Positions 1 through 64,000 of a stretch of 64,000 bases of DNA are shown here, in pieces. The DNA lies in the NCBI GenBank assembly GCA_946699065.1, contig CAMPDV010000209.1, positions 186,001 to 250,000 on the forward strand, given 5' to 3'. The stretch is from Loxodes magnus (taxonomy: Eukaryota; Ciliophora; Karyorelictea; Loxodida; Loxodidae). Numbering within the stretch: position 1 is the stretch's first letter; every line of letters starts with the position of its first letter. The notes below the pieces were generated by a model, which was not told the origin of the DNA, did not search any database, and saw nothing but the letters and a program-made list of their open reading frames with translations. A program made the position numbers and the translations under genes.

Positions 1-1518
1 CAGGCTTAGTGTTAATTATTACAAAATGAGAATTATTAAATATCATAGGAACTGAGCTTTCAAAAAAATAAATATGCCAAATCAGTCAAAAGCATTTTTA
101 CATAAACAATCACTCCTCAGGCATAGAATGAATAAACATAAATTGAAATTCAATTCAGCAACTAAATTTCTCAAGCAACTATATCGACTTTAGATTTAAC
201 TACTGGTACAGACTTATTATTCTTAGATCAATCTACCTAGTGCGACTTCGTTGAATTGAAGTATAAAAAGCTGTAGAATTTATATGATAAATTAAACAAA
301 TAATTTATCAATTAAGATATATAGAGTGTCTACTAAAGGCTTGTCTCGTGTTAATAAAAATAGTTTTGAGAAAAGGAAACACAAACCTGTTTAAAAATTA
401 ATAGCAAAGATGCTTGAACATGAACAAAAAAAGGGAAATTAATAAGCAATTATAGTTAGACAAGAATCATGGAGTTAAAGAATTAGGTTATTTAGACTTA
501 AAATTCTATCAATGCTAAGGATGAAGGAACAATAACAGTAGTTACCAATCATTAGCTAGTTGCTTCTTAACAAGAACTATAAATCACAAAATAGAATAAT
601 GGAAAACTGTAAGAGTAATATAATGAATTAAACGGATTATATGTTTAACTCATGCAGGATTATGAGCATCAAGTAGAATTGAAGCTAAATGTCTATGCAT
701 AAATTTCAGAAATATAGAGAAAATAATAAGATGTTAAAACTCAATCTTACTTGAAAGAAATAAAATGAAATGCTTCAACATAAACATTTTTAAGTGATTA
801 AATTTAAGAAGATTAGCAGATTGAAATTTTAGAAAATTCAAATATCTAGACATCATATGTGATGAATTGGGATAGCCAAACAAAATTTGGAAAGAGAAGT
901 TGAAGAGATGCCAAATTTAACCAAGACACTTTAAACTTAAAATAGTCAAAATTTGGGTTTAATGAAATAAATATTGAAGAGATTTTAAATAAATACGAAT
1001 TTAAAGACGCCTAACTAATTCAATTTATAAGGTCCAATAAATGATGAAATTAGAATCTTTTCACTTTAGTAGGCAATAGATTTATAACTTTATCTTGCAA
1101 ACTAAACCATGCTACGTGTGATGGAAATGAAATAGATATAAAAATCGATAATAAATTGAGTGAAAAGTACGATTCATTGACATTATTCATTATAATAAGT
1201 TACAGGTAATATATCAAAAATTGCCCCAAATTGCTTAACATATAAATTCATCAAAATGAGAAGATTCTCTGTATTTATGAGCCAGGAATAAAAGGAGGAG
1301 TTTTGACTTCATCATAAGAAATTCATCGATTTATAAAAACGGAAATTATATAGTTAAAACGCTGCTATAAACTGATTTTAGAATTAACTATATTGTCCTT
1401 TAAAAATAACTAAGACTCAAAGGAGGTGTAGAGAACAATGTAGAATAACCGTATTAATGCAAACAGGAATTTGAGAATTAAGAAATAAAGATGCCTATCG
1501 ATAAGCAAAGAGAGATAG
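1..1518 (+). CDS. LINE copy A ORF1 (5' partial), coiled-coil nucleic-acid-binding type
   Basis: Frame 1 reads as a coherent protein of about 500 residues from the first base when TAA/TAG are Gln and TGA is Trp. The first 300 residues are Gln-rich and heptad-like, as in coiled-coil ORF1 proteins of LINEs. The C-terminal part is more basic (ending around QNNRINANRNLRIKKQR). No canonical zinc knuckle is visible. The reading overlaps the start of ORF2 in another frame. The first in-frame TGA is not until 2044, deep inside ORF2, so the end drawn here is the TAG at 1516, part of a TAG-GCA-TAA-TAA cluster. The role as RNP protein is from the family; the end is inference. Confidence 0.7.
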
Positions 1519-4500
1519 GCATAATAAAGCTTGGACATATTAACATAAATGGAATTGGAAGCAAGCAATTAAACGTGGAAGAATTTATACGAAATAATGA
1601 CTTAGACATTTTCTCAATTAATGAAACGTGATAAAAATAAGACTATCCTCCAATACTTATTAATGGATATAGGACCTATTTCAAGAACTCAGGAAAAGGA
1701 GGAGGAGTTTGCTTAATTGTTAGAGATTAACTTAATAGCACGGAATAGAATAGCATATAACAATTAGCTCAAGAGAGGTTCGTTACAATCAAACTAGATA
1801 ATATATTCATAACATCTTGTTACATGCCAGATAACAGCAAGAGTGAAAATATAAAAGACGAAGCATATGAATATATAAATGTATTCCTTAATTCTTTTCC
1901 TGACAACTCACATATATTATTAGGAGATTTTAACGCACTACTATAAGGCTTTGGGGATAACCCTATTAACAACTATGACAATACAAATAGATTTTAAGAA
2001 TTCATTCTCTAAAACGATTTAGAAATAATAAACGATGCAAATATGAACACATGTTTACATAAAGGGAATAAAAATATGTATTGCAACGATTATATTGTCA
2101 TCAGTAATCACTTGAATATGAATTAATTTAGAAATTTTCAGGTTCATAATTATAGCTTATTTTCAGATCATATTCCATTCACAGTTGAATTTGTATACCA
2201 TACTCATCTTCAAACTGAAAAAATAAAAGTGAGAAAGTACAAAATAAGTAGACTGTAGGATCCTATTGATAGATTTATCTATTAGAATTCATTCAAAGAT
2301 TAAGCAGAAGTATTCTTCCTAATTGATAGAGATAACTTAGAAGATTAATACACTTATATTAGAGACTGCATTTAGAACAATGCAGATTAAGTTTTAGGCT
2401 CATTTATCCCAGACCCGAAGTATAATAGACTTCCTAAGGACCTCACATAAAAATATATCGAAGCAAAGAGAGCAAATTAATTGTACAAAGAAACTTTAGC
2501 ATATATAGGGAGGAATAACTAAGAAATCATTGATCTTCACTAAAGAGCGAACACATTATGAAAAAGCTTTTAGCATCATTTATGAAAATTTAAAAAACAA
2601 AAGGCCAAAAACAGATTCCTACTCCTCAATGAAACCACAAAAGATATGTTTTCTTAAGCAAAGAAAATACTTAACCCTAGACAAAGAAATTTGATGAACT
2701 TTAATAAGGAATTGAAGGACTAATTTGTAGAAGCATGGGAAAATTAGGTATTTAGCAAGCATTCGAATTTAACTAACCAATAGATTGAACTAAGTAACTA
2801 GAAAATAGATGCAATTTATGAAAATAACATAGAAATTCAAAATTAACCCTTTTCTTACTTATAAAATTTCGATCCTTTTACAATAGAAGAGATTACCTAA
2901 CTTATAAGTCTAATTCCTAATGGTAAAGCAGCAGGGCCAGATGGAATAAAAGGAGAACTGCTAAAATATGCAGGATATTATCTAGCGTTGATGCTTCATT
3001 CTTTTATAAATAACATGCTTAGAATTGGAAGGATTCCTGAAGAGCTTAATACTTCTATCATAATCCCCATTTTCAAAAAAGGAAGTAAAGACGATTGAAA
3101 AAACTGACGCCCTATTTCCCTTATCAATACTATTTTGAAATTATATGATAAGGCCCTTACGAAGAGACTCTACTCAATAATTTATGAAAGACAGTTAATC
3201 CACTCAAGCTAAATGGGGTTTATGAAGAACAAATAAACCACCTAATAAATATGAGTGATCCAATAAATCATAGATCTTTATCGAAAACAAGCGAAAGGAA
3301 AAACTAAACTGATTGCAACTTTAATTGACGTAGAGAAAATGTTTGATTCTATTGAAAGAAGAATTCTTTTTAAATAACTAAGAAGAGTCAAATTACCACT
3401 AGGTCTCATCTTGGCTTTAGAATCATTTTATAATAACTTAACTACTTCCTTTATTATAGACGGAACAAATTCTAAGAAATTGAAATTTAGCAATGGAGTG
3501 ATGTAAGGAAGTTCGCATGGACCTGTGCTTGCATTATTATACTATGACATTGTCATTAGACATATAGAAAACAAAGGAGAAATATTAGGATTCAGATGTG
3601 CTAATTTTAAGAATAGGTTCACTTGTAGAGGTTGAGCTGACGATTTAATACTATTATCGAACTCATAAAAAAATATGTAGTCACTTATTAATGAAGCAAA
3701 CTCCATTTTCAATTAGACATTTCTTAAAATAAATGTCTCCAAATGCGAAACGTTATAGTTTTTAAAAAAGAAAAGCAAAGAAACAAAACTAGACTTAAAA
3801 ATAGGAGACCAAGCAATAATTTAGAAACAGCAAGTCACATATTTAGGGGTGATCCTTCACCAAAAGAAGAATCTAATTAACCATTGCAAATACGTTGCTG
3901 CAAACTATCTTTCAGCAATTAAAAAGGCAGTATTTGCATTATCAAGATATAGAAACGTAACACCTTGAAATTTCAAAATGCTTTGTAGACTGTTCACGCT
4001 TCCTAAAGCAGAATACGGTGGGGACTTAATACCTTGGACTGTGCAGTATGGAATAAATGGAATCTTGAACAGAATTGAAAAGAGCATGAGATTAATAGCC
4101 AGAAAAGCCTTCTAATCAGCAGGAAATACGTTTAATGAATCATGCTTTGTAGACCTCAATTGGATGCCATTCAAACACATGATGGCTCTTAAGTATTTCA
4201 AGTTTTTCTTTAAGATTAGAAATGAAAGCTAAAATCAACCTTAATCATCTATTGGAATATTGTTTGAGAATAATTATAAAGAGGGATATCAATATTATGA
4301 TGAAGTTTAGAAACTGGCCTCATTTTATAAAATAGAAATTGATAATAAAGAGCACAATAACAACTTAATTTAATTCAGTAAATATGTGTAGACATAAATA
4401 TAAAAGACATATTTTGAATTAGCTCTTTCAAGATTCAGCAGAATGCCTACTGCATAAATATATACAGAACAATTTTAAAACCTAAAATAATTCCCCAAAA

Positions 4501-5171
4501 TAACATACACGAAATTAAACAAAAAATATTTGAAAGAAATAATTTGTATCTATAAGATTAGAAGCCAGTCTTACGCATTTCGAAAGACTCTGAAAGATCG
4601 AAATTATATTATTGAAAACCCTTTTTGTATATGCGGAGAATATGACACTCTCCAACATGTAATGGAATGCATATATTACATTGATATAAGAGAATGATTG
4701 GTCTCCAAAATTGGTTAATGTGATATTTTGAAACTAATAAGTTACGATTAACTATATATAAACTCTTTTCCTAAGAAAAAAATAGAAATGGTGGATGAAT
4801 AAATAAAAATATTCATTCAAATGTTTATTAAAAGGAGGCGAGAAATTCTATAACAAGAGAAAGAAGAAGAGCAATACGAGAAATAATAAAAAGAAGCAAA
4901 TCTAAGAATAGAAAATTTTAATGAAGAGAATGAAGAATAATAAAAACAAGAAAACAAAGAATAAGATGTCCAACAAAATTAGATGTAAAATGATGAGGAA
5001 GAAGAAGATTGGAACGAAGAGGAAAACGATAGCGAAGATGAAGAAGAAGAAGATTGACAACAGAAAATAGAAAAAAATGAAAGTTAGCTTGAAAATGAAC
5101 AAGAAAGGAAATACTTAGAAGAAAAAAAAAACCTAAACTAGAAAATTAGTTCTGAAGAGCAATAAACTTGA
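1491..5171 (+). CDS. LINE copy A ORF2: endonuclease-reverse transcriptase
   Basis: This 1,226-residue polyprotein nicks target DNA and reverse-transcribes the element RNA. Residues 1-235 are an exonuclease-endonuclease-phosphatase domain with NETW near residue 45, GDFN at 145-148 and SDH at 225-227. The reverse transcriptase spans about 470-760: GPDGIKGELL from 482, a DWKNWRPISL block, and the catalytic box WADD at 715-718, where Trp replaces the usual Tyr/Phe and is written TGA. A Cys/His motif lies at C1046, C1048, H1056, C1060, as in other LINEs. Residues ~1120-1195 are very rich in Glu, Asp and Gln. ATG 1491 precedes the endonuclease start; TGA 5169 is the likely stop, with another at 5232. 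Confidence 0.92.
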
Positions 5172-5200
5172 TATACAATAACATTTAAAAACAATATAAT

Positions 5201-5238
5201 ACCTTCAATTGGAAGAACATATTCTGAAAATTGAAGGT
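5201..5238 (+). other. 3'-terminal hairpin of LINE copy A
   Basis: ACCTTCAATT at 5201-5210 pairs perfectly with AATTGAAGGT at 5229-5238 around an 18-base loop, just upstream of the A+T-rich 3' end. Copy B has a hairpin of the same length at the same place (32324-32361) with different bases but kept pairing. Known LINEs use 3' stem-loops for recognition by their own reverse transcriptase; that role here is inferred. Confidence 0.65.
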
Positions 5239-5534
5239 ACCACAAATTTTTTTGTTAAATTTAAATTTAAATATATTTCTTTTATAAAATGATTGATAAT
5301 TAGGTTTATTTTCCACTTTCATTTTTTTCTATTTCCCTCACGTAAATTCCTTTAATCCAATTTCTTTAAATTTTACTACCATAAGTTAAACCAACACTCA
5401 AGCAAACCTATCTTATTATCATTCCTTCATCTTCACGCATATCATCATCATACCTCCTTATCACCATTAGCAACAATTACACCAAATATTCCCCAAAATT
5501 ACAACCTATAACTTACTCCTTTAATGCCAGATAA

Positions 5535-5872
5535 TAGCACCTTATTATTATATATAAATAAATAGGGAGGAGCAATCCTCCAACTGAAACTGTCTTAAAC
5601 TCTGGTACTAGGAAGTACCCCATTGGCGAAGAACCAGCAAATGAAGAGAAGACAAGATCGAAGAGGTATCAAGTATCATTAATGATGAAAGACGCCATAT
5701 ACTAAGGTCTCTTAGGGTAGTATTCCGATCACGGCTATATAGAATACAAAATTCACAAGGAAAGGCTAGCACTGTACTTCAGCAAGCAATTTTTTAAACT
5801 TTAAAAATCTTTATTAAAGAGCTGCGCACGAACAGGTGCTACGAGCTATATAATCAAACTTTTTAATTTATT
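5535..5872 (-). repeat. SINE-like repeat S1 with tRNA-like head
   Basis: Read on the minus strand this begins at about 5865 with a head (GTAGCACCTGTTCGTGCGCAGC core), passes through a body containing CTAAGAGACCTTAGTAT and ends at TTGGAGGATTGCTCCTCCC followed by TATTTATTT. The same order of blocks recurs on the plus strand at 32945-33285 (S4), so the two are copies of one dispersed repeat. It sits 0.3 kb after the LINE 3' end in inverted orientation. No protein is evident. The stretch 5300-5530 between LINE and repeat holds nothing I recognise. Confidence 0.75.
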
Positions 5873-6138
5873 TTATGAGAAATACAGTTAATAAACTATC
5901 TTGAATATGTCCATTTAACTCTATAGATAATTAAGTCTATTCCTCCTCATCTTCTCATATTTACTTAAATGAATCTCAAAGTTTTACATTCATCATATTC
6001 ACTATCTAAAAATATCGAAAAAAAAGCTACTTAGATTGAACTTTACACGTAAAGTTTTTCATTTAACTATTATTGGTTAAACTTTTGCACTGATCTCAAA
6101 ATGATAAAAATCTGAATTTACAATATTTCTTATTTAAT

Positions 6139-6894
6139 TCAAGATATTTTATAACTTACTCTTTTAAATTTAACTTGAGTAATAATAATTAATTTACGTG
6201 ATTCCATCTATATTTGTTTCATAACAAATTAAAAGTTTATTGTTAAATAAAATATTAACTTCAAATTTTCTTAGATAATGTCTATCATAAGTCTTGATTA
6301 TTTTTAATTTGTTCTTTCTAATGGTTTCCGATAGATAGATTTATATTTATTTCTTATCGAATTAATTAACTTCAAATTAGATATATGGAGATTCTTTGTT
6401 TAGTTGAAGTATTTTTTTCCTGTAAATTTTGTCTTCTTAATTGCAATAAAATCTAAATATATTTTCCCATTAACTTTCTATGATTCTATTTTTTAGTCTA
6501 AATTGGAAGCAATTTCACCCTTTATGTTCTAACCTCTTGTAATATCAGCATCTATTATTTTCCATAAAGAATATAATTTATCATAGGTTTTTGTTCCACA
6601 TTAATTGGATCATTCGTCTATATCTTTTAGAGGAGTTTATTTTCCATCAGCTCTGTGATTTGGTTGAATTTTGTTTCTAATTGATCGATTCTGATATTTT
6701 CTGCTTACTTATTTTTAGTTTTTTGTACGTTTGTATTAATCTCAGGTATTTAATTTTTCTATCGATCTCTTATACTTGTCTTAAAAGTTTAAATTTTCTT
6801 ATTGCATAATTTTAAGATCTTAAAGTATTGTTTACTGATCGTAGTTCGGGTGAGATAAATTCTTTTAAGATACTTTTTTAAAGTAATTTTCCAT
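6139..6894 (-). CDS. Hypothetical protein, 251 aa
   Basis: A single frame from ATG 6894 to TGA 6139 gives 251 residues rich in Lys, Asn, Gln and Ile. It starts MENYFKKVSQKNL, has a Gln/Lys-rich stretch with heptad character in residues 20-75 and two in-frame TGA codons that would be Trp. I recognise no family. The middle (residues ~95-150, with SLWKIIDADITRG) has a globular look. It lies between SINE-like repeats S1 and S2 and could be an ORF of an unrecognised element rather than a host gene. The 250 bp between S1 and its stop hold nothing recognisable. Confidence 0.5.
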
Positions 6895-7530
6895 TTTATA
6901 TTAATTAATAATCAAAATGCTAAGATGCTTCTATTATTTTTGATTCTTATGAATCTATCTTTTTTACTTTCAATCTAAAACTTTAATTGTTATATAAATG
7001 CTATATTTAATTTTCCCTACTAAACGAAGGTATTCCAATTCTCTAAGGATCCTACTCTAGCTTGGGGACTGCAAATCTATAGCAAATCCCTTTAATTTTT
7101 CTAGAAAGTTCTGACAAGTATCTTAGATATAAACCTAGCCGTCATTTCTACAATAAGCAAGATAATATAATTTATTATAAATATCAAAGATTCTAGAAGT
7201 TAATTCTCTTATTTTTTCCCTTATAATTAAATAATTTCATTTGAAATAAGGAAATATACAAAATTAATTTAAACATAATGCTTAGAAAAACTTTAAGTGC
7301 TTTAAATGCTAGCTTTCAGAATATTTGCTCTTAAAGAGATATTGGATACTTACTAGTAAGTAATAATAATATTTCCACTATATTAGTATTATATTTTAGA
7401 TGCTTCATATCTTCCAAAATTAGATAATCTTTATAGAATTAAAATAAGGTCTTCTATATCTTATCTCTTATATTATTGATAATTATAAAATAATCAAAAT
7501 AAATTTAGTATAAATAAATAAATAACCAAA
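6895..7530. other. A+T-rich spacer
   Basis: No coherent frame is seen on either strand. Around 7050-7105 a slightly more G+C-rich patch (CTTGGGGACTGCAAATC) loosely resembles a patch at 19615-19660. It was examined as tRNA and rejected. Confidence 0.6.
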
Positions 7531-7534
7531 TAAA

Positions 7535-8460
7535 ATGGTGGAAGCTTTCAAATCAGGCTTCTATACTAACTCTTCCTAAGCCAAAAAGGAAGGGAGGAAG
7601 CAGGAAACCAAGACTTAATAATCTTCTCTATCTTAACCCTAATCTATATTGAACTAACAACCTGGAATTTAACAAGAAGAGCGGAAGCAAGCATTGAAGA
7701 CAGCCCATATAGATACTCCAATCTCAGCTGAGAAACCGAGAAAGCAGATGAAATCTGCTCTCCACCAGGAGGTGACGGAATTCAATCCTTCTGGCCGGAT
7801 GAGCATGGAATAGCTCATCAGACTAGTGCTAAACCTCCAGGAAGAGGTTAGGAAACTCAAGAAAGACAATGGCAAATTAATGGATAAGCTTGACCTAGCT
7901 GAAGGAATAGAGTCAAGACTTATGTCTTAAGAACGAGAACTGAATGCTTTCTGGTACATATCATAGGATTAAACTAGCTAATCCCAGAATTAGCATTAAA
8001 AACAGACTGAATTTGACAACAGACTTGAGAAAATAGAAGAGAAACTAAAGGAGCAGAAAGGCGATCCAACGCTGATTGAAGAAATTGACAAGAACTTGAA
8101 GAAGACCAAACCAATCAAGATTATAAAAAGATGCTATTATTGCGATTCAGAGAACACTTGTGAAGAAAATGCAAGGAATTCCTGAGCTTCAAGAACCAAT
8201 ACTGGGAAAAATAGAGAAAGCAATAAGCACAGAAAAGAAAGGCTAGACAATTGCAGCAGAGGAGAATAAAAGAAAGACTATGAATGACGGAAATTGGAAC
8301 CATTTATAAGAAGAAATTTTCGATAAATGCAAGATGTAACTAGCCATAACAACATCAAGTGGATGTGAGAGGAGAAACTTTTAAACTTTTTGATTTAATC
8401 TCGGAGCAATCCAATGATTGGCGGGAAGAGGTGAAATTCCTCAAAGATCGCCTAACTTTA
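7535..8460 (+). CDS. Zinc-knuckle ORF1-type (gag-like) protein, copy a
   Basis: From ATG 7535 about 200 residues read in one frame: an N-terminus MVEAFKSGFYTNSS that resembles the start of copy c (MAGFKKGFFITSS), a basic linker, then a strong coiled coil (LVLNLQEEVRKLKKDNGKL and later EKIEEKLKEQK). A knuckle follows, CYYC-DSEN-T-CEEK-C, with Thr where the family has His. The reading changes frame once around the knuckle. A tail TEIGTIYKKKF matches T..G.IY(K/R).K in copies c and e. Base composition is visibly richer in G+C than the flanks. Such proteins coat LINE RNA; no reverse transcriptase is attached here. Confidence 0.75.
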
Positions 8461-8479
8461 TATTAATCTATAATCTATA

Positions 8480-8838
8480 AATAAATAGGATTATAGAGCG
8501 CGTAGCACTCTCGTTGGTGCGCGGTTCTTTAAATTAATTTTATTTAATGTAAAAAAAAAAACATTTTATGGGTCTCTCTTTCCTTGTTTCTCTTCCTGCT
8601 GTACGTCCCTGTAATTTTTCCTTCCAAAGCATATGATGTAATATGCGATTACGGGTATATTTCCCCAACCTATGATGAAGAAAATTTCCTCCTGGCATTC
8701 AGAGTTCTCCAGCTGTCACATCTCCTTCTCTTGTAATTGGTCTTTTCCTCCGATTTATCCTCCGTCCACACTCATTTTTTTGTTGCCTTGTTGGGCCTTC
8801 AACCAGCATCCAAAGGAAAGGGCTTTCCACCCTATTAA
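8480..8838 (+). repeat. SINE-like repeat S2 with tRNA-like head
   Basis: The head at 8492-8533 (GAGCGCGTAGCACTCTCGTT, then GGTGCGCGGTTCTTT) is nearly identical to those at 47697 and 59380. The body is unusually G+C-rich and pyrimidine-rich, and contains GCGATTACGGGTATATTTCC followed by CCAACCTATGATGAAG, a diverged version of a block in S7. The minus strand of 8590-8830 also reads open for about 80 codons, but I know no such protein. It follows the zinc-knuckle ORF directly. Confidence 0.72.
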
Positions 8839-9126
8839 AATGATATAATTATACTAATCTAACTTCTTGAGTATATTAGTTAAAGAGAAATAAAAGAATA
8901 TAGTATGAATTTATTTAAATATATAAGTATTAAAATTATAATATATAAATTAGAACAAATGATCCATACTTAAAATAAACAATAAGCTATTATTATTATT
9001 TTTAAAAGTTAAATAACTAATAACTTTAATATTAGTTTACAATTACAAGTATTAATCTAATTATAGTTAAAATAAATAATATTAAGTGACTACAATAAAA
9101 TTATATAAATAATAAATAATTTATAC

Positions 9127-9720
9127 TCAGAAATCTTCGGATGATTCCTCTTTTTCAAGTTCAGCTTTGCATTTTTCCATGTTTTTAATTATTTTTCCAA
9201 ATTGAGAATCTTAATTTTAATAATAAATCATACAAACTTTAAAATCCTACAGTGCTTTTCTAAACATATTTTAATGCATAAAGCACATGCCTCTTCTTTT
9301 TACTAATTTGTAATACCATTTGTTCCTTAGCTGAATGTTTCTAATTAAGTTAATTTGGGAAATAGCTTCTGAATAAAAATATATAGCCTCTGAGTAGTTT
9401 TAGGTTTGCTATTAACATAAAGTTCTATTCACAATAGCCTGATAATTTTAGGGATTTTGCATAATTAAAAGATCATACTGGATAATAGCATCTTCGTAAT
9501 TTTTTTACTTAAATATCTAATCTGCTAACAATTCCTTATCTACAGCTTCCACTTGCTTTATTTTATCATGCTAATTACGTTTACTAACTTTAGTACTGTC
9601 TGAATGCTTATTAACTGGATAATTTGAACTTATTCCTTCACACTTTGTAGCAGGACACTTCTGCTTTAAACTTTTAATTTTAGGATTCTACTTTGCTTCT
9701 TTGATCTGATTTACTTTCAT
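9127..9720 (-). CDS. TPR-like protein, 197 aa
   Basis: One uninterrupted frame from ATG 9720 to TGA 9127 gives 197 residues with TAA/TAG as Gln and no internal TGA. Residues 64-125 hold two tetratricopeptide-like helical pairs: LADQIFKQKNYEDAIIQYD, then the repeat ending NYSEAIYFYSEAI, with the small and aromatic residues placed as in TPR. A third helix pair may follow at 150-175 (FRKALQDF). The N-terminus is basic and low in order; the C-terminus is acidic (EKEESSEDF). TPRs mediate protein-protein contacts; the partner is unknown. This is one of the cleanest host genes here, and its TGA end supports TGA as the normal stop. Confidence 0.85.
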
Positions 9721-12700
9721 TTTTATAAATTTTTAGTTGATTCTATATAAATAGAAGAATGCTCATATTTTAAAAGAAATTAGATAGTCCATAGATATCT
9801 AATAAAAAACTTAATTTTTAATCCTAAATAAATTCTGTAAAAAGAGTCTTTTTATGTAAGAAATAATAAAAGTATCATTAATTATAGATTTAAATTATAT
9901 TTTTATTTGGAAATAAATAGTTTATTAGATAGTTATGCAAATTTAATAAATACTTATTTCTTTTGTTAAATGAGGAACACTCTGTAAAATTGTTCAATCA
10001 TCAAAGCTAAAAATGTTATAATATCTTTTAATACTACTTTAAATCTAAATATATCTAAAACTTTTTATTATAAAAGAGAAATATAGCAAATTTGTATAAT
10101 AAGCTATGCAACAGCATATTTTAGAATAGGTTATTTATATTTATATTTTATCTTTATTTAAAAAGCTTAAATAGAGTACTTTTCTTATTATTTTAATTAT
10201 ATTTCTTATAAAATTAAAATTGTTTAGTTTTACATATTTCATCATCTTAATATATATTAAAATAACTTAATATTAGTTTAGATTGCTATTTAAAATATTT
10301 TATTTTAGATATAATAGTGTAGTAATTTCATATTTATGCTTTAAATTTTATTTATAATTTGGATATTTAATAAATTATCTATCTGTTATTCAATTATCTA
10401 CATCTCATAAAGCAATAAGCTTATTTAATAATTTGTTATTTATTAGCTTTATTAATATAATATTATTCAATATTACCAGTTTATAATCTCTTTTTATTAA
10501 AGTTTTTAATTTATTTTCTTAATCTTTTTATCTTATTAGATACAACTATTAAGCTTTACTGAAATAAATTAATATATTTTAAAACTAAAATTAGATTTTA
10601 TATATTTTCTAATTCTTTTAGATTTTTAAAGTTTATATATTATACTTTTTTATAATCTTAACAAATATACATCTATTGAAATGCTTAATAAAAAATTAAT
10701 TAGATATTAATATTTCTAATTAGCAAATTTTCTTGGTTAAAGGATTAGATAAAAATTTAATAGAAATAAGTTTAATTTGATATAATTTTTAATTTGTTAT
10801 TTTAATGAATAATATAATAAAACATAAAGTAATAGAAATAAAGGTATAAGTAATAACTAATCAAAGGAGTATTTACTTATGATTAAAGTATAATTAAACT
10901 ATTTTATGCTTTCTACAATGCTGTTCATTCATTTTTCTATTAATTTTAAATTTAACATTGCTATAAGTATCTCTTAATAGCATATATTTGTAAAATTTAA
11001 ATTGCTTTATATCTTTGAAACGTAATTGTTATTTTTATAGATTAAAGTCTATATTGCTTTCATAAAAAATAGATAATTTCTTACCTTTTTCTTAATAAGT
11101 TATTTTCCCTTTAAGTTCTGATTAACTAATATAAGTTTATATACATTTATATATAAAAGTAATTTCTGTATATATTATTGTTTATAGTTATCTTTACCAA
11201 TTAATATTTACCTTCAATTTGTTATACATATTAAGAATGTATAAGCTCTGTATGTATTTCAAAAGAAATAAGCTTTAATTAACAAACTTTCATAATTTTA
11301 TTATGAAATAGAGATAATGATAAAGTTATTATCTAAATGTAGCTAATTTTAAAGAAGCAGTCTTAGTTATTTGGACTAATAACTTTATGATTTTATATTT
11401 TGATAAATAGTTTTAGAATAAACTTAATTATAATAATTTAATTATTTCACTATTAAATCATTATTTATAGCCTATTTGCTAAATTTAATTAGTTCTTATT
11501 TAAATTATTATAGTTCAAAAGTAATTAGTTATATCAAACATTTTCAACAGCCAACATTTAATATAATACTTATATCTTAGAGTACTGGTATTAAAATAAT
11601 ATTGGAGGAATAAATAAAGCATTGCTTATTTTAATAAAGCTATTTATTTATTTCTAATAAAAGCATTAATTTAATAACTTAATAAGAATATATTACAAAC
11701 ACTAATTTCAATCATATATATTGTTATAATCTAAATTTAAACTAACTTCTCTTCTTATTTATAGACTGAAACTCATTAATAGTTTAGAATAAACCTTAGC
11801 AAAACTCAATTGAGTACTTACAGAGTACTCAGAATCAAATTTAGTTTTTTAAATTTATATTTTTAGAAAAAAATTTAAAACTTCTTAACTTTATTTTAGC
11901 AATTCAAATATTTAAAAATTTACTAATTTAAGCAAAAGCGAAATAACAAATATTTCCATCATATTATTTATAATAAAAAAGCTCATCTATATCCATAGCT
12001 ACCTACAGAAACCTTTAGCATCGAAAATTAAAAATTTATAGAGAAACATAATTATTGAGGTTCAGAAAAGGATTATATTACTTCATTAACTAAACTACAT
12101 TGTAAGAAGAGTGTGAGTTTTCATATCAGGTGTCATCTTTAATACAAATTAATGATGAAAATGTGAATTCTTGAAATCTACTTAATAGTGACCAATAGCT
12201 TTAAGCTAAAGTCTCTAAACGATCAAAGTAAAATAGCAAGTAGTAATATCTCTATAAGTAGAGATAAGAAATTAATCTAAGATAGATGAAAATATATTAA
12301 ACTTCTTTACAAATAAAATGATCTAAATTGTGTAAATTAATTTAGATTTAAAGTTATTTTATAAAATTAATTATTAAATATTTCTGTTATTTAAATATAA
12401 ATCTGGTATAATTGATTTATCTGGGTGGTTTCGTATATTTCATAATTAGATATAAATTTATACTTCATAAATTGAGGTTTTTTTAACTGATTTTTATATC
12501 TTGCTGCGTAAATCATTGCAAGAGTAAAGAAATAAAAATGCTAAAAAAAATTGAAATACATATGAAAATAAAGTAAAAATCAGCCAATAAATATCACTAT
12601 TCCAGAAAATTTTCAATAAATTTTAATATTTAAAAACAACTTAAAAAAACTTTGTAAATAAAAATATTCACTTTCTTATTAAACAGACATAATAACAGTA

Positions 12701-13050
12701 GGAAAAAAATAAGGTTATTAAAAACTTTTAAAAGAGCTAAAAATTAAAAAAAATGAAAAAGTCATCAAAATAAAAAAAATTGAAAAAATATAAAACTCTT
12801 AAAAAAAACTGAAAAGATTAAGAAAAAAAAAATAGAACCGTAAAACCTAAAATAGACTGAATAAAATAATATTAGTTAATACAATCTTTTAGAAGAAATT
12901 TTTTTTTATTTAAAAAAAATTATAAATAAATTAAACAAAAAAAAAAGATTCGAAGAAAGACTTAAAAAAAAAAAAAAATAATCGAGTTTTAAACTGATCT
13001 TTTATTATTTTAACTAATACAAACATTTATATAAATAATTAATTATATAG
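9721..13050. other. Long A+T-rich spacer
   Basis: About 3.3 kb, extremely A+T-rich. With three stop codons read as sense almost any frame is open, so open frames are no evidence. A stretch at 11960-12300 reads a little better on the plus strand but matches nothing known. A-runs and T-runs dominate 12540-12990. I support no gene here. Confidence 0.55.
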
Positions 13051-14345
13051 TCATCGTGTAGTCTATACTACTGTTCCTATTCCCTTCATTCTTCCTTCTC
13101 TAAATAATATTTTATCTCCTCCATATAATACTTCTGGATAATAAACGAATCTAAAATTTATTATCCCTTTGTCTCCAGTACGTATTAGTTCCTTTTCTAA
13201 ACTTATTACTTTTGCTACCTACTGTATTACTCCACAGTGTACTACTGCTTAATATCCTTCTTTTATAGTAGAAGCATCATGTAAAATTAACATTTCTGCT
13301 TCAAACTCCCATGAAGCTTAAGGTGATAATGCTTTATCCATTAGTCTCATTCCCTTACGGAAACTATTTTTTCAATATATCCTTCTTTACTAAACTTCTC
13401 AGATTAAAACATCCAGACATACCACATTCTATTTATTCTACTGCAGTTCGTTTTACATGTATTCCTCTTACTTAAACTGGTTTGAATTGTCCTTATTTAT
13501 CAGGTCCTAATAAAAGCTATTGATTTACACTTACTACTCCTGATAACATTGTTCCAGCTACTACGATTCCAACACCTGCAACTTGATAGGTACCATCTAT
13601 TATAAACTCAGCTGCATCATTTACTGTTTTAAACAATCCAGAAATGTTAGTTCTTGACTATAAGCATCTCAAATATTATTTTAAATCATCTATTCCTTCT
13701 CCTGTTACATTTGAAACTGAAAAAATAGGACATATTTTAGTTTCCATCAAATCAGCTAGTTCTTCTACATTATCTCCTTATTTACTTGTACTGGCATACG
13801 TCCAGCTCCTGGACTCTTTAGTATCTTCTTTAACTGTTCTACTGTTGATTCGTAATATTTTAAGGGCATAAATCTATTTTTGTTAAAACTATGAAAACTG
13901 GAATCTTTAAAGCGAAAGCTATTCCCATGTGTTCTTTTGTCATTCTTGATATTCCCATATTTGTTCCTATTACTATCAACGCATAATCTGGTAAACATCC
14001 AACAATTCCGAAAATTGTAGTCTTCAAATATTTTTCATGACCACATAAATCTAAAAAAGTAACTGTATGTTCTGCTTCTTATCTTATCATAACCCAAGAT
14101 TTATTCTTTATATCGATACGTCCATCAACTTCTACTTACTCTTTACCTTTAAATCCCATCAACTCCTAAGCTATACTTGAAGTTCTTCCATTTTCTATTT
14201 CGTGAGCATAATTAAATACTTTACCTCTCGCTGATCCTCTTCCATCATCTAGCAATTATTTAGTTAATACTCCTACAAGTGTAGACTTACCACTATCTAC
14301 ATTACCTATTACGGCTATTCTTACATCCTTAATTTTTATAAACAT
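13051..14345 (-). CDS. GTPBP1/GTPBP2-type translational GTPase, with apparent frameshifts
   Basis: The product resembles animal GTPBP1, an EF-Tu-like GTPase linked to ribosome rescue and mRNA turnover. G1 is GNVDSGKST (residues 14-22), then the family signature [11 protein letters not shown]3 DLCGHEK (~118) and G4 TKID (~175). Downstream blocks [38 protein letters not shown] and VHCG follow the family order, and it ends RFVYYPE...TTR-TGA. Three frame changes occur: after CPQNI, after VQVNK, and at an A-run before RKGMRL. Two need one missing base and one needs one extra. The ~150-residue N-terminal region of animal GTPBP1 is absent. Conservation around the breaks suggests assembly indels or very recent death. 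Confidence 0.85.
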
Positions 14346-14499
14346 TGTCATAATTCTATTTGTACTCTATGATGATGATTTCTTATATAATACTTTTTGT
14401 TAAAAATATTATTTATCAACCATATACCAACTATTTAAGTACTTTACTTTATAACTTTATTATAATATAAGAAGTTATTTCACCTTTACAAACACTTAA

Positions 14500-15110
14500 T
14501 AAAATCTTTTTTTTTATTTTTTATTTTTTCTTAGCTATCTTCTGCGGATCTCTTTTTTAATATATATAATTTTTTTTAATATTATATTAGTAAATCTTCT
14601 AAGTTAAAGTTTTTTTTAACTCTTTTTTGTTTTTTAATGAAAAAAAGTAACTGTTTTTTTCTTTAGCATTTAAAAATTTTACTTCGGTTTTATGCTTCTT
14701 TTTTTTATTTTCTTCTGTTTATCAAGATTTCTTTATTCAATTTCCCTATGTTTATGTCTTTTTTAAAAGTTTTTATTTAATATGAGTTTATAATTTTTTA
14801 AACTAAAAGCGGTATCTGAAACAGGATTATCTTATTTTATTTTTGATATTATAAAGTTTTAAAACCCTAAACTTAAATATTTCTAAAAAAAGGTATCTAA
14901 TTCAAATTCTCTAAGCATAATTTATCAAATGTGAGTTATATCTTCATAATACGAATCTTTCTATTCCTCCTTTTCTAGTATTTCTTTCTTTATTTTTCCA
15001 ATGCCCCATACTCAGCTATAGGTCGTAAAAGGTCTTGAAAAATCTATTTAATGCTTAAAGGAGTGATGTTCTAATTATTTGGACAACTATAATATAGATC
15101 TATTAACTTA
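14500..15110 (-). CDS. Possible coding region of unknown function
   Basis: The minus strand reads as a plausible Lys/Glu/Gln-rich protein (for example EILEKEEQKDSYYEDITHIW and ELDTFFQKYLSLGF, then a very basic tail). It lies just upstream of the GTPBP1-type gene in the same direction. No start or family is recognised, and T-rich plus-strand DNA always yields Lys-rich minus-strand readings, so this is weak. Confidence 0.28.
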
Positions 15111-15119
15111 TTTTTAGTA

Positions 15120-16325
15120 TTTGCAATATTTCTTAGTATTGGACTTTGTAAAAATGTATCAATGAAAAAATATAATAGTAAATTACCCTCTTAGGATTTT
15201 TAATTTCCTTATTGATCAAATTTAATTAAACATTAATGTCTTCTTGCTTATCAATCTTACTTATAAAAGCGTGTACTCACATATACTTACATTAATGTTC
15301 AATTTTACTCATCCAAATACTTTACACGTTGCTTTAATATGTTTCAAATTAATAAAAATAATAATTTAAAAATGAAAAGTTAGATAAAAGAAGGAATACT
15401 TAAATAAAGTGAAGTGTGAATATGAGAGTGAAGTTAAAAATAAAGTGAGGTTGATAGTATTAACAAATTTTAAGCTTAAAAAGAAGGGCAAAACAATGTG
15501 AACCATTTATGAGGGGATAGAATTATATAGAGTTTAATATTTTCTGTAAAGAAAAAGTAAAATTGTATAGAACATAGATAAAACATGATGAGTGAAAAAA
15601 TATTTTTACAAATAAAAAGAGAATAATTAGAGAGTATTGTATTAATTAAAAAGGAAAAGTAAAGAATAGGAAATTCTAATGAAATATTTGATCTTAGAAA
15701 TTTAAAATAGAAAAAAGATAGAAAGCACAGAGATATTTGCTATCTGATTAGAAAATATAGACTTAAGTTGAGATAATAAAGTTAAGTATAAAAGTAATTT
15801 AGCAAATAGTGATATTAGCATACTTATTATGTTAGACTTGTCTAATATTTAGATTTGTATGCTAAATTTATCTTAATAAAAGTCACAAAAAATATTTAAT
15901 CATAGAAACAAAATTTTATATTTATAAGCAAATTTAAATAAAATAAATTTTGAAGTTATAAAGAAATTGTAAAGCAAAATTGATATTTATTAAATAAAAA
16001 AAAGTTTATAGATTTAAATTAATAATTTAAAATATCTTAATTATTTATCTACTAATGTATAAAGTTAAAATTGCTTAGATCTAATTATTTTAATCTTTTT
16101 TCTTAATCTTAGGATATATTCTTTAAATACTTTTGCTTTAAACTGTTTAGAAATAAATAAATGTTTAGTTTAAATTTAATTTTAAGGAAGAAAATAATTT
16201 ATTTATGTATAATATTTTATTTATTAATTATAAACATATTTGAAGGACTCCCTACACAAAATTAAGAAGAATAGTCAGAATTAATAATTTAATAGCATAA
16301 GTTTGAGCAATAAATAAATTAAAAT
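15120..16325. other. A+T-rich spacer with a nested palindrome
   Basis: The purine-rich plus strand at 15370-15790 reads open from an ATG near 15373 but resembles no protein. At 15815-15865 two inverted repeats are nested: TTAGCATAC/GTATGCTAA enclosing TTAGAC/GTCTAA. Nothing else is supported. Confidence 0.5.
15815..15865. other. Nested inverted repeat
   Basis: TTAGCATAC (15815-15823) pairs with GTATGCTAA (15857-15865), and inside it TTAGAC (15832-15837) pairs with GTCTAA (15840-15845). Both arms are perfect. It could be a cruciform, a terminator-like hairpin or a protein-binding site. Confidence 0.5.
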
Positions 16326-16329
16326 ATCT

Positions 16330-17050
16330 AAGAAGGTAGTTTACTAGGGATATACTTTTAATTAAAATTAATATTATAAAATTAATTCTAAGAAATAGTG
16401 CCTAAAATATAAGAAATGTGTTAATTTATTCATATTAAAGCTACTAAAATACAAGAATATCACTCCTTAAAACTTTAAATATATTTATCAAGTCTTTTTA
16501 CTCCCTCATGCAGAATATGGCTATGAAGTTATTCAATAAGAAATTCTAAGTAGCATCGAAAAGATTAAAATAATATGCAATAATTAAAGAAAATTAGCAA
16601 GATGTAAACTCTAATTTCAAATTCAACGTTTAAAGAATCAGGCTTCATAGACTTGAATTGACTACCCTTTGAAAACTACATAAATATGAGATACTTAAAG
16701 TTTTATTTAAAACTATGATAAGGAGCGTAAACAAATTCTGACTCTGATATTACTTTTCTATTAAGAAAAACAAGGGTTGCAAATCTAAGATATTTTTAAA
16801 ACTTGGAGAAACTGATATAAATATTTTAAAATAGATGTACAGAATATTAAAAAATGTAAAATTCTTTAATAAAGTTTAAAATAAAATCGAATAAAAGTTC
16901 TTATAAATTGCTACAAAAAGAATGTAATCAATGTAAACTGCACATTATTACTTTGAAGATGTTAATAATGAAACAAGATAATTAGATTATACTTACTAAA
17001 TTTAATAAATTAATGATGAATTTCATTGAAAAATCTAATAGCATAAATTT
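16330..17050 (+). mobile_element. LINE fragment, copy C (ORF2 C-terminal half, decayed)
   Basis: Pieces match ORF2 of copy A in order. A block like YLGVIL lies near 16340, a segment ending ACTCCTTAAAACTTTAAA parallels RNVTPWNFK, and LPHAEYG at about 16505 equals LPKAEYG. SGFIDLNWLPF parallels SCFVDLNWMPF, and near 16920 KRMQSMQTAHYY parallels SRMPTAQIY. Frames change several times, so it is dead. It corresponds to roughly copy A 3835-4480, with both ends missing; the 3' hairpin is not present. Confidence 0.75.
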
Positions 17051-17092
17051 AATTATTTTGAATAATTATATTATTTAAAATGGAATCTTTTT

Positions 17093-17199
17093 AAGGTGAA
17101 CTTTTCTTGAAGAAACAGAAGCGTAAGAAGGTTAAGGCCTAAAGTAAAGAGGTTATGCTGTGAAAACTGCATAGACATGGCCCTCTTCTAACTCACCTT
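17093..17199. other. Nested hairpin block, candidate structured RNA
   Basis: AAGGTGA (17093-17099) pairs with TCACCTT (17193-17199). Inside, AAGAGG pairs with CCTCTT, and TATGC pairs with GCATA around TGTGAAAACT. The block is richer in G+C than its surroundings and lies between the LINE fragment and the next ORF. It may be the 5' leader of the element that follows. No RNA family is recognised. Confidence 0.5.
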
Positions 17200-17399
17200 C
17201 AGAAAATAGAAAATAATGATAGTCGAAAGGTACTGAAAGTCCGCTAAGGAAATTAAAAAAAATTCACAATTAATAACTAGGAATAAGCGACATTAATGCC
17301 AAAACAAATTGGATTGACTTGGATTAGAAGACCATAAAATATTGAAACCAACTAGATTCTAGACTTAATATGAACACTGATAATAAGAGTACTAACAAT

Positions 17400-18295
17400 A
17401 GAAGAAGAGAAAATACAACAAAAATTAGAAGTTGAAAATCAAATTGAAGAAGATGAACTTCACTTTTGCCTAAATTTAGAAACATTACTGGACAAAAATG
17501 GTCAGAAAAAAGAATTTAGACAATGGAAAACAAAATCTTAATTTTTAAAGAACAGAAAGAAAAAAATTGGGTGAGAAAGATTAAGTAAATACAGAGATTA
17601 AATAAAATTGGAAAAAATCCGACAAGAATCATAATAGATTGGTTGTTTCCACTGGGAATAGAGAGAAATAGAGAAAAGAGGCAAGTAAACAGAACTAAAA
17701 CCAAAAAAATTAGAAAAATAAGCAACATTTGCAAAAGTCAACGGCATCTATGACGGGAATTACCGATACGAGAGAAAATAAGAAGAGTAATCTGAAGATT
17801 GAACTGATATAAGACAAAGATTTTTTTCGTCGATTGACGGAAAGATATTACGGAAATTTATGAAACACTAGATAGAAATCTACTATCTATTAGAGAAAAT
17901 AGACCCTTACAAACTTTAAAAATTTTATAAGCTTTTAAGTCGAAAGGTATACTTTATTTGAAAACTTAATTAATTTAAATATACAAAAATTCAACTAATA
18001 TTAAAGGCTCTTAGTCAATACAGCAATCCTACTTTCTTTATGCTGCCATTCTTAACGAGACTACTTGGAAAAATGCACAAATGTATCTAAATGCTTTGAC
18101 GTAAGGCTAAAAATCTTTTGAAATGTTGGACACAAAAAAATGCCCGCTTTATCTTCGGTTAGGGAATTGTATGTACCCATAATTAGCAAAATGGTCCTTT
18201 CTTTGTAGATTTAGCACAAGAAGAGAGACAAGACTCAGCATCAAGGAGAATAAAGCAAGGCGGAAATCCGGAACCTAGCAAAGAAGAATATTTTT
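17400..18295 (+). CDS. ORF of an unclassified element
   Basis: The G+C content rises here and two successive readings look like protein. The first is basic and charged, with KNGQKKEFRQWKTKSQFLK and later FAKVNGIYDGNYRYERKQEE. The second, from about 17880, contains SYFLYAAILNETTWKNAQMY and a Cys-bearing stretch KKCPLYLRLGNCMY. The motif G-IY resembles the T..G.IY signature of the zinc-knuckle ORFs, but no knuckle is seen. It is followed immediately by a degenerate tRNA-like head in opposite orientation. I cannot assign a family; at least one frame change is needed. Confidence 0.4.
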
Positions 18296-18297
18296 TA

Positions 18298-18345
18298 AAA
18301 GAGCACATATACCATTAGGTGCTATGCATTCAATTAAAAAATTGA
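18298..18345 (-). repeat. Degenerate tRNA-like SINE head S3
   Basis: On the minus strand this matches the shared head with several substitutions: the plus-strand order AAGAGCACATATACCATTAG then GTGCTATGCATTCAATT parallels the end of S1 at 5818-5870. No SINE body follows on the minus strand; the ORF of the unclassified element lies there instead. Confidence 0.5.
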
Positions 18346-18389
18346 TAAACACAAAAACATCTTTTTATCTTGGTTAACCTATTAATGGT

Positions 18390-19190
18390 AAAACCAAGTT
18401 AATAAGCTTTTATTTATTAAAATTTCTCTAAATTTACGCCATTTATTTTGTAAATTTCATTAAAATACTATCTTTTTCTTATCTGTTCTTCTCAGTATCT
18501 TCTTATTCAACTTTTTCCAACGCCAATAATTCTCATCTTATATAAAGTAACATTTACTGGAATATTTTGATTTACAGTCCAAAAGATTTAATTTATTGCT
18601 TGCTAATTAGTTTTGTAAACTTGATCCTATAGTAAGAGAGTCTTAGATAATTTCCGCAATTTTTTATTTTGTAATTTTCTAACATCACTATACAAATTAA
18701 ATTCCAAATATAATTATAACTATCAAATCCTCCAAAAATCAAAATGAAATTATCAACAGAAAAATAATATCCCTGATAAACTTACGGAAACTTCATGATT
18801 TTGTACTTATTTTATATATATTATAATATCTTCAATTCTAAGTTACTTATTCAGTTTCGTATTTATCTTATTTTATTAATAGCTAAATTAAATTATATAG
18901 ATATTTAAATAGATACTATTATGCTTTAATTAAGTTTATTTATTTAATGCATACTAAATGCTATAGACTCTGGTATCTTTAGTCTTAAAATTATTTTATA
19001 TAAAATATGGTTAGAAGCTACTGTCAATTTTACTTATAAGCTATATCCATCGTGGATTAGGCTGGAAAAATCATAAAGAGATATTCCTTACTTATTTGGA
19101 TTCTTGTTAGTGAAAAATTTTGACTTATGGTGTTCTTCTTGTCCAAATCCGAGTTTTATAAGTTTATACCTTTAAGTTTAGCTATCTAAA
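18390..19190 (-). pseudogene. Kelch-type protein remnant
   Basis: On the minus strand NFILIFGGFDSYNYIWN near 18740 has the Gly-Gly and aromatic spacing of a kelch repeat (a beta-propeller blade). Downstream in a shifted frame a coherent stretch follows: LYSDVRKLQNKKLRKL, NIPVNVTLYKMRIIGVG and RRYWEEQIRKRQYFNEIY. Upstream, 19020-19180 gives ISKEYLFMIFPAQSTMD, which may be another blade. Frame changes are needed and no start is clear. Kelch propellers usually bind proteins; nothing more can be said. Confidence 0.4.
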
Positions 19191-19194
19191 TTAC

Positions 19195-21125
19195 TGTAAT
19201 TAATAATTCATATGTTTTTTTATTTATTTAATGATCTTATTTAATGAACTAATATAAGTATCTCATCATAAGTTACAAAGTTACTATAGAAATGATTACA
19301 TTTTTAAGAACTACTTAAGAAAGGAATTTAAGCATATATAAATTAACAATTATTAATATAATTATTTCAAGACCAATGCAACTACTTATTAACGAAAACC
19401 GTATTTAGATATAAAGTTAATAATGCTAATAACCTAAAAAACTTGGTATTATTAACTAATGTATCTCTATTCAATAGTCTAGATTCATAAGAAACCTTAA
19501 TAAAATAAAACATTTATACTATTACAGTAAAGTAGAAATTATTAAGAACTTACCTGATTGGATTGAAAGGTGATCAAACAGACTTTTTGGTTAAAGATCA
19601 GAAGACCATTACAATTTGGAGACTGTAAATCTCTAGGGCTTCCAGATAGGAATGCCCACAACTAAATTTTCTTAATGAGATAGCACAAGTCGTTGTCCAT
19701 CTAAAAATATCAGAAAATTTGATGTTTTAATATTTAAAAATAAATAAAAATATATTTAGAAATCACATTTAAATTAACTAAGCTATATCAAAATTAATTC
19801 ATAGCAAGTGCTTTAAAGCACTTTAGTATTAGCATATTTAGTTTTATCTTATCTAATATAATATTTAAGAAGATAACTAGGAAATAGATATTAAAATAGT
19901 AATCTAGCTTTTAGTAAAGTCCATTGTAATTTTAAACTGCTATTAAAACATAATATTATCGATGTAAATAAAAATAAATACATGATAAATAAGATTTTAT
20001 AATTAAATTAATAAAGTATAAAGACCTATAAGTCCTTCTTAGTTAATTAAGCGTTATAAAGTTAATATTGCCTTAATGTAATAACAGATGTATAATAACT
20101 AAATAAGATAAATCTTATGCGCAACTGATTAATAGATTAAATTATCTATAAAGAAGTGCTTATATTTAAAAGAATAAGTGTTTAGATTAACTCTATATCT
20201 ATATAATTAAATAATTATGTAATACCTTTTAAGTTACTATTACTATTAATATATTAAAATACAAGCATTAAGAAATAGCAAGCTATTTAATTTAATAAAA
20301 GCCTCTTATACTTCATTTGCTTAATTAAAATCTAAATCTCTAATAAAAAATAGAATCAAAGCTTAATATAAAATACCTTTGAATAAAAGCTTAAATAAAA
20401 AGTAATTTTTACTTTAGATTATAATAGTGACTATATACTGATTATCTATAATTAATCTACTAAGCTTTATTAATCTAAGATACTACTTCAGTTCTATTTC
20501 TACTATTTTATTGAGTAATTAAAGTTTTTCAATTAAGATTGCTTAGCAAGGTAAATTTAATGTTTATTAAGAATGTAGTAGTTTAGTGAGGTATCTATTA
20601 AGATGAGTTAAAGATGAAAGTAAAATGATATAGATCTAAGTGTAAATATTGAATATGATAGTAATATTATTAAATAGTAAGAATTAATTTAATTTTAGGT
20701 TATCTAAAATATTATAGATAATTAAATATCTTAAATAGCTATTTAACTAAATATATCTTAGGCAATGCTACTAATACCCTTATTATTATATTATTTCTAA
20801 TATTAGTTTAAACTTAACTTTAAATAAGTCTATAATATTCATCACTTACTTTATTTATCTAGTTAGGATTTATAAAATATTAGGGAAGTGTTAAATACGC
20901 CATTCTGAGGTTTATTTTTAGTGTTCTAAACTAAGGAAATATTATTGAGTTTGCAATAAAAAATGCTAACTGCTAGAGTTGTAAAAGGATGATTCTTGTT
21001 AATGTTGTTGATTTAAAAAATTTTGTACTAACTGTGTATTTGCTGTTGATCTAATTTGCCTGGATAAATATTAAAAGGTAGAAATTTAGCTTAATAACCG
21101 ATAGCTGCTATTAAATGATGTAAGA
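19195..21125. other. A+T-rich spacer
   Basis: Nothing is supported except a more G+C-rich patch at 19560-19700. That patch contains GGAGACTGTAAATCTCT and a second hairpin GGGCTTCC/GGAATGCCC. It looks like an anticodon arm but lacks the rest of a tRNA. Confidence 0.5.
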
Positions 21126-21129
21126 TAAA

Positions 21130-23010
21130 GTTTCATTGACATACTTACAAACATAAAAGATTGATAAATTAAGCTGAAGCTTAGAAAGTTTTTCCATAAT
21201 ATGAATCTCAATTTTTTGTAGAAATAAAGTCAAGAGAATTTTAATTAGCCTTCATTTTATTAACCCTTTCAGTCCATTCTTCTTTTCAAGATACTTCTAT
21301 ATTATTGGATTTTAGTTAGTTTAATCACTTCTTATATTTTTCTTCAACTGAATATGTTTATTAATTATCGCTAAAGGATTGTATTTTATAGTTGAAGATA
21401 TCTTAAGTAAAACTTCTAGTTCCATATTTTTAAGTCACGAGGTAATTTCTAGTTATTCCTAATTTTTTGAATTTAAATCTTGATTTCTTAGTTTCATTGT
21501 CTTGGTTAACGCCTTTTTATTTCTTACTTACTCAGATCTCCTTAATATCTACTAAAATAAACTTGACTATAACTTATGATTTATATATTAAATCGCTGTT
21601 GTCTTCAGCTTCAATATTACTTCTGCTTTATAAATCCTTTTTTAGGCAAACTTCGTTTAGGTTGAATTTTCCAATCGTTATATTTCCCTGAACTGTGTAT
21701 CTTTCATCCTCGTAAACTTGGATTGGAACATTTTATTAATATCTCAGCTCTGTAATTAAACCTTTAATTTTAGTTGGAGTTACTATAGTTTTAGGAGCAA
21801 CTACTTCAAATAATCCTGATGCTGCTTTTACTCCAAGGCTTAGAGGGGTTAAATCTCCACTAAGGATTTAATTATCTCTGGATTATTATTAATTAAAGTA
21901 GTACCCAAATAGCAACTCTATGTACTATTATTTCTTCAGATTTGTACTTTTAAATATCTCTTTCCACTTAAAAATAGCTAAACTTACTACTGAATTCTAG
22001 GAATTTTCGCAGGTTCTCCCACTTGAAATACCTCAATTCTTTATTGCTTAGTCGTAGCTCCAAATAGAAGTTGATCTATAATGTCTATAATACTTGGAAA
22101 AGCCCAGAGTTAAATTCCTTGAAACGAGCTCTGTAATTTTAGTTGCATAATTAACTTCTTAGAATAACTATTATTTTAAATATCAGCACCTAACTAATCC
22201 GCTAATTTTCTTTTGTACTTCAATCTATTTTTTAACCTTCTCTACTTTTTAATTATTTCGAACGTTGAAACATGCTTTTATTAAAAAGCTGTTAAAGAAT
22301 TCTTATATTCTTGCAATAAAAGTCTTATTCTCCTATATGGATTTACAACTATTTCCTTTATTCGAAAACTTCATCATCAGATAGCTGAAAGCTGAGTCTA
22401 ATATTTATTCTTCTAAGCTATATATAAATGTAATTTTTTGCTTTAAATATTTTTTCATGTTTCGACAAATATTCTACAGCTGTTTATTTTTTAATTACTC
22501 TTTTTGTGACTAACCCTGCATTAACTCCTGCTTAGTTAAGATATTATCTTTATAGATTCTTGAAGTAACTAAGATTGGTAATAACTGCGTGCTTATTAAA
22601 TAGTCCTTAATGGCTTTCTGCATCTTTCTTGTCTGTTGCTAAAATAAAGGAAATATCTCTTCTTGGTTAAATTATCTAGTCTCATCTCTAAAATTGACTA
22701 TCTACTTGGTTAATCTCTTTTACCAGATACCAGCTTAAAAGAGATACTATTTGATTTTTCTTAGACAGCAGTTTCTTAAAAGTTTCTACCTATTGACAAT
22801 TTCTGAACGAAAAATCATATTATTAGGGTTTCTAAAAAATTGACATAAATCTTAATCTACTTTAAATTTATCTTACACAATCGAGGCAACGTAAGAAGAT
22901 ATAGTTGTATTCTCTTAATAATTCACTTAAATTTTAGCTTATATTGAGCACCTTAGTAGGTGTAAGTATTTTCTAGCCTAAATCTAAATGATTTAACTAG
23001 GTTCTTAAAT
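21130..23010 (-). pseudogene. Hsp70 (DnaK family) pseudogene, full length but decayed
   Basis: Blocks appear in Hsp70 order on the minus strand. LDLG near 22985 parallels IDLGTT. NTTISSYVAS parallels RTTPSYVAF, and NPNNMIF parallels NPTNTVF. SYFKNLQRQYLNQAGVNAGL parallels the YFNDSQRQATKDAG.IAGL block. YRARFKEFNSGLF parallels TRARFEELNADLF, and KIPRIQQ parallels RIPKIQ. DLTPLSLGVKAASG near 21840 is the start of the substrate-binding domain, followed by PIQVYEDER and GKFNLN. Blocks lie in different frames and the phosphate-binding DLGGGT is not found. The span of 1.9 kb fits a whole cytosolic-type gene. Function is lost. Confidence 0.82.
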
Positions 23011-23014
23011 AATG

Positions 23015-24100
23015 TAAAATTTGAATGATCTAGCAAAGATAATTAGACTATTATTCTAGTAGCCCGTTCTGATTATAAGACTAGTTGATTTAATTGTGTA
23101 AGTAATGTTTATTAATAAGGTAGAATTTAGTTAGACATAATAGTTTATATTTAGTAGAAATGTAGTGAAGATGATAAAGTTATGAAATATGTAAATACTT
23201 AGGTACATAATGACTATTGATTACTTGCTTGCACTTTATGATTATTAAATTGATTAATATGAATATTTCTTAATTTATAACTAAATAGACATAAAATGTT
23301 CTAACTATTTTTGAATGTCTTGATAAGCACTAAGTATCCCTAATAATTAGTCTATTTATTAATAGAAATAGCTAAGAGTTAATTTGAATGGTTGTAATAA
23401 TCTTCTCTAATGTATTTAGTGTAGAGTATTAAATTTAAGCTATACTATTATACTATGCTAAATTTATTTATAATATAAGCTTATAATAACTAAAGTTATA
23501 TTTTACTATATTAGTATAAAGAGTTTAGAGTTATATTGTACTAATCTATATTTAATTAAATAAATAACTTTGCTTCTTATTAATTAAAGATAATTCAAAT
23601 CTTTTATATTTACTAGATATTAAAGAAAGTTAAATATAGAACTACCAATTACTTTATTTTCTATTCAATGTCATACTCTCTCTAATTCTTAGATTATACC
23701 TCAAGTTACTATAACCATTACTTTAAGACTCATAGCTAATATTACTTCCATCCAATATTCAAGCAATACAATCTTAACCAGTATTCAAAACTGCCACTAA
23801 CATACATCTAATCAAAATATTATACATATCACACTCTTTTGACTCAATTTAAGTCTACAACCAAATAACAGCAATGCTTTAGTTCTATAAACGCTAACTT
23901 AATTGAGAAAAAAACCTTTATTGCTATTAATTTACAACAAGATTGCACCAAAATCAAAAAGAGAGCTAAAAGAAAACAACTTTAAAATAAAGTTTCAAGA
24001 TAAGTAATTAAAGCTAGAGTAATCAAGATCAGAGAAATCTCTTATTACTACAAACTAAACTTTTAAAATCTTAAAGATTCATTCATCTAAAGAAATGCTA
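23015..24100. other. A+T-rich spacer
   Basis: Low-complexity DNA at 23020-23640. The plus strand reads open from an ATG near 23680 for over 150 codons (Tyr/Lys/Ser-rich), but the minus-strand coiled-coil gene ends in the same area and neither reading resembles a known protein. Confidence 0.4.
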
Positions 24101-24104
24101 GAAA

Positions 24105-27100
24105 TTTACTTTTTTCTCTCCTGTAAATTAGAAAACTTTATGACGCTTATTTTCCTTTCGTCACTTATCCCTCCAAGAATTCGACGGCTATATTTCCAAG
24201 CAGGTGCTAAAAAGTATAAAGGTTATTTAAAAGGCTGCCAATTTTATTATTTTAAATAGCTGAGAATACTCCTAGCAAAGCTTCAAAATACGGCTAGATT
24301 ATTTCTTCGAATTTCGTATTCCTCTCATTCTTAATGATCTTGTTATTTTTCAAAGTTTGTGCTGTTAGTTACTTTTAAATTATTTTATATTTTCCTTGGA
24401 GCTTTTCTTTAAATCTTTTTATTATTGTTCAAAGTTTTGACATATCCAAAGGGGTGAAGAGCATTCAGATGTTGTAACGATAGCATATTCTTCACTTAAG
24501 AAATTTAATTAAGTATATATAAATCTTTCCTATTTGATTAAATCTTTTATTGCCACTAAATATACTTTAAGTTCTTAAAATAAATTTGGGTAATTCTATA
24601 AGCTTGAGTCCATCCATTTATAAGGTGACTAAAAACACAGTTTCATTAGATTCGAACTCCATGAATTGTCTCTAGAGAGGACTATAAGCAAAAATAGTAA
24701 AACTAGGAGGCACATAAAATCACAATCCTGAGACTGTATAAATATAATTAAATTCAAGGCTTCGCTTATTTGTTCTGCTATACTTTAAAAAAATTCTACT
24801 TCTTGAAATATTTATTAATCATTAGCTTACTTGGCTTTCTAGATCTCCCTTTCTTATTTTTTGACGTTCTAGACTTTTTGCTCAAATTAATGCATTTTTC
24901 TATTAAGTCTAAAACTATTATTTCTTACTAATTTAAGCTCCTAAATTAATTTGGCAATTTTAGTATTTTGTTCTGTTTACTGCTAATTTTTATTTTACTA
25001 TTAAATCTTAATCTGCTCCTCTTTTTAATATTCTACTTCTGATTTAGTTGTCACATTAAATTGTTTTTGTTCTAAGTTTTAATTTGGTTTTATTTAAAAA
25101 TCTTTTATTAGCAGGCTTTATTTCTACTCTATTAACTATGCTTTTATCTCTTTTTTATCCAGTTAAAATGTTAATCAGAGTATGTCTTAGATAATCTAGA
25201 TTAAAGATATAATCGAAAAACTAGCGAATTTTTAAATATAAGGACTGTAATTCTTCCGCTCAAAGATTTAAGCTTAACATTTATCCTATAAACGTAGAAT
25301 ATAAGAAATTTCTTGCAACTCTAATGAATTTATACATCATTTAGTTTAGATTCTCACAAAGGTTTCTATATTTGATTTAGCATAATTAGTAAGTAAAGTT
25401 TGGGCTATTTATTAATTATGCTCTGTTAATCAATGCTTGATTATAATATTTTGATATGCTTATTTTCTATTATTTTAGAAATTAAGTCTTTAGTTACAAG
25501 AACAGACAAGAACTTTAAAAACTCTTAGATAGTCTCAAGCAGCTTTAGAGAATCTTTTAAGAATATGTGGCATTTTTTTTATCGTTAGAAGGCTATTGGT
25601 TAAATTCAAGCTATTATGACAAACCAGAATTATATTGTTCAGTCTATAATTTAATTAAAGTTTCTGGCTTTAAAGGATCAAGTTGGTTGATAAGAACTAT
25701 TTGATTAAGCAGCTAAATTTGTTACTTACTGAGCAAACTTTTCTAAAATATCCCTTTGTTCCTTCAAAATCTTAAGCTTAAGGAAGGTTATTTTCTGCGT
25801 ATTCATATGAGATATTCTTTTACTCTTACTAACTTGGATTTATTGACTTCTGAGTCTCTTTGTGGCCTTCAATTTTACGAGTAGTTAATGGTTTAAAAGT
25901 TTTCACCTTCTTGTAATAAATCCTATATTTCTATAATTTATTTAAACTACCAATAAAGCAGATTTTCTATATTTTTTTAAGGAAAATAGTCTATTTTTTC
26001 TACAACTTTTGCAAAATTTGTGCTATAATTTCATTTTATCCTTGTGAATTTATTTTAAAAAATTAACTGAAACCTGTTTAGATTTTCTAGCAAATCATAC
26101 TAGAAAGCTTTCACTTTTCTTTAACTAGATTTATTAAATACTTATGATTTTTCGAGTATGTTTTAGATATAATTTAGATAGATATGATCCCAAATTTGAT
26201 TAAATTATTTATAATCTAGTCAATTATCGGTTTAAACTTTTCTTGTATTTCTCAAGGATTAGCAAGTAGAGTTTTTAGATCTAACTTAGATAAATTTCAA
26301 TAAATTTCGCTTAATTTTTTTACGCTCTAAATAAGATTCTCGTAAGTTTGGATTTCATCAAAGTAACTGACTATTTTATATTTTTCCAATAAGAAGCTTC
26401 TTTTTATGTTAGATAAATATTCCAGATATTTCTATTTAGAAATTTTAGTATTTTACTCTTAATATTTAGTCTGTGATTATTTTAAAATTGCAAATGTTTC
26501 TAAATAATCTTACTATCTTATTTAATTTATCAATCCTGCTACTACCAACTAATTTTCTTTAGTCTATTTTCTAAAATCTTAAGAATATACTCAATTACTC
26601 ACTAGCTTCACTTAAATTTTATTTTTTTACTATTTATATATTTTTAAGCGCTAAAAATTATTAGTCTCTTCATCTTAAAAAATCTTAAGAGTTAATGAAA
26701 AGTATAGGTGCATTTCAATGCTAGCTAAGACTGACTCAGACTTAAATCACTATACTAGTTCTACTCTACTTAATATTTTCCAGCCTAATTAATTATTACC
26801 TATACTTTAGTTACTAACTGAAAGAAAGGAAATCAGAATAAATTATTTCACACTTTTCTTTAATAAAAGGAATTTTTCCTTTTTGTTTGGAGATGCTAGA
26901 TAATTACAATATCGACTAAATAGAAGCAGAAACTTTGAAGAATAACTCCTTGGTTTTCTGGATTTATTATATCTATAGCTCTTTTACTTAGAATAAACCC
27001 CCTAATGTTTTTTAGAGAGAAATATAAAGTGCACTTCAGAATAAAAAGTTTTCTAAGCTTTTAGTTTTTTAAATAGTAAACTAATTTATAATTACTTCTT

Positions 27101-27371
27101 TTGATAGTCTAAATATTAGCTAAGTCTTTAACTTATTTCTATAAAGGAGTTTATATTCAGCTTTAGCTTTTATAGCATCTATTTTATTTATTTTTTAAAT
27201 GTAAAATAACCAAATCTCAAAGAGCTACTCAACCAAGATATTTAAGAATCTTATAATTAAATAGGAATTAGAAATGTAGGAATAATAATGGCTATTCTTA
27301 TTTTAATCTTTAGAATTATCTTTCTTGCAGTTGTTGTTCTTAGCTAAAGTTGTTGGTTTTTTAAGTTTCAT
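24105..27371 (-). pseudogene. Long coiled-coil protein, frame interrupted many times
   Basis: Over 3.2 kb the minus strand gives long, well-formed stretches in changing frames. From ATG 27371 it starts MKLKKPTTLAKNNN. Later stretches are LNRFQLIFQNKFTRIKWN near 26050, LLEFLQTL-like and KDSLKLLETIQEFLKFLSVL near 25540, KSEVEYQKEEQIKIQQQNKN near 25000, SPYKWMDSSLQNYPNLFQEL near 24600 and KFEEIIQPYFEALLGVFSAI near 24280. Helical, heptad-like Lys/Gln/Leu segments dominate residues ~500-850. At least six frame changes are needed. No family is recognised. It may be a pseudogene, or a live gene with uncorrected indels. Confidence 0.6.
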
Positions 27372-27374
27372 ATT

Positions 27375-29775
27375 GTTTATATGCGAAATGCATAATTAAT
27401 GATCTCTTAATTTATTTATTCTATTAATAATATTCCCTTTGCTATTTAGACTTATTTTCTACTGATACTTATTAATAAACAATGTATGGTAAATGAATAA
27501 TTAAATCTAAGTCTCTTGGTTTATTCTAAGGGTATAGCATAATATTATATATTTGTTTAGTATCTTTGTACTATCTTAGATTTAAACTAGAAGTAGTAAA
27601 TTAATTGGATTTAATGTAGAAGTAGGTAGTAGTAAGAGTATGGTTATATTTAATAGTAATATTGGTATTAAATATTGGTAATATTAATTTAAATAATAGA
27701 TATTTACTTAGTTTATTAGTTTCTATTTAGCATACTATTAGTTATTTACTCTTAGTATCTATTATATTAAGCTTATATTTTAGTATTCTTTAGATTTATT
27801 ATCTAACTAATTTACTAGAATGCATTACCATTATTAAAAACTAAATTTACTACTTCTATTATCATAAGAGAATTAGGTGCAAGTAAAGTAGGAGGTTTCC
27901 TTATAAAGGGATTACTTTAATTCAATTAATTCTAAATGCTTTTATCATCAATAGTTGTCTTAATTCAAGAATCAATTGCTAAAATACCTTAGAAGAAGAA
28001 CCTTTTTATTAATTTTATGGATACTTTGTAATTATAACTCTCTTTATTGCTTTGATTCTATTTTAACTTAATTAAAGAATGAATATAATATCTTCTTTAT
28101 AATATACTAAGCGTACAAGTAATATATTGTGTATAGAATTATTAGAGATATGCACATTTAATAAATTTAATAAAAGAGAATTAGAAAAGTAATAGATTAC
28201 TAAATAGAAACTTTTAGTTAAATAGTAGGCTAATTTTTAATTAAGATACAGTCAATTCTAAAAGTTCTCTAAATTAATTTAAAAAGTACTATGGAATTAA
28301 TAATAATATTTTAATTTTATCCTAAAGATAAAGATAATTAAACTAATAATAGAGAGCTTCAATAGCTAAAGGATTATATTAATATTTTATTAACGTTATA
28401 ATAATTAAATATATCAGAAAGCTGTATAAGATAGCTTTATTTTAAAGCATTAGACTTAATTGAACCTATTATTTGCTTAGCATTTAATAATCTTAAGATA
28501 ATTAAGAAAACTAGTTATTAGCTATATAAAATAATAATCCAATATTATATAATCTATTAGGGTTAATTATCTTTATTATTAAGTTAATATGCAGGCTTTC
28601 AATTATTAATTTGAAAATAATAAATTGAATATATGTTTAGTTAACTATTTATATTTCTTTATATTTGAAAGGAAAAATAAATAAATTTCTGGAGATTAAA
28701 TATTTTAATATTTAATTATCTAGAGGATATTAACTAAGTTTATTTAATTATTATTTAGTTATAATAAGCTTTAAGCAGTTTATATTTCTATTATTTTAAC
28801 TATTTAAACCATAAAATTATTTTGTGAGCTTTTTACTTTTTATTTGTCTAAAGCTAATAATGGTAATTTTTAACATTTTGGTTAAAGAAATAAAAAATAA
28901 ATTTAAATTTGAGAAATTTGATATTTTAATTTATTTATCTAGTTAAAAAGTATCATAAGTCTCTAAAGGAATATAATAATATCCTCTAATTTAAACATAC
29001 TCCTAGCAAAATTAAAAGGTATAGTATAATAAAATAGCTAAATTGCTTTGCATTAAATAAGTTTAATTATTTTACTCAAAAACACTGATTTTCATTTTAA
29101 GTTATTATAAGTTTATCAATTATATTTTTAAAGCTACCTCATTTTTTCTTCACTAATAAGCATAGATAGCAATTCTAACATACTTAAAATAACTATTTCT
29201 TAAAAAGCTTTAGTTTTAATTTATTTTTTAGGTTTTGATGTCTAAGTAATTTAAAAGGATCTCTTAAATTTAGCAAAATAAATATGATTTTTTAAATTTA
29301 AAGTATTTATTCATTTCTTAGTTTTTGATAATTATAATAAGTTAGAAAATGCTTAATTCTAAGCAGCAGCTATTTATGCTGAATCGATATTTTTAAGTGG
29401 TTTTAATTTTTTTGTTTAGAAAAGTATTATTATTTCCCTTATATAAAGCATTGTAGTGATTTTTAAATGTATAAATAATTAGTTGTAAATGAATATTAAA
29501 GAAATGTACTATATATAATTAAGAATTATATATCTCTATAACTTAATTATTAACCTAATTTTATATTTAAATATATCAGAAACTTTATTTTCCTTTATTC
29601 AATTTTCCTTAAATCATAGGCAGGATTTTAGGCTGCTCTGAGAAGAGTTAATATGTTAAGCAATACTGATATATATAAAAGCTTAATTATATGTGATATA
29701 TTAAGAATTTTTCCTACAAACTTATCTACAATTCTTTTAGATATATTAAGATAATCTCGAACATTAATATCAATT
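27375..29775. other. A+T-rich spacer
   Basis: About 2.4 kb with no supported gene. A plus-strand stretch around 29240-29420 reads slightly better but has no recognisable motif. Confidence 0.5.
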
Positions 29776-29779
29776 TATC

Positions 29780-32400
29780 AAAAGTTACATCTAAGACAAT
29801 GCTGATTAAACATTAGAATCCTTTATTCCAGACTCAAATTATAGCAAACTTCCTCGAAATCTAATAAAGAAATATATAGAAGCTAAAAGGGTTAATTCAG
29901 TATATAAAGAAGCTCACATTAATTTGGAAGAATAAATTAATAAGTAACTAATCTTCATGAGACAGATAAACGACTTTAAAAAGACTTCAAGTATAATCTA
30001 AGAAAGTTTAGAAAAAGTAAAGCAAAAAAGAAATTTCTACTTCTAAATGGAGATGCTAAGGAAATGTTTTCACATGCTATAAAAATTATAAATCCTAAAA
30101 AGGGAATTAAATGAACTTTAATTAAGAAATCAAAAATAAATTCATTGATTTATGGGAGAATTGTGTTTTTAACAAGCATTCTAATCTAACTCAATAATGA
30201 ATAAATCTTAGTAATCAAAAACTAAATAAAATATACGATAGTATTCAAGAAATTAAAGATGATCCACTCTCATATTTATAAGGATTTTTACCATACAAGA
30301 AATATAAGAATTATAAAAGCAATTCCGAATGGAAAAGCAGCTGGTCTATATGGAATAAAAGGTGAACTTCTGAAATATGGTGGATTATATTTGTTAATAA
30401 TTCTTCATTCTTTTCTGAATAATATATTAAGACTTGGAAGAATCCCTTAGGAATTAAATGCATCAGTGATAATTCCAATATTTAAAAAGGAAATAAAGAG
30501 GATTGGAAAAATTGACAATCTATTTCTCTTATTAATACTATTCTAAAATTATATGATAAAACTTTAACAAAAATACTATACAATCTGATTTATTAGAGAA
30601 ATTTAATTCCCCCTTCATAAATGGGATTTATGAAAAATAGATAAACAACTTAATAGATTTGAATAATATAACAAATAATTGATTCTATATGAAACGTACT
30701 AAAGGTAAGACTAAACTGATAGTAACACTGTTAGATGTTGAAAAAATGTTTGACTCAATAGAAAGAAGATTTCTGTTTAATCAACTTAAGAGAGTTAAAC
30801 TACCATTTGAACAAATAAAAGCCTTAGAATCGTTTTACAAAATCTAAACTCTTCATTTATTATAGATGGAAATATCACTAGAAAGTTATAATACAACAAT
30901 GGAGCTATGTATGTAAGCTAGCAGGAATTGTTTTAGCATTGTTGTATTATGATATAGTAATTAGATATTTGGAAAGCAAAAGTACCTACCTGGGATTCAA
31001 ATGCTAGGATTCGAGTATTAGCTTCGCTTGCAGAGAATGGGCAAATGATCTGATTCTTCTTTCCAAATCTGCAAAGTAGATGTAGGAGTTAATAAATGAA
31101 ACAAGTAAGATTTTTGCATAAACTCACTTAAAGATCAATGTTACCAAATCTGAATACATATAAATTTTAAAGAAACATTATAAATAATAAAACTTAAATT
31201 TATGATTAGAAATTTAACCAATTATTTAAAAAGAAAAAGTAACATATTTAGGTGTAATTCTACATAAGAAGAAGAATTTTAATCCTCATTGTAGAGAAAT
31301 CGCGTTCAAGTATAAAGCTGCAATGAAAAAGCTGTTTTTTAACTAATGAGATATAAGAATGTGACTCCTTGACATTTTAAAACTTAACAGACTTTTTTAC
31401 ACTACCTAAAAAGAATATGGAGGAGAACTAGTATCATGGTTTATTCAAAAAGGAATAACTGGAGTTTTGAATAGAATTGAGTCAAACGTGAGAATGATTT
31501 CAAGAAAAGCATTTTAAGCAGCAATTTCAACTTTTAACAAATCATGTTATATAGATTAAACTGGCTACCTTTTAAGCACATTATGGCAATGAAGTTTTTT
31601 TATTATAATATAAAATGAAATAAGAAAGCATTTATTTTCCAAGATAGAAAATAGGTTCTCTTTTCATTACCAACTGGAAAAAAGGGCTTCAATACTATGA
31701 TCAAATTTAGCAACTATCAGACCTCTATAGTATCAACCTGTAGAATTCCAAGATTAGTACAAATTAAGAAACCTTTACTAAATATATAAGAGACAAAATA
31801 CAAAAATATTTCTATATTACAGCTACTCAAAAGTTTAAGAGAATCAAAATAGCTAAAATATATACCAAGCAGTTTAGTAATCATAACCAATTTCCAGTAA
31901 TTACTTATACTAAGTTGAGCAAATAATTTAGACAAGAAATTATCAGTATATATAAACTTAGAACCTAATCCTATAATTTTCCAAAAGATCTTTAAGATCG
32001 TCACTATCTTATTGATAATCCCTACTGTATGTGTGGAGATTATGATACATTCGAGCATATTTTTAAATGTATATACTATTCTAATATAAGAGATTGACTA
32101 TATTATAAGATTAAGGATTTATAAACTCCTTTCAGAAGTCTTATTTGTATATTTAGATTTATAAATAAAAATATTTCACAAGAAACTTGTTTCAAGAAGA
32201 CTAGAATTATTAGAAATGGAAAAAGCAAAAAAGAAAGAAATAAAAGATGAGATTATAACAAGAGTAATTATAAATTGATGATATCAAGAATATAATTAAA
32301 AAACATTAAAAGCATTTACTAATATCTATAATTGAAGGCAGCAATTCTTGCAGTTATAGATCTACAAAAACTCTTTTAGTTTAAAATTTAAATTTAAATT
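29780..32400 (+). mobile_element. LINE copy B, 5'-truncated and decayed
   Basis: This is homologous to copy A ORF2 from about base 2365 onward. DNADQTLESFIPDSNYSKLP begins near 29800 (copy A: NNADQVLGSFIPDPKYNRLP). IPNGKAAG.YGIKGELLKYGG lies near 30325, DWKNW near 30500, DVEKMFDSIERR near 30740, and an active-site region CREWANDLILL at about 31030 where the first catalytic Asp is Asn. A partial CCHC region follows near 32030 and the 3' hairpin is at 32324-32361. Several frame changes and the truncation make it dead. The endonuclease and ORF1 are absent, as is typical of incomplete reverse transcription. Wherever copy A uses TGA for Trp, this copy often has TGG. Confidence 0.92.
32324..32361 (+). 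other. 3'-terminal hairpin of LINE copy B
   Basis: ATCTATAATT (32324-32333) pairs with AGTTATAGAT (32352-32361), ten pairs with one G-U. It is in the same position as the copy A hairpin. Three stem positions differ by paired changes relative to copy A. Confidence 0.65.
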
Positions 32401-32944
32401 AAAAAAAATTTAATTTTCTATATAATTCAAGATCAAAGTCTCAAAATATTTTTTAAAGAGTAATAATAATAAAAATTTAGTTTATTGCTCAAATTAATAA
32501 ATTAAAGTATAATAAAATATCTTTACTTTTTAGACTTGAATAAAAATCTAAAGAATTCAGTAGACTTCTTCATCGATTATTTATATTTAGTTATTTTAAC
32601 ATATTTTTTAATGTAAAAAATTTAGAATATGAAAATTTAAAAGTGACCAATATAGAATAATTTCAGTATAATCTAATTTCTTACTAATTAAAATACCCAA
32701 GCTTTTAATACTTTTTTCTTTAAATTTTAAAAATTTTCTAGTTTTTCATTCAAACCTTTTAATAATAATTAATATAAATACATCTTCCCATTATTATTTT
32801 TTATATTATAGCTTACAATATTATTATACTAAGTTACTTTGAAATATAAGCTTTTATATATCTATTAATTGTCACTTCTAAAATGTAGCAAATAAATTAT
32901 ATGGAATTAAGATATAAAGTTTAGTTATATCAATCTAGTAAATA

Positions 32945-33285
32945 AATAATAAATAAAATTAGAGAGCGTATAGCAACTCAATGGCGAGCAGCTCTTTTAT
33001 TAAGATTTTTAAAGTCAAAATAATTTTATTTCTGAAGTCTTCCACGGTGCTAGCATCTTTTTTGAGTCTTTTCTTCTATAGGGTGTGATCTGATACCTCC
33101 CTAAGAGACCTTAGTATCTGGTATATTTCATAGATAACATTACTTGATGCCTCTTTATTCTTTGTCTTCTTTCTTGGCTCCTACTAAGATTTTTGCTCGT
33201 TTCTTCTCCCATGGGACTTCCTGATACCAGATCTTAAGTCAATCTGAATTGGAGGATTGCTACTCCCTATTTATTTTATGTATAA
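32945..33285 (+). repeat. SINE-like repeat S4
   Basis: Head at 32962-33000 (GAGCGTATAGCAACTCAATG, then GCGAGCAGCTCTTT), body with CTAAGAGACCTTAGTAT near 33103 and end GGAGGATTGCTACTCCCTAT near 33265. This is the same block order as S1 read on the other strand. It lies 0.55 kb past the 3' end of LINE copy B; 32400-32940 is A+T-rich with nothing recognisable. Confidence 0.72.
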
Positions 33286-33289
33286 TGAT

Positions 33290-33770
33290 TTCATCTATAA
33301 ATAAGCACTTTTCTTAAGAGTTAAAGAGAAAATTAAGATTAATAATTAACATTAATAGAAGTCTTATATTCATATAACAATTATTTAAATACTTGATGAG
33401 AAACCATCTAGCTTTAAGAATACAGAATAAAGTAATAGGCAAATTTTATTAAGTATAATTATGATATTTCTCTATTATTTGCTATATAGCACAATTCCAT
33501 AGAGATTACAATTTTTTAATTAGTTAAGTTCTTAAACTTGTCAGTCACTTAAAAAATAATTGTGGTTGGAGTTGAGACTGTTTCTTATGATTAAGCTAAT
33601 ACTCTGTTCTGTTTATATATATAAATGGCTTAATTAATGTTAAGCTGTACTAATTTCAAAGTGGTTTATAATTATTACTATACACTAGCTTAATAAAACT
33701 TTATCTCCTAGGTTTGTTAAAAGAAAAAGGGTAATAATTTCTATAATTTAAAACATATTTAAACAGGTTG
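33290..33770. other. A+T-rich spacer
   Basis: No gene seen. It may contain the 3' end of the next gene if that gene terminates at the TGA at 33773. Confidence 0.5.
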
Positions 33771-33997
33771 ATTCATACTTCTAAAACTAAGAAACATGAT
33801 TGCTTTTAAATATCTACAAGGAAATTTAATTTCATTATTAAGAGGAATAATGCCTAATCTGAGAGTATATAAAATTTAAATATGGTGTAGTGATTCTCTT
33901 TTTGTAATTAAATAAGATTATTGCTTAAGTGATAAAGAGAGTTGTAGATTATTAGAAGATAGTGCAAAATAGCTTAAATAATAATTGGCATATTTTT

Positions 33998-35254
33998 TTA
34001 AATAGGTGTGGGATTTTCACTGAAATTATCAAAGCGATTTAGCAGATTTTTATTAGTGCAAGCATCAACATATTAAACATCTCCACTGTTTCCATAATGG
34101 ATAAATCCCCATTAACTTTTATCATTCATCATGCATTCTCTTGATAACAATCTTTTCCTTTTCGCTTCTTCCATTGGTAAATTAGAAACGATAAAAGACA
34201 AAATTACTCCTACCATGTTTCTGTTTATCTTTTTTAAAAGAATTTTTCTTGCTTAAGTGTAAAATGAAGTACTTTCTAAAGGTTTTTCGGGATCTACAAT
34301 AAAAAAGTTTATAAAAAGCCTTGACAGGGGTTCATTTGTATAGTTTTCTAGACTTAGAAATTTGTGAGGCAATTCATTAGAAAATACAATTGCGGATCCT
34401 TCTTTAACATCTACTGTTTTTGACATTTATATATTAATACTCTTAGCATAACCGGGATCTGGTCCTACTTTAGGGTGGAATACTACTTTATCAACAGGAA
34501 ATTAATCTATTTTTACGTAGTAAACTCCTGCAGCTACTATATTTTCTGTCTTTCCTTCTACATGTCATTTTCCTGAATACCATGATTCAGGAGCAATTAC
34601 ATATTTCTATGCTTTTACTACCACTTATAATTTATTCATTTAATTTTCTTTTACAATATCTAACTTCTTAAAAGCAGGAATCATAGCTTTGAAAACAGTA
34701 AATATGTGATTATAGAGAGTGACATTTTTTTGAATATCTAAGTTTCTTATTTCTCCTCCAATCTTTATTTATTCTTTTTCGTCTATTCAAACATCTACTG
34801 GAAACCATGCATACTTTGATCGCTCATTATTAAGCTCACTATATTCACATCTAAGCTATCTTTCAGTCTACTAAGTCTTTTATTGGTTTTTAACCGGAGG
34901 AGCAATGAAGTAGTTAGGATTGAGATCGGGATCTATGATATCTAAGACAGGTTTATCTTCATGCCAGTCATTAAGCTTTTATCCTAACTGCTCTAATTCC
35001 TACTCTAATTCTTCCTTGACTTTTATAGGCACAGGTAGTTATTCCGAAAAAAAGAGTGGATATTTCAAATTTGCACTTCCTCCATCACCATAAACTACGA
35101 ATTAATCTTCTCCAATTTAGGTAAAAATTTCATACGAACATTGTTGTTCTTCCTATTACTCTACTTTATCCTCTTGTTAAGGAATGCTTCATTCATATTC
35201 TTAAACGTTTTTTTATAATTATTTATCATTCTTATTTTGCATGCTTTCTTCCAT
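33998..35254 (-). CDS. DUF4246-type protein, about 418 aa
   Basis: One frame from ATG 35254 is open with TAA/TAG as Gln and TGA as Trp. The core VVVKAQKYVIAPESWYSGKW followed by HVEGKTENIVAAGVYY matches DUF4246, a family known mainly from fungi. The Trp of the WHVEG motif (residue 230) is encoded by TGA. LPMEEAKRKRLLSRE near residue 355 corresponds to the conserved family end. A weak acidic and Gln-rich N-terminus precedes. The molecular function of the family is not established. The end is uncertain: TAA 33998 follows closely, whereas the first in-frame TGA is at 33773. A 59-base GT...AG segment near 34015-34075 could also be an intron that brings in an earlier TGA. Confidence 0.82.
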
Positions 35255-35590
35255 TTTATTTTAACGGCAATCTAAGCTCACTAAAATATCTTTAATTCTA
35301 TATATAATTTAAAAGTATTTACTTATATTGCTTATACGCCTACAAAATACTAAAATTAGTGAGTTTATAATATGAAAATACTTGAAGAGAGATTATCTTT
35401 TCAGCGTAATGATACCATAATAGATTAATTTATTCATAGTGCTTATCTTTCATAATAGAACATAAAAAAATTAAAAATTAAAAAGATTAAAAACTAACAG
35501 GAACTTTTTGAAGTAAAGATTAGTAAGTTATCGTGCAAAATTAAAAGGTTAAACATAAAGAATTTTACATTTAATTAAATTTATTGGTAA

Positions 35591-36463
35591 GTTAAAAAAA
35601 GTTAAAAGTTAAAAGTTAAAATGCTTTGTTAAAGCCTTAGTAATCAGCCATCTGACCTATTCTGTTAGCTTGCCTCCATTAGTTTGTCTTGAATTCCTAC
35701 TAGACTTAGTTAGGCTGTGTAGCACTTCTTTAGTGTACCATCCTTTATATTCTGAATAGCTTTAGTCTTGCACTTAGCGTTCCTAATTATTTATCCAAGG
35801 ATTAAGATTTTAATTAAAGAATTTTTTTCTATAAATTTTTCCGCTTTATGTTGGATATATCCTAAATAGTTTTCTAAAAATATCTTATTTATTCTTTCTT
35901 TAAATTTCGCTTAGTTAGTAGCAGTATTTTCATTGGTGTTATTTATTGCACACGTAGCATTTTATTCTTCTTTTAAACTATTATTCCTGAAACACTTATT
36001 TATCTTAAATTTACTACTTATTTTAAATAAACGTTTACTGTTTATTTTAATTTGAGGCTTCATTTTCTATTTCCATAGGATCTGATCAATTCTGTTAAAA
36101 CGTAAATGGCGTTACCTGAATTGATTATTAAATTTGAAGAATTCTTTGTTCCAGTTTGTTTTCTATTTCTTATGATTATTAATATTGTTTCTCAAGTAAA
36201 GATGTTATTAGTTTTTCTAATTTTTCTACTTTATCAGTGAGGTATCTATTTTTGAACATAAACTTTTTTAATGACTTAGATAATATTTCTATTTGAGTTT
36301 ATGTCGGAAGTTTTTTTAATTCTGGATTTCCAAGTGGCTAATGTTCGTCGTATCACTCGAATTTCTCACTTTCACTCATTGTAATTATTTCGCTTTTTTA
36401 TTTTTTAGAGAATTTTCCTGTTTAAATATTTTGTTCAAAGTTCTGTTATTTCTTAGAAGCTAT
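35591..36463 (-). mobile_element. Half-LINE-like element, copy b (zinc-knuckle ORF plus repeat tail)
   Basis: About 870 bp, nearly identical to the inverted copy at 50391-51258. It begins (minus strand) at AATAGCTTCTAAG near 36463, carries an ORF from ATG 36379 and ends in tandem TTTTAAC units at 35591-35620, the kind of short-repeat tail made by LINE machinery. The protein starts MSESEKFEWYDEH, has a coiled coil (VEKLEKLITSLLEKQ) and a knuckle-like CYVC-NKQ-H-QWKY-C, one residue shorter than canonical. Beyond it the coding potential moves to a second, overlapping frame with an Alba-like look. No reverse transcriptase is encoded, so mobilisation must be in trans. Confidence 0.75.
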
Positions 36464-36542
36464 TTTTTATTTAATAATTTTAATTGATTAATATAATAAC
36501 ATATTGGCATTCTTATAATTTTTAACCTCTTACCGCCTATCT

Positions 36543-37234
36543 TCAGAGTGCTTCAAGAGACTAATATTAAAAGTTTAAAAGTTACTAAATTCCTCTTCCT
36601 AACTTGTTTGCTAATCTTCTGATCTCTGTTTTCTCTCTTATTTCTTTTCTTTTTTTACTTTAAATATTTCCTAATGCGTTCATGACATTTTTGTCTCTTT
36701 TAGGTTCAATTCCTATTTTTTTAATATTTTTTTGAATCTTTCAATATTCTAGTTTAAAGTTTAGAAAATGACTGCATCAACTATACAGATATCTCTAAGA
36801 GATAAAATAATAGTATATTTTCAATTTTCTTTTAAACTTTCTGATAATTTCTTCTATTTGCATTTTATCTTTTTTTGCTTTCGCGAGTCATATTTCTAAT
36901 ATAGTTAAAATTGATTTACTGCTAGTGCTAAATTTTTTTCACATCTCTATATTGTATCTTCTAAAAGCAACATCTTAAAAATTAAAAAATCTGCCTAAAA
37001 GTCCTCTAAACTTTTCATTACTTACAATCTCCACTTATTTTATAAAGAGCTAAGTTTTTCTTTTTTATATTAATGTTTAAAAATAGCAATTTTTAGTATC
37101 ATCTCATTCATTAAATTTGTAGATTTTATAATTTTTAATATTTCTTAGTATATCTACCTCCTTTCATACAAGCTTTTACCTACTTCCTTATTTAATTTCT
37201 TTATATCACTATACTAATTAAATATAATTATCAT
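36543..37234 (-). CDS. Hypothetical coiled-coil protein, about 230 aa
   Basis: From ATG 37234 the minus strand reads MIIIFNQYSDIKKLNKEVGK and LYERRQIYQEILKIIKSTN, then in a shifted frame EKFRGLLGRFFNFQDVAFRR and MQIEEIIRKFKRKLK, then in the third frame LRDICIVDAVIFQTLNQNIE and REKTEIRRLANKLGRG, ending at TGA 36543. Two frame changes are needed in 692 bases. The protein is mostly helical and charged; no family is recognised. It is 80 bp upstream of element copy b in the same direction, so it might belong to that element's neighbourhood, but the sister copy at 50391 lacks it. Confidence 0.55.
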
Positions 37235-37239
37235 TCAAA

Positions 37240-40170
37240 TGTTATCTAAATACAGTTTAACTTGTATATCTAATGCAATTTTAATTTTATTGCTTAAAAG
37301 CTATGATAAGTATTATTAGTATGGCTACTTGAAGCTTATTTCTATAACTATTATATAATTGATATTTAGTTTCCTAAATTGTTTAAGTTACTTTTCAATC
37401 TTATTTTAAATAAGCTGTTAAATTTATAGTGATTGCTACTTAGTCAAGTAAGATAAAATACTTATGGATTTGATTTTGTCTTGTTAAGTAAAATTTAATA
37501 GATAAGAACTAAAGAAGCAAAGCAAATAAATGGAAAAGAAAAAGATTGAGGATTACTATGAATTATTTAGCCTGAAGGTATATTTTAAGAAGCAGCACCT
37601 ATACTAGAATATTAAAACTAAGATTTAAGGAATGCATCTTTTAGAGATAAATATAAAGCTAAAATGCATAAAATAGTTAATCTCTTATTAATAGCTAGTT
37701 ATTATCAATTATAAGGTATATGGAAATAGCATTCTACTGAATATTCTTTTAGTAACATCATATTAAGAATATAATAAATTAAAGAGTTAGGAATGAAAAT
37801 AAAATAAATGTCTAAATTATTCATAAAGGTATTATATATCATAAAATAGCTTTAATACATTTAAATAGAAGGATATAAATTAAGTATATATGGAAGAAAT
37901 AAGATGAAGATAGCTATATTGAGAAGAAATCATAAAATATTCATATTTAGTTTATAATTATCTTCATGTCTTAATATCAGATTCATCATCTTAGTTTTGA
38001 GTATTTCTTAATTAATAAGAAATATCTAGCAAATTCCAAAGATATGATGTTGCATTTTATTTAACTTAAAAAAATACCGTTATAATTTAAGGAATTCATA
38101 CTTTAAATTAATAAGCAGTGAATATATAAAGTTATAATATAAATATTTTCTAAGAGTTATAATTTACTAGAATCAAGTTAGAAGAAAGGGATTATGTAGT
38201 TATGAGCTTTAAGAGTATAAATTATAATGTTTATTTTAATTTAGAGCAATATAATTAGAATCAGATACTCTTACAAAATAATTTTTTATTTTAAGTTTAA
38301 AATAATTTCAATTTAAATATACCAACAAAGAAAATATCATAATAACAAATTAAATTTTAAAATTATGGAAGGTTTGTGAGATATAGAAGTTAGATGTATT
38401 TAATTAAGAGAAAAATTTAGATTAAATATAAAATAAACATTTCGATATAAATTTTATTATTTGAAATTTCGATAAATTATCTCTAAAATAAATAGCTTAT
38501 ACCATGTAAAATTTTAATTAATTTAAGATTTTATTGTTTTTAAGCTTTATTATTAAGCTCCATTTTTAAATTTTCTGATTTTATTAAATTCTAAAATTAT
38601 TATCTCCATATGAAATTTACAGCCTTACTTAGATACTTTTAGATAAAGCTTTTAAATCAAGTTTTATAACAATCATTTGTAATAATAATGTTCCTAACTC
38701 AACATAATTAATAAAGTTATGCTAATATTTAAAAATATATTTCTCTTTTAAATAAATCTAAGCAATATAAAACAAAGCTATAAAATAAATTATATATAGT
38801 TATATAAGCTCTATGCCTATTTAGCATCTTAACAAATTAAAATATCAAATTTACTTTATAAATAATTTACTAATTAATGCAAAGCTTTCCCAATTTTAGA
38901 TAAACCAAATTTATATAATTTTAAATTCTTAATATTAGATAATTAATATTAATTCTTAAACTAAAGGAATTTTTTAAAGAAAATATCTCGTTCAAATTAA
39001 ATGGATTGATAAGTAAAAATTTTTAAAGTTTCATCTAAGTAAAAATGATTTAAGTTTAGAGTATTTAATCTAAAAGCTATTCATAATAAGTAATTTTAGA
39101 TGTATAATGATTATCAACTATTAAATAAATTACTTATATGAATATCTTTAATTACAACTAGTATATATTTTAGGTTAGTTATATAGTCAATCTTTTTACT
39201 TTTATGGTTATATTCCTAAACAATATTATCTTAGTTTTATTTACTTATTATTTAAGTTATTATAAAGCTTAATATATATGATATTTAATCTATTTCTAAC
39301 TTAGCTATTATAGCATAAGATTATTTACTTTGAAAGCCTTATTTATATTATTTTTATTTATCCAAAGTTTATCTAGTTTACTACCTGCTAGTTTACTAGT
39401 TAAATACATTAATACAAATTTTATTTTTAGTATGATAAATAAAAAAGTTAGAAGAAATAAAGTAATAAAGAAGCTAGATTATTTTGTATAATATAAAGCT
39501 AAGATAATTTATCTTATCATCTTAAATTTATATATATCTATTTTCTTTTTGATTCAAATAAATTTCCTATTTTAATTTTTAAAGTTATTACCTTAACTTT
39601 TTATTTAGCCTTCATGAATTAATGATAGCAACTATATTTGGTTTTGCAATATTTCATAAAAAATCTCTTTAAATCTTATATTTTTATATTAGACTTTTAT
39701 AGCTAAAAATTTAAATAGTCACTTTATTTAAAGCAGCATAATAAATAGCTTTAATTTAAAAGGATTTATCTTATTCTTAATTTAGATTTAATTTATTTGT
39801 ATTTTGCTAGTGCAAACTAAATATTTCTATAGGTATAATTTAAATTAGTAGGATACTTTATAAAGTATCTTCTTTAATAAATAATAGGATTCTTTCTTTT
39901 ATTTACTAAAAATTAGTTTTATAATAGGCTAAATTACTAAATCTTCTGAACTTAAAGGCTTCATATTAAATGATTTTCAGCTAATATTTTTGATATCCTT
40001 TAAGATTCTTAAGCTAAGTAATCATACTAAATAGCTATTTTAAGTGCTTTTATAGTTTTAGTTATTTATCTTATTGGTTATACCTCTATTAATACTTACT
40101 ATTATCTTATATAATTTCATATCCATTTATATACAAAACAGAACAAAAATATGCTTTATCTACTACTACT
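37240..40170. other. Long A+T-rich spacer with possible gene remnant
   Basis: At 37530-38110 the plus strand reads better than background in changing frames, starting MEKKKIEDYYELFSLKVYF and including VNLLLIASYYQLQGIWKQ and KDMMLHFIQLKKIPLQF. The latter faintly recalls the C-lobe of CK1 kinases, but I would not call it. The remaining 2 kb is low-complexity with nothing supported. Confidence 0.35.
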
Positions 40171-40174
40171 AGTC

Positions 40175-40285
40175 TATCACTATGTACTCAGCGTACTATT
40201 TTAATCATCTACCAAGTGGAAATCAAACCTAGGATTTTGAATTGACTCAGTAATAGTCTGTAGACTTAGGCACCAAAGTAACCAA
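40175..40285 (-). repeat. tRNA-like or SINE-like block
   Basis: On the minus strand GGTGCCTAAGTCTACAGACT is followed by TATTACTGAGTC and then AGGTTTGATTTCC, which resembles a polymerase III B box (GGTTCGANTCC with two changes). The acceptor and anticodon stems do not pair well, so it is at best a decayed tRNA-derived sequence. No second copy was seen in the window. Confidence 0.3.
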
Positions 40286-40588
40286 CAATTGATAATTTGA
40301 AAATAAAATATAAATAGAAGTAAATAGTGTGTAGATAGTAATTACCATAAGGTTAAATTGTATCTACTTTATAAATAAATTAAATATAAGTAAATTAATT
40401 AAAGGTATATAGCCTTTAAGAGATATAAGCAATATAAAAATTAAATAAGTTAGCTTAATAAGCTTTTAATTATAGGCTTTCAGTTTATTTAATTATCAAT
40501 TAAAGATTTAAATCAAGTAGATACTTTTATTTAAATCTAACTATTGCTTAAGAAAATTAATCAAATGTCATAACCAAATTATCTAATT

Positions 40589-43500
40589 ATGACATTACTA
40601 TCTAATCCTTAAAATATTCCTCCTCATCCACTGTAGCAAAATCAAACCACCTCTCTTTTTTAATAAAAAGCCTTTTCAACCTTTAGTTTTCTTTGCAGTA
40701 ACGAATATTTTAGTCCAGGCTTTGTTTAGGAAGCTTTTCTCATAAATTAGTTATAAAAATAGCGAAAGAAAAAAGTAAAAGAAAGCAATTAAAATTAGGA
40801 AAATACAACTACTTAGCTCAATTTAGAGAACTAAATCAAAGAACCAAAAGAAGAAAAAAATCTGGAGAAGATGATTAAGATAAAAGATACTAATTAAAAT
40901 GTCCAAAATGCAAAAGAAATAAAGTGTGGAGATAAAATATTGATTGACTCTTAAAAACAATCTATTATTTTGAAAGAAAAGTTTTTTGTATCTTACTAAG
41001 CTAAGGGACAAAGTCTATCTAGTAATTCTAAAATGGATTTTGTAATGATATAAGAATCAAAACTAATAGAAAAGTGAGTGTAAATTTAAAACTCAGACTT
41101 ATAATTTAAAATACTTAAATACTTGGAATAAAATTATGGATTCATGAAAGTGTTATATGCTTTAGTACTTAAAGATATTTTATAAATAAAAGTGTCTAAA
41201 ATTCTAGAATAATGAAAGACTTCATATGACGATCCAATTAAATCAGAAGAAATAGTTTTATCTATCTAAAATGAAAGAATAAAGTAACTAAAAGTAATTA
41301 AAGAATAAATTAATAAATGAATCTAAGCAAAAGAAAAGAGAAAACATATTTTTACTTTTGGAAATTAGCATTTAATATATTTCATTTCCTTCACTCAAAA
41401 CCATTTAGAACTTTATAACTTTGATGAATAAAAGTAGAAACTATTAAAACTAGGAAATAAAAAAGATTTTAAAAATTATAACTTTAAGTTTTTAAACCTG
41501 GAAAGAGTAAACATTTGGGAAGGAGATCTGGCAATAGTGAAGATAAATTTAATGGGATATAATAGAAAAGTAAATGCTTTTTATTTAGAAAAGAAAAAGC
41601 AAATAGAATCGTAATTTTATAGAATAGAAAGACAATATTCAACCTATGAAATTCTTAAAAATATATATAGATACCAGGATTGATAATATTATCTATATGA
41701 AGAGTTATAAAAAGTAGAGCAGAACATTAATGATAAGCAATAAATATTTGATAATAACGAATAAAATAATACTGAGAATATCTAAATTTTCATAGAAAAT
41801 AGTTAAAATTAAGACTAAACTGAATATACTAAAATCGATATTTAACTACTATCTGATAAACTAGATCAAATATTGAAATCATAGAGTCTATCTTAGCATT
41901 TAATTTCAGTTTTAGAACGTGACTTCCCTCTCTTTTAAATTTTGTAGGCATTTTTTTTATAGGATTCATTATCACAAAGTCTTGAGGAAATATTAAATTT
42001 ATTTCCCAAAAATTACTATAAATACTCATAGGATAAATATATAGTTATTAATATGATAGCAGAATACAAAAAATACTAACTAAAGCAATATTTGAATAAA
42101 TAACTATCAATATAATAGGAAGATATGCTAGGCTGTTTCTATCTATTCGATAAGAAAACAATAAAAATAAAAATGCAATTTTGAGGATTTTACATGACTA
42201 AGTTTTTCAGATATGACAACTAAAAAACTTAAAGATTTACTCTAACGAATAGTTTAGAGGAATTAGAGAATAGATAGGATATTAGAAATATAGAAAGAAT
42301 AGAAATTAAAAATGATACTAGTTAACTAAGTTTATATGATAAAGAAAGGTAACTTAAATATTAAAATATATGTGACTTAAATCAAATTAGTGAAATAGAC
42401 TATTTAGAGTTCTGAGAAGAAAAACTATGCTAAAGGAAAAAATATTTAACTCAAGAACTAAAAAATGAAAGTTTATAGCAAGAGAGCTAAATGATGTGCA
42501 ATTGAATTGAAATGAAATAAATGAGTAAAGGTGATAATTAAGAAGATTGAATCTTATATTAAAGCCAATAGTTCAAATAGAAGTAAAGCATAATAGAATA
42601 AATAAAATAAGATATAGAATAGTTAGTTAAAGCAAGTCTTTTGACCTATTAAAATGGTAGAAAAGAAAATTGGTTTGAAGTAATTTATAAAATGATATAA
42701 GAGAAGATAGAAGAAGTATAAGGTGAAGATAAATAGGAAAAGGAAAAATGTAGATTCGCATAAGAGTATTTAATTATATACTAATAAATAAGTTAAATCT
42801 ATTAAAATAATTGATAGAAATATGATAGAAAGTAGATATAGGAGATAAATGAAATCTTTATATTAGCTAATTAGAGAATTGAAAAAAGAAAAGTTGATTA
42901 GTTATCTAAATTAGATTTGCTAGAAATGAATTAGAATAAAGAGTTAAATAAAGCAAACTTAATGATGTATTTTACTATTTCACTCTTATTTTAGTCAAAA
43001 GAGCATAGTAATATTTTGATTTTTGAAAGAGTTGAATAGAATAATAACTGATATAGTTTTAGAAAAATAGCTAATAAAGAAATGATTGGACTCTTTAGAG
43101 AACATTTAGAAGAAGAAAATGAGAAGTAAGAGTTTATAAGTAAACTTACTAGGTTTGACTTAATACATCTAGTTTATCTAATTTGCTTTTAAGAAATAGA
43201 AGAGTTTTCATAACTAATAAATGCTATTAATGATTTCTATAATCTAAAAGATCAAAATTAAGAATATATACACTTATTACAAAATAACCAAATGGAAGAA
43301 TTTTATTCTATTGTAGAGCAAAAGTTAAGAGATACCTATAATAACATTAGGCATATATTTTTTATAGATAATCAGTAGATATCATACTGAATTTCTTTAG
43401 ATTGACTGAATAGAAATATTATATCTCCTTACTTTTTAGGACAAAATTATGCTTAGATTATTATAGATATTTTGGAGTAAAATAAATAGAATTGAAATAA

Positions 43501-46500
43501 AATTCTAGTACAGTTTCGTTAATATGAATATAGATCTTCTTAGTTCTCATAAAATGAGATTATAGAAGTTTACTTCAATCAGTATAGTGAATAAGACACA
43601 CTATGAACATTCTAGCATAAACTCCCTGGATATAGTTTAAAAGAAAAAGTATATGAAACAGATAAAGTTTACATCATAAAAGTATTAAACTGATAATAGG
43701 AAGTTAGAATTATAAAGTTTATTAAATCAGCTAGAAATCATCAGAGAATTGAGTAAATCATCAAAAAACTATGAAATTCTAATGAAACATACTAATAGTA
43801 CTGTGTTCAAATTTATAGCTATGATATCTCTCAAAAGAATTAGTATTGGATAGAAATGTAATATTGTGAGCAAGGATCCTTATATCAACTGAGCAATAAT
43901 AGAAATTAATCAAACTTTGAGTTTGACTGAATTAATAGAATCACTCTATTTCTTATAGATGCATTTGCTTTTCTTTAAAATTTAGAAATTTCCCATTAAG
44001 ATATCAAGCCTCATAACATCTTCATTGACTAGCAAGCAAATTTAAAAATAGGAGATTTTGATTACTCAGATCCTTAAAGTTAGATTCAAGAGTCTACTTC
44101 AGCTATCTATACTTAAGGCTACCAATCTCCTTAAATATTCTATAAAGATAGAAATTTATATAAGTCAGATGCATTTTCATTAGGAATTACTTTACTTGAA
44201 GTTATAACTCTTAGAAACCAAGATCATCTTAAACTGAATGAAGTAAAAAGAGATAGCTAAGAGCTATATGATTTAATAGGATAGCTAATAAATGATTGCT
44301 ATCCCAACTAAAATAGAGAACTCTTATAATGGAGTCTATTTCTAATGCTTTAGTATGATGAAGAAATGAGATGTGACTTTAAATAATTATAGCAAGCTTA
44401 TAGGAATTAAGCCATAGATTATCTAAAGTATAATATAAAATAGTATAACTTAAAGTAAAAGGTAGAAATCTAAACTAATAGTGATTACATCATAAATAAT
44501 GAAGGTATATCTATGTCTGTAGAAAATACCTAAGAAACTCCATTTTTTTCATTAATTTAAAGTGAGGATTAGTCAGTTAGTTAGCAATAGGTTTCTTAAG
44601 TGTCTGACTTAATAAAATAGAAAAATAGCAACTTAGGTACTTCTAAACTTACAAAGACAATTTAATTGTCTTATAGGTTAAAAAATAGTTTGTAAGGCTT
44701 GTATAAAATAGAGAAAATTCCTTATCTTAAACTAGATGAAATAGAATCTAATTATTCTTAATCCTTTTATTTGATTTACCTATAGTAGTAAAAGCTTTAT
44801 ACATAGCAATATACTAAATACTTCATTTCTAGTTAAGTTGTCTATCAATCAAAAATTTACATTGGATAAGTTTGCTCCTAATTATTTCCTGAGGGAATGG
44901 GAAGACTTTTATATGAAGAAATGTATTATGAAGGAGAATTTAGAAATGGATTTAAAAATGGAAATGGACTTCTCATTAACCTAGAGAACAAAACTATAGA
45001 AAGAGTTTATTATGAGTATGATAAAAAAATATACTCATAACTAATACTAAATCTAAACTACAAGCTAGATATCTCAATTCTAGACACTAACATATACTTT
45101 CCATTACTATAAATTAATGATTTAAGGATAAAGAAACTAATAGAAAGATTTACTGAAATAATGACTACAAAGGTAGCTATAGAAAAAAATAGACTTTGCT
45201 TAGTTAATATTAATTAATAAGAAATCTATGAAGGAGAGATAGATTCACTAAATAAACCACATGGTTATGGAAAAATATTTAATAGGTAAGAAAAACAAAT
45301 ATTATAAGGATTTTTTATAAATGGTTTAATATAGGGAAAAGGCATTTTAATAGATTTAGAAGACTAAAAAATAATAAGAACTAAGCACTGCTTTAATAGA
45401 CTTTTAAACCAAAAAATAATAAATGATCCAGTAGAATTTTAAAATACAAGAAAATGAGATAAAAAGTTTGTAAAATGATCTTTTCAGTATAAGAAACTGA
45501 AAAGCATACAAAATATAGAGCATGATTTAAGTTAATAAGAACTACAAAGCTATTTATCTTTTATGTAAGAAGAGCTATTTTAGTGAATGTTTTAAACATT
45601 AAAGCAATCATTCCAAGTAATTGAAAAAGAAAGACTATAAATAGATCTATGATAATTTTATATAACAAAATAAAAATAACAAATTAGCTTAAATACTAGA
45701 AATGTAAATTAAATGCTAATGATTAAAATAATAGAACTATTCTAAAATTTATAACATTAAATTGATACAAAATTTTAATAAATTTAGATGTCTAAAAACT
45801 TAAAAGAAGTAGTTTAGTTATATGAACTTACTAAATAAATCTTAAAAAAGGAAATAAAATAGAAAGTTTTAAAATTACAGCATTTAATAATATACTTTTC
45901 AAAGTCACAAATAAATCAGAACTTTTAAGCATAGAGTCAGTAACTAATGATAAATAAACTAGGTGAAAGAAATGAAGCGTAAAAATACTAAATGTAATAA
46001 TAGTATTTAAAAACAGATTATTAAATAGAATAAAAGGACTAGAGATACATCTTTTAAAATGGTATTTCATTAAACCTAAATTTTTACAATATAATAGGAT
46101 TATTCATGAATGAAATGGGTGCTTAAAATACAATTTCTTATTGAATAAATGGAGTTATCTATGAGGGTGATTGGTTATAAGATTAAAAGCATGGATAAGG
46201 AAAATATAAATATAAAAATGGAGATATTTATGAAGGATAGTGATATGAAGGATAGAGGTAAGGAAAAGGAATTGAGATTTACTCAGATGGAGATAGCTAT
46301 GAGGGTGATTGGTTATAAGATTAAAAGCATGGATAAGGAAAATATATATTTAAAGATGGAGATATTTACGAAGGATAATTATATTAAGGAAAAAGATAAG
46401 GAAAAGGAATTGAGATTCACTCAGATGGAGATAGCTATGAGGGTGATTGGTTATAAGATTAAAAGCATGGATAAGGAAAATATAAATATAAAAATGGTGA

Positions 46501-46828
46501 TATTTATGAAGGATAGTGATATGAAGGATAGAGGTAAGGAAAAGGAATTGAGATTTACTCAGATGGAGATAGCTATGAGGGTGATTGGTTATAAGATTAA
46601 AAGCATGGATAAGGAAAATATAAATATAAAAATGGTGATATTTATGAAGGATAGTGATATGAAGGATAGAGGTAAGGAAAAGGAATTTAAATTTATGTAA
46701 ATGGAGATAGATATGAGGGTGATTGGTTATAAGATTAAAAGCAATGATAAAGAAATTACAAAGTTATAAATGGAGAAATTTATGAAGGATTGTGGACGAA
46801 TGATAAGCTAATAAAGAAAAATATATAA
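40589..46828 (+). CDS. Giant protein kinase-MORN repeat protein, about 2,079 aa
   Basis: A single frame runs 6.2 kb with TAA/TAG as Gln and about 25 internal TGA as Trp, with no break. Residues 1-1000 are an unrecognised, partly helical region. A protein kinase domain spans ~1015-1290: VAIK-type Lys K1031 (YIIKVL), catalytic loop HQDIKPHN at 1136-1143 (HRD Arg replaced by Gln) and GDFD at 1155-1158 where DFG is expected. MORN repeats occur singly at ~1447 (YYEGEFRNGFKNGNG), ~1547 and ~1570, then as a 23-residue array at 1855-2060 (YEGDWLQDQKHGQGKY, YEGQWYEGQRQGKG). MORN arrays often bind membrane lipids or structure the cell cortex. ATG 40589 is the first good start. TAA 46826 follows the last MORN; the next in-frame TGA is 47099. 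Kinase activity is uncertain given DFD. Confidence 0.93.
46163..46740 (+). repeat. 138-bp tandem repeat encoding paired MORN motifs
   Basis: GAGGGTGATTGGTTATAAGA recurs at 46163, 46301, 46439, 46577 and 46715, an exact 138-base period. Each unit encodes two 23-residue MORN motifs. Units are nearly identical at the DNA level, implying recent duplication or gene conversion. Confidence 0.95.
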
Positions 46829-47680
46829 CATCAATTAAAATAATTATCTAAATTTCATATATTTTTACTATTTTCTTATTTAGTTAACAATCAATTTTAG
46901 AAATTTTTTGTTATATTTACTTCTTATGGATTCTTCTTTTCTCTATACTTATTATTTAAATCAAAATTTTATACTTTTGAAGTCTTCCTGTAGTTTAAAA
47001 TTTACTTTTTTCTTGGAATAATTAATTAAATATATTTCTATAGCTGTTTTTTATCTAAAAAATTTAGATAAAGATACCTTTAATTAAAATTGCTCTAGTG
47101 AACCAAAATATTGAGATAGTCGAAGTTGGTGTTTAAAATGGTAAACTATACTAGATACTTAGCAAATAATTCGTAACTTTATGGAGTTTATTTATTAATA
47201 CTTATCATGCTTGCTAGACTATTAATTATTGTAAATTGAGCTAAAGAGTGAAACTAAGGATTATTTGGATTCTTGGAAAAGATTAAACTAAATAGCAAAA
47301 CAAATATTAAAAATTTACCTATGCTTTTATTTTTCAAACAATCTTCATCATTCTATAATAATAAGTTTTCAAATTAACCAACTTTAGTTATATACATAAA
47401 GTATAAATAATCTTCCTATTTCATTAAGTTAGTTCCAAAGTTATATTATTTTTGGTCATACTATCTCTAATATCCCTAAAGATTGATCTTTAAATATATT
47501 AAATTCTTCAAATCTACAACTAGTAATTTTTATAGCTTGAATAGAATTATCTAATAACTCTATTCAAATAATTAATCTTTAAAACTTCATAATAACAACT
47601 TTTTAGCAGTCTCTAATTATTAGATTTTATGTTTTAGTTTTTTTTATAAACATTGAAATATTCCTCCTATTTAAATAAAT
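46829..47680. other. A+T-rich spacer
   Basis: No gene seen. It would contain the last 90 codons of the kinase-MORN gene if only TGA terminates (TGA at 47099), but that reading is low-complexity and hydrophobic like translated spacer. Confidence 0.5.
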
Positions 47681-47684
47681 AAAT

Positions 47685-48040
47685 AAATTTGATTATAGAG
47701 CGCGTAGCACTCTCATTGGTGCGCAGCTCTTTAAAAAAATGTTTCATACTGACAAGAATGTTTGTTACTGATAAAATTATCAGATACTGATAAACCTTGT
47801 ACAATACTGGTATAATTATTCAGTACTGATAAAAATGTTCAATACTCATATAATTTTAGAATACTCGTATCTTTAATACTTGTTGGAGGTCCAAGGACAT
47901 GGCAGGATTGTGTCTCATTGCATCACCAAAGCAGAGGACGACATGTGTCAATTAAGGGTACTTAAATTCCCCACCTCTGATGAAGATGACCTTGTTGTTC
48001 ACCTTCGAACAACTATGACGGTTTTAAAGAAATATATATA
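47685..48040 (+). repeat. SINE-like repeat S5
   Basis: Head at 47697-47735, then a body with repeated AATACTGATA-like motifs (ATACTGACAAG, TTACTGATAAA, ATACTGATAAA, AGTACTGATAAAA), then TTGGAGGTCCAAGGACATGG and CAAAGCAGAGGACGACATG, ending TTCGAACAACTATGACGG near 48028. The first 190 bases are about 95 percent or more identical by eye to S7 at 59365. It lacks the second internal module present in S7. Confidence 0.8.
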
Positions 48041-48714
48041 ATAATAATCATCCTTTTGTACATATAGTTAACCCTAAATTTTTCTGTAATTAATTAATTT
48101 TTTACTTTATCTGTTCAAATCAAATCTTTAAATTTCATTATTAGTTAAGAAAGGATTTCATTGACTATGTTTTATTGATTTATCTTGATAAGTTATATTT
48201 ATTAAGCTGAATGTTTCCATTAAAATGTTTTTTATATCTTTTTCTTAAGCCAAAATTTAACGTTTACTAAGATAATTTACATAACTTTAAATATATTTGA
48301 TGAATATAAAAATACTTAAAGCTGAATAGAAGATATTAATGCAATTATAATTATTTGATTCTGTAAAGAATTATTATAAAGCCATTTTTAGTAACTTTTG
48401 AAAGCTTTACTGCTATAATTGAAGTTATTTCATTATATAGTACTTTCCAGCTAACATATGCTTTACTTTTTACTTTTAATTCTTTTTAAAGTATTTTTAT
48501 TCTAAATAGAAAGGATTATTTCCTTAAGTGAAAATCTGTATTTCTGATTTGATCTACTCTAAAATGAATTAAATTTGTGATGAGATAATGGGTTTTTGAT
48601 ATTTCCTTTTACCAGTTTTGCTTGCTAAACTACTCAGGAGATATTTTCTCGTATTTTGCTAACTTTACTGAATTATTGATATACTTTTTGCTCCACTGGA
48701 ATAAGTGTAAACAT
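47999..48714 (-). CDS. Hypothetical protein, about 235 aa
   Basis: From ATG 48714 the minus strand reads MFTLIPVEQKVYQQFSKVSK, RENISWVVQQAKLVKG and FSLKEIILSIQNKNTLKR, then after one frame change SYVNYLSKRQILAQEKDIKN, METFSLINITYQDKSIK and FDLNRQSKKLINYRKIQ. The first half is basic with Gln-rich helices. The C-terminal end runs into the 3' end of repeat S5, where the first in-frame TGA is found (47999), so S5 may have replaced the original end. No family is recognised. Confidence 0.5.
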
Positions 48715-48904
48715 TTAAGTTTAGAATCGTAATTGGGAAAGTAAGAAAAAATAGATTATACTATTGATAGAGATTCTAAATTCGAATTAAAAAATATAAG
48801 ATAACACAGGACAGAAATTAAATCTAGGTAATAAGATAAAATATTGAATAAATGAAGTAAGAGACATTCGATAAGAAGAAGCTTAATTTTAAGGATAATA
48901 ATAA

Positions 48905-49145
48905 TTAATAAATAAAAAGGATTATAAAGCGCGTAGCACCTCGATGGCTCGCAGCTCTTTCAATATTAATATTTAATATAAAGAAAATGTTCTCATGTTT
49001 CTTGTTAAATTCTAGAGGTCCGATGAGTCATGTCAGCTTCTCCAAATGGAGAATCTTCTTATTAAAAATTATTCTAAAATCTTGAGTCAAATGCTTCAGT
49101 CTTCTTGAAAAAGGTCCAAATAAGAATTAATTATTAAGTCCTTAT
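48905..49145 (+). repeat. SINE-like repeat S6
   Basis: The head at 48917-48952 (AAAGCGCGTAGCACCTCGAT, then GGCTCGCAGCTCTTT) is shared with the other copies. The body AGAGGTCCGATGAGTCATG etc. differs from S1/S4 and from S5/S7, and leads straight into the folded block at 49151-49318. Confidence 0.65.
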
Positions 49146-49150
49146 TTAGA

Positions 49151-49318
49151 AGGCCAGCTAATCAAACTTTCATACTGCTAGAGAGAACTCTCGGGGGTAA
49201 GTTAGGTACGTCTCAACAGAGCTTATCCACCCTTCCCCGTAGTGGCATCTAGTGCGAGATTACTCGCAATGCAGTATACACTGCACCAGATTACCTACTA
49301 GTTTGACTGACGCGGCCT
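49151..49318 (+). ncRNA. Candidate structured RNA, about 168 nt
   Basis: A long-range closing stem is formed by AGGCC (49151-49155) with GGCCT (49314-49318) and TCAAACT (49162-49168) with AGTTTGA (49300-49306). Inside are GAGAG/CTCTC (49181-49192), GGGTAAG (49195-49201) with CTTATCC (49222-49228), and a stem GTAG/CTAC plus ATCT/AGAT enclosing two perfect hairpins: TGCGAG/CTCGCA (49253-49268) and TGCAGT/ACTGCA (49270-49285). The block is markedly richer in G+C than its flanks. It may be the 3' part of S6 or an independent RNA gene. No known RNA family is recognised; the strand is not determined by the pairing. Confidence 0.55.
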
Positions 49319-49390
49319 AAATCCATTTTATATAATAATTATTATTATTATAATAATTAATTAAAGTGATACCACCTTTCATTAGGATCA

Positions 49391-50218
49391 TCACTGATAT
49401 AATGTTTATAAATGTTAAAAAAAAGTATTCTGGATATATTCTTCATAGTCTTCTTCTGTCTTATGCTTCATTATTACATATCGACTATTACTTTTTTCTC
49501 CAGGTTTTATTATAGGGATTTGGTTAAAATCTAGTTCTTTTCCAATTATTTACTAGGGTCTAAATCATATATTTTCTTCAGGACCGATTTACTAATTTTT
49601 TACGTTTGTTATCTTAAGTCTATAAATTTTACCCTCTTGAGTAACATACAATCTGCTTAATTTATTCAGTGTTTTTTAAATTCTTTTATTCTCTTCATTT
49701 TGTTTATTTTAATATTTCCAACATTGTCTTACAAAATAACCAGGTTTTCTGCAGAACCAGCATTTATGTTTTTCCTTCATTCTATTTCTTTTTGCTGGTT
49801 GAATTGCTAGCTCTATATCTATAGGATCGTTGTGAGAGAGATTTTTTAGAAACAGACTCTCAGTAATCTCAGCGAATTAGTTTAATTTTTCTTCTGTCTG
49901 CTTGATTCTCTAGTTAAATTCTAATAACTAAGGATGATTGCTGAGTTCAGTCTTGTAGTTACTATTTTCTTATCTTAGCGTGTTCACATTATTGATCAGG
50001 CATTAGATTTATTCTTTCAGTGAATTAAGTTATATGGAAAGTTCGTTATTATCACTTTGCATTTTTTAGAGGTTTTCAAAAATTATTTTCTGAGGATCTA
50101 ATAAATCTTAGGAAGAAGAGTGGGTTAGTTAAAGCTAAGACGTGGCTAGAGATGATGCTTCAAGTTTTCTCTCCTACTCTGAGGAGGTGATAAAAAAACC
50201 TTTCTTGAAGCCAGCCAT
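49391..50218 (-). CDS. Zinc-knuckle ORF1-type protein, copy c, 275 aa, intact
   Basis: One frame from ATG 50218 to TGA 49391 with TAA/TAG as Gln. The N-terminus MAGFKKGFFITSSEQERK is related to copy a. Residues 45-125 form a coiled coil (IQLNSLKEQIQCLINNVNTL). The knuckle CWFC-RKPG-Y-FVRQ-C lies at 153-166 with canonical spacing but Tyr in place of the zinc-binding His. After 35 residues comes LYVTQEGKIYRLKITN, the family signature. The end is a TGA-TGA-TCC-TAA-TGA cluster, so the stop is well protected. No endonuclease or reverse transcriptase is adjacent. It faces element copy d head to head. Confidence 0.82.
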
Positions 50219-50390
50219 TTTATATATCCATATAATAATAATTAAAAAAATACTTTAAAAAAAAATCAGATAGCTAAATTTTAATTTAACCTCAATAGCT
50301 AATCTGATCTGATATTAGTAAAGTATATTTGAAATTATTTTTCCATTTAAGTTAAAACAAAATAGGATTAAATTATTATATATATATATA

Positions 50391-51258
50391 AAATGGCTTC
50401 TAAGGAATAACAGAACTTTGAACAAAACATATAAACATGAAAATTCTCTAAAAATAAAAAAGCGAAATAATTACAATGAGTGAAAGTGAGAAATATGATT
50501 GATATGACGAACATTAACCACTTGGAAATCCAGAATTAAAAAAACTTCCGACTCAAACTCAAATAGAAATATTATCTAAGTCATTAAAAAAGTTTATGTT
50601 TAAAAATAGATACCTCACTGATAAAGTAGAAAAATTAGAAAAACTAATAACATCTTTACTTGAGAAACAATATTAATCATCATAAGAAATAGAAAACAAA
50701 CTGGAACAAAGAATTCTTCAAATTTAATAATCAATTCAGGTAACGCCATTTTCGATTTAACAGAATTGATCAGATCCTATGGAAATAGAAAATGAAGCCT
50801 CAAATTAAAATAAACAGTAAACGTTTATTTAAAATAAGTAGTAAATTTAAGATAAATAAGTGTTACAGGAATAATAGTTTAAAAGAAGAATAAAATGCTA
50901 CGTGTGCAATAAATAACACCAATGAAAATACTGCTACTAACTAAGCGAAATTTAAAGAAAGAATAAATAAGATATTTTTAGAAAACTATTTAGGATATAT
51001 CCAACATAAAGCGGAAAAATGTATAGAAAAAAATTCTTTAATTAAAATCTTAATCCTTGGATAAATAATTAGGAACGCTACGAGCAAGATCAAAACTATT
51101 CAGAATATTAAAGGATGGTGCGCTAATGAAGTGCTACACCGCTTAACTAAGCCTAGTAGAAATTCAAGACAAACTAATGGAGACAAGCTGATAGAATAGG
51201 TCAGATGGCTGATTACTAAGGCTTTAACAAAGCTTTTTAACTTTAACTTTAACTTTAT
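50391..51258 (+). mobile_element. Half-LINE-like element, copy d
   Basis: This is the inverted partner of 35591-36463, very similar throughout. It starts AAATGGCTTCTAAGGAATAA at 50391 and ends in TTTAAC units at 51234-51258. The main ORF starts at ATG 50476 (MSESEKYDWYDEHQPLG): coiled coil at residues ~35-90, knuckle-like CYVC-NKQ-H-QWKY-C near 160. From about 50900 a second overlapping frame reads much better: INKIFLENYLGYIQHKAEKC, LIKILILGQIIRNATSKIK and EQVRWLITKALTK, which has the pattern of an Alba nucleic-acid-binding domain. Both copies share this arrangement, so it predates their separation. The 5' and 3' limits are set by where the two copies stop matching. Confidence 0.78.
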
Positions 51259-51264
51259 AAGCAT

Positions 51265-51695
51265 TTTTTATGCTTAAAGCAAGAACAATAAGGATCTTCC
51301 AAGCTATAATTTGCCATATATAGGGTAATCACAGTCAGCTCTGTTGCAAGTTGTCATCTTCGACGAATACCATGAACTCCTAGCCCATTAGTATTCTGTA
51401 TCTAAAATACGGTCTAGCCACCATTGATAAAGGTGGACAAACCCAAAAGGACAAGCCTAATTTATTCATAGTTTGTGATAAATTAAAAGTTTGACTGATG
51501 GTATACTCCCTCCTAGATCCGTATAAAATCTTATGTCGCCTCATGTCGTATAACAAGGCAGAAGATAAAATGGAAGATACAATGAAATGGAGATCTCTAA
51601 TTTTAATTTTCTATAACTGGAATCTAATTTAAGAAAAATTTTGTTTCGTTTGAAAAAGTCAAGAATTGGGATTACATAAGATTTCCCATTTGGAA
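51265..51695 (+). other. Spacer with G+C-richer block, possible leader
   Basis: 51265-51560 is less A+T-rich than average and contains short stems such as CCACC-ATTGATAAA-GGTGG near 51420. It precedes ORF fragment f and may be the 5' leader of that element. No frame is convincing. Confidence 0.4.
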
Positions 51696-51698
51696 AAA

Positions 51699-52165
51699 AT
51701 GGTCGGACCAATCGATATTGGGGAATCTAAGAGTGAAGCTGATAAAATACTCTAAAATCAGTTAGATCAAATGAAAAAACTAATCAAAAAATACGAAGAA
51801 ACAATTTACAATCAAGGGGATAAAATAAGGGAATTAATGAACGGTATTGACGACCAAAATAATGAATTATTAATACTACGTCGTAAATGATCTAAAATAA
51901 CTTAGTAACAGAATTATAACTTTATGAACAATCGCAATCCATATTTAGTTAATAATAGAACATGATTATAGAAATAGAATAAATTCAATTAACTGAATAA
52001 TAATTGAAGCAAGAAGAAAAAATTTATATAAACATATAAATGATAATAGAGAAACTGGAAAAAAAAAGTTTTTTAGAAGAAGATTTAAGAAAAATAGATC
52101 AAAAACTGCTGATTCTGAAGGCGAATAATCACATTCTACAAATTTCCGATTTTCTCTCTTTTTAA
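51699..52165 (+). pseudogene. ORF1-type fragment, copy f, decayed
   Basis: From ATG 51699 the reading LDQMKKLIKKYEETIYNQGD and KIRELMNGIDDQNNELLILR is clearly homologous to copy e (LDQMQKVISNYEETTYNLGE, KIRELMSNIEDQNNELLILR). Near 52110, KLLILKANNHILQIS aligns to the knuckle of copy e with all Cys replaced. The piece is a dead relative of copy e. Just downstream, TTCTCTCTTT...AAAAACCCTTTA occurs twice, about 135 bp apart (near 52150 and 52287). Confidence 0.7.
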
Positions 52166-52169
52166 AAAC

Positions 52170-52800
52170 CCTTTATCTTTCATTTAAGACTTTCAATTCT
52201 TTTTTCAGTAATTCGACTTTTTATTCTTACACACTAGTCCTTTTCTCCACTTAATTTCGCACTTTTCAAATTTCCTTTTTTCTCTCTTTTAAAAACCCTT
52301 TAGGAAACATTTTAATTTGTTTTTGATATCCACAAATTTAAATTTTCGTAATGTTTTTATACATAGTACCTATTATTCAAATAGTACTAAAAATTGTTAC
52401 TAAATGCTTTAATTTTAAAATTTATACTATTTCTCGAATAATTGTTTTTTTTAATATTGTGTATGTTTAAGTTTGCCATGTCTTTTAATCAATTTTAACA
52501 TCTTAATTTTTAAATTGAATGTGTATAGCATGCCTCACACTCAACCTGCCTATTACATCTGAATAAAATTTATGTTTTAGCTTTTTTAAAACTTTGTATA
52601 AATTTATTTGCAACTAATAGCATCTTAATGTTTTATTTTAAAATATTAAGTCATTTATTTTAATTTCTTGAAATATTTAAGGTTACTGTTCTTTGTTAAA
52701 AAGAAATGCTACATCAGAGTTGGTATCATTTAAGATTCTGTGTAATTTTTTATATAGAATTTCAATTAATACATTGCATTGTAATTTTAAGAGGATAACC
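52170..52800. other. A+T-rich spacer
   Basis: Beyond the duplicated CTCTCTTT..AAAAACCCTTTA motif nothing is recognised. Confidence 0.5.
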
Positions 52801-52803
52801 AAT

Positions 52804-53498
52804 TCAAGACAATAAAGTAAAATTAATTAAATGTAGAATTTAGACTATGTAAAGCACATCTTGCTTTTTTTCTTTAGCTATTGATTTAATAATTTTATTT
52901 ATCTCTGAAGAATAATTAAAGAAATTACTTCTGACCCATACTGAGCCTTCGGTTGTATAAATATTCGAAAAGTCTATTATATATTGATTAACATTTTTTA
53001 TTGTCATTAAATTTACAGTCCCTATACTTTTAATATCTTATTAAGATTGCCTTTCTCCAATAATTAATTATTAAATACCATTTCCAACGTAGTGAGCTCC
53101 AGATAGATAAAATTTATTGAGATAAAATGTAGGATTTGAATGCTTTATGATATTTTAAAACTCATTATGGCAAAACTGAAGCTTATGTGCTTTTGTGCTC
53201 GTTTTTTTATTGCCAGAAACAGACGTAACATACTAAACGGGAACTGTACCTGTTTGTATTGATGAACAAATATTTGGGTCTGGATGAAGCGTGTAAATTA
53301 ACGAGGTGTTTTAGGATTATTACCTTGCAGTATAATTAATAATGCATTTTGAAGAGAGAAACTTCCAGATAACTAAAATTGATTAATATCATCTTTCGTG
53401 TATCTAGAGCCTGATGCATAGAATAAGTTTTTAAGATCAGAGGGAAAATAAAAAATATATACTTTGAAATGGTTTAGTCTTAACATGCATGTATTCAT
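52804..53498 (-). pseudogene. Serine carboxypeptidase-like (S10) protein, short and probably inactive
   Basis: The minus strand from ATG 53498 reads LFYASGSRYTKDDI and LQNALLIILQGNNPK (compare PLVIWLNGGPG), then after one frame change HKLQFCHNEFQNIIKHSNPT and NKFYLSGAHYVGNGIQQLI. The last block parallels the nucleophile motif F.I.GESYAG.Y.P of S10 peptidases, but the catalytic Ser position is His (GAHYVG). It ends at TGA 52804 after about 230 residues, half the family length, with the regions for the catalytic Asp and His not seen. It may be a decayed vacuolar/lysosomal-type peptidase. The assignment rests on motif order, not on a search. Confidence 0.5.
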
Positions 53499-53507
53499 GG
53501 TATTTTA

Positions 53508-54440
53508 ATGGGACATTATAAATCAGAAGAAGACAAATATTTAACCTATATATTGTCTATGATAAACACTGTATAAATAATTCTAAGAGAATAATCTGTT
53601 AAAGTACCTCACTTGGTAAGGTTTTAGTAGGAATTGCAAGGAATATAGCTATTGGAAGAACTAATCATAAAGGGAGATAGCTCTCTTGAAGTAGCTATGA
53701 ATTATAGAGATTATATAAACTCTCTTTATCCTCTTGACTGTTACCTCATGCTTTATAATATGGGAGATTCTGAAATAGTAAAGCGTTCTTAAATAGCCAA
53801 TTTATGGCTTTTTGTCTATGGTTTATTTTTTGCTCATAAATAAAATATAACAGTTATGGATCATCTGATTAATCGTAAGAATGAATTGGAAAAAAACTGC
53901 TAGAAATATTCCAATTCTTGAAATGAAAAGCATACTTGAAAGAGACTAACTGATTGAATATTTACGCAAAAACGCATGAAGTTCAAAGCAAAATACGCTA
54001 AGAATTTTAAATTTGTGTTGGGTTACTTCAGAAATGTATTTTAGAGGGCGTGAAGAATGCCTAGCTTATATGCTACTTAGAAGAATTTATCTTTAGTAAG
54101 GTAAAATTGAAAAAATTTGAATGGAATTACTACTCTATGTTTAGCAATCTGTCCATGTGTGAAAAGCTTCTTGAGTGATGGAGTAGTTGCCGAATTTATT
54201 CTAGGAGCTAGTAAATTTAATAGATGTGCTGTTTAAACAGGAGAGTAGATGCTTAGATTAGTATAATTAAATGCTCTCATACCTTTTTAAATTAACACTA
54301 AAATACTTAAAATGTTCTTCGTACTTAATAAACATAATAAGAAAAAGTAAATCAAACTAAATAAATGTGAAATATTTATCAAATCTTAAGATCTCCCTTT
54401 TTAAATCAAATTTATACATATTAAAATAGCAAAGAATTGA
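53508..54440 (+). CDS. Hypothetical protein, 310 aa
   Basis: One unbroken frame from ATG 53508 to TGA 54438 with five internal TGA as Trp (for example NSWNEKHTWKRLTDWIF). It starts MGHYKSEEDKYLTYILSMIN; a compact middle (RDYINSLYPLDCYLMLYNMG, ANLWLFVYGLFFAH) is followed by a Lys-rich segment and CLAICPCVKSFLSDGVVAEF. The final 45 residues are low-complexity, so the true end may be earlier. No family is recognised. Its start lies 10 bp from the start of the divergent carboxypeptidase-like gene. Confidence 0.6.
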
Positions 54441-54505
54441 AAATTATTATTTTCGATTTAGCAAAAGATTGAACTGAAAAAAATGCTCGAGTTATCTAAG
54501 AGAAA

Positions 54506-54970
54506 ATGAGATGGTTGTAAATAAGAAAACCTAAGCCATCTTTAGGAATCAAATTTATTTTACTTATAATTGCAAGAACAGCTTCTTAAAATAGCGCAGT
54601 ATATGAGGTTTTCAAGGAAAAACTTCCTAAGCTTAACAATTACGATATGAATTGGAGAAATAGAAGAAAATCAGGTAAAAAATAAGCAAGTATTATAGCA
54701 ATGTAATTAGGATAAACTATAAGAAAAAATCAGGATTTATAGCAAAAATATATGGAAAAAAGTGAAGAAAAGCAGGAAAAAATATAAGAGAAAATGTAAG
54801 AGGAAATTGAATATATTCCTTCAGAAAAAGCTATTCAAACAGTAGGTATCTTCGAAAGGAAAAAGAAAGAATATAGCAGCAAATAGAGGATGAGGCAGGA
54901 TATCCTATATGTTTTTCATCTTTCTCATAAATTTAGAAAGCTGCTTTACATGGGTATCCACGTCATTTGA
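54506..54970 (+). CDS. Hypothetical protein, about 154 aa
   Basis: From ATG 54506 (possibly further upstream, since the frame is coherent from about 54430) it reads MRWLQIRKPKPSLGIKFILL, YEVFKEKLPKLNNYDMNW, a Gln/Lys/Glu-rich helix (KYMEKSEEKQEKIQEKMQEE) and KKEYSSKQRMRQDILYVF, ending at TGA 54968. A further TGA is at 55004. No family is recognised. It lies 65 bp after the preceding gene on the same strand and could be an additional exon of it, but no clear GT-AG junction was found. Confidence 0.5.
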
Positions 54971-54974
54971 AATG

Positions 54975-55500
54975 CGAAATATATCTATAGAATTTGAGTT
55001 TTTGTCCTCTATATAGATAGAAACTTTAAAAACATTTTTAATTAAAATTTCTTTTAAATATTTATATTCTAATAATAATGCAAGCTCTTATTGAAGCAAT
55101 ATTAAAAGCTAAAACTAATTAAGATTATTTACTTTAACATATCTAATTTAATAATTTAATTTAAAATAAAATGTTCAAAACTTAAAATAAAAGATGTTTA
55201 AGATACTTTCTTAAAAGCAATAATATTTAGTAAGCTATTTGAAAACTAAATTTTATTTAAAAAGTTTAAATCTAATAATTAAATGATTTTAAATTATTAA
55301 CTTCATATAATTTTAAGTTTTCCTAGCTTGGATAATTATAAATTACATCTATTTATATGAAATTTAAAAAATATCAAACATTCAATAGGCTTTTTTACAT
55401 TCTCTTACAAAGAAAAAAAGGAAGAGAGCAAACGAGATGCCACTTCTTCTAACCTCACGTCTTTGCTTCAATTAAATCAACCTTTTGATTAGTAAAAAAA
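54975..55500. other. A+T-rich spacer
   Basis: No gene or repeat recognised. Confidence 0.5.
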
Positions 55501-55507
55501 CTTAATA

Positions 55508-56270
55508 ATGGACCTAACAACTTCCAAAGCCGAGTAAATGACAGAAACAGACTCTGTAAACTCAAAAAATGGAAGAGAGATTTCGAAATTAGCAGGCAAT
55601 GGCATTGCATGGCTAGAAAAGAACCTTTGAATACAACTCAGAGCAAGTTGATATTGAGTAATTTGCATTGATGAACTTTAATGAAGAGGTTTAAAAGTAG
55701 AAATGGTTGAACAAAAAACTAATTTTCAAGCCAGAAGAAAAGAATTAAATGGACGGGAATCGTATAAATAACTATGAGCGCTAAATGGATGCGTTCTCCA
55801 ACATCCAATACCTTTAGGATAAGAACACAACTTAGCTGAATGATAAAGAGTGAAATAAGAATAGGTAATTCAACTTCTAAAAGAATCAAGAATAGAATAG
55901 CTAATTACTGGATCGAACCCTAAGCTTAACCTCGAATGATAATAATTCTTATCAGGTAGAGATGTTTTCGCTGCTAAAACCAATAAAAGATATATCGGAA
56001 CTGTAAGAAGTTTCAATAAATACAATGGAATTTCTGATAAGAAAAGCGAACAGAAAAAATTGGGCTGAGCAAGAATTTTTGCAACAAGAATAGAAATATG
56101 TACAAGAGGAAGAATATGGAGTTATAACCAAACCGACGGGAATGTAGAAAGGTAAAATTATTTAAAAAAATCACATATGGGAACGCGAAATAATAAAGTT
56201 GCCCCAAACATTTTAACGAACAGCGAGGAGCTAGAAACACTGTACTTCTTGAAATTCCTTAATAGCAGAG
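55508..56270 (+). CDS. Gln/Asn-rich ORF, possibly ORF1-type, copy g
   Basis: The composition is distinctly richer in G+C than the flanks, as in the other mobile ORFs. From ATG 55508 the reading is MDLTTSKAEQMTETDSVNSK. From about 55610 another frame gives a long coherent stretch: KRTFEYNSEQVDIEQFALMN, DAFSNIQYLQDKNTTQLND, FSLLKPIKDISELQEVSINT and NRKNWAEQEFLQQEQKYVQE, followed by VITKPTGMQKGKII. The last piece resembles the T.PTG.Y..K signature of copies c and e, but no zinc knuckle is present. I would not name a family. At least one frame change is needed. Confidence 0.5.
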
Positions 56271-56279
56271 AAACAATTT

Positions 56280-58215
56280 CATATAATTATAAATACATCA
56301 ATCATTATTTGCTGCTTTATCTAAAATTAATATAAAATCAAATTGTTTCATTTAAATATGAGTTTTCTGCTCATTAATTTCATAGATATTTAATTTCCTA
56401 TAAAAGTTTAGGATTTCTAATGTAAAAAGGATATCGATAATACAAATGAAAAATTTAAATAATACTATTTAATAAACTATGAATTTCATTTAAACTTAAT
56501 CATTCGATTCTAGTTGAGAAAAAACCCTGATCTGATACTGTGATAAATAAGAGTTTAGAAAAAATGTTCTTAATATAAAAAAAATGTAAGTGAAAAAATG
56601 AGTAAGAAAATAACTTTTAGAAGTTTATTAAACATCATGGTAATTTTTAATAGAATATGACAATTTGAAAGAACATAATTTAAAAATATAGTAAAAATAG
56701 ATTAATTTAATTTATTAGTAAAGAAACTTAGTTTATTGGAAGATACTCGCTAGAATTAAATTAATTGGAGCCTAAATTTTAAGTAATATAATTACGATAT
56801 AAATATTTTATTATGGCAAGAATTTAACAAGAATAAGATAATATTTATCAAACAGAATATAGTAAAAATTATAAATGAAACAATTCAATCATAAAATTAT
56901 TACGAAGAAAAGCTATTGAAATAAATAAATACTTAATATCAAATTTCACTATTAAAAATATTTAGAATCTAGTAGTAAAAACTATAAATAAATAAGCATA
57001 ATCAATAAAGATAATAAGCAATAAAAATACTCTTAAATAAAATTTGAAAGAATTATATAAATTTAATTTAATTATTTAATTTATAATTTCTATTAAATAG
57101 TAATATTTATATAGAAAAATAGAAAAGAAGTAAGTGTAATATAAAGTAAAATAATGTAGGTATTACTAATTTTAAATGAAAGTTCCAAAATAGCATAAAT
57201 AATAAATATAATATTAGTTTGCTATAAAAAGAGAAAGTGATCTAAATTTATTAATTATAACTAATCTAATATCTTTATAAATTAAAGAGAAATTAAATTT
57301 AAATTAATAATTAAAAAAGCTAAAAGGATAGTACTTTAAGTATTTTAATAGACATAATTAAGCATACTAAAGCTTATTTTAATAATATAATTAAATATTA
57401 CTATTTAATAATTGTAAACTAAAACTAGTGATCAACCATTTCTAGTTCGTTTTAAATATTTACTTTCAACTACTTCTATTTATTACATTTATATAACCTA
57501 TTTTGCTTAGAATCAACATTATAAGTAATAAATTATATAATTTATTATTTTAAGAGAGACCTTTATAAATAAAAAGTTTTAATGAAATAGTAGTAATAAA
57601 GTGAGCAATTAAAAGATACTATCTTATAAATTCTAAAAATACTTTGTTTTAAATAATTTGATGCTTTTTTCATATGATTTCTATTCAAACTAATTAATAA
57701 GAAACTTATTTTATTTCGTTTTTTATTAGTAAAAAGCTTAAAGAAATAATTTTTTTGATTAAATGAAAGTGAAAATAATAATTAATAATAGTAGCTTTTA
57801 AGAAATGATAATGCTTTATTTATCGTTTAAATTATTCTATAAAGAAATAAGGTTTTCTTATTAAGAGTCTTTGATTTAAAGCAAAAATAAGTTGTATTTA
57901 AAATTGCATATTAAAGTTATTATAATAAGGATTTAAATTCTTCTTTATAAAACTTTTGATATAATAAATTATCCTTTTATTTAAAAGTAAAAAGATATAA
58001 AATAATTAAAATTGTAAAAGCTTGTACACTGTACTATTAGTTTAATATCTTGTCTTTTTTTAAGACAAAAATAGAATTTTTAAATAAATGTTCTAGAAAT
58101 AAAATATTTATAAGTATGCTTAATAAATAATTTAATTGTTTAATTGTATTGAAATTAAGTCACTAAAATTTATTGAGTTATTTTAATTAAATGGTTATTG
58201 AAGTAAGTTATAAAA
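56280..58215. other. Long A+T-rich spacer
   Basis: Nearly 2 kb of low-complexity DNA, mostly A, T and short TAA/TTA repeats, with nothing supported. Confidence 0.55.
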
Positions 58216-58221
58216 ATTAAA

Positions 58222-59286
58222 ATGGAGTAAAAAGAAAAGCAATTTACTAAAAGTATTTTTTTAAGAAAAATCCTAAGAGCGAGAAACCACATTTTAGGGA
58301 AAGTATCTCTACTTCATTTTAAGTATGAAATTCTGCCAAACTTATGTTACTAAAAGCTTATAAACAAGATCAGTTATGACCAAAGTAAAGGTATTTTTTG
58401 AATATTTTTAGACTAAATCCTCACTGGTCACACTTCAAATATTTGATCGGTAGCCATATCAAGTGACTCTAGCTATATCGTATCAGCATCTTACGATACA
58501 ACCATAAAGATCTGAAATTTCCACAATGGTTCTCTCATAAGAACTTTAACAGGACATACTGATTCAGTTTCCTCGGTAGTAATCTCCCCAGACTCTAAAT
58601 ATATTGTATCAGCATCTTGGGACACAACTATAAAGATCTGAAATTCGTAGACTGGTTCTCTCCTAAGAAATTTAACGGGGCATACTTCCCCAGTTGGATC
58701 GGTAGTAATCTCCCCTGACTCTAGCTATATAGTATCAGGGTCTGGTGACAAAACTATAAAGATCTGAAATTTCCACAATGGTGCTCTCCAAAGAACTATA
58801 ACAGGACATAATTCTGATGTTTTATTGGTAGTAACTTCCTTTTACTCTAAATATATTATATCAGGATCTTGGGATTAAACCATAAAGATCTGGGATTTCT
58901 AGACTGGTCAGCTTGTGCGAACTCTAACTGGGCATTCAAGTTCAGTTAGATCAGTAACAGTGTCTAAGGATAATAGGTATATAATATCAGGTTCGGATGA
59001 CAGGACTATTAAGATATGGGACTTCTCTTCTGGTTAGTGTATTCTTACTCTTCAAGGTCATACAAGAAGTGTATCAAGTATCCATTTAAGTATTGATTCA
59101 AGTGTTATCTTTTCTGGTTCATGGGATGAAACAATCAAGATCTGGAACTTTGATAAGGGTGAGTGCATATCGACTTTATAAGGGCATGCAGGATCAATAT
59201 ATTCTATAGCATTGAGTGTTGATAATAGATGGTTGGCATCGGGAGCGGATGACAAGACGATTAGAAAGTGGAGGGTTTCGAGTTGA
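58222..59286 (+). CDS. WD40-repeat protein, 354 aa
   Basis: A single frame from ATG 58222 to TGA 59284 encodes a basic N-terminus (MEQKEKQFTKSIFLRKILRA) and seven WD repeats from about residue 72 to the end, enough for one complete beta-propeller. Each repeat has the GH...SV...SPDS.YIVS.S.D.TIKIW pattern; the last ends TIRKWRVSS. Trp of the WD dipeptide is written TGA in repeats 1-3 and TGG in repeats 4-7. Two more TGA Trp codons occur upstream (GIFW, NIWSV), yet the gene ends at a TGA. Propellers act as scaffolds; the partner is unknown. Repeats share much DNA similarity, suggesting recent expansion. Repeat S7 begins 80 bp downstream. Confidence 0.95.
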
Positions 59287-59364
59287 GTAATTTATAATTT
59301 GACTTAGATTAATTTTATGATAAATAAAAATTATTGGTTATTCATTTAAAAAATGTTTAATAAA

Positions 59365-59865
59365 TAAATTTGATTATAGAGCGCGTAGCACTCTTGTTGG
59401 TGCGCAGCTCTTTAAAAAAATGTTTCATACTGACAAGAATGTTTGTTACTGATAAAATTATCAGATACTGATAAACTTTGTTCAATACTGGTATAATTAT
59501 TCAGTACTGATAAAAATGTTCAATACTGATATAATTTTAGAATACTCGTAATCTTTAATACTTGCTGGAGGTCCAAGGACATGGCAGGATTGTGTCTCAT
59601 TGCATCACCAAAGCAGAGGACGACATGTGTCAATTATGGGTACTTAAATTCCCCACCTCTGATGAAGCTCGCAATATTATTTCTTTTTCGTTCCAGAATT
59701 AAAAATAAACGAAACCAGTCCGAAAGTCTAAGAATCTTATGTCTCGAGGCCAAACCAAAGCAGAGGAAGACATAAAGTCGATTATGGGTACTTAACTTCC
59801 CCAACCTCTGATGAAGACGACCTTGTTGTTAACTTCGAACAACTATGGCGGTTTTAAAAATATAT
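59365..59865 (+). repeat. SINE-like repeat S7 with internal duplication
   Basis: Head at 59379-59415, body nearly identical to S5 for about 300 bases, ending TTCGAACAACTATGGCGG near 59855. It contains the module ACCAAAGCAGAGGA(C/A)GACAT...GATGAAG twice, at about 59607 and 59754, whereas S5 has one. The minus strand of both modules reads LH(Q/H)RLGK-like, as does S2, so a coding origin cannot be excluded. Confidence 0.82.
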
Positions 59866-59869
59866 AATC

Positions 59870-61620
59870 TAATGATAATTATGTTTGTTGTTTTATGAAG
59901 TGTTTGCATTATATTTTTTTATTTATTTAAAAGGTTTTATATTATTGGCTTAAAAAAAAAAGATTAAGTAAATAATATAGGTTATTGAAAAACAGTGAAA
60001 GTATGTGATTTAAAAGTGGTTATGTTTAAAAATATTTTAAATATATTTTTTAGTAAATGAAGACATGAAATAAATTTAAGTTTTATTTTATCCTATAAAA
60101 TTTTATTGATTTATTTTTAAGTTTTGCTTTATTTTTAGATTTTTTTAAAATTTCAAGTTAAGTAAAAGATCTAAATTTGAATAAAAATTTTTTTTTTGTG
60201 AAGTAGTAAAAATTTTATTTATAATGGCAAAGTTAGTTCATATAAATGTTTATTATTTTAAAAATTTATTTGCTTTATTTTTATGTTTGCTATTTTATTC
60301 TATTTTAAATTAAATTTTGTTTTTTATTATTTGTAATTTTTTTTAATTTCTATTTATTATAATTATAAAAATTTTAATTTTTAGGTTTAATATGTTATGT
60401 TTCAGATTATAAAAATAATTTTTCTGATAGTAAGTTTTTTTTATTTATCAAAAGCTTTTCAATTTAAGAGTATGATCTTCGAAAAATGAAAAATTTGATT
60501 TTGCTCAGCGTTAAGTACAAGAGGAAATATTTGAGACGAATTAATTTTTTTATTAAAGAATAAAAAATCCTAAATAGGAATAAAATTACAAGAAAAAATT
60601 CAAAATATATAAGATTTTTGAGAAAAAAATAGGAATTAAAAAAAAATTTTATTAAAGTAGAATTTGGAAATCTTTTTTGTTGAAAGGGTATTTTGTAAAA
60701 ACATTAAACATTTTTTTTGGGAAATTTTTTTATTTGAAAAATTTAGAATGAAATTTTTTGATTTTATTTAATGAAAAATATGCTGATACGGTATCTTATT
60801 TGAAATGATAAATAATTATTTTTTATATTTTGAAGAAAAAAAATGTAGTTATGAACTTCTTTACGAGTAAATAAAAATTCGCTTTAAAAATTTTTAATGT
60901 TATAAGAATTTACTTAAATGAAAAGGATCTCAAGAAAAAAGGAGAGATAATAAATTAATCCAATCAATCATGAAAAATCTATCCTTTTTTTCGCTCTGAG
61001 TTATAGCTACAAAAAGATTTCGGGTGCAAAATAATTTAAAAGTGATGGAATTTTTAAAAGATTCGAAAAATTTGAGCAATGAATTTAAAGAAGTAACTGT
61101 AAAAAAAAAATGAATCTTATAGGAAGAAAATAAATAAAAAAAACAATAAGAGTGATTAAAATAAATTTTATAATAGGTATTTTAATCTATTTAATAGTAA
61201 ACTATAAAGAATTTAATATAACTTTATATCTAAAGAAAATTTTAATAGAAAAAAAGAAGAATAATGAATCTGTAATTAAAAAAAAGTACGCAAAAAAAAT
61301 AATAAAAAAATATAAAAAAAAAAAAGAGCAAAATAGAATAAAAATAATAAAATATCTTAAGATATGAATAGAGTTTAAAAAAACAAGTATAAAAGATAAT
61401 AAAAATACAAAATTGAAAATATGAAAAAAAAACTATGAAAAAGCATACAAAGATTTAGTTATCGATTATTAGGACAGCTAAAAAAAGTTTAAATAAAAAT
61501 AACACAAGTCCTTAAATAAACTATGCTGAAATATATTAAAGTTATATTAAAATAAATTGTAAAACTTAAAGTTTTAAAAAAAACATTCGTACAAATAAAA
61601 GAATAATTAATAATAATAAT
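59870..61620. other. Low-complexity A/T spacer
   Basis: Homopolymer-rich: T-rich with G on the plus strand to 60430, then purine-rich with long A-runs (60500-61450). Open Lys-rich frames at 61150-61370 are expected from composition. Nothing is supported. Confidence 0.55.
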
Positions 61621-61629
61621 AATATACTT

Positions 61630-62435
61630 AAAGTTAGTAGAGTTTTGCATTCTCTGGAATTGCAACCAGTTCCTGCGGACAGTTTTTTTAACGTGGGTGT
61701 GATCCACGACCTTTTTATTAAGTGGAAGGTTACCACTGTAACCGTTCAAGTGGTCTTGCAAAAAGCTTTTATTTGTAGATCCCTGTTGGAGTTATTCATA
61801 GTTTATTGAGTTGTCTTCATGTTCTTTTCTGCTCTTATTCGTTTATTTTCTTTCATTATCAACAGTTTTTTAAAATATGTTGATTTGATTTGCAACATCA
61901 ACAAAGTTTGTATTATTGTCTTTATTTCGTTCTTTTATATGATAATTTATTTTCTATATTTTCTAATCTTTTAATGAAACTTGTAGCAATCATTTCTTTT
62001 TCCGGATTCAATTCTGTTTTTAATTCTATTGGTATTTTTTTTATTTCCATTTTTGTCGTATTTAAAATTTTATTATGATTAAGTTCAGAATTATTCTTCC
62101 GTTATTAATTTGCTACAAATAAGTTATCTTCTAAGTATTAGTAATTCGTTGTTCTAATCTTCTATGTTACTCATTAGTTCCCGTATTTTTTCGCCTAAGT
62201 TGTAAGTTGTTTCTTCATAATTTGAGATTACTTTTTACATTTGGTCTAATTAAATTTAAAGTTTTTGATTAGTTTCATTTTTAGGTTAACTTATCTCTAT
62301 TTATCTTACCATAACTTTAACTTCTGAAGAAGAGCTTGACTCCTCCTATTGTTATTATTTTTTCTAAATTTCTTTTGCCGCTTTTCTCTTTAGGTCTCTA
62401 AGTTAATTTTTTGAGAGTCGAAGAGATTAATCCAT
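61630..62435 (-). CDS. Zinc-knuckle ORF1-type protein, copy e
   Basis: From ATG 62435 the minus strand reads MDQSLRLSKNQLRDLKRKAA, a Ser/Gln-rich stretch and a coiled coil (LDQMQKVISNYEETTYNLGE). After one frame change a second helical region (SFIKRLENIENKLSYKR) follows. The knuckle CWCC-KSNQ-H-ILKN-C near 61870 is a fully canonical CX2CX4HX4C. Then WITPTGIYKQKLF, the family signature, and a G+C-richer tail (NCPQELVAIPENAKL) follow. It is the only copy in the window that keeps all four zinc ligands at canonical spacing. No reverse transcriptase is adjacent. The exact end is uncertain. Confidence 0.75.
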
Positions 62436-62439
62436 TTTT

Positions 62440-62845
62440 TTTATAATATAATTAATATTGATATTTAAATTTAGAGTTTTAAAAAACAGCTATTTCTGCA
62501 GATTAATAGATGCATGGCTTTCTTTCTCTTTATAATTCTTTGAGGTTTACTTTGTAAAATAGGATTAATTATGATTATATTTAAAGAGGATAGTATTTTT
62601 TAGAGGTTTAAAATGTAAAGTTGAGTAGATGAAGAGTAACAATTGATGGCTATAGTTGATTTTCTTGTTGGGGAAATAAAATAAAAGTAGTATAAATTAA
62701 ATTATCTTAAAGATTAGACTAAAAAGATTATAATATAGTATTAAATTATAATTTTAAAGAATCTGCTATAAAATACTAATAGATATAGGAAAATTGAATA
62801 TCAGTCAGTTCTTTATAAAATATAAACTTTAATTATTAAAGAAAT
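62440..62845. other. A+T-rich spacer
   Basis: No gene recognised between the zinc-knuckle ORF and the stop of the last gene. Confidence 0.5.
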
Positions 62846-64000
62846 TCAATACAAATCAATCTAACTTATGTAATATTCATTTTCAAATGCTTCCATTTTT
62901 ATGTAATCATTCATCTCTAATTTAGTAACTAACATAGATCAGAATCTATGTAAACATCAACATTTTCAGTCTTCATTATTCCTTTATTTTCAGAGATGAT
63001 TAATACAAAATTTTTGAAATCTTAAATTGCATATTTAAATATTATTACTGATGTTATGTTAAATCATTAATCAACTTATTATATATAAATATTATTTCTT
63101 TATCTAAGTTTTAATTAAAGATTTCTTGCTATAAGTTATTAATTTTATCTAATGCATGATTAGCTTCTGCCAATGATTAATATTTGCTTAATCATTTAAA
63201 GAGCTAAATATTTAGTCTTATATAAATTGCTTGAACAAGTTAATTTCTTACTTCTCCTTTAACTCCTTGATGCTAAAATTTGACCAGCTGTTATCATTTT
63301 AGATTAGGTAGGTTGCAATTTATATTTGACTTGAATAAATAAGAATTTTAGATTATTTCTTATTGTATATATATTTTATTTTGCTTAATTTATTTGAAAA
63401 TAATCATTATATTTAAAAATTATTTATTATATGCTTTATTTAGTTTACTTATTCACATATTATTTTAAGAAACATTTGTTTTTATTTTAATATTTAAGTT
63501 AATATAAAGTAAATTTCTCTAAATATTAATAGGCACTACTCAATCTTTATTATTTAAAGAAATATTCAAACTCTTTCATTTTTGATATTTTCTAAAAAAT
63601 AATCAAATGGCAGTCAGTACAAATTATCGTTCTGATCCTTTAATTATTCTTTTATTTATCTAGTTTAAGTTAAATTTATATTTTAGATTAAGATAATTTA
63701 TAGTTTAAATTTTGATAACTGTCTTTTCTACCTCATTCTTTTAAAGCAGAACATCCAAAAGCTAGATCAGCTGTTTTATTATTTACTAATTTAAGAATTT
63801 ATACCAAACTTTTGTTAATTTATTAGATATTATGTCAAAAATCAGAATTAAAAGTTGCAAGAAGCATTATATTAAAGAATATTTCATTATCTAGCAGTAC
63901 TTTCTTCATATTTTTCCTTCTAGGTCTTCTTAAACAAGTATAATCCTTCTTAGTAAATTTTTTAATCTTAATCTTTAGTATTTGTCCATTTACTCCAAAG
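62846..64000 (-). CDS. Hypothetical protein, 5' partial at window edge, with frame changes
   Basis: The C-terminus is clear: LEMNDYIKMEAFENEYYISQ then IDLY and TGA 62846. Upstream in other frames come FKNFVLIISENKGIMKTENV, the helical VRNQLVQAIYIRLNIQLFK and LAEANHALDKINNLQQEIFN near 63150-63260, and near the window edge KKVLLDNEIFFNIMLLATFN and NKTADLAFGCSALKEWGRKD. At least three frame changes are needed; there may be two genes. The helical repeats recall ARM/HEAT-type proteins, but I do not assign one. The start lies beyond 64000. Confidence 0.45.

Follow-up and report, generated by a model that had tools for sequence, protein, structure and literature searches.

Homology that does not presuppose the genetic code supports a reading of the analysed DNA (the whole stretch of 64,000 nucleotides, here referred to as the window) in which TGA is both tryptophan and stop, and TAA and TAG are glutamine. 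Very probably the window comes from the nuclear genome of a karyorelict ciliate that uses NCBI table 27, with Loxodes or one of its near relatives as the best candidate. This code is already known, as are its ambiguity and its use by karyorelicts, from publications of 2016 on Parduczia (PMC4967479) and of 2024 on Loxodes (PMC11441545). Under the standard code merely 2 complete ATG-started open reading frames of at least 100 amino acids are listed in the 64 kb, against at least six genes with Pfam matches.

Both meanings of TGA in a WD40 gene

The frame at 58222-59286 gives, under table 27, 354 residues followed by a terminal TGA, and a seven-repeat propeller is obtained from it only when TAA, TAG and TGA are all read through. 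The Pfam WD40 profile matches the product in seven stretches. TGA is present at codons 60, 75, 98, 140, 182 and 355, TAA at codons 3, 44, 65, 219 and 320, and TAG at codons 143, 227 and 272. The gene and its TGA codons are listed below.

58222-59283, + strand: WD40 gene with seven repeats and 354 codons under table 27; Pfam WD40 6.2e-83; PDB matches obtained with the stop triplets masked as X.
58399-58401, + strand: TGA, codon 60, read through; 2 aligned homologue cells, 0 with Trp.
58444-58446, + strand: TGA, codon 75, read through, outside the conserved Trp columns; Trp in 4 of 63 cells.
58513-58515, + strand: TGA as Trp, codon 98 (repeat 1, IKIW); Trp in 58 of 59 cells.
58639-58641, + strand: TGA as Trp, codon 140 (repeat 2); Trp in 61 of 65 cells.
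58765-58767, + strand: TGA as Trp, codon 182 (repeat 3); Trp in 62 of 66 cells.
59284-59286, + strand: TGA as stop, codon 355, at the end of repeat 7, with a drop in coding signal and GC.

The seven repeats are 42 residues each and carry the tryptophan of an IKIW motif (IRKW in repeat 7), whose codon is TGA in the first three repeats and TGG in the other four. We masked TAA, TAG and TGA as X, and likewise TGG, CAA and CAG as controls, and fetched 77 prokaryotic WD40 loci, 74 of which yielded an alignment; 88 cells within the search seeds were excluded from the count because those seeds had been built with TGA as Trp. As a result, TGA codons 98, 140 and 182 lie opposite tryptophan in 181 of 190 homologue cells, and the TGG codons of the sister repeats in 186 of 202 (55/63 at codon 224, 58/64 at 266, 52/54 at 308 and 21/21 at 350). 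The other TGG codons of the gene (133, 217, 301 and 337) fall outside the Trp columns of this alignment. The initial annotation, made from the sequence alone, had placed TGA at the WD tryptophan of three repeats with TGG in their sisters, and the homologues bear this out. It had also read all five internal TGA codons as tryptophan, which stands for codons 98, 140 and 182 but not for codons 75 and 60, neither of which is a conserved tryptophan; these two are evidence for an open frame only, and we leave their residue unspecified.

The uneven distribution of TGA and TGG along the gene (Fisher P=0.0047) was set aside, since repeats 1-3 appear to be recent duplicates and do not count as independent. 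Moreover, the gene says little about glutamine, since Gln is the commonest residue in the homologue alignment opposite neither TAA/TAG nor even CAA/CAG.

The second meaning of TGA, also claimed initially for this gene, is found at codon 355, which comes after the final strand of repeat 7. The GC content is 0.38 over the last 75 codons and drops to 0.12 beyond this TGA. A short interspersed repeat occupies 59359-59667, with a copy 97% identical at 47678-47985 and fragments near 8477 and 5803. Only 72 bases separate the terminal TGA from this repeat, so the unique 3' sequence is limited.

Residues read at TGA, TAA and TAG

The other genes on which the analysis draws are the following.

1422-5234, + strand: LINE frame encoding an endonuclease and a reverse transcriptase, with 11 TGA in frame; TGA stop at 5232-5234.
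9127-9720, - strand: TPR gene; Pfam TPR_2 1.6e-08; TGA stop at 9127-9129, adjoining the coding boundary.
13051-14360, - strand: core of a GTPBP1-family GTPase; TGA stop at 13051-13053; three frame changes.
34001-35254, - strand: DUF4246 gene; TGA as Trp at 34565-34567 (KWHVEG); TAA at 33998-34000 and 34073-34075 near its end.
43640-44401, + strand: protein kinase domain; Pkinase 2e-25; frame common to the MORN array.
45938-46825, + strand: MORN array with TAG, TGA and TAA as sense codons; MORN 6.3e-59 over the longer stretch 44858-47000.

The MORN array consists of near-identical units of 138 bp (46 codons), and three of its five units contain YEG-TAG-TGA-YEG-TAG-R-TAA-G, in agreement with the early claim that all three triplets are in sense here. 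The kinase domain and the array lie in one frame (43640-46825, + strand) with five in-frame TGAs between them (45455-46142), and they may represent a single fusion gene or two separate ones. A TGA at 46745-46747 (+ strand), in the last MORN unit, takes the place of GGA (Gly) in the sister units; it might be either a substitution to tryptophan or the true end of the gene.

We then read one triplet as different residues in turn and compared the bit scores of the Pfam domains. With TGA, tryptophan scored best on WD40 (270.2; next Y, 263.8) and Exo_endo_phos (41.5; next K, 40.1), with ten residues compared on each, and also on MORN (184.4; next F, 181.0) and DUF4246 (78.5; next F, 76.4), with five residues compared. 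The DUF4246 result includes the TGA of the WHVEG motif, which had been pointed out before. On RVT_1, Y (114.6) and F (111.1) exceeded W (111.0), presumably on account of a TGA at the residue preceding ADD of the catalytic YADD motif, and on Exo_endo_phos_2, G, F, Y and C (38.3-38.5) exceeded W (38.0). Among WD subfamily models, tryptophan had the top score on several, including WDR3, EIF3I and Gbeta, but not on WDR5 (Y, F and L higher), Prp19, THOC3, WDHD1, WDR55 and a second MABP1 model. Judged by these profile scores, TGA as tryptophan is favoured on four of the five main Pfam models and the overlapping models are mixed. The comparison with the WD40, MORN and DUF4246 profiles proposed in the initial annotation comes out for tryptophan on all three.

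For TAA, glutamine was the best of ten residues on RVT_1 (111.0; next S, 105.1) and on Exo_endo_phos (41.5; next H, 41.1), and on Exo_endo_phos_2 E (39.3) and A (38.8) exceeded Q (38.0). For TAG, glutamine was the best of five residues on Pkinase (90.1; next K, 89.6, a difference of 0.5 bit) and on Exo_endo_phos, and second on RVT_1 (111.0) behind E (112.5). The assignment of both triplets to glutamine, suggested from the beginning, is thus upheld by the profiles, with weaker support for TAG than for TAA.

A solved structure provides a further comparison. The GTPBP1 homologue comprises four pieces joined by three frame changes, and three of the pieces match the solved chain well. Of the 15 masked TAA/TAG codons in these three pieces, three (two TAA and one TAG) lie opposite glutamine in PDB 9ypg, with P about 0.02 if Gln is assumed to make up 4% of residues; by piece the matches are 0/5, 0/6 and 3/4, all three in the C-terminal piece. 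The frame changes may reflect an assembly error, an intron, recent decay or programmed shifting. Introns behind the first and third are unsupported, as no GT..AG of 15-30 bases with a fitting length class was found at either. At the second, GT..AG lengths of 23 and 26 fit but would excise residues that, by eye, match the family. Introns of 16-25 bases were not recognised by eye in the genes of the window.

We also counted codon usage in six Pfam-matched regions (2409 codons, with the final TGA of the TPR gene omitted) and obtained 22 TGA, 22 TGG, 120 TAA, 42 TAG, 41 CAA and 15 CAG. Half of the tryptophan codons (22/44) are therefore TGA, which amounts to 9.1 sense TGA per 1000 codons (22/2409, 0.91%), and the three triplets together stand in sense positions 76 times per 1000 codons (184/2409). 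If read as glutamine, TAA is the commonest Gln codon in the counted regions. An HSP70-like region contributes 186 codons; without them the counts are 20 TGA and 22 TGG in 2223 codons (20/42). This region (21172-22245, - strand) has several frame changes and, by eye, altered motif residues. These suggest decay, and we consider it probably a decayed copy and did not rely upon it.

Could TGA always be a stop, as in the ordinary ciliate code (table 6), with the genes here being pseudogenes or recoded? The frame changes in the GTPBP1 homologue and in the HSP70-like region would suit such an explanation. Nevertheless, TGA falls on a conserved tryptophan in the 181 of 190 cells given above, the WD, MORN/kinase, DUF4246 and LINE frames all contain TGA, half of the tryptophan codons counted are TGA, and the WD, DUF4246 and LINE frames are free of frame changes over 1.1, 1.2 and 3.8 kb. 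We regard this explanation as having practically no chance of being correct.

Other repeated sequences were observed in the window. A second, related LINE copy at 29696-32112 (+ strand) is about 71% identical to 1422-5234 over 1.2 kb, and its protein matches are divided between frames, as in a broken copy. An element of about 890 bp has two copies with 95% identity (50367-51256, + strand; 35598-36484, - strand), with no Pfam match in the single frame searched per copy. A search for viral-contig relatives of GTPBP1 and of the LINE reverse transcriptase returned no locus.

Codons at the ends of genes

The stop codon was examined in six Pfam-anchored genes only, namely WD, GTPBP1, LINE, TPR, DUF4246 and MORN; neither the HSP70-like region nor the broken LINE copy was used. 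The restriction to anchored genes was decided after composition-only tests had failed, and the TPR gene was added last, changing 3/5 to 4/6. With boundaries from a codon model trained on five of the six tested genes (all but LINE), four of them (WD, GTPBP1, LINE and TPR) have an in-frame TGA no more than three codons from the coding boundary. The chance of at least four in six is about P=0.0009, with a width of three codons that was chosen after looking. GC in the 60 bases after these TGA stops is 0.08-0.13, compared with 0.25-0.36 in the coding sequences. Moreover, TAA and TGA are absent from the last 20 codons before the four stops (0/80, expected 4.72, P=0.0077). This depletion, seen in four genes only, is carried mainly by TAA (expected 3.99, P=0.017), the expectation for TGA alone (0.73) being uninformative. 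TAG occurs once in the same codons (expected 1.39), four codons before the GTPBP1 stop.

The composition-only approaches did not recover TGA as terminator in their gene models. An unsupervised codon HMM run over the window found coding regions but assigned the WD gene mostly to the wrong strand, and its output served only for choosing stretches for Pfam. An HMM with a free terminator codon chose GC-rich codons for starts and terminators alike. When each of the 64 codons was used as the sole terminator, TAA exceeded TGA by 21 log units and TAG came last among the three. However, AAT and GAA equalled TAA in fit, and the control was unsuccessful, with ATG ranking 15th as start. Boundary enrichment in 24 composition-defined segments gave no signal for TGA (2/144 at 3' boundaries vs 20/1272 in the flank), and the ATG control for the same segments was unconvincing (3/144 at 5' boundaries vs 14/1245).

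The ends of the DUF4246 and MORN genes are different: the only one of the triplets near the likely end is TAA. Their coding signal fades near TAA (34000 or 34075 in DUF4246; 46826 in MORN), the sequence past the TAAs at 34000 and 46826 has no coding signal, and the next in-frame TGA follows 75 and 91 codons later, respectively. For MORN, the TGA at 46745-46747, 27 codons before the TAA at 46826, is an alternative stop. Strict table 27 predicts a nearby TGA, so these two ends go against it. A TAA stop is possible for both genes and no more than that, because chance alone would put a TAA within three codons of 37% of boundaries and a TGA might be concealed by one-base errors.

Two readings would give TAA a role in termination. 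According to the first, TAA and TGA both have a double meaning, and TAA, also the commonest Gln codon, ends a share of genes such as DUF4246 and MORN. We hold this to be rather unlikely, and the TPR gene, which ends in TGA, lowered its odds slightly further. If it were true, ribosomes would have to distinguish sense from stop among potential TGA stops that are far denser than in the species examined by ribosome profiling. Seah et al. in 2022 reportedly mentioned a minority of UAA stops.

According to the second, which we judge improbable, the code is of the Condylostoma type (table 28), in which all three triplets have both meanings, and TAA would terminate some genes of the window. The two TAA ends, the distance to the next TGA and, taken at face value, the preference of the 64-codon model for TAA are in its favour. 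This preference loses its weight with AAT and GAA ranked equally high and a failed ATG control, however, and the TAA ends lose theirs with the chance frequency just given and with hidden one-base indels that could have erased a TGA. Furthermore, none of the six anchored genes has a clear TAG end, a sense TAG stands four codons before the GTPBP1 stop whereas C. magnum is reported to deplete all three triplets before stops (PMC4967479), and the window has 9.1 sense TGA per 1000 codons (22/2409) against 0.42 given for C. magnum in the same paper.

Comparison with known codes and a model of decoding

The initial annotation had named both table 27 and table 28. In our comparison of the sequences, table 27 fits the window better than table 28, because TGA ends four of the six anchored genes and none ends clearly in TAG, because TAA and TGA, but not TAG, are absent just before stops, as in Loxodes, and because the LINEs and the base composition agree with Loxodes. 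In Loxodes magnus, TGA and TAA, but not TAG, are avoided in about 20 codons before the stop, as presented in Fig. 3C of PMC11441545. The same paper gives a GC of 33.5% in coding sequences and 18.6% after stops, introns of about 17 bp in Loxodes, and LINE domains at about 100 times the next highest count in ciliates. The window has in common with L. magnus, as described there, the code, the pattern of depletion before stops and the LINE domains (PMC11441545); its coding GC (0.25-0.36) compares with the 33.5% of that species, and its flanks are somewhat more AT-rich.

More generally, the karyorelicts reported to use table 27 (Parduczia sp., PMC4967479; Loxodes magnus, PMC11441545) resemble the window in TAA and TAG as Gln, TGA as Trp and stop, and AT-rich sequence after the stop. 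Sense TGA is roughly eightfold more frequent here than in the published figure for Parduczia (9.1 vs 1.2 per 1000, or 0.12%; PMC4967479). Condylostoma magnum, with table 28, is described with the same sense meanings, but TAA may also end its genes (PMC4967479), and the window has no evidence for a TAG stop. A difference from table 27 itself is that two of the six genes are without a nearby TGA.

Blastocrithidia nonstop has another such code, table 31. As in the window, all three triplets are sense and UGA is Trp, but UAR is reported as Glu and UAA as the termination signal, where TGA is the stop here (PMC12153298). The dinoflagellate Amoebophrya sp. ex Karlodinium veneficum likely has sense assignments identical to those of the window (UAA and UAG as Gln, UGA as Trp; PMC12005148). 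However, the genome reported there is 65.2% AT against 75.6% in the window, its stop-containing genes have about 25 such codons per 1000 (13.6 per 549 aa) against 76, and its MAKER genes average 2.6 exons, whereas no intron was recognised by eye here (PMC12005148). An origin of the window from this dinoflagellate is very improbable.

How ribosomes tell sense from stop was singled out initially as the interesting part; a published model, proximity of the poly(A) tail, already exists (PMC4967479). Swart et al. reported in 2016 that Condylostoma translates the triplets, on the evidence of ribosome profiling and mass spectrometry. In their proposal the triplets are translated by default and become stops when the end of the transcript is near, probably through poly(A)-binding protein (PMC4967479). 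For Loxodes, a tRNA-Trp(CCA) whose anticodon stem has 4 bp has been reported (PMC13092985). For the present organism we infer the decoding machinery from this work on other species. Such a tRNA would read UGA by default, and UAA and UAG would be read by glutamine tRNAs. eRF1 would win only where a short AU-rich 3' UTR leaves UGA near the poly(A) tail, and this rule would lead to selection against sense UGA and UAA just upstream of the true stop. The AT-rich sequence after TGA and the local absence of TAA and TGA in the window are consistent with the poly(A)-proximity model. ARAGORN and Rfam found no tRNA or other RNA gene in the window.

As this code demonstrates, a genome can do without any codon reserved for termination, which bears on how a release factor chooses between sense and stop. 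The window contributes a clean worked example, in which sister repeats have TGA and TGG at the equivalent tryptophan and the same gene ends in TGA, and it adds the possibility that TAA serves as a minority stop.
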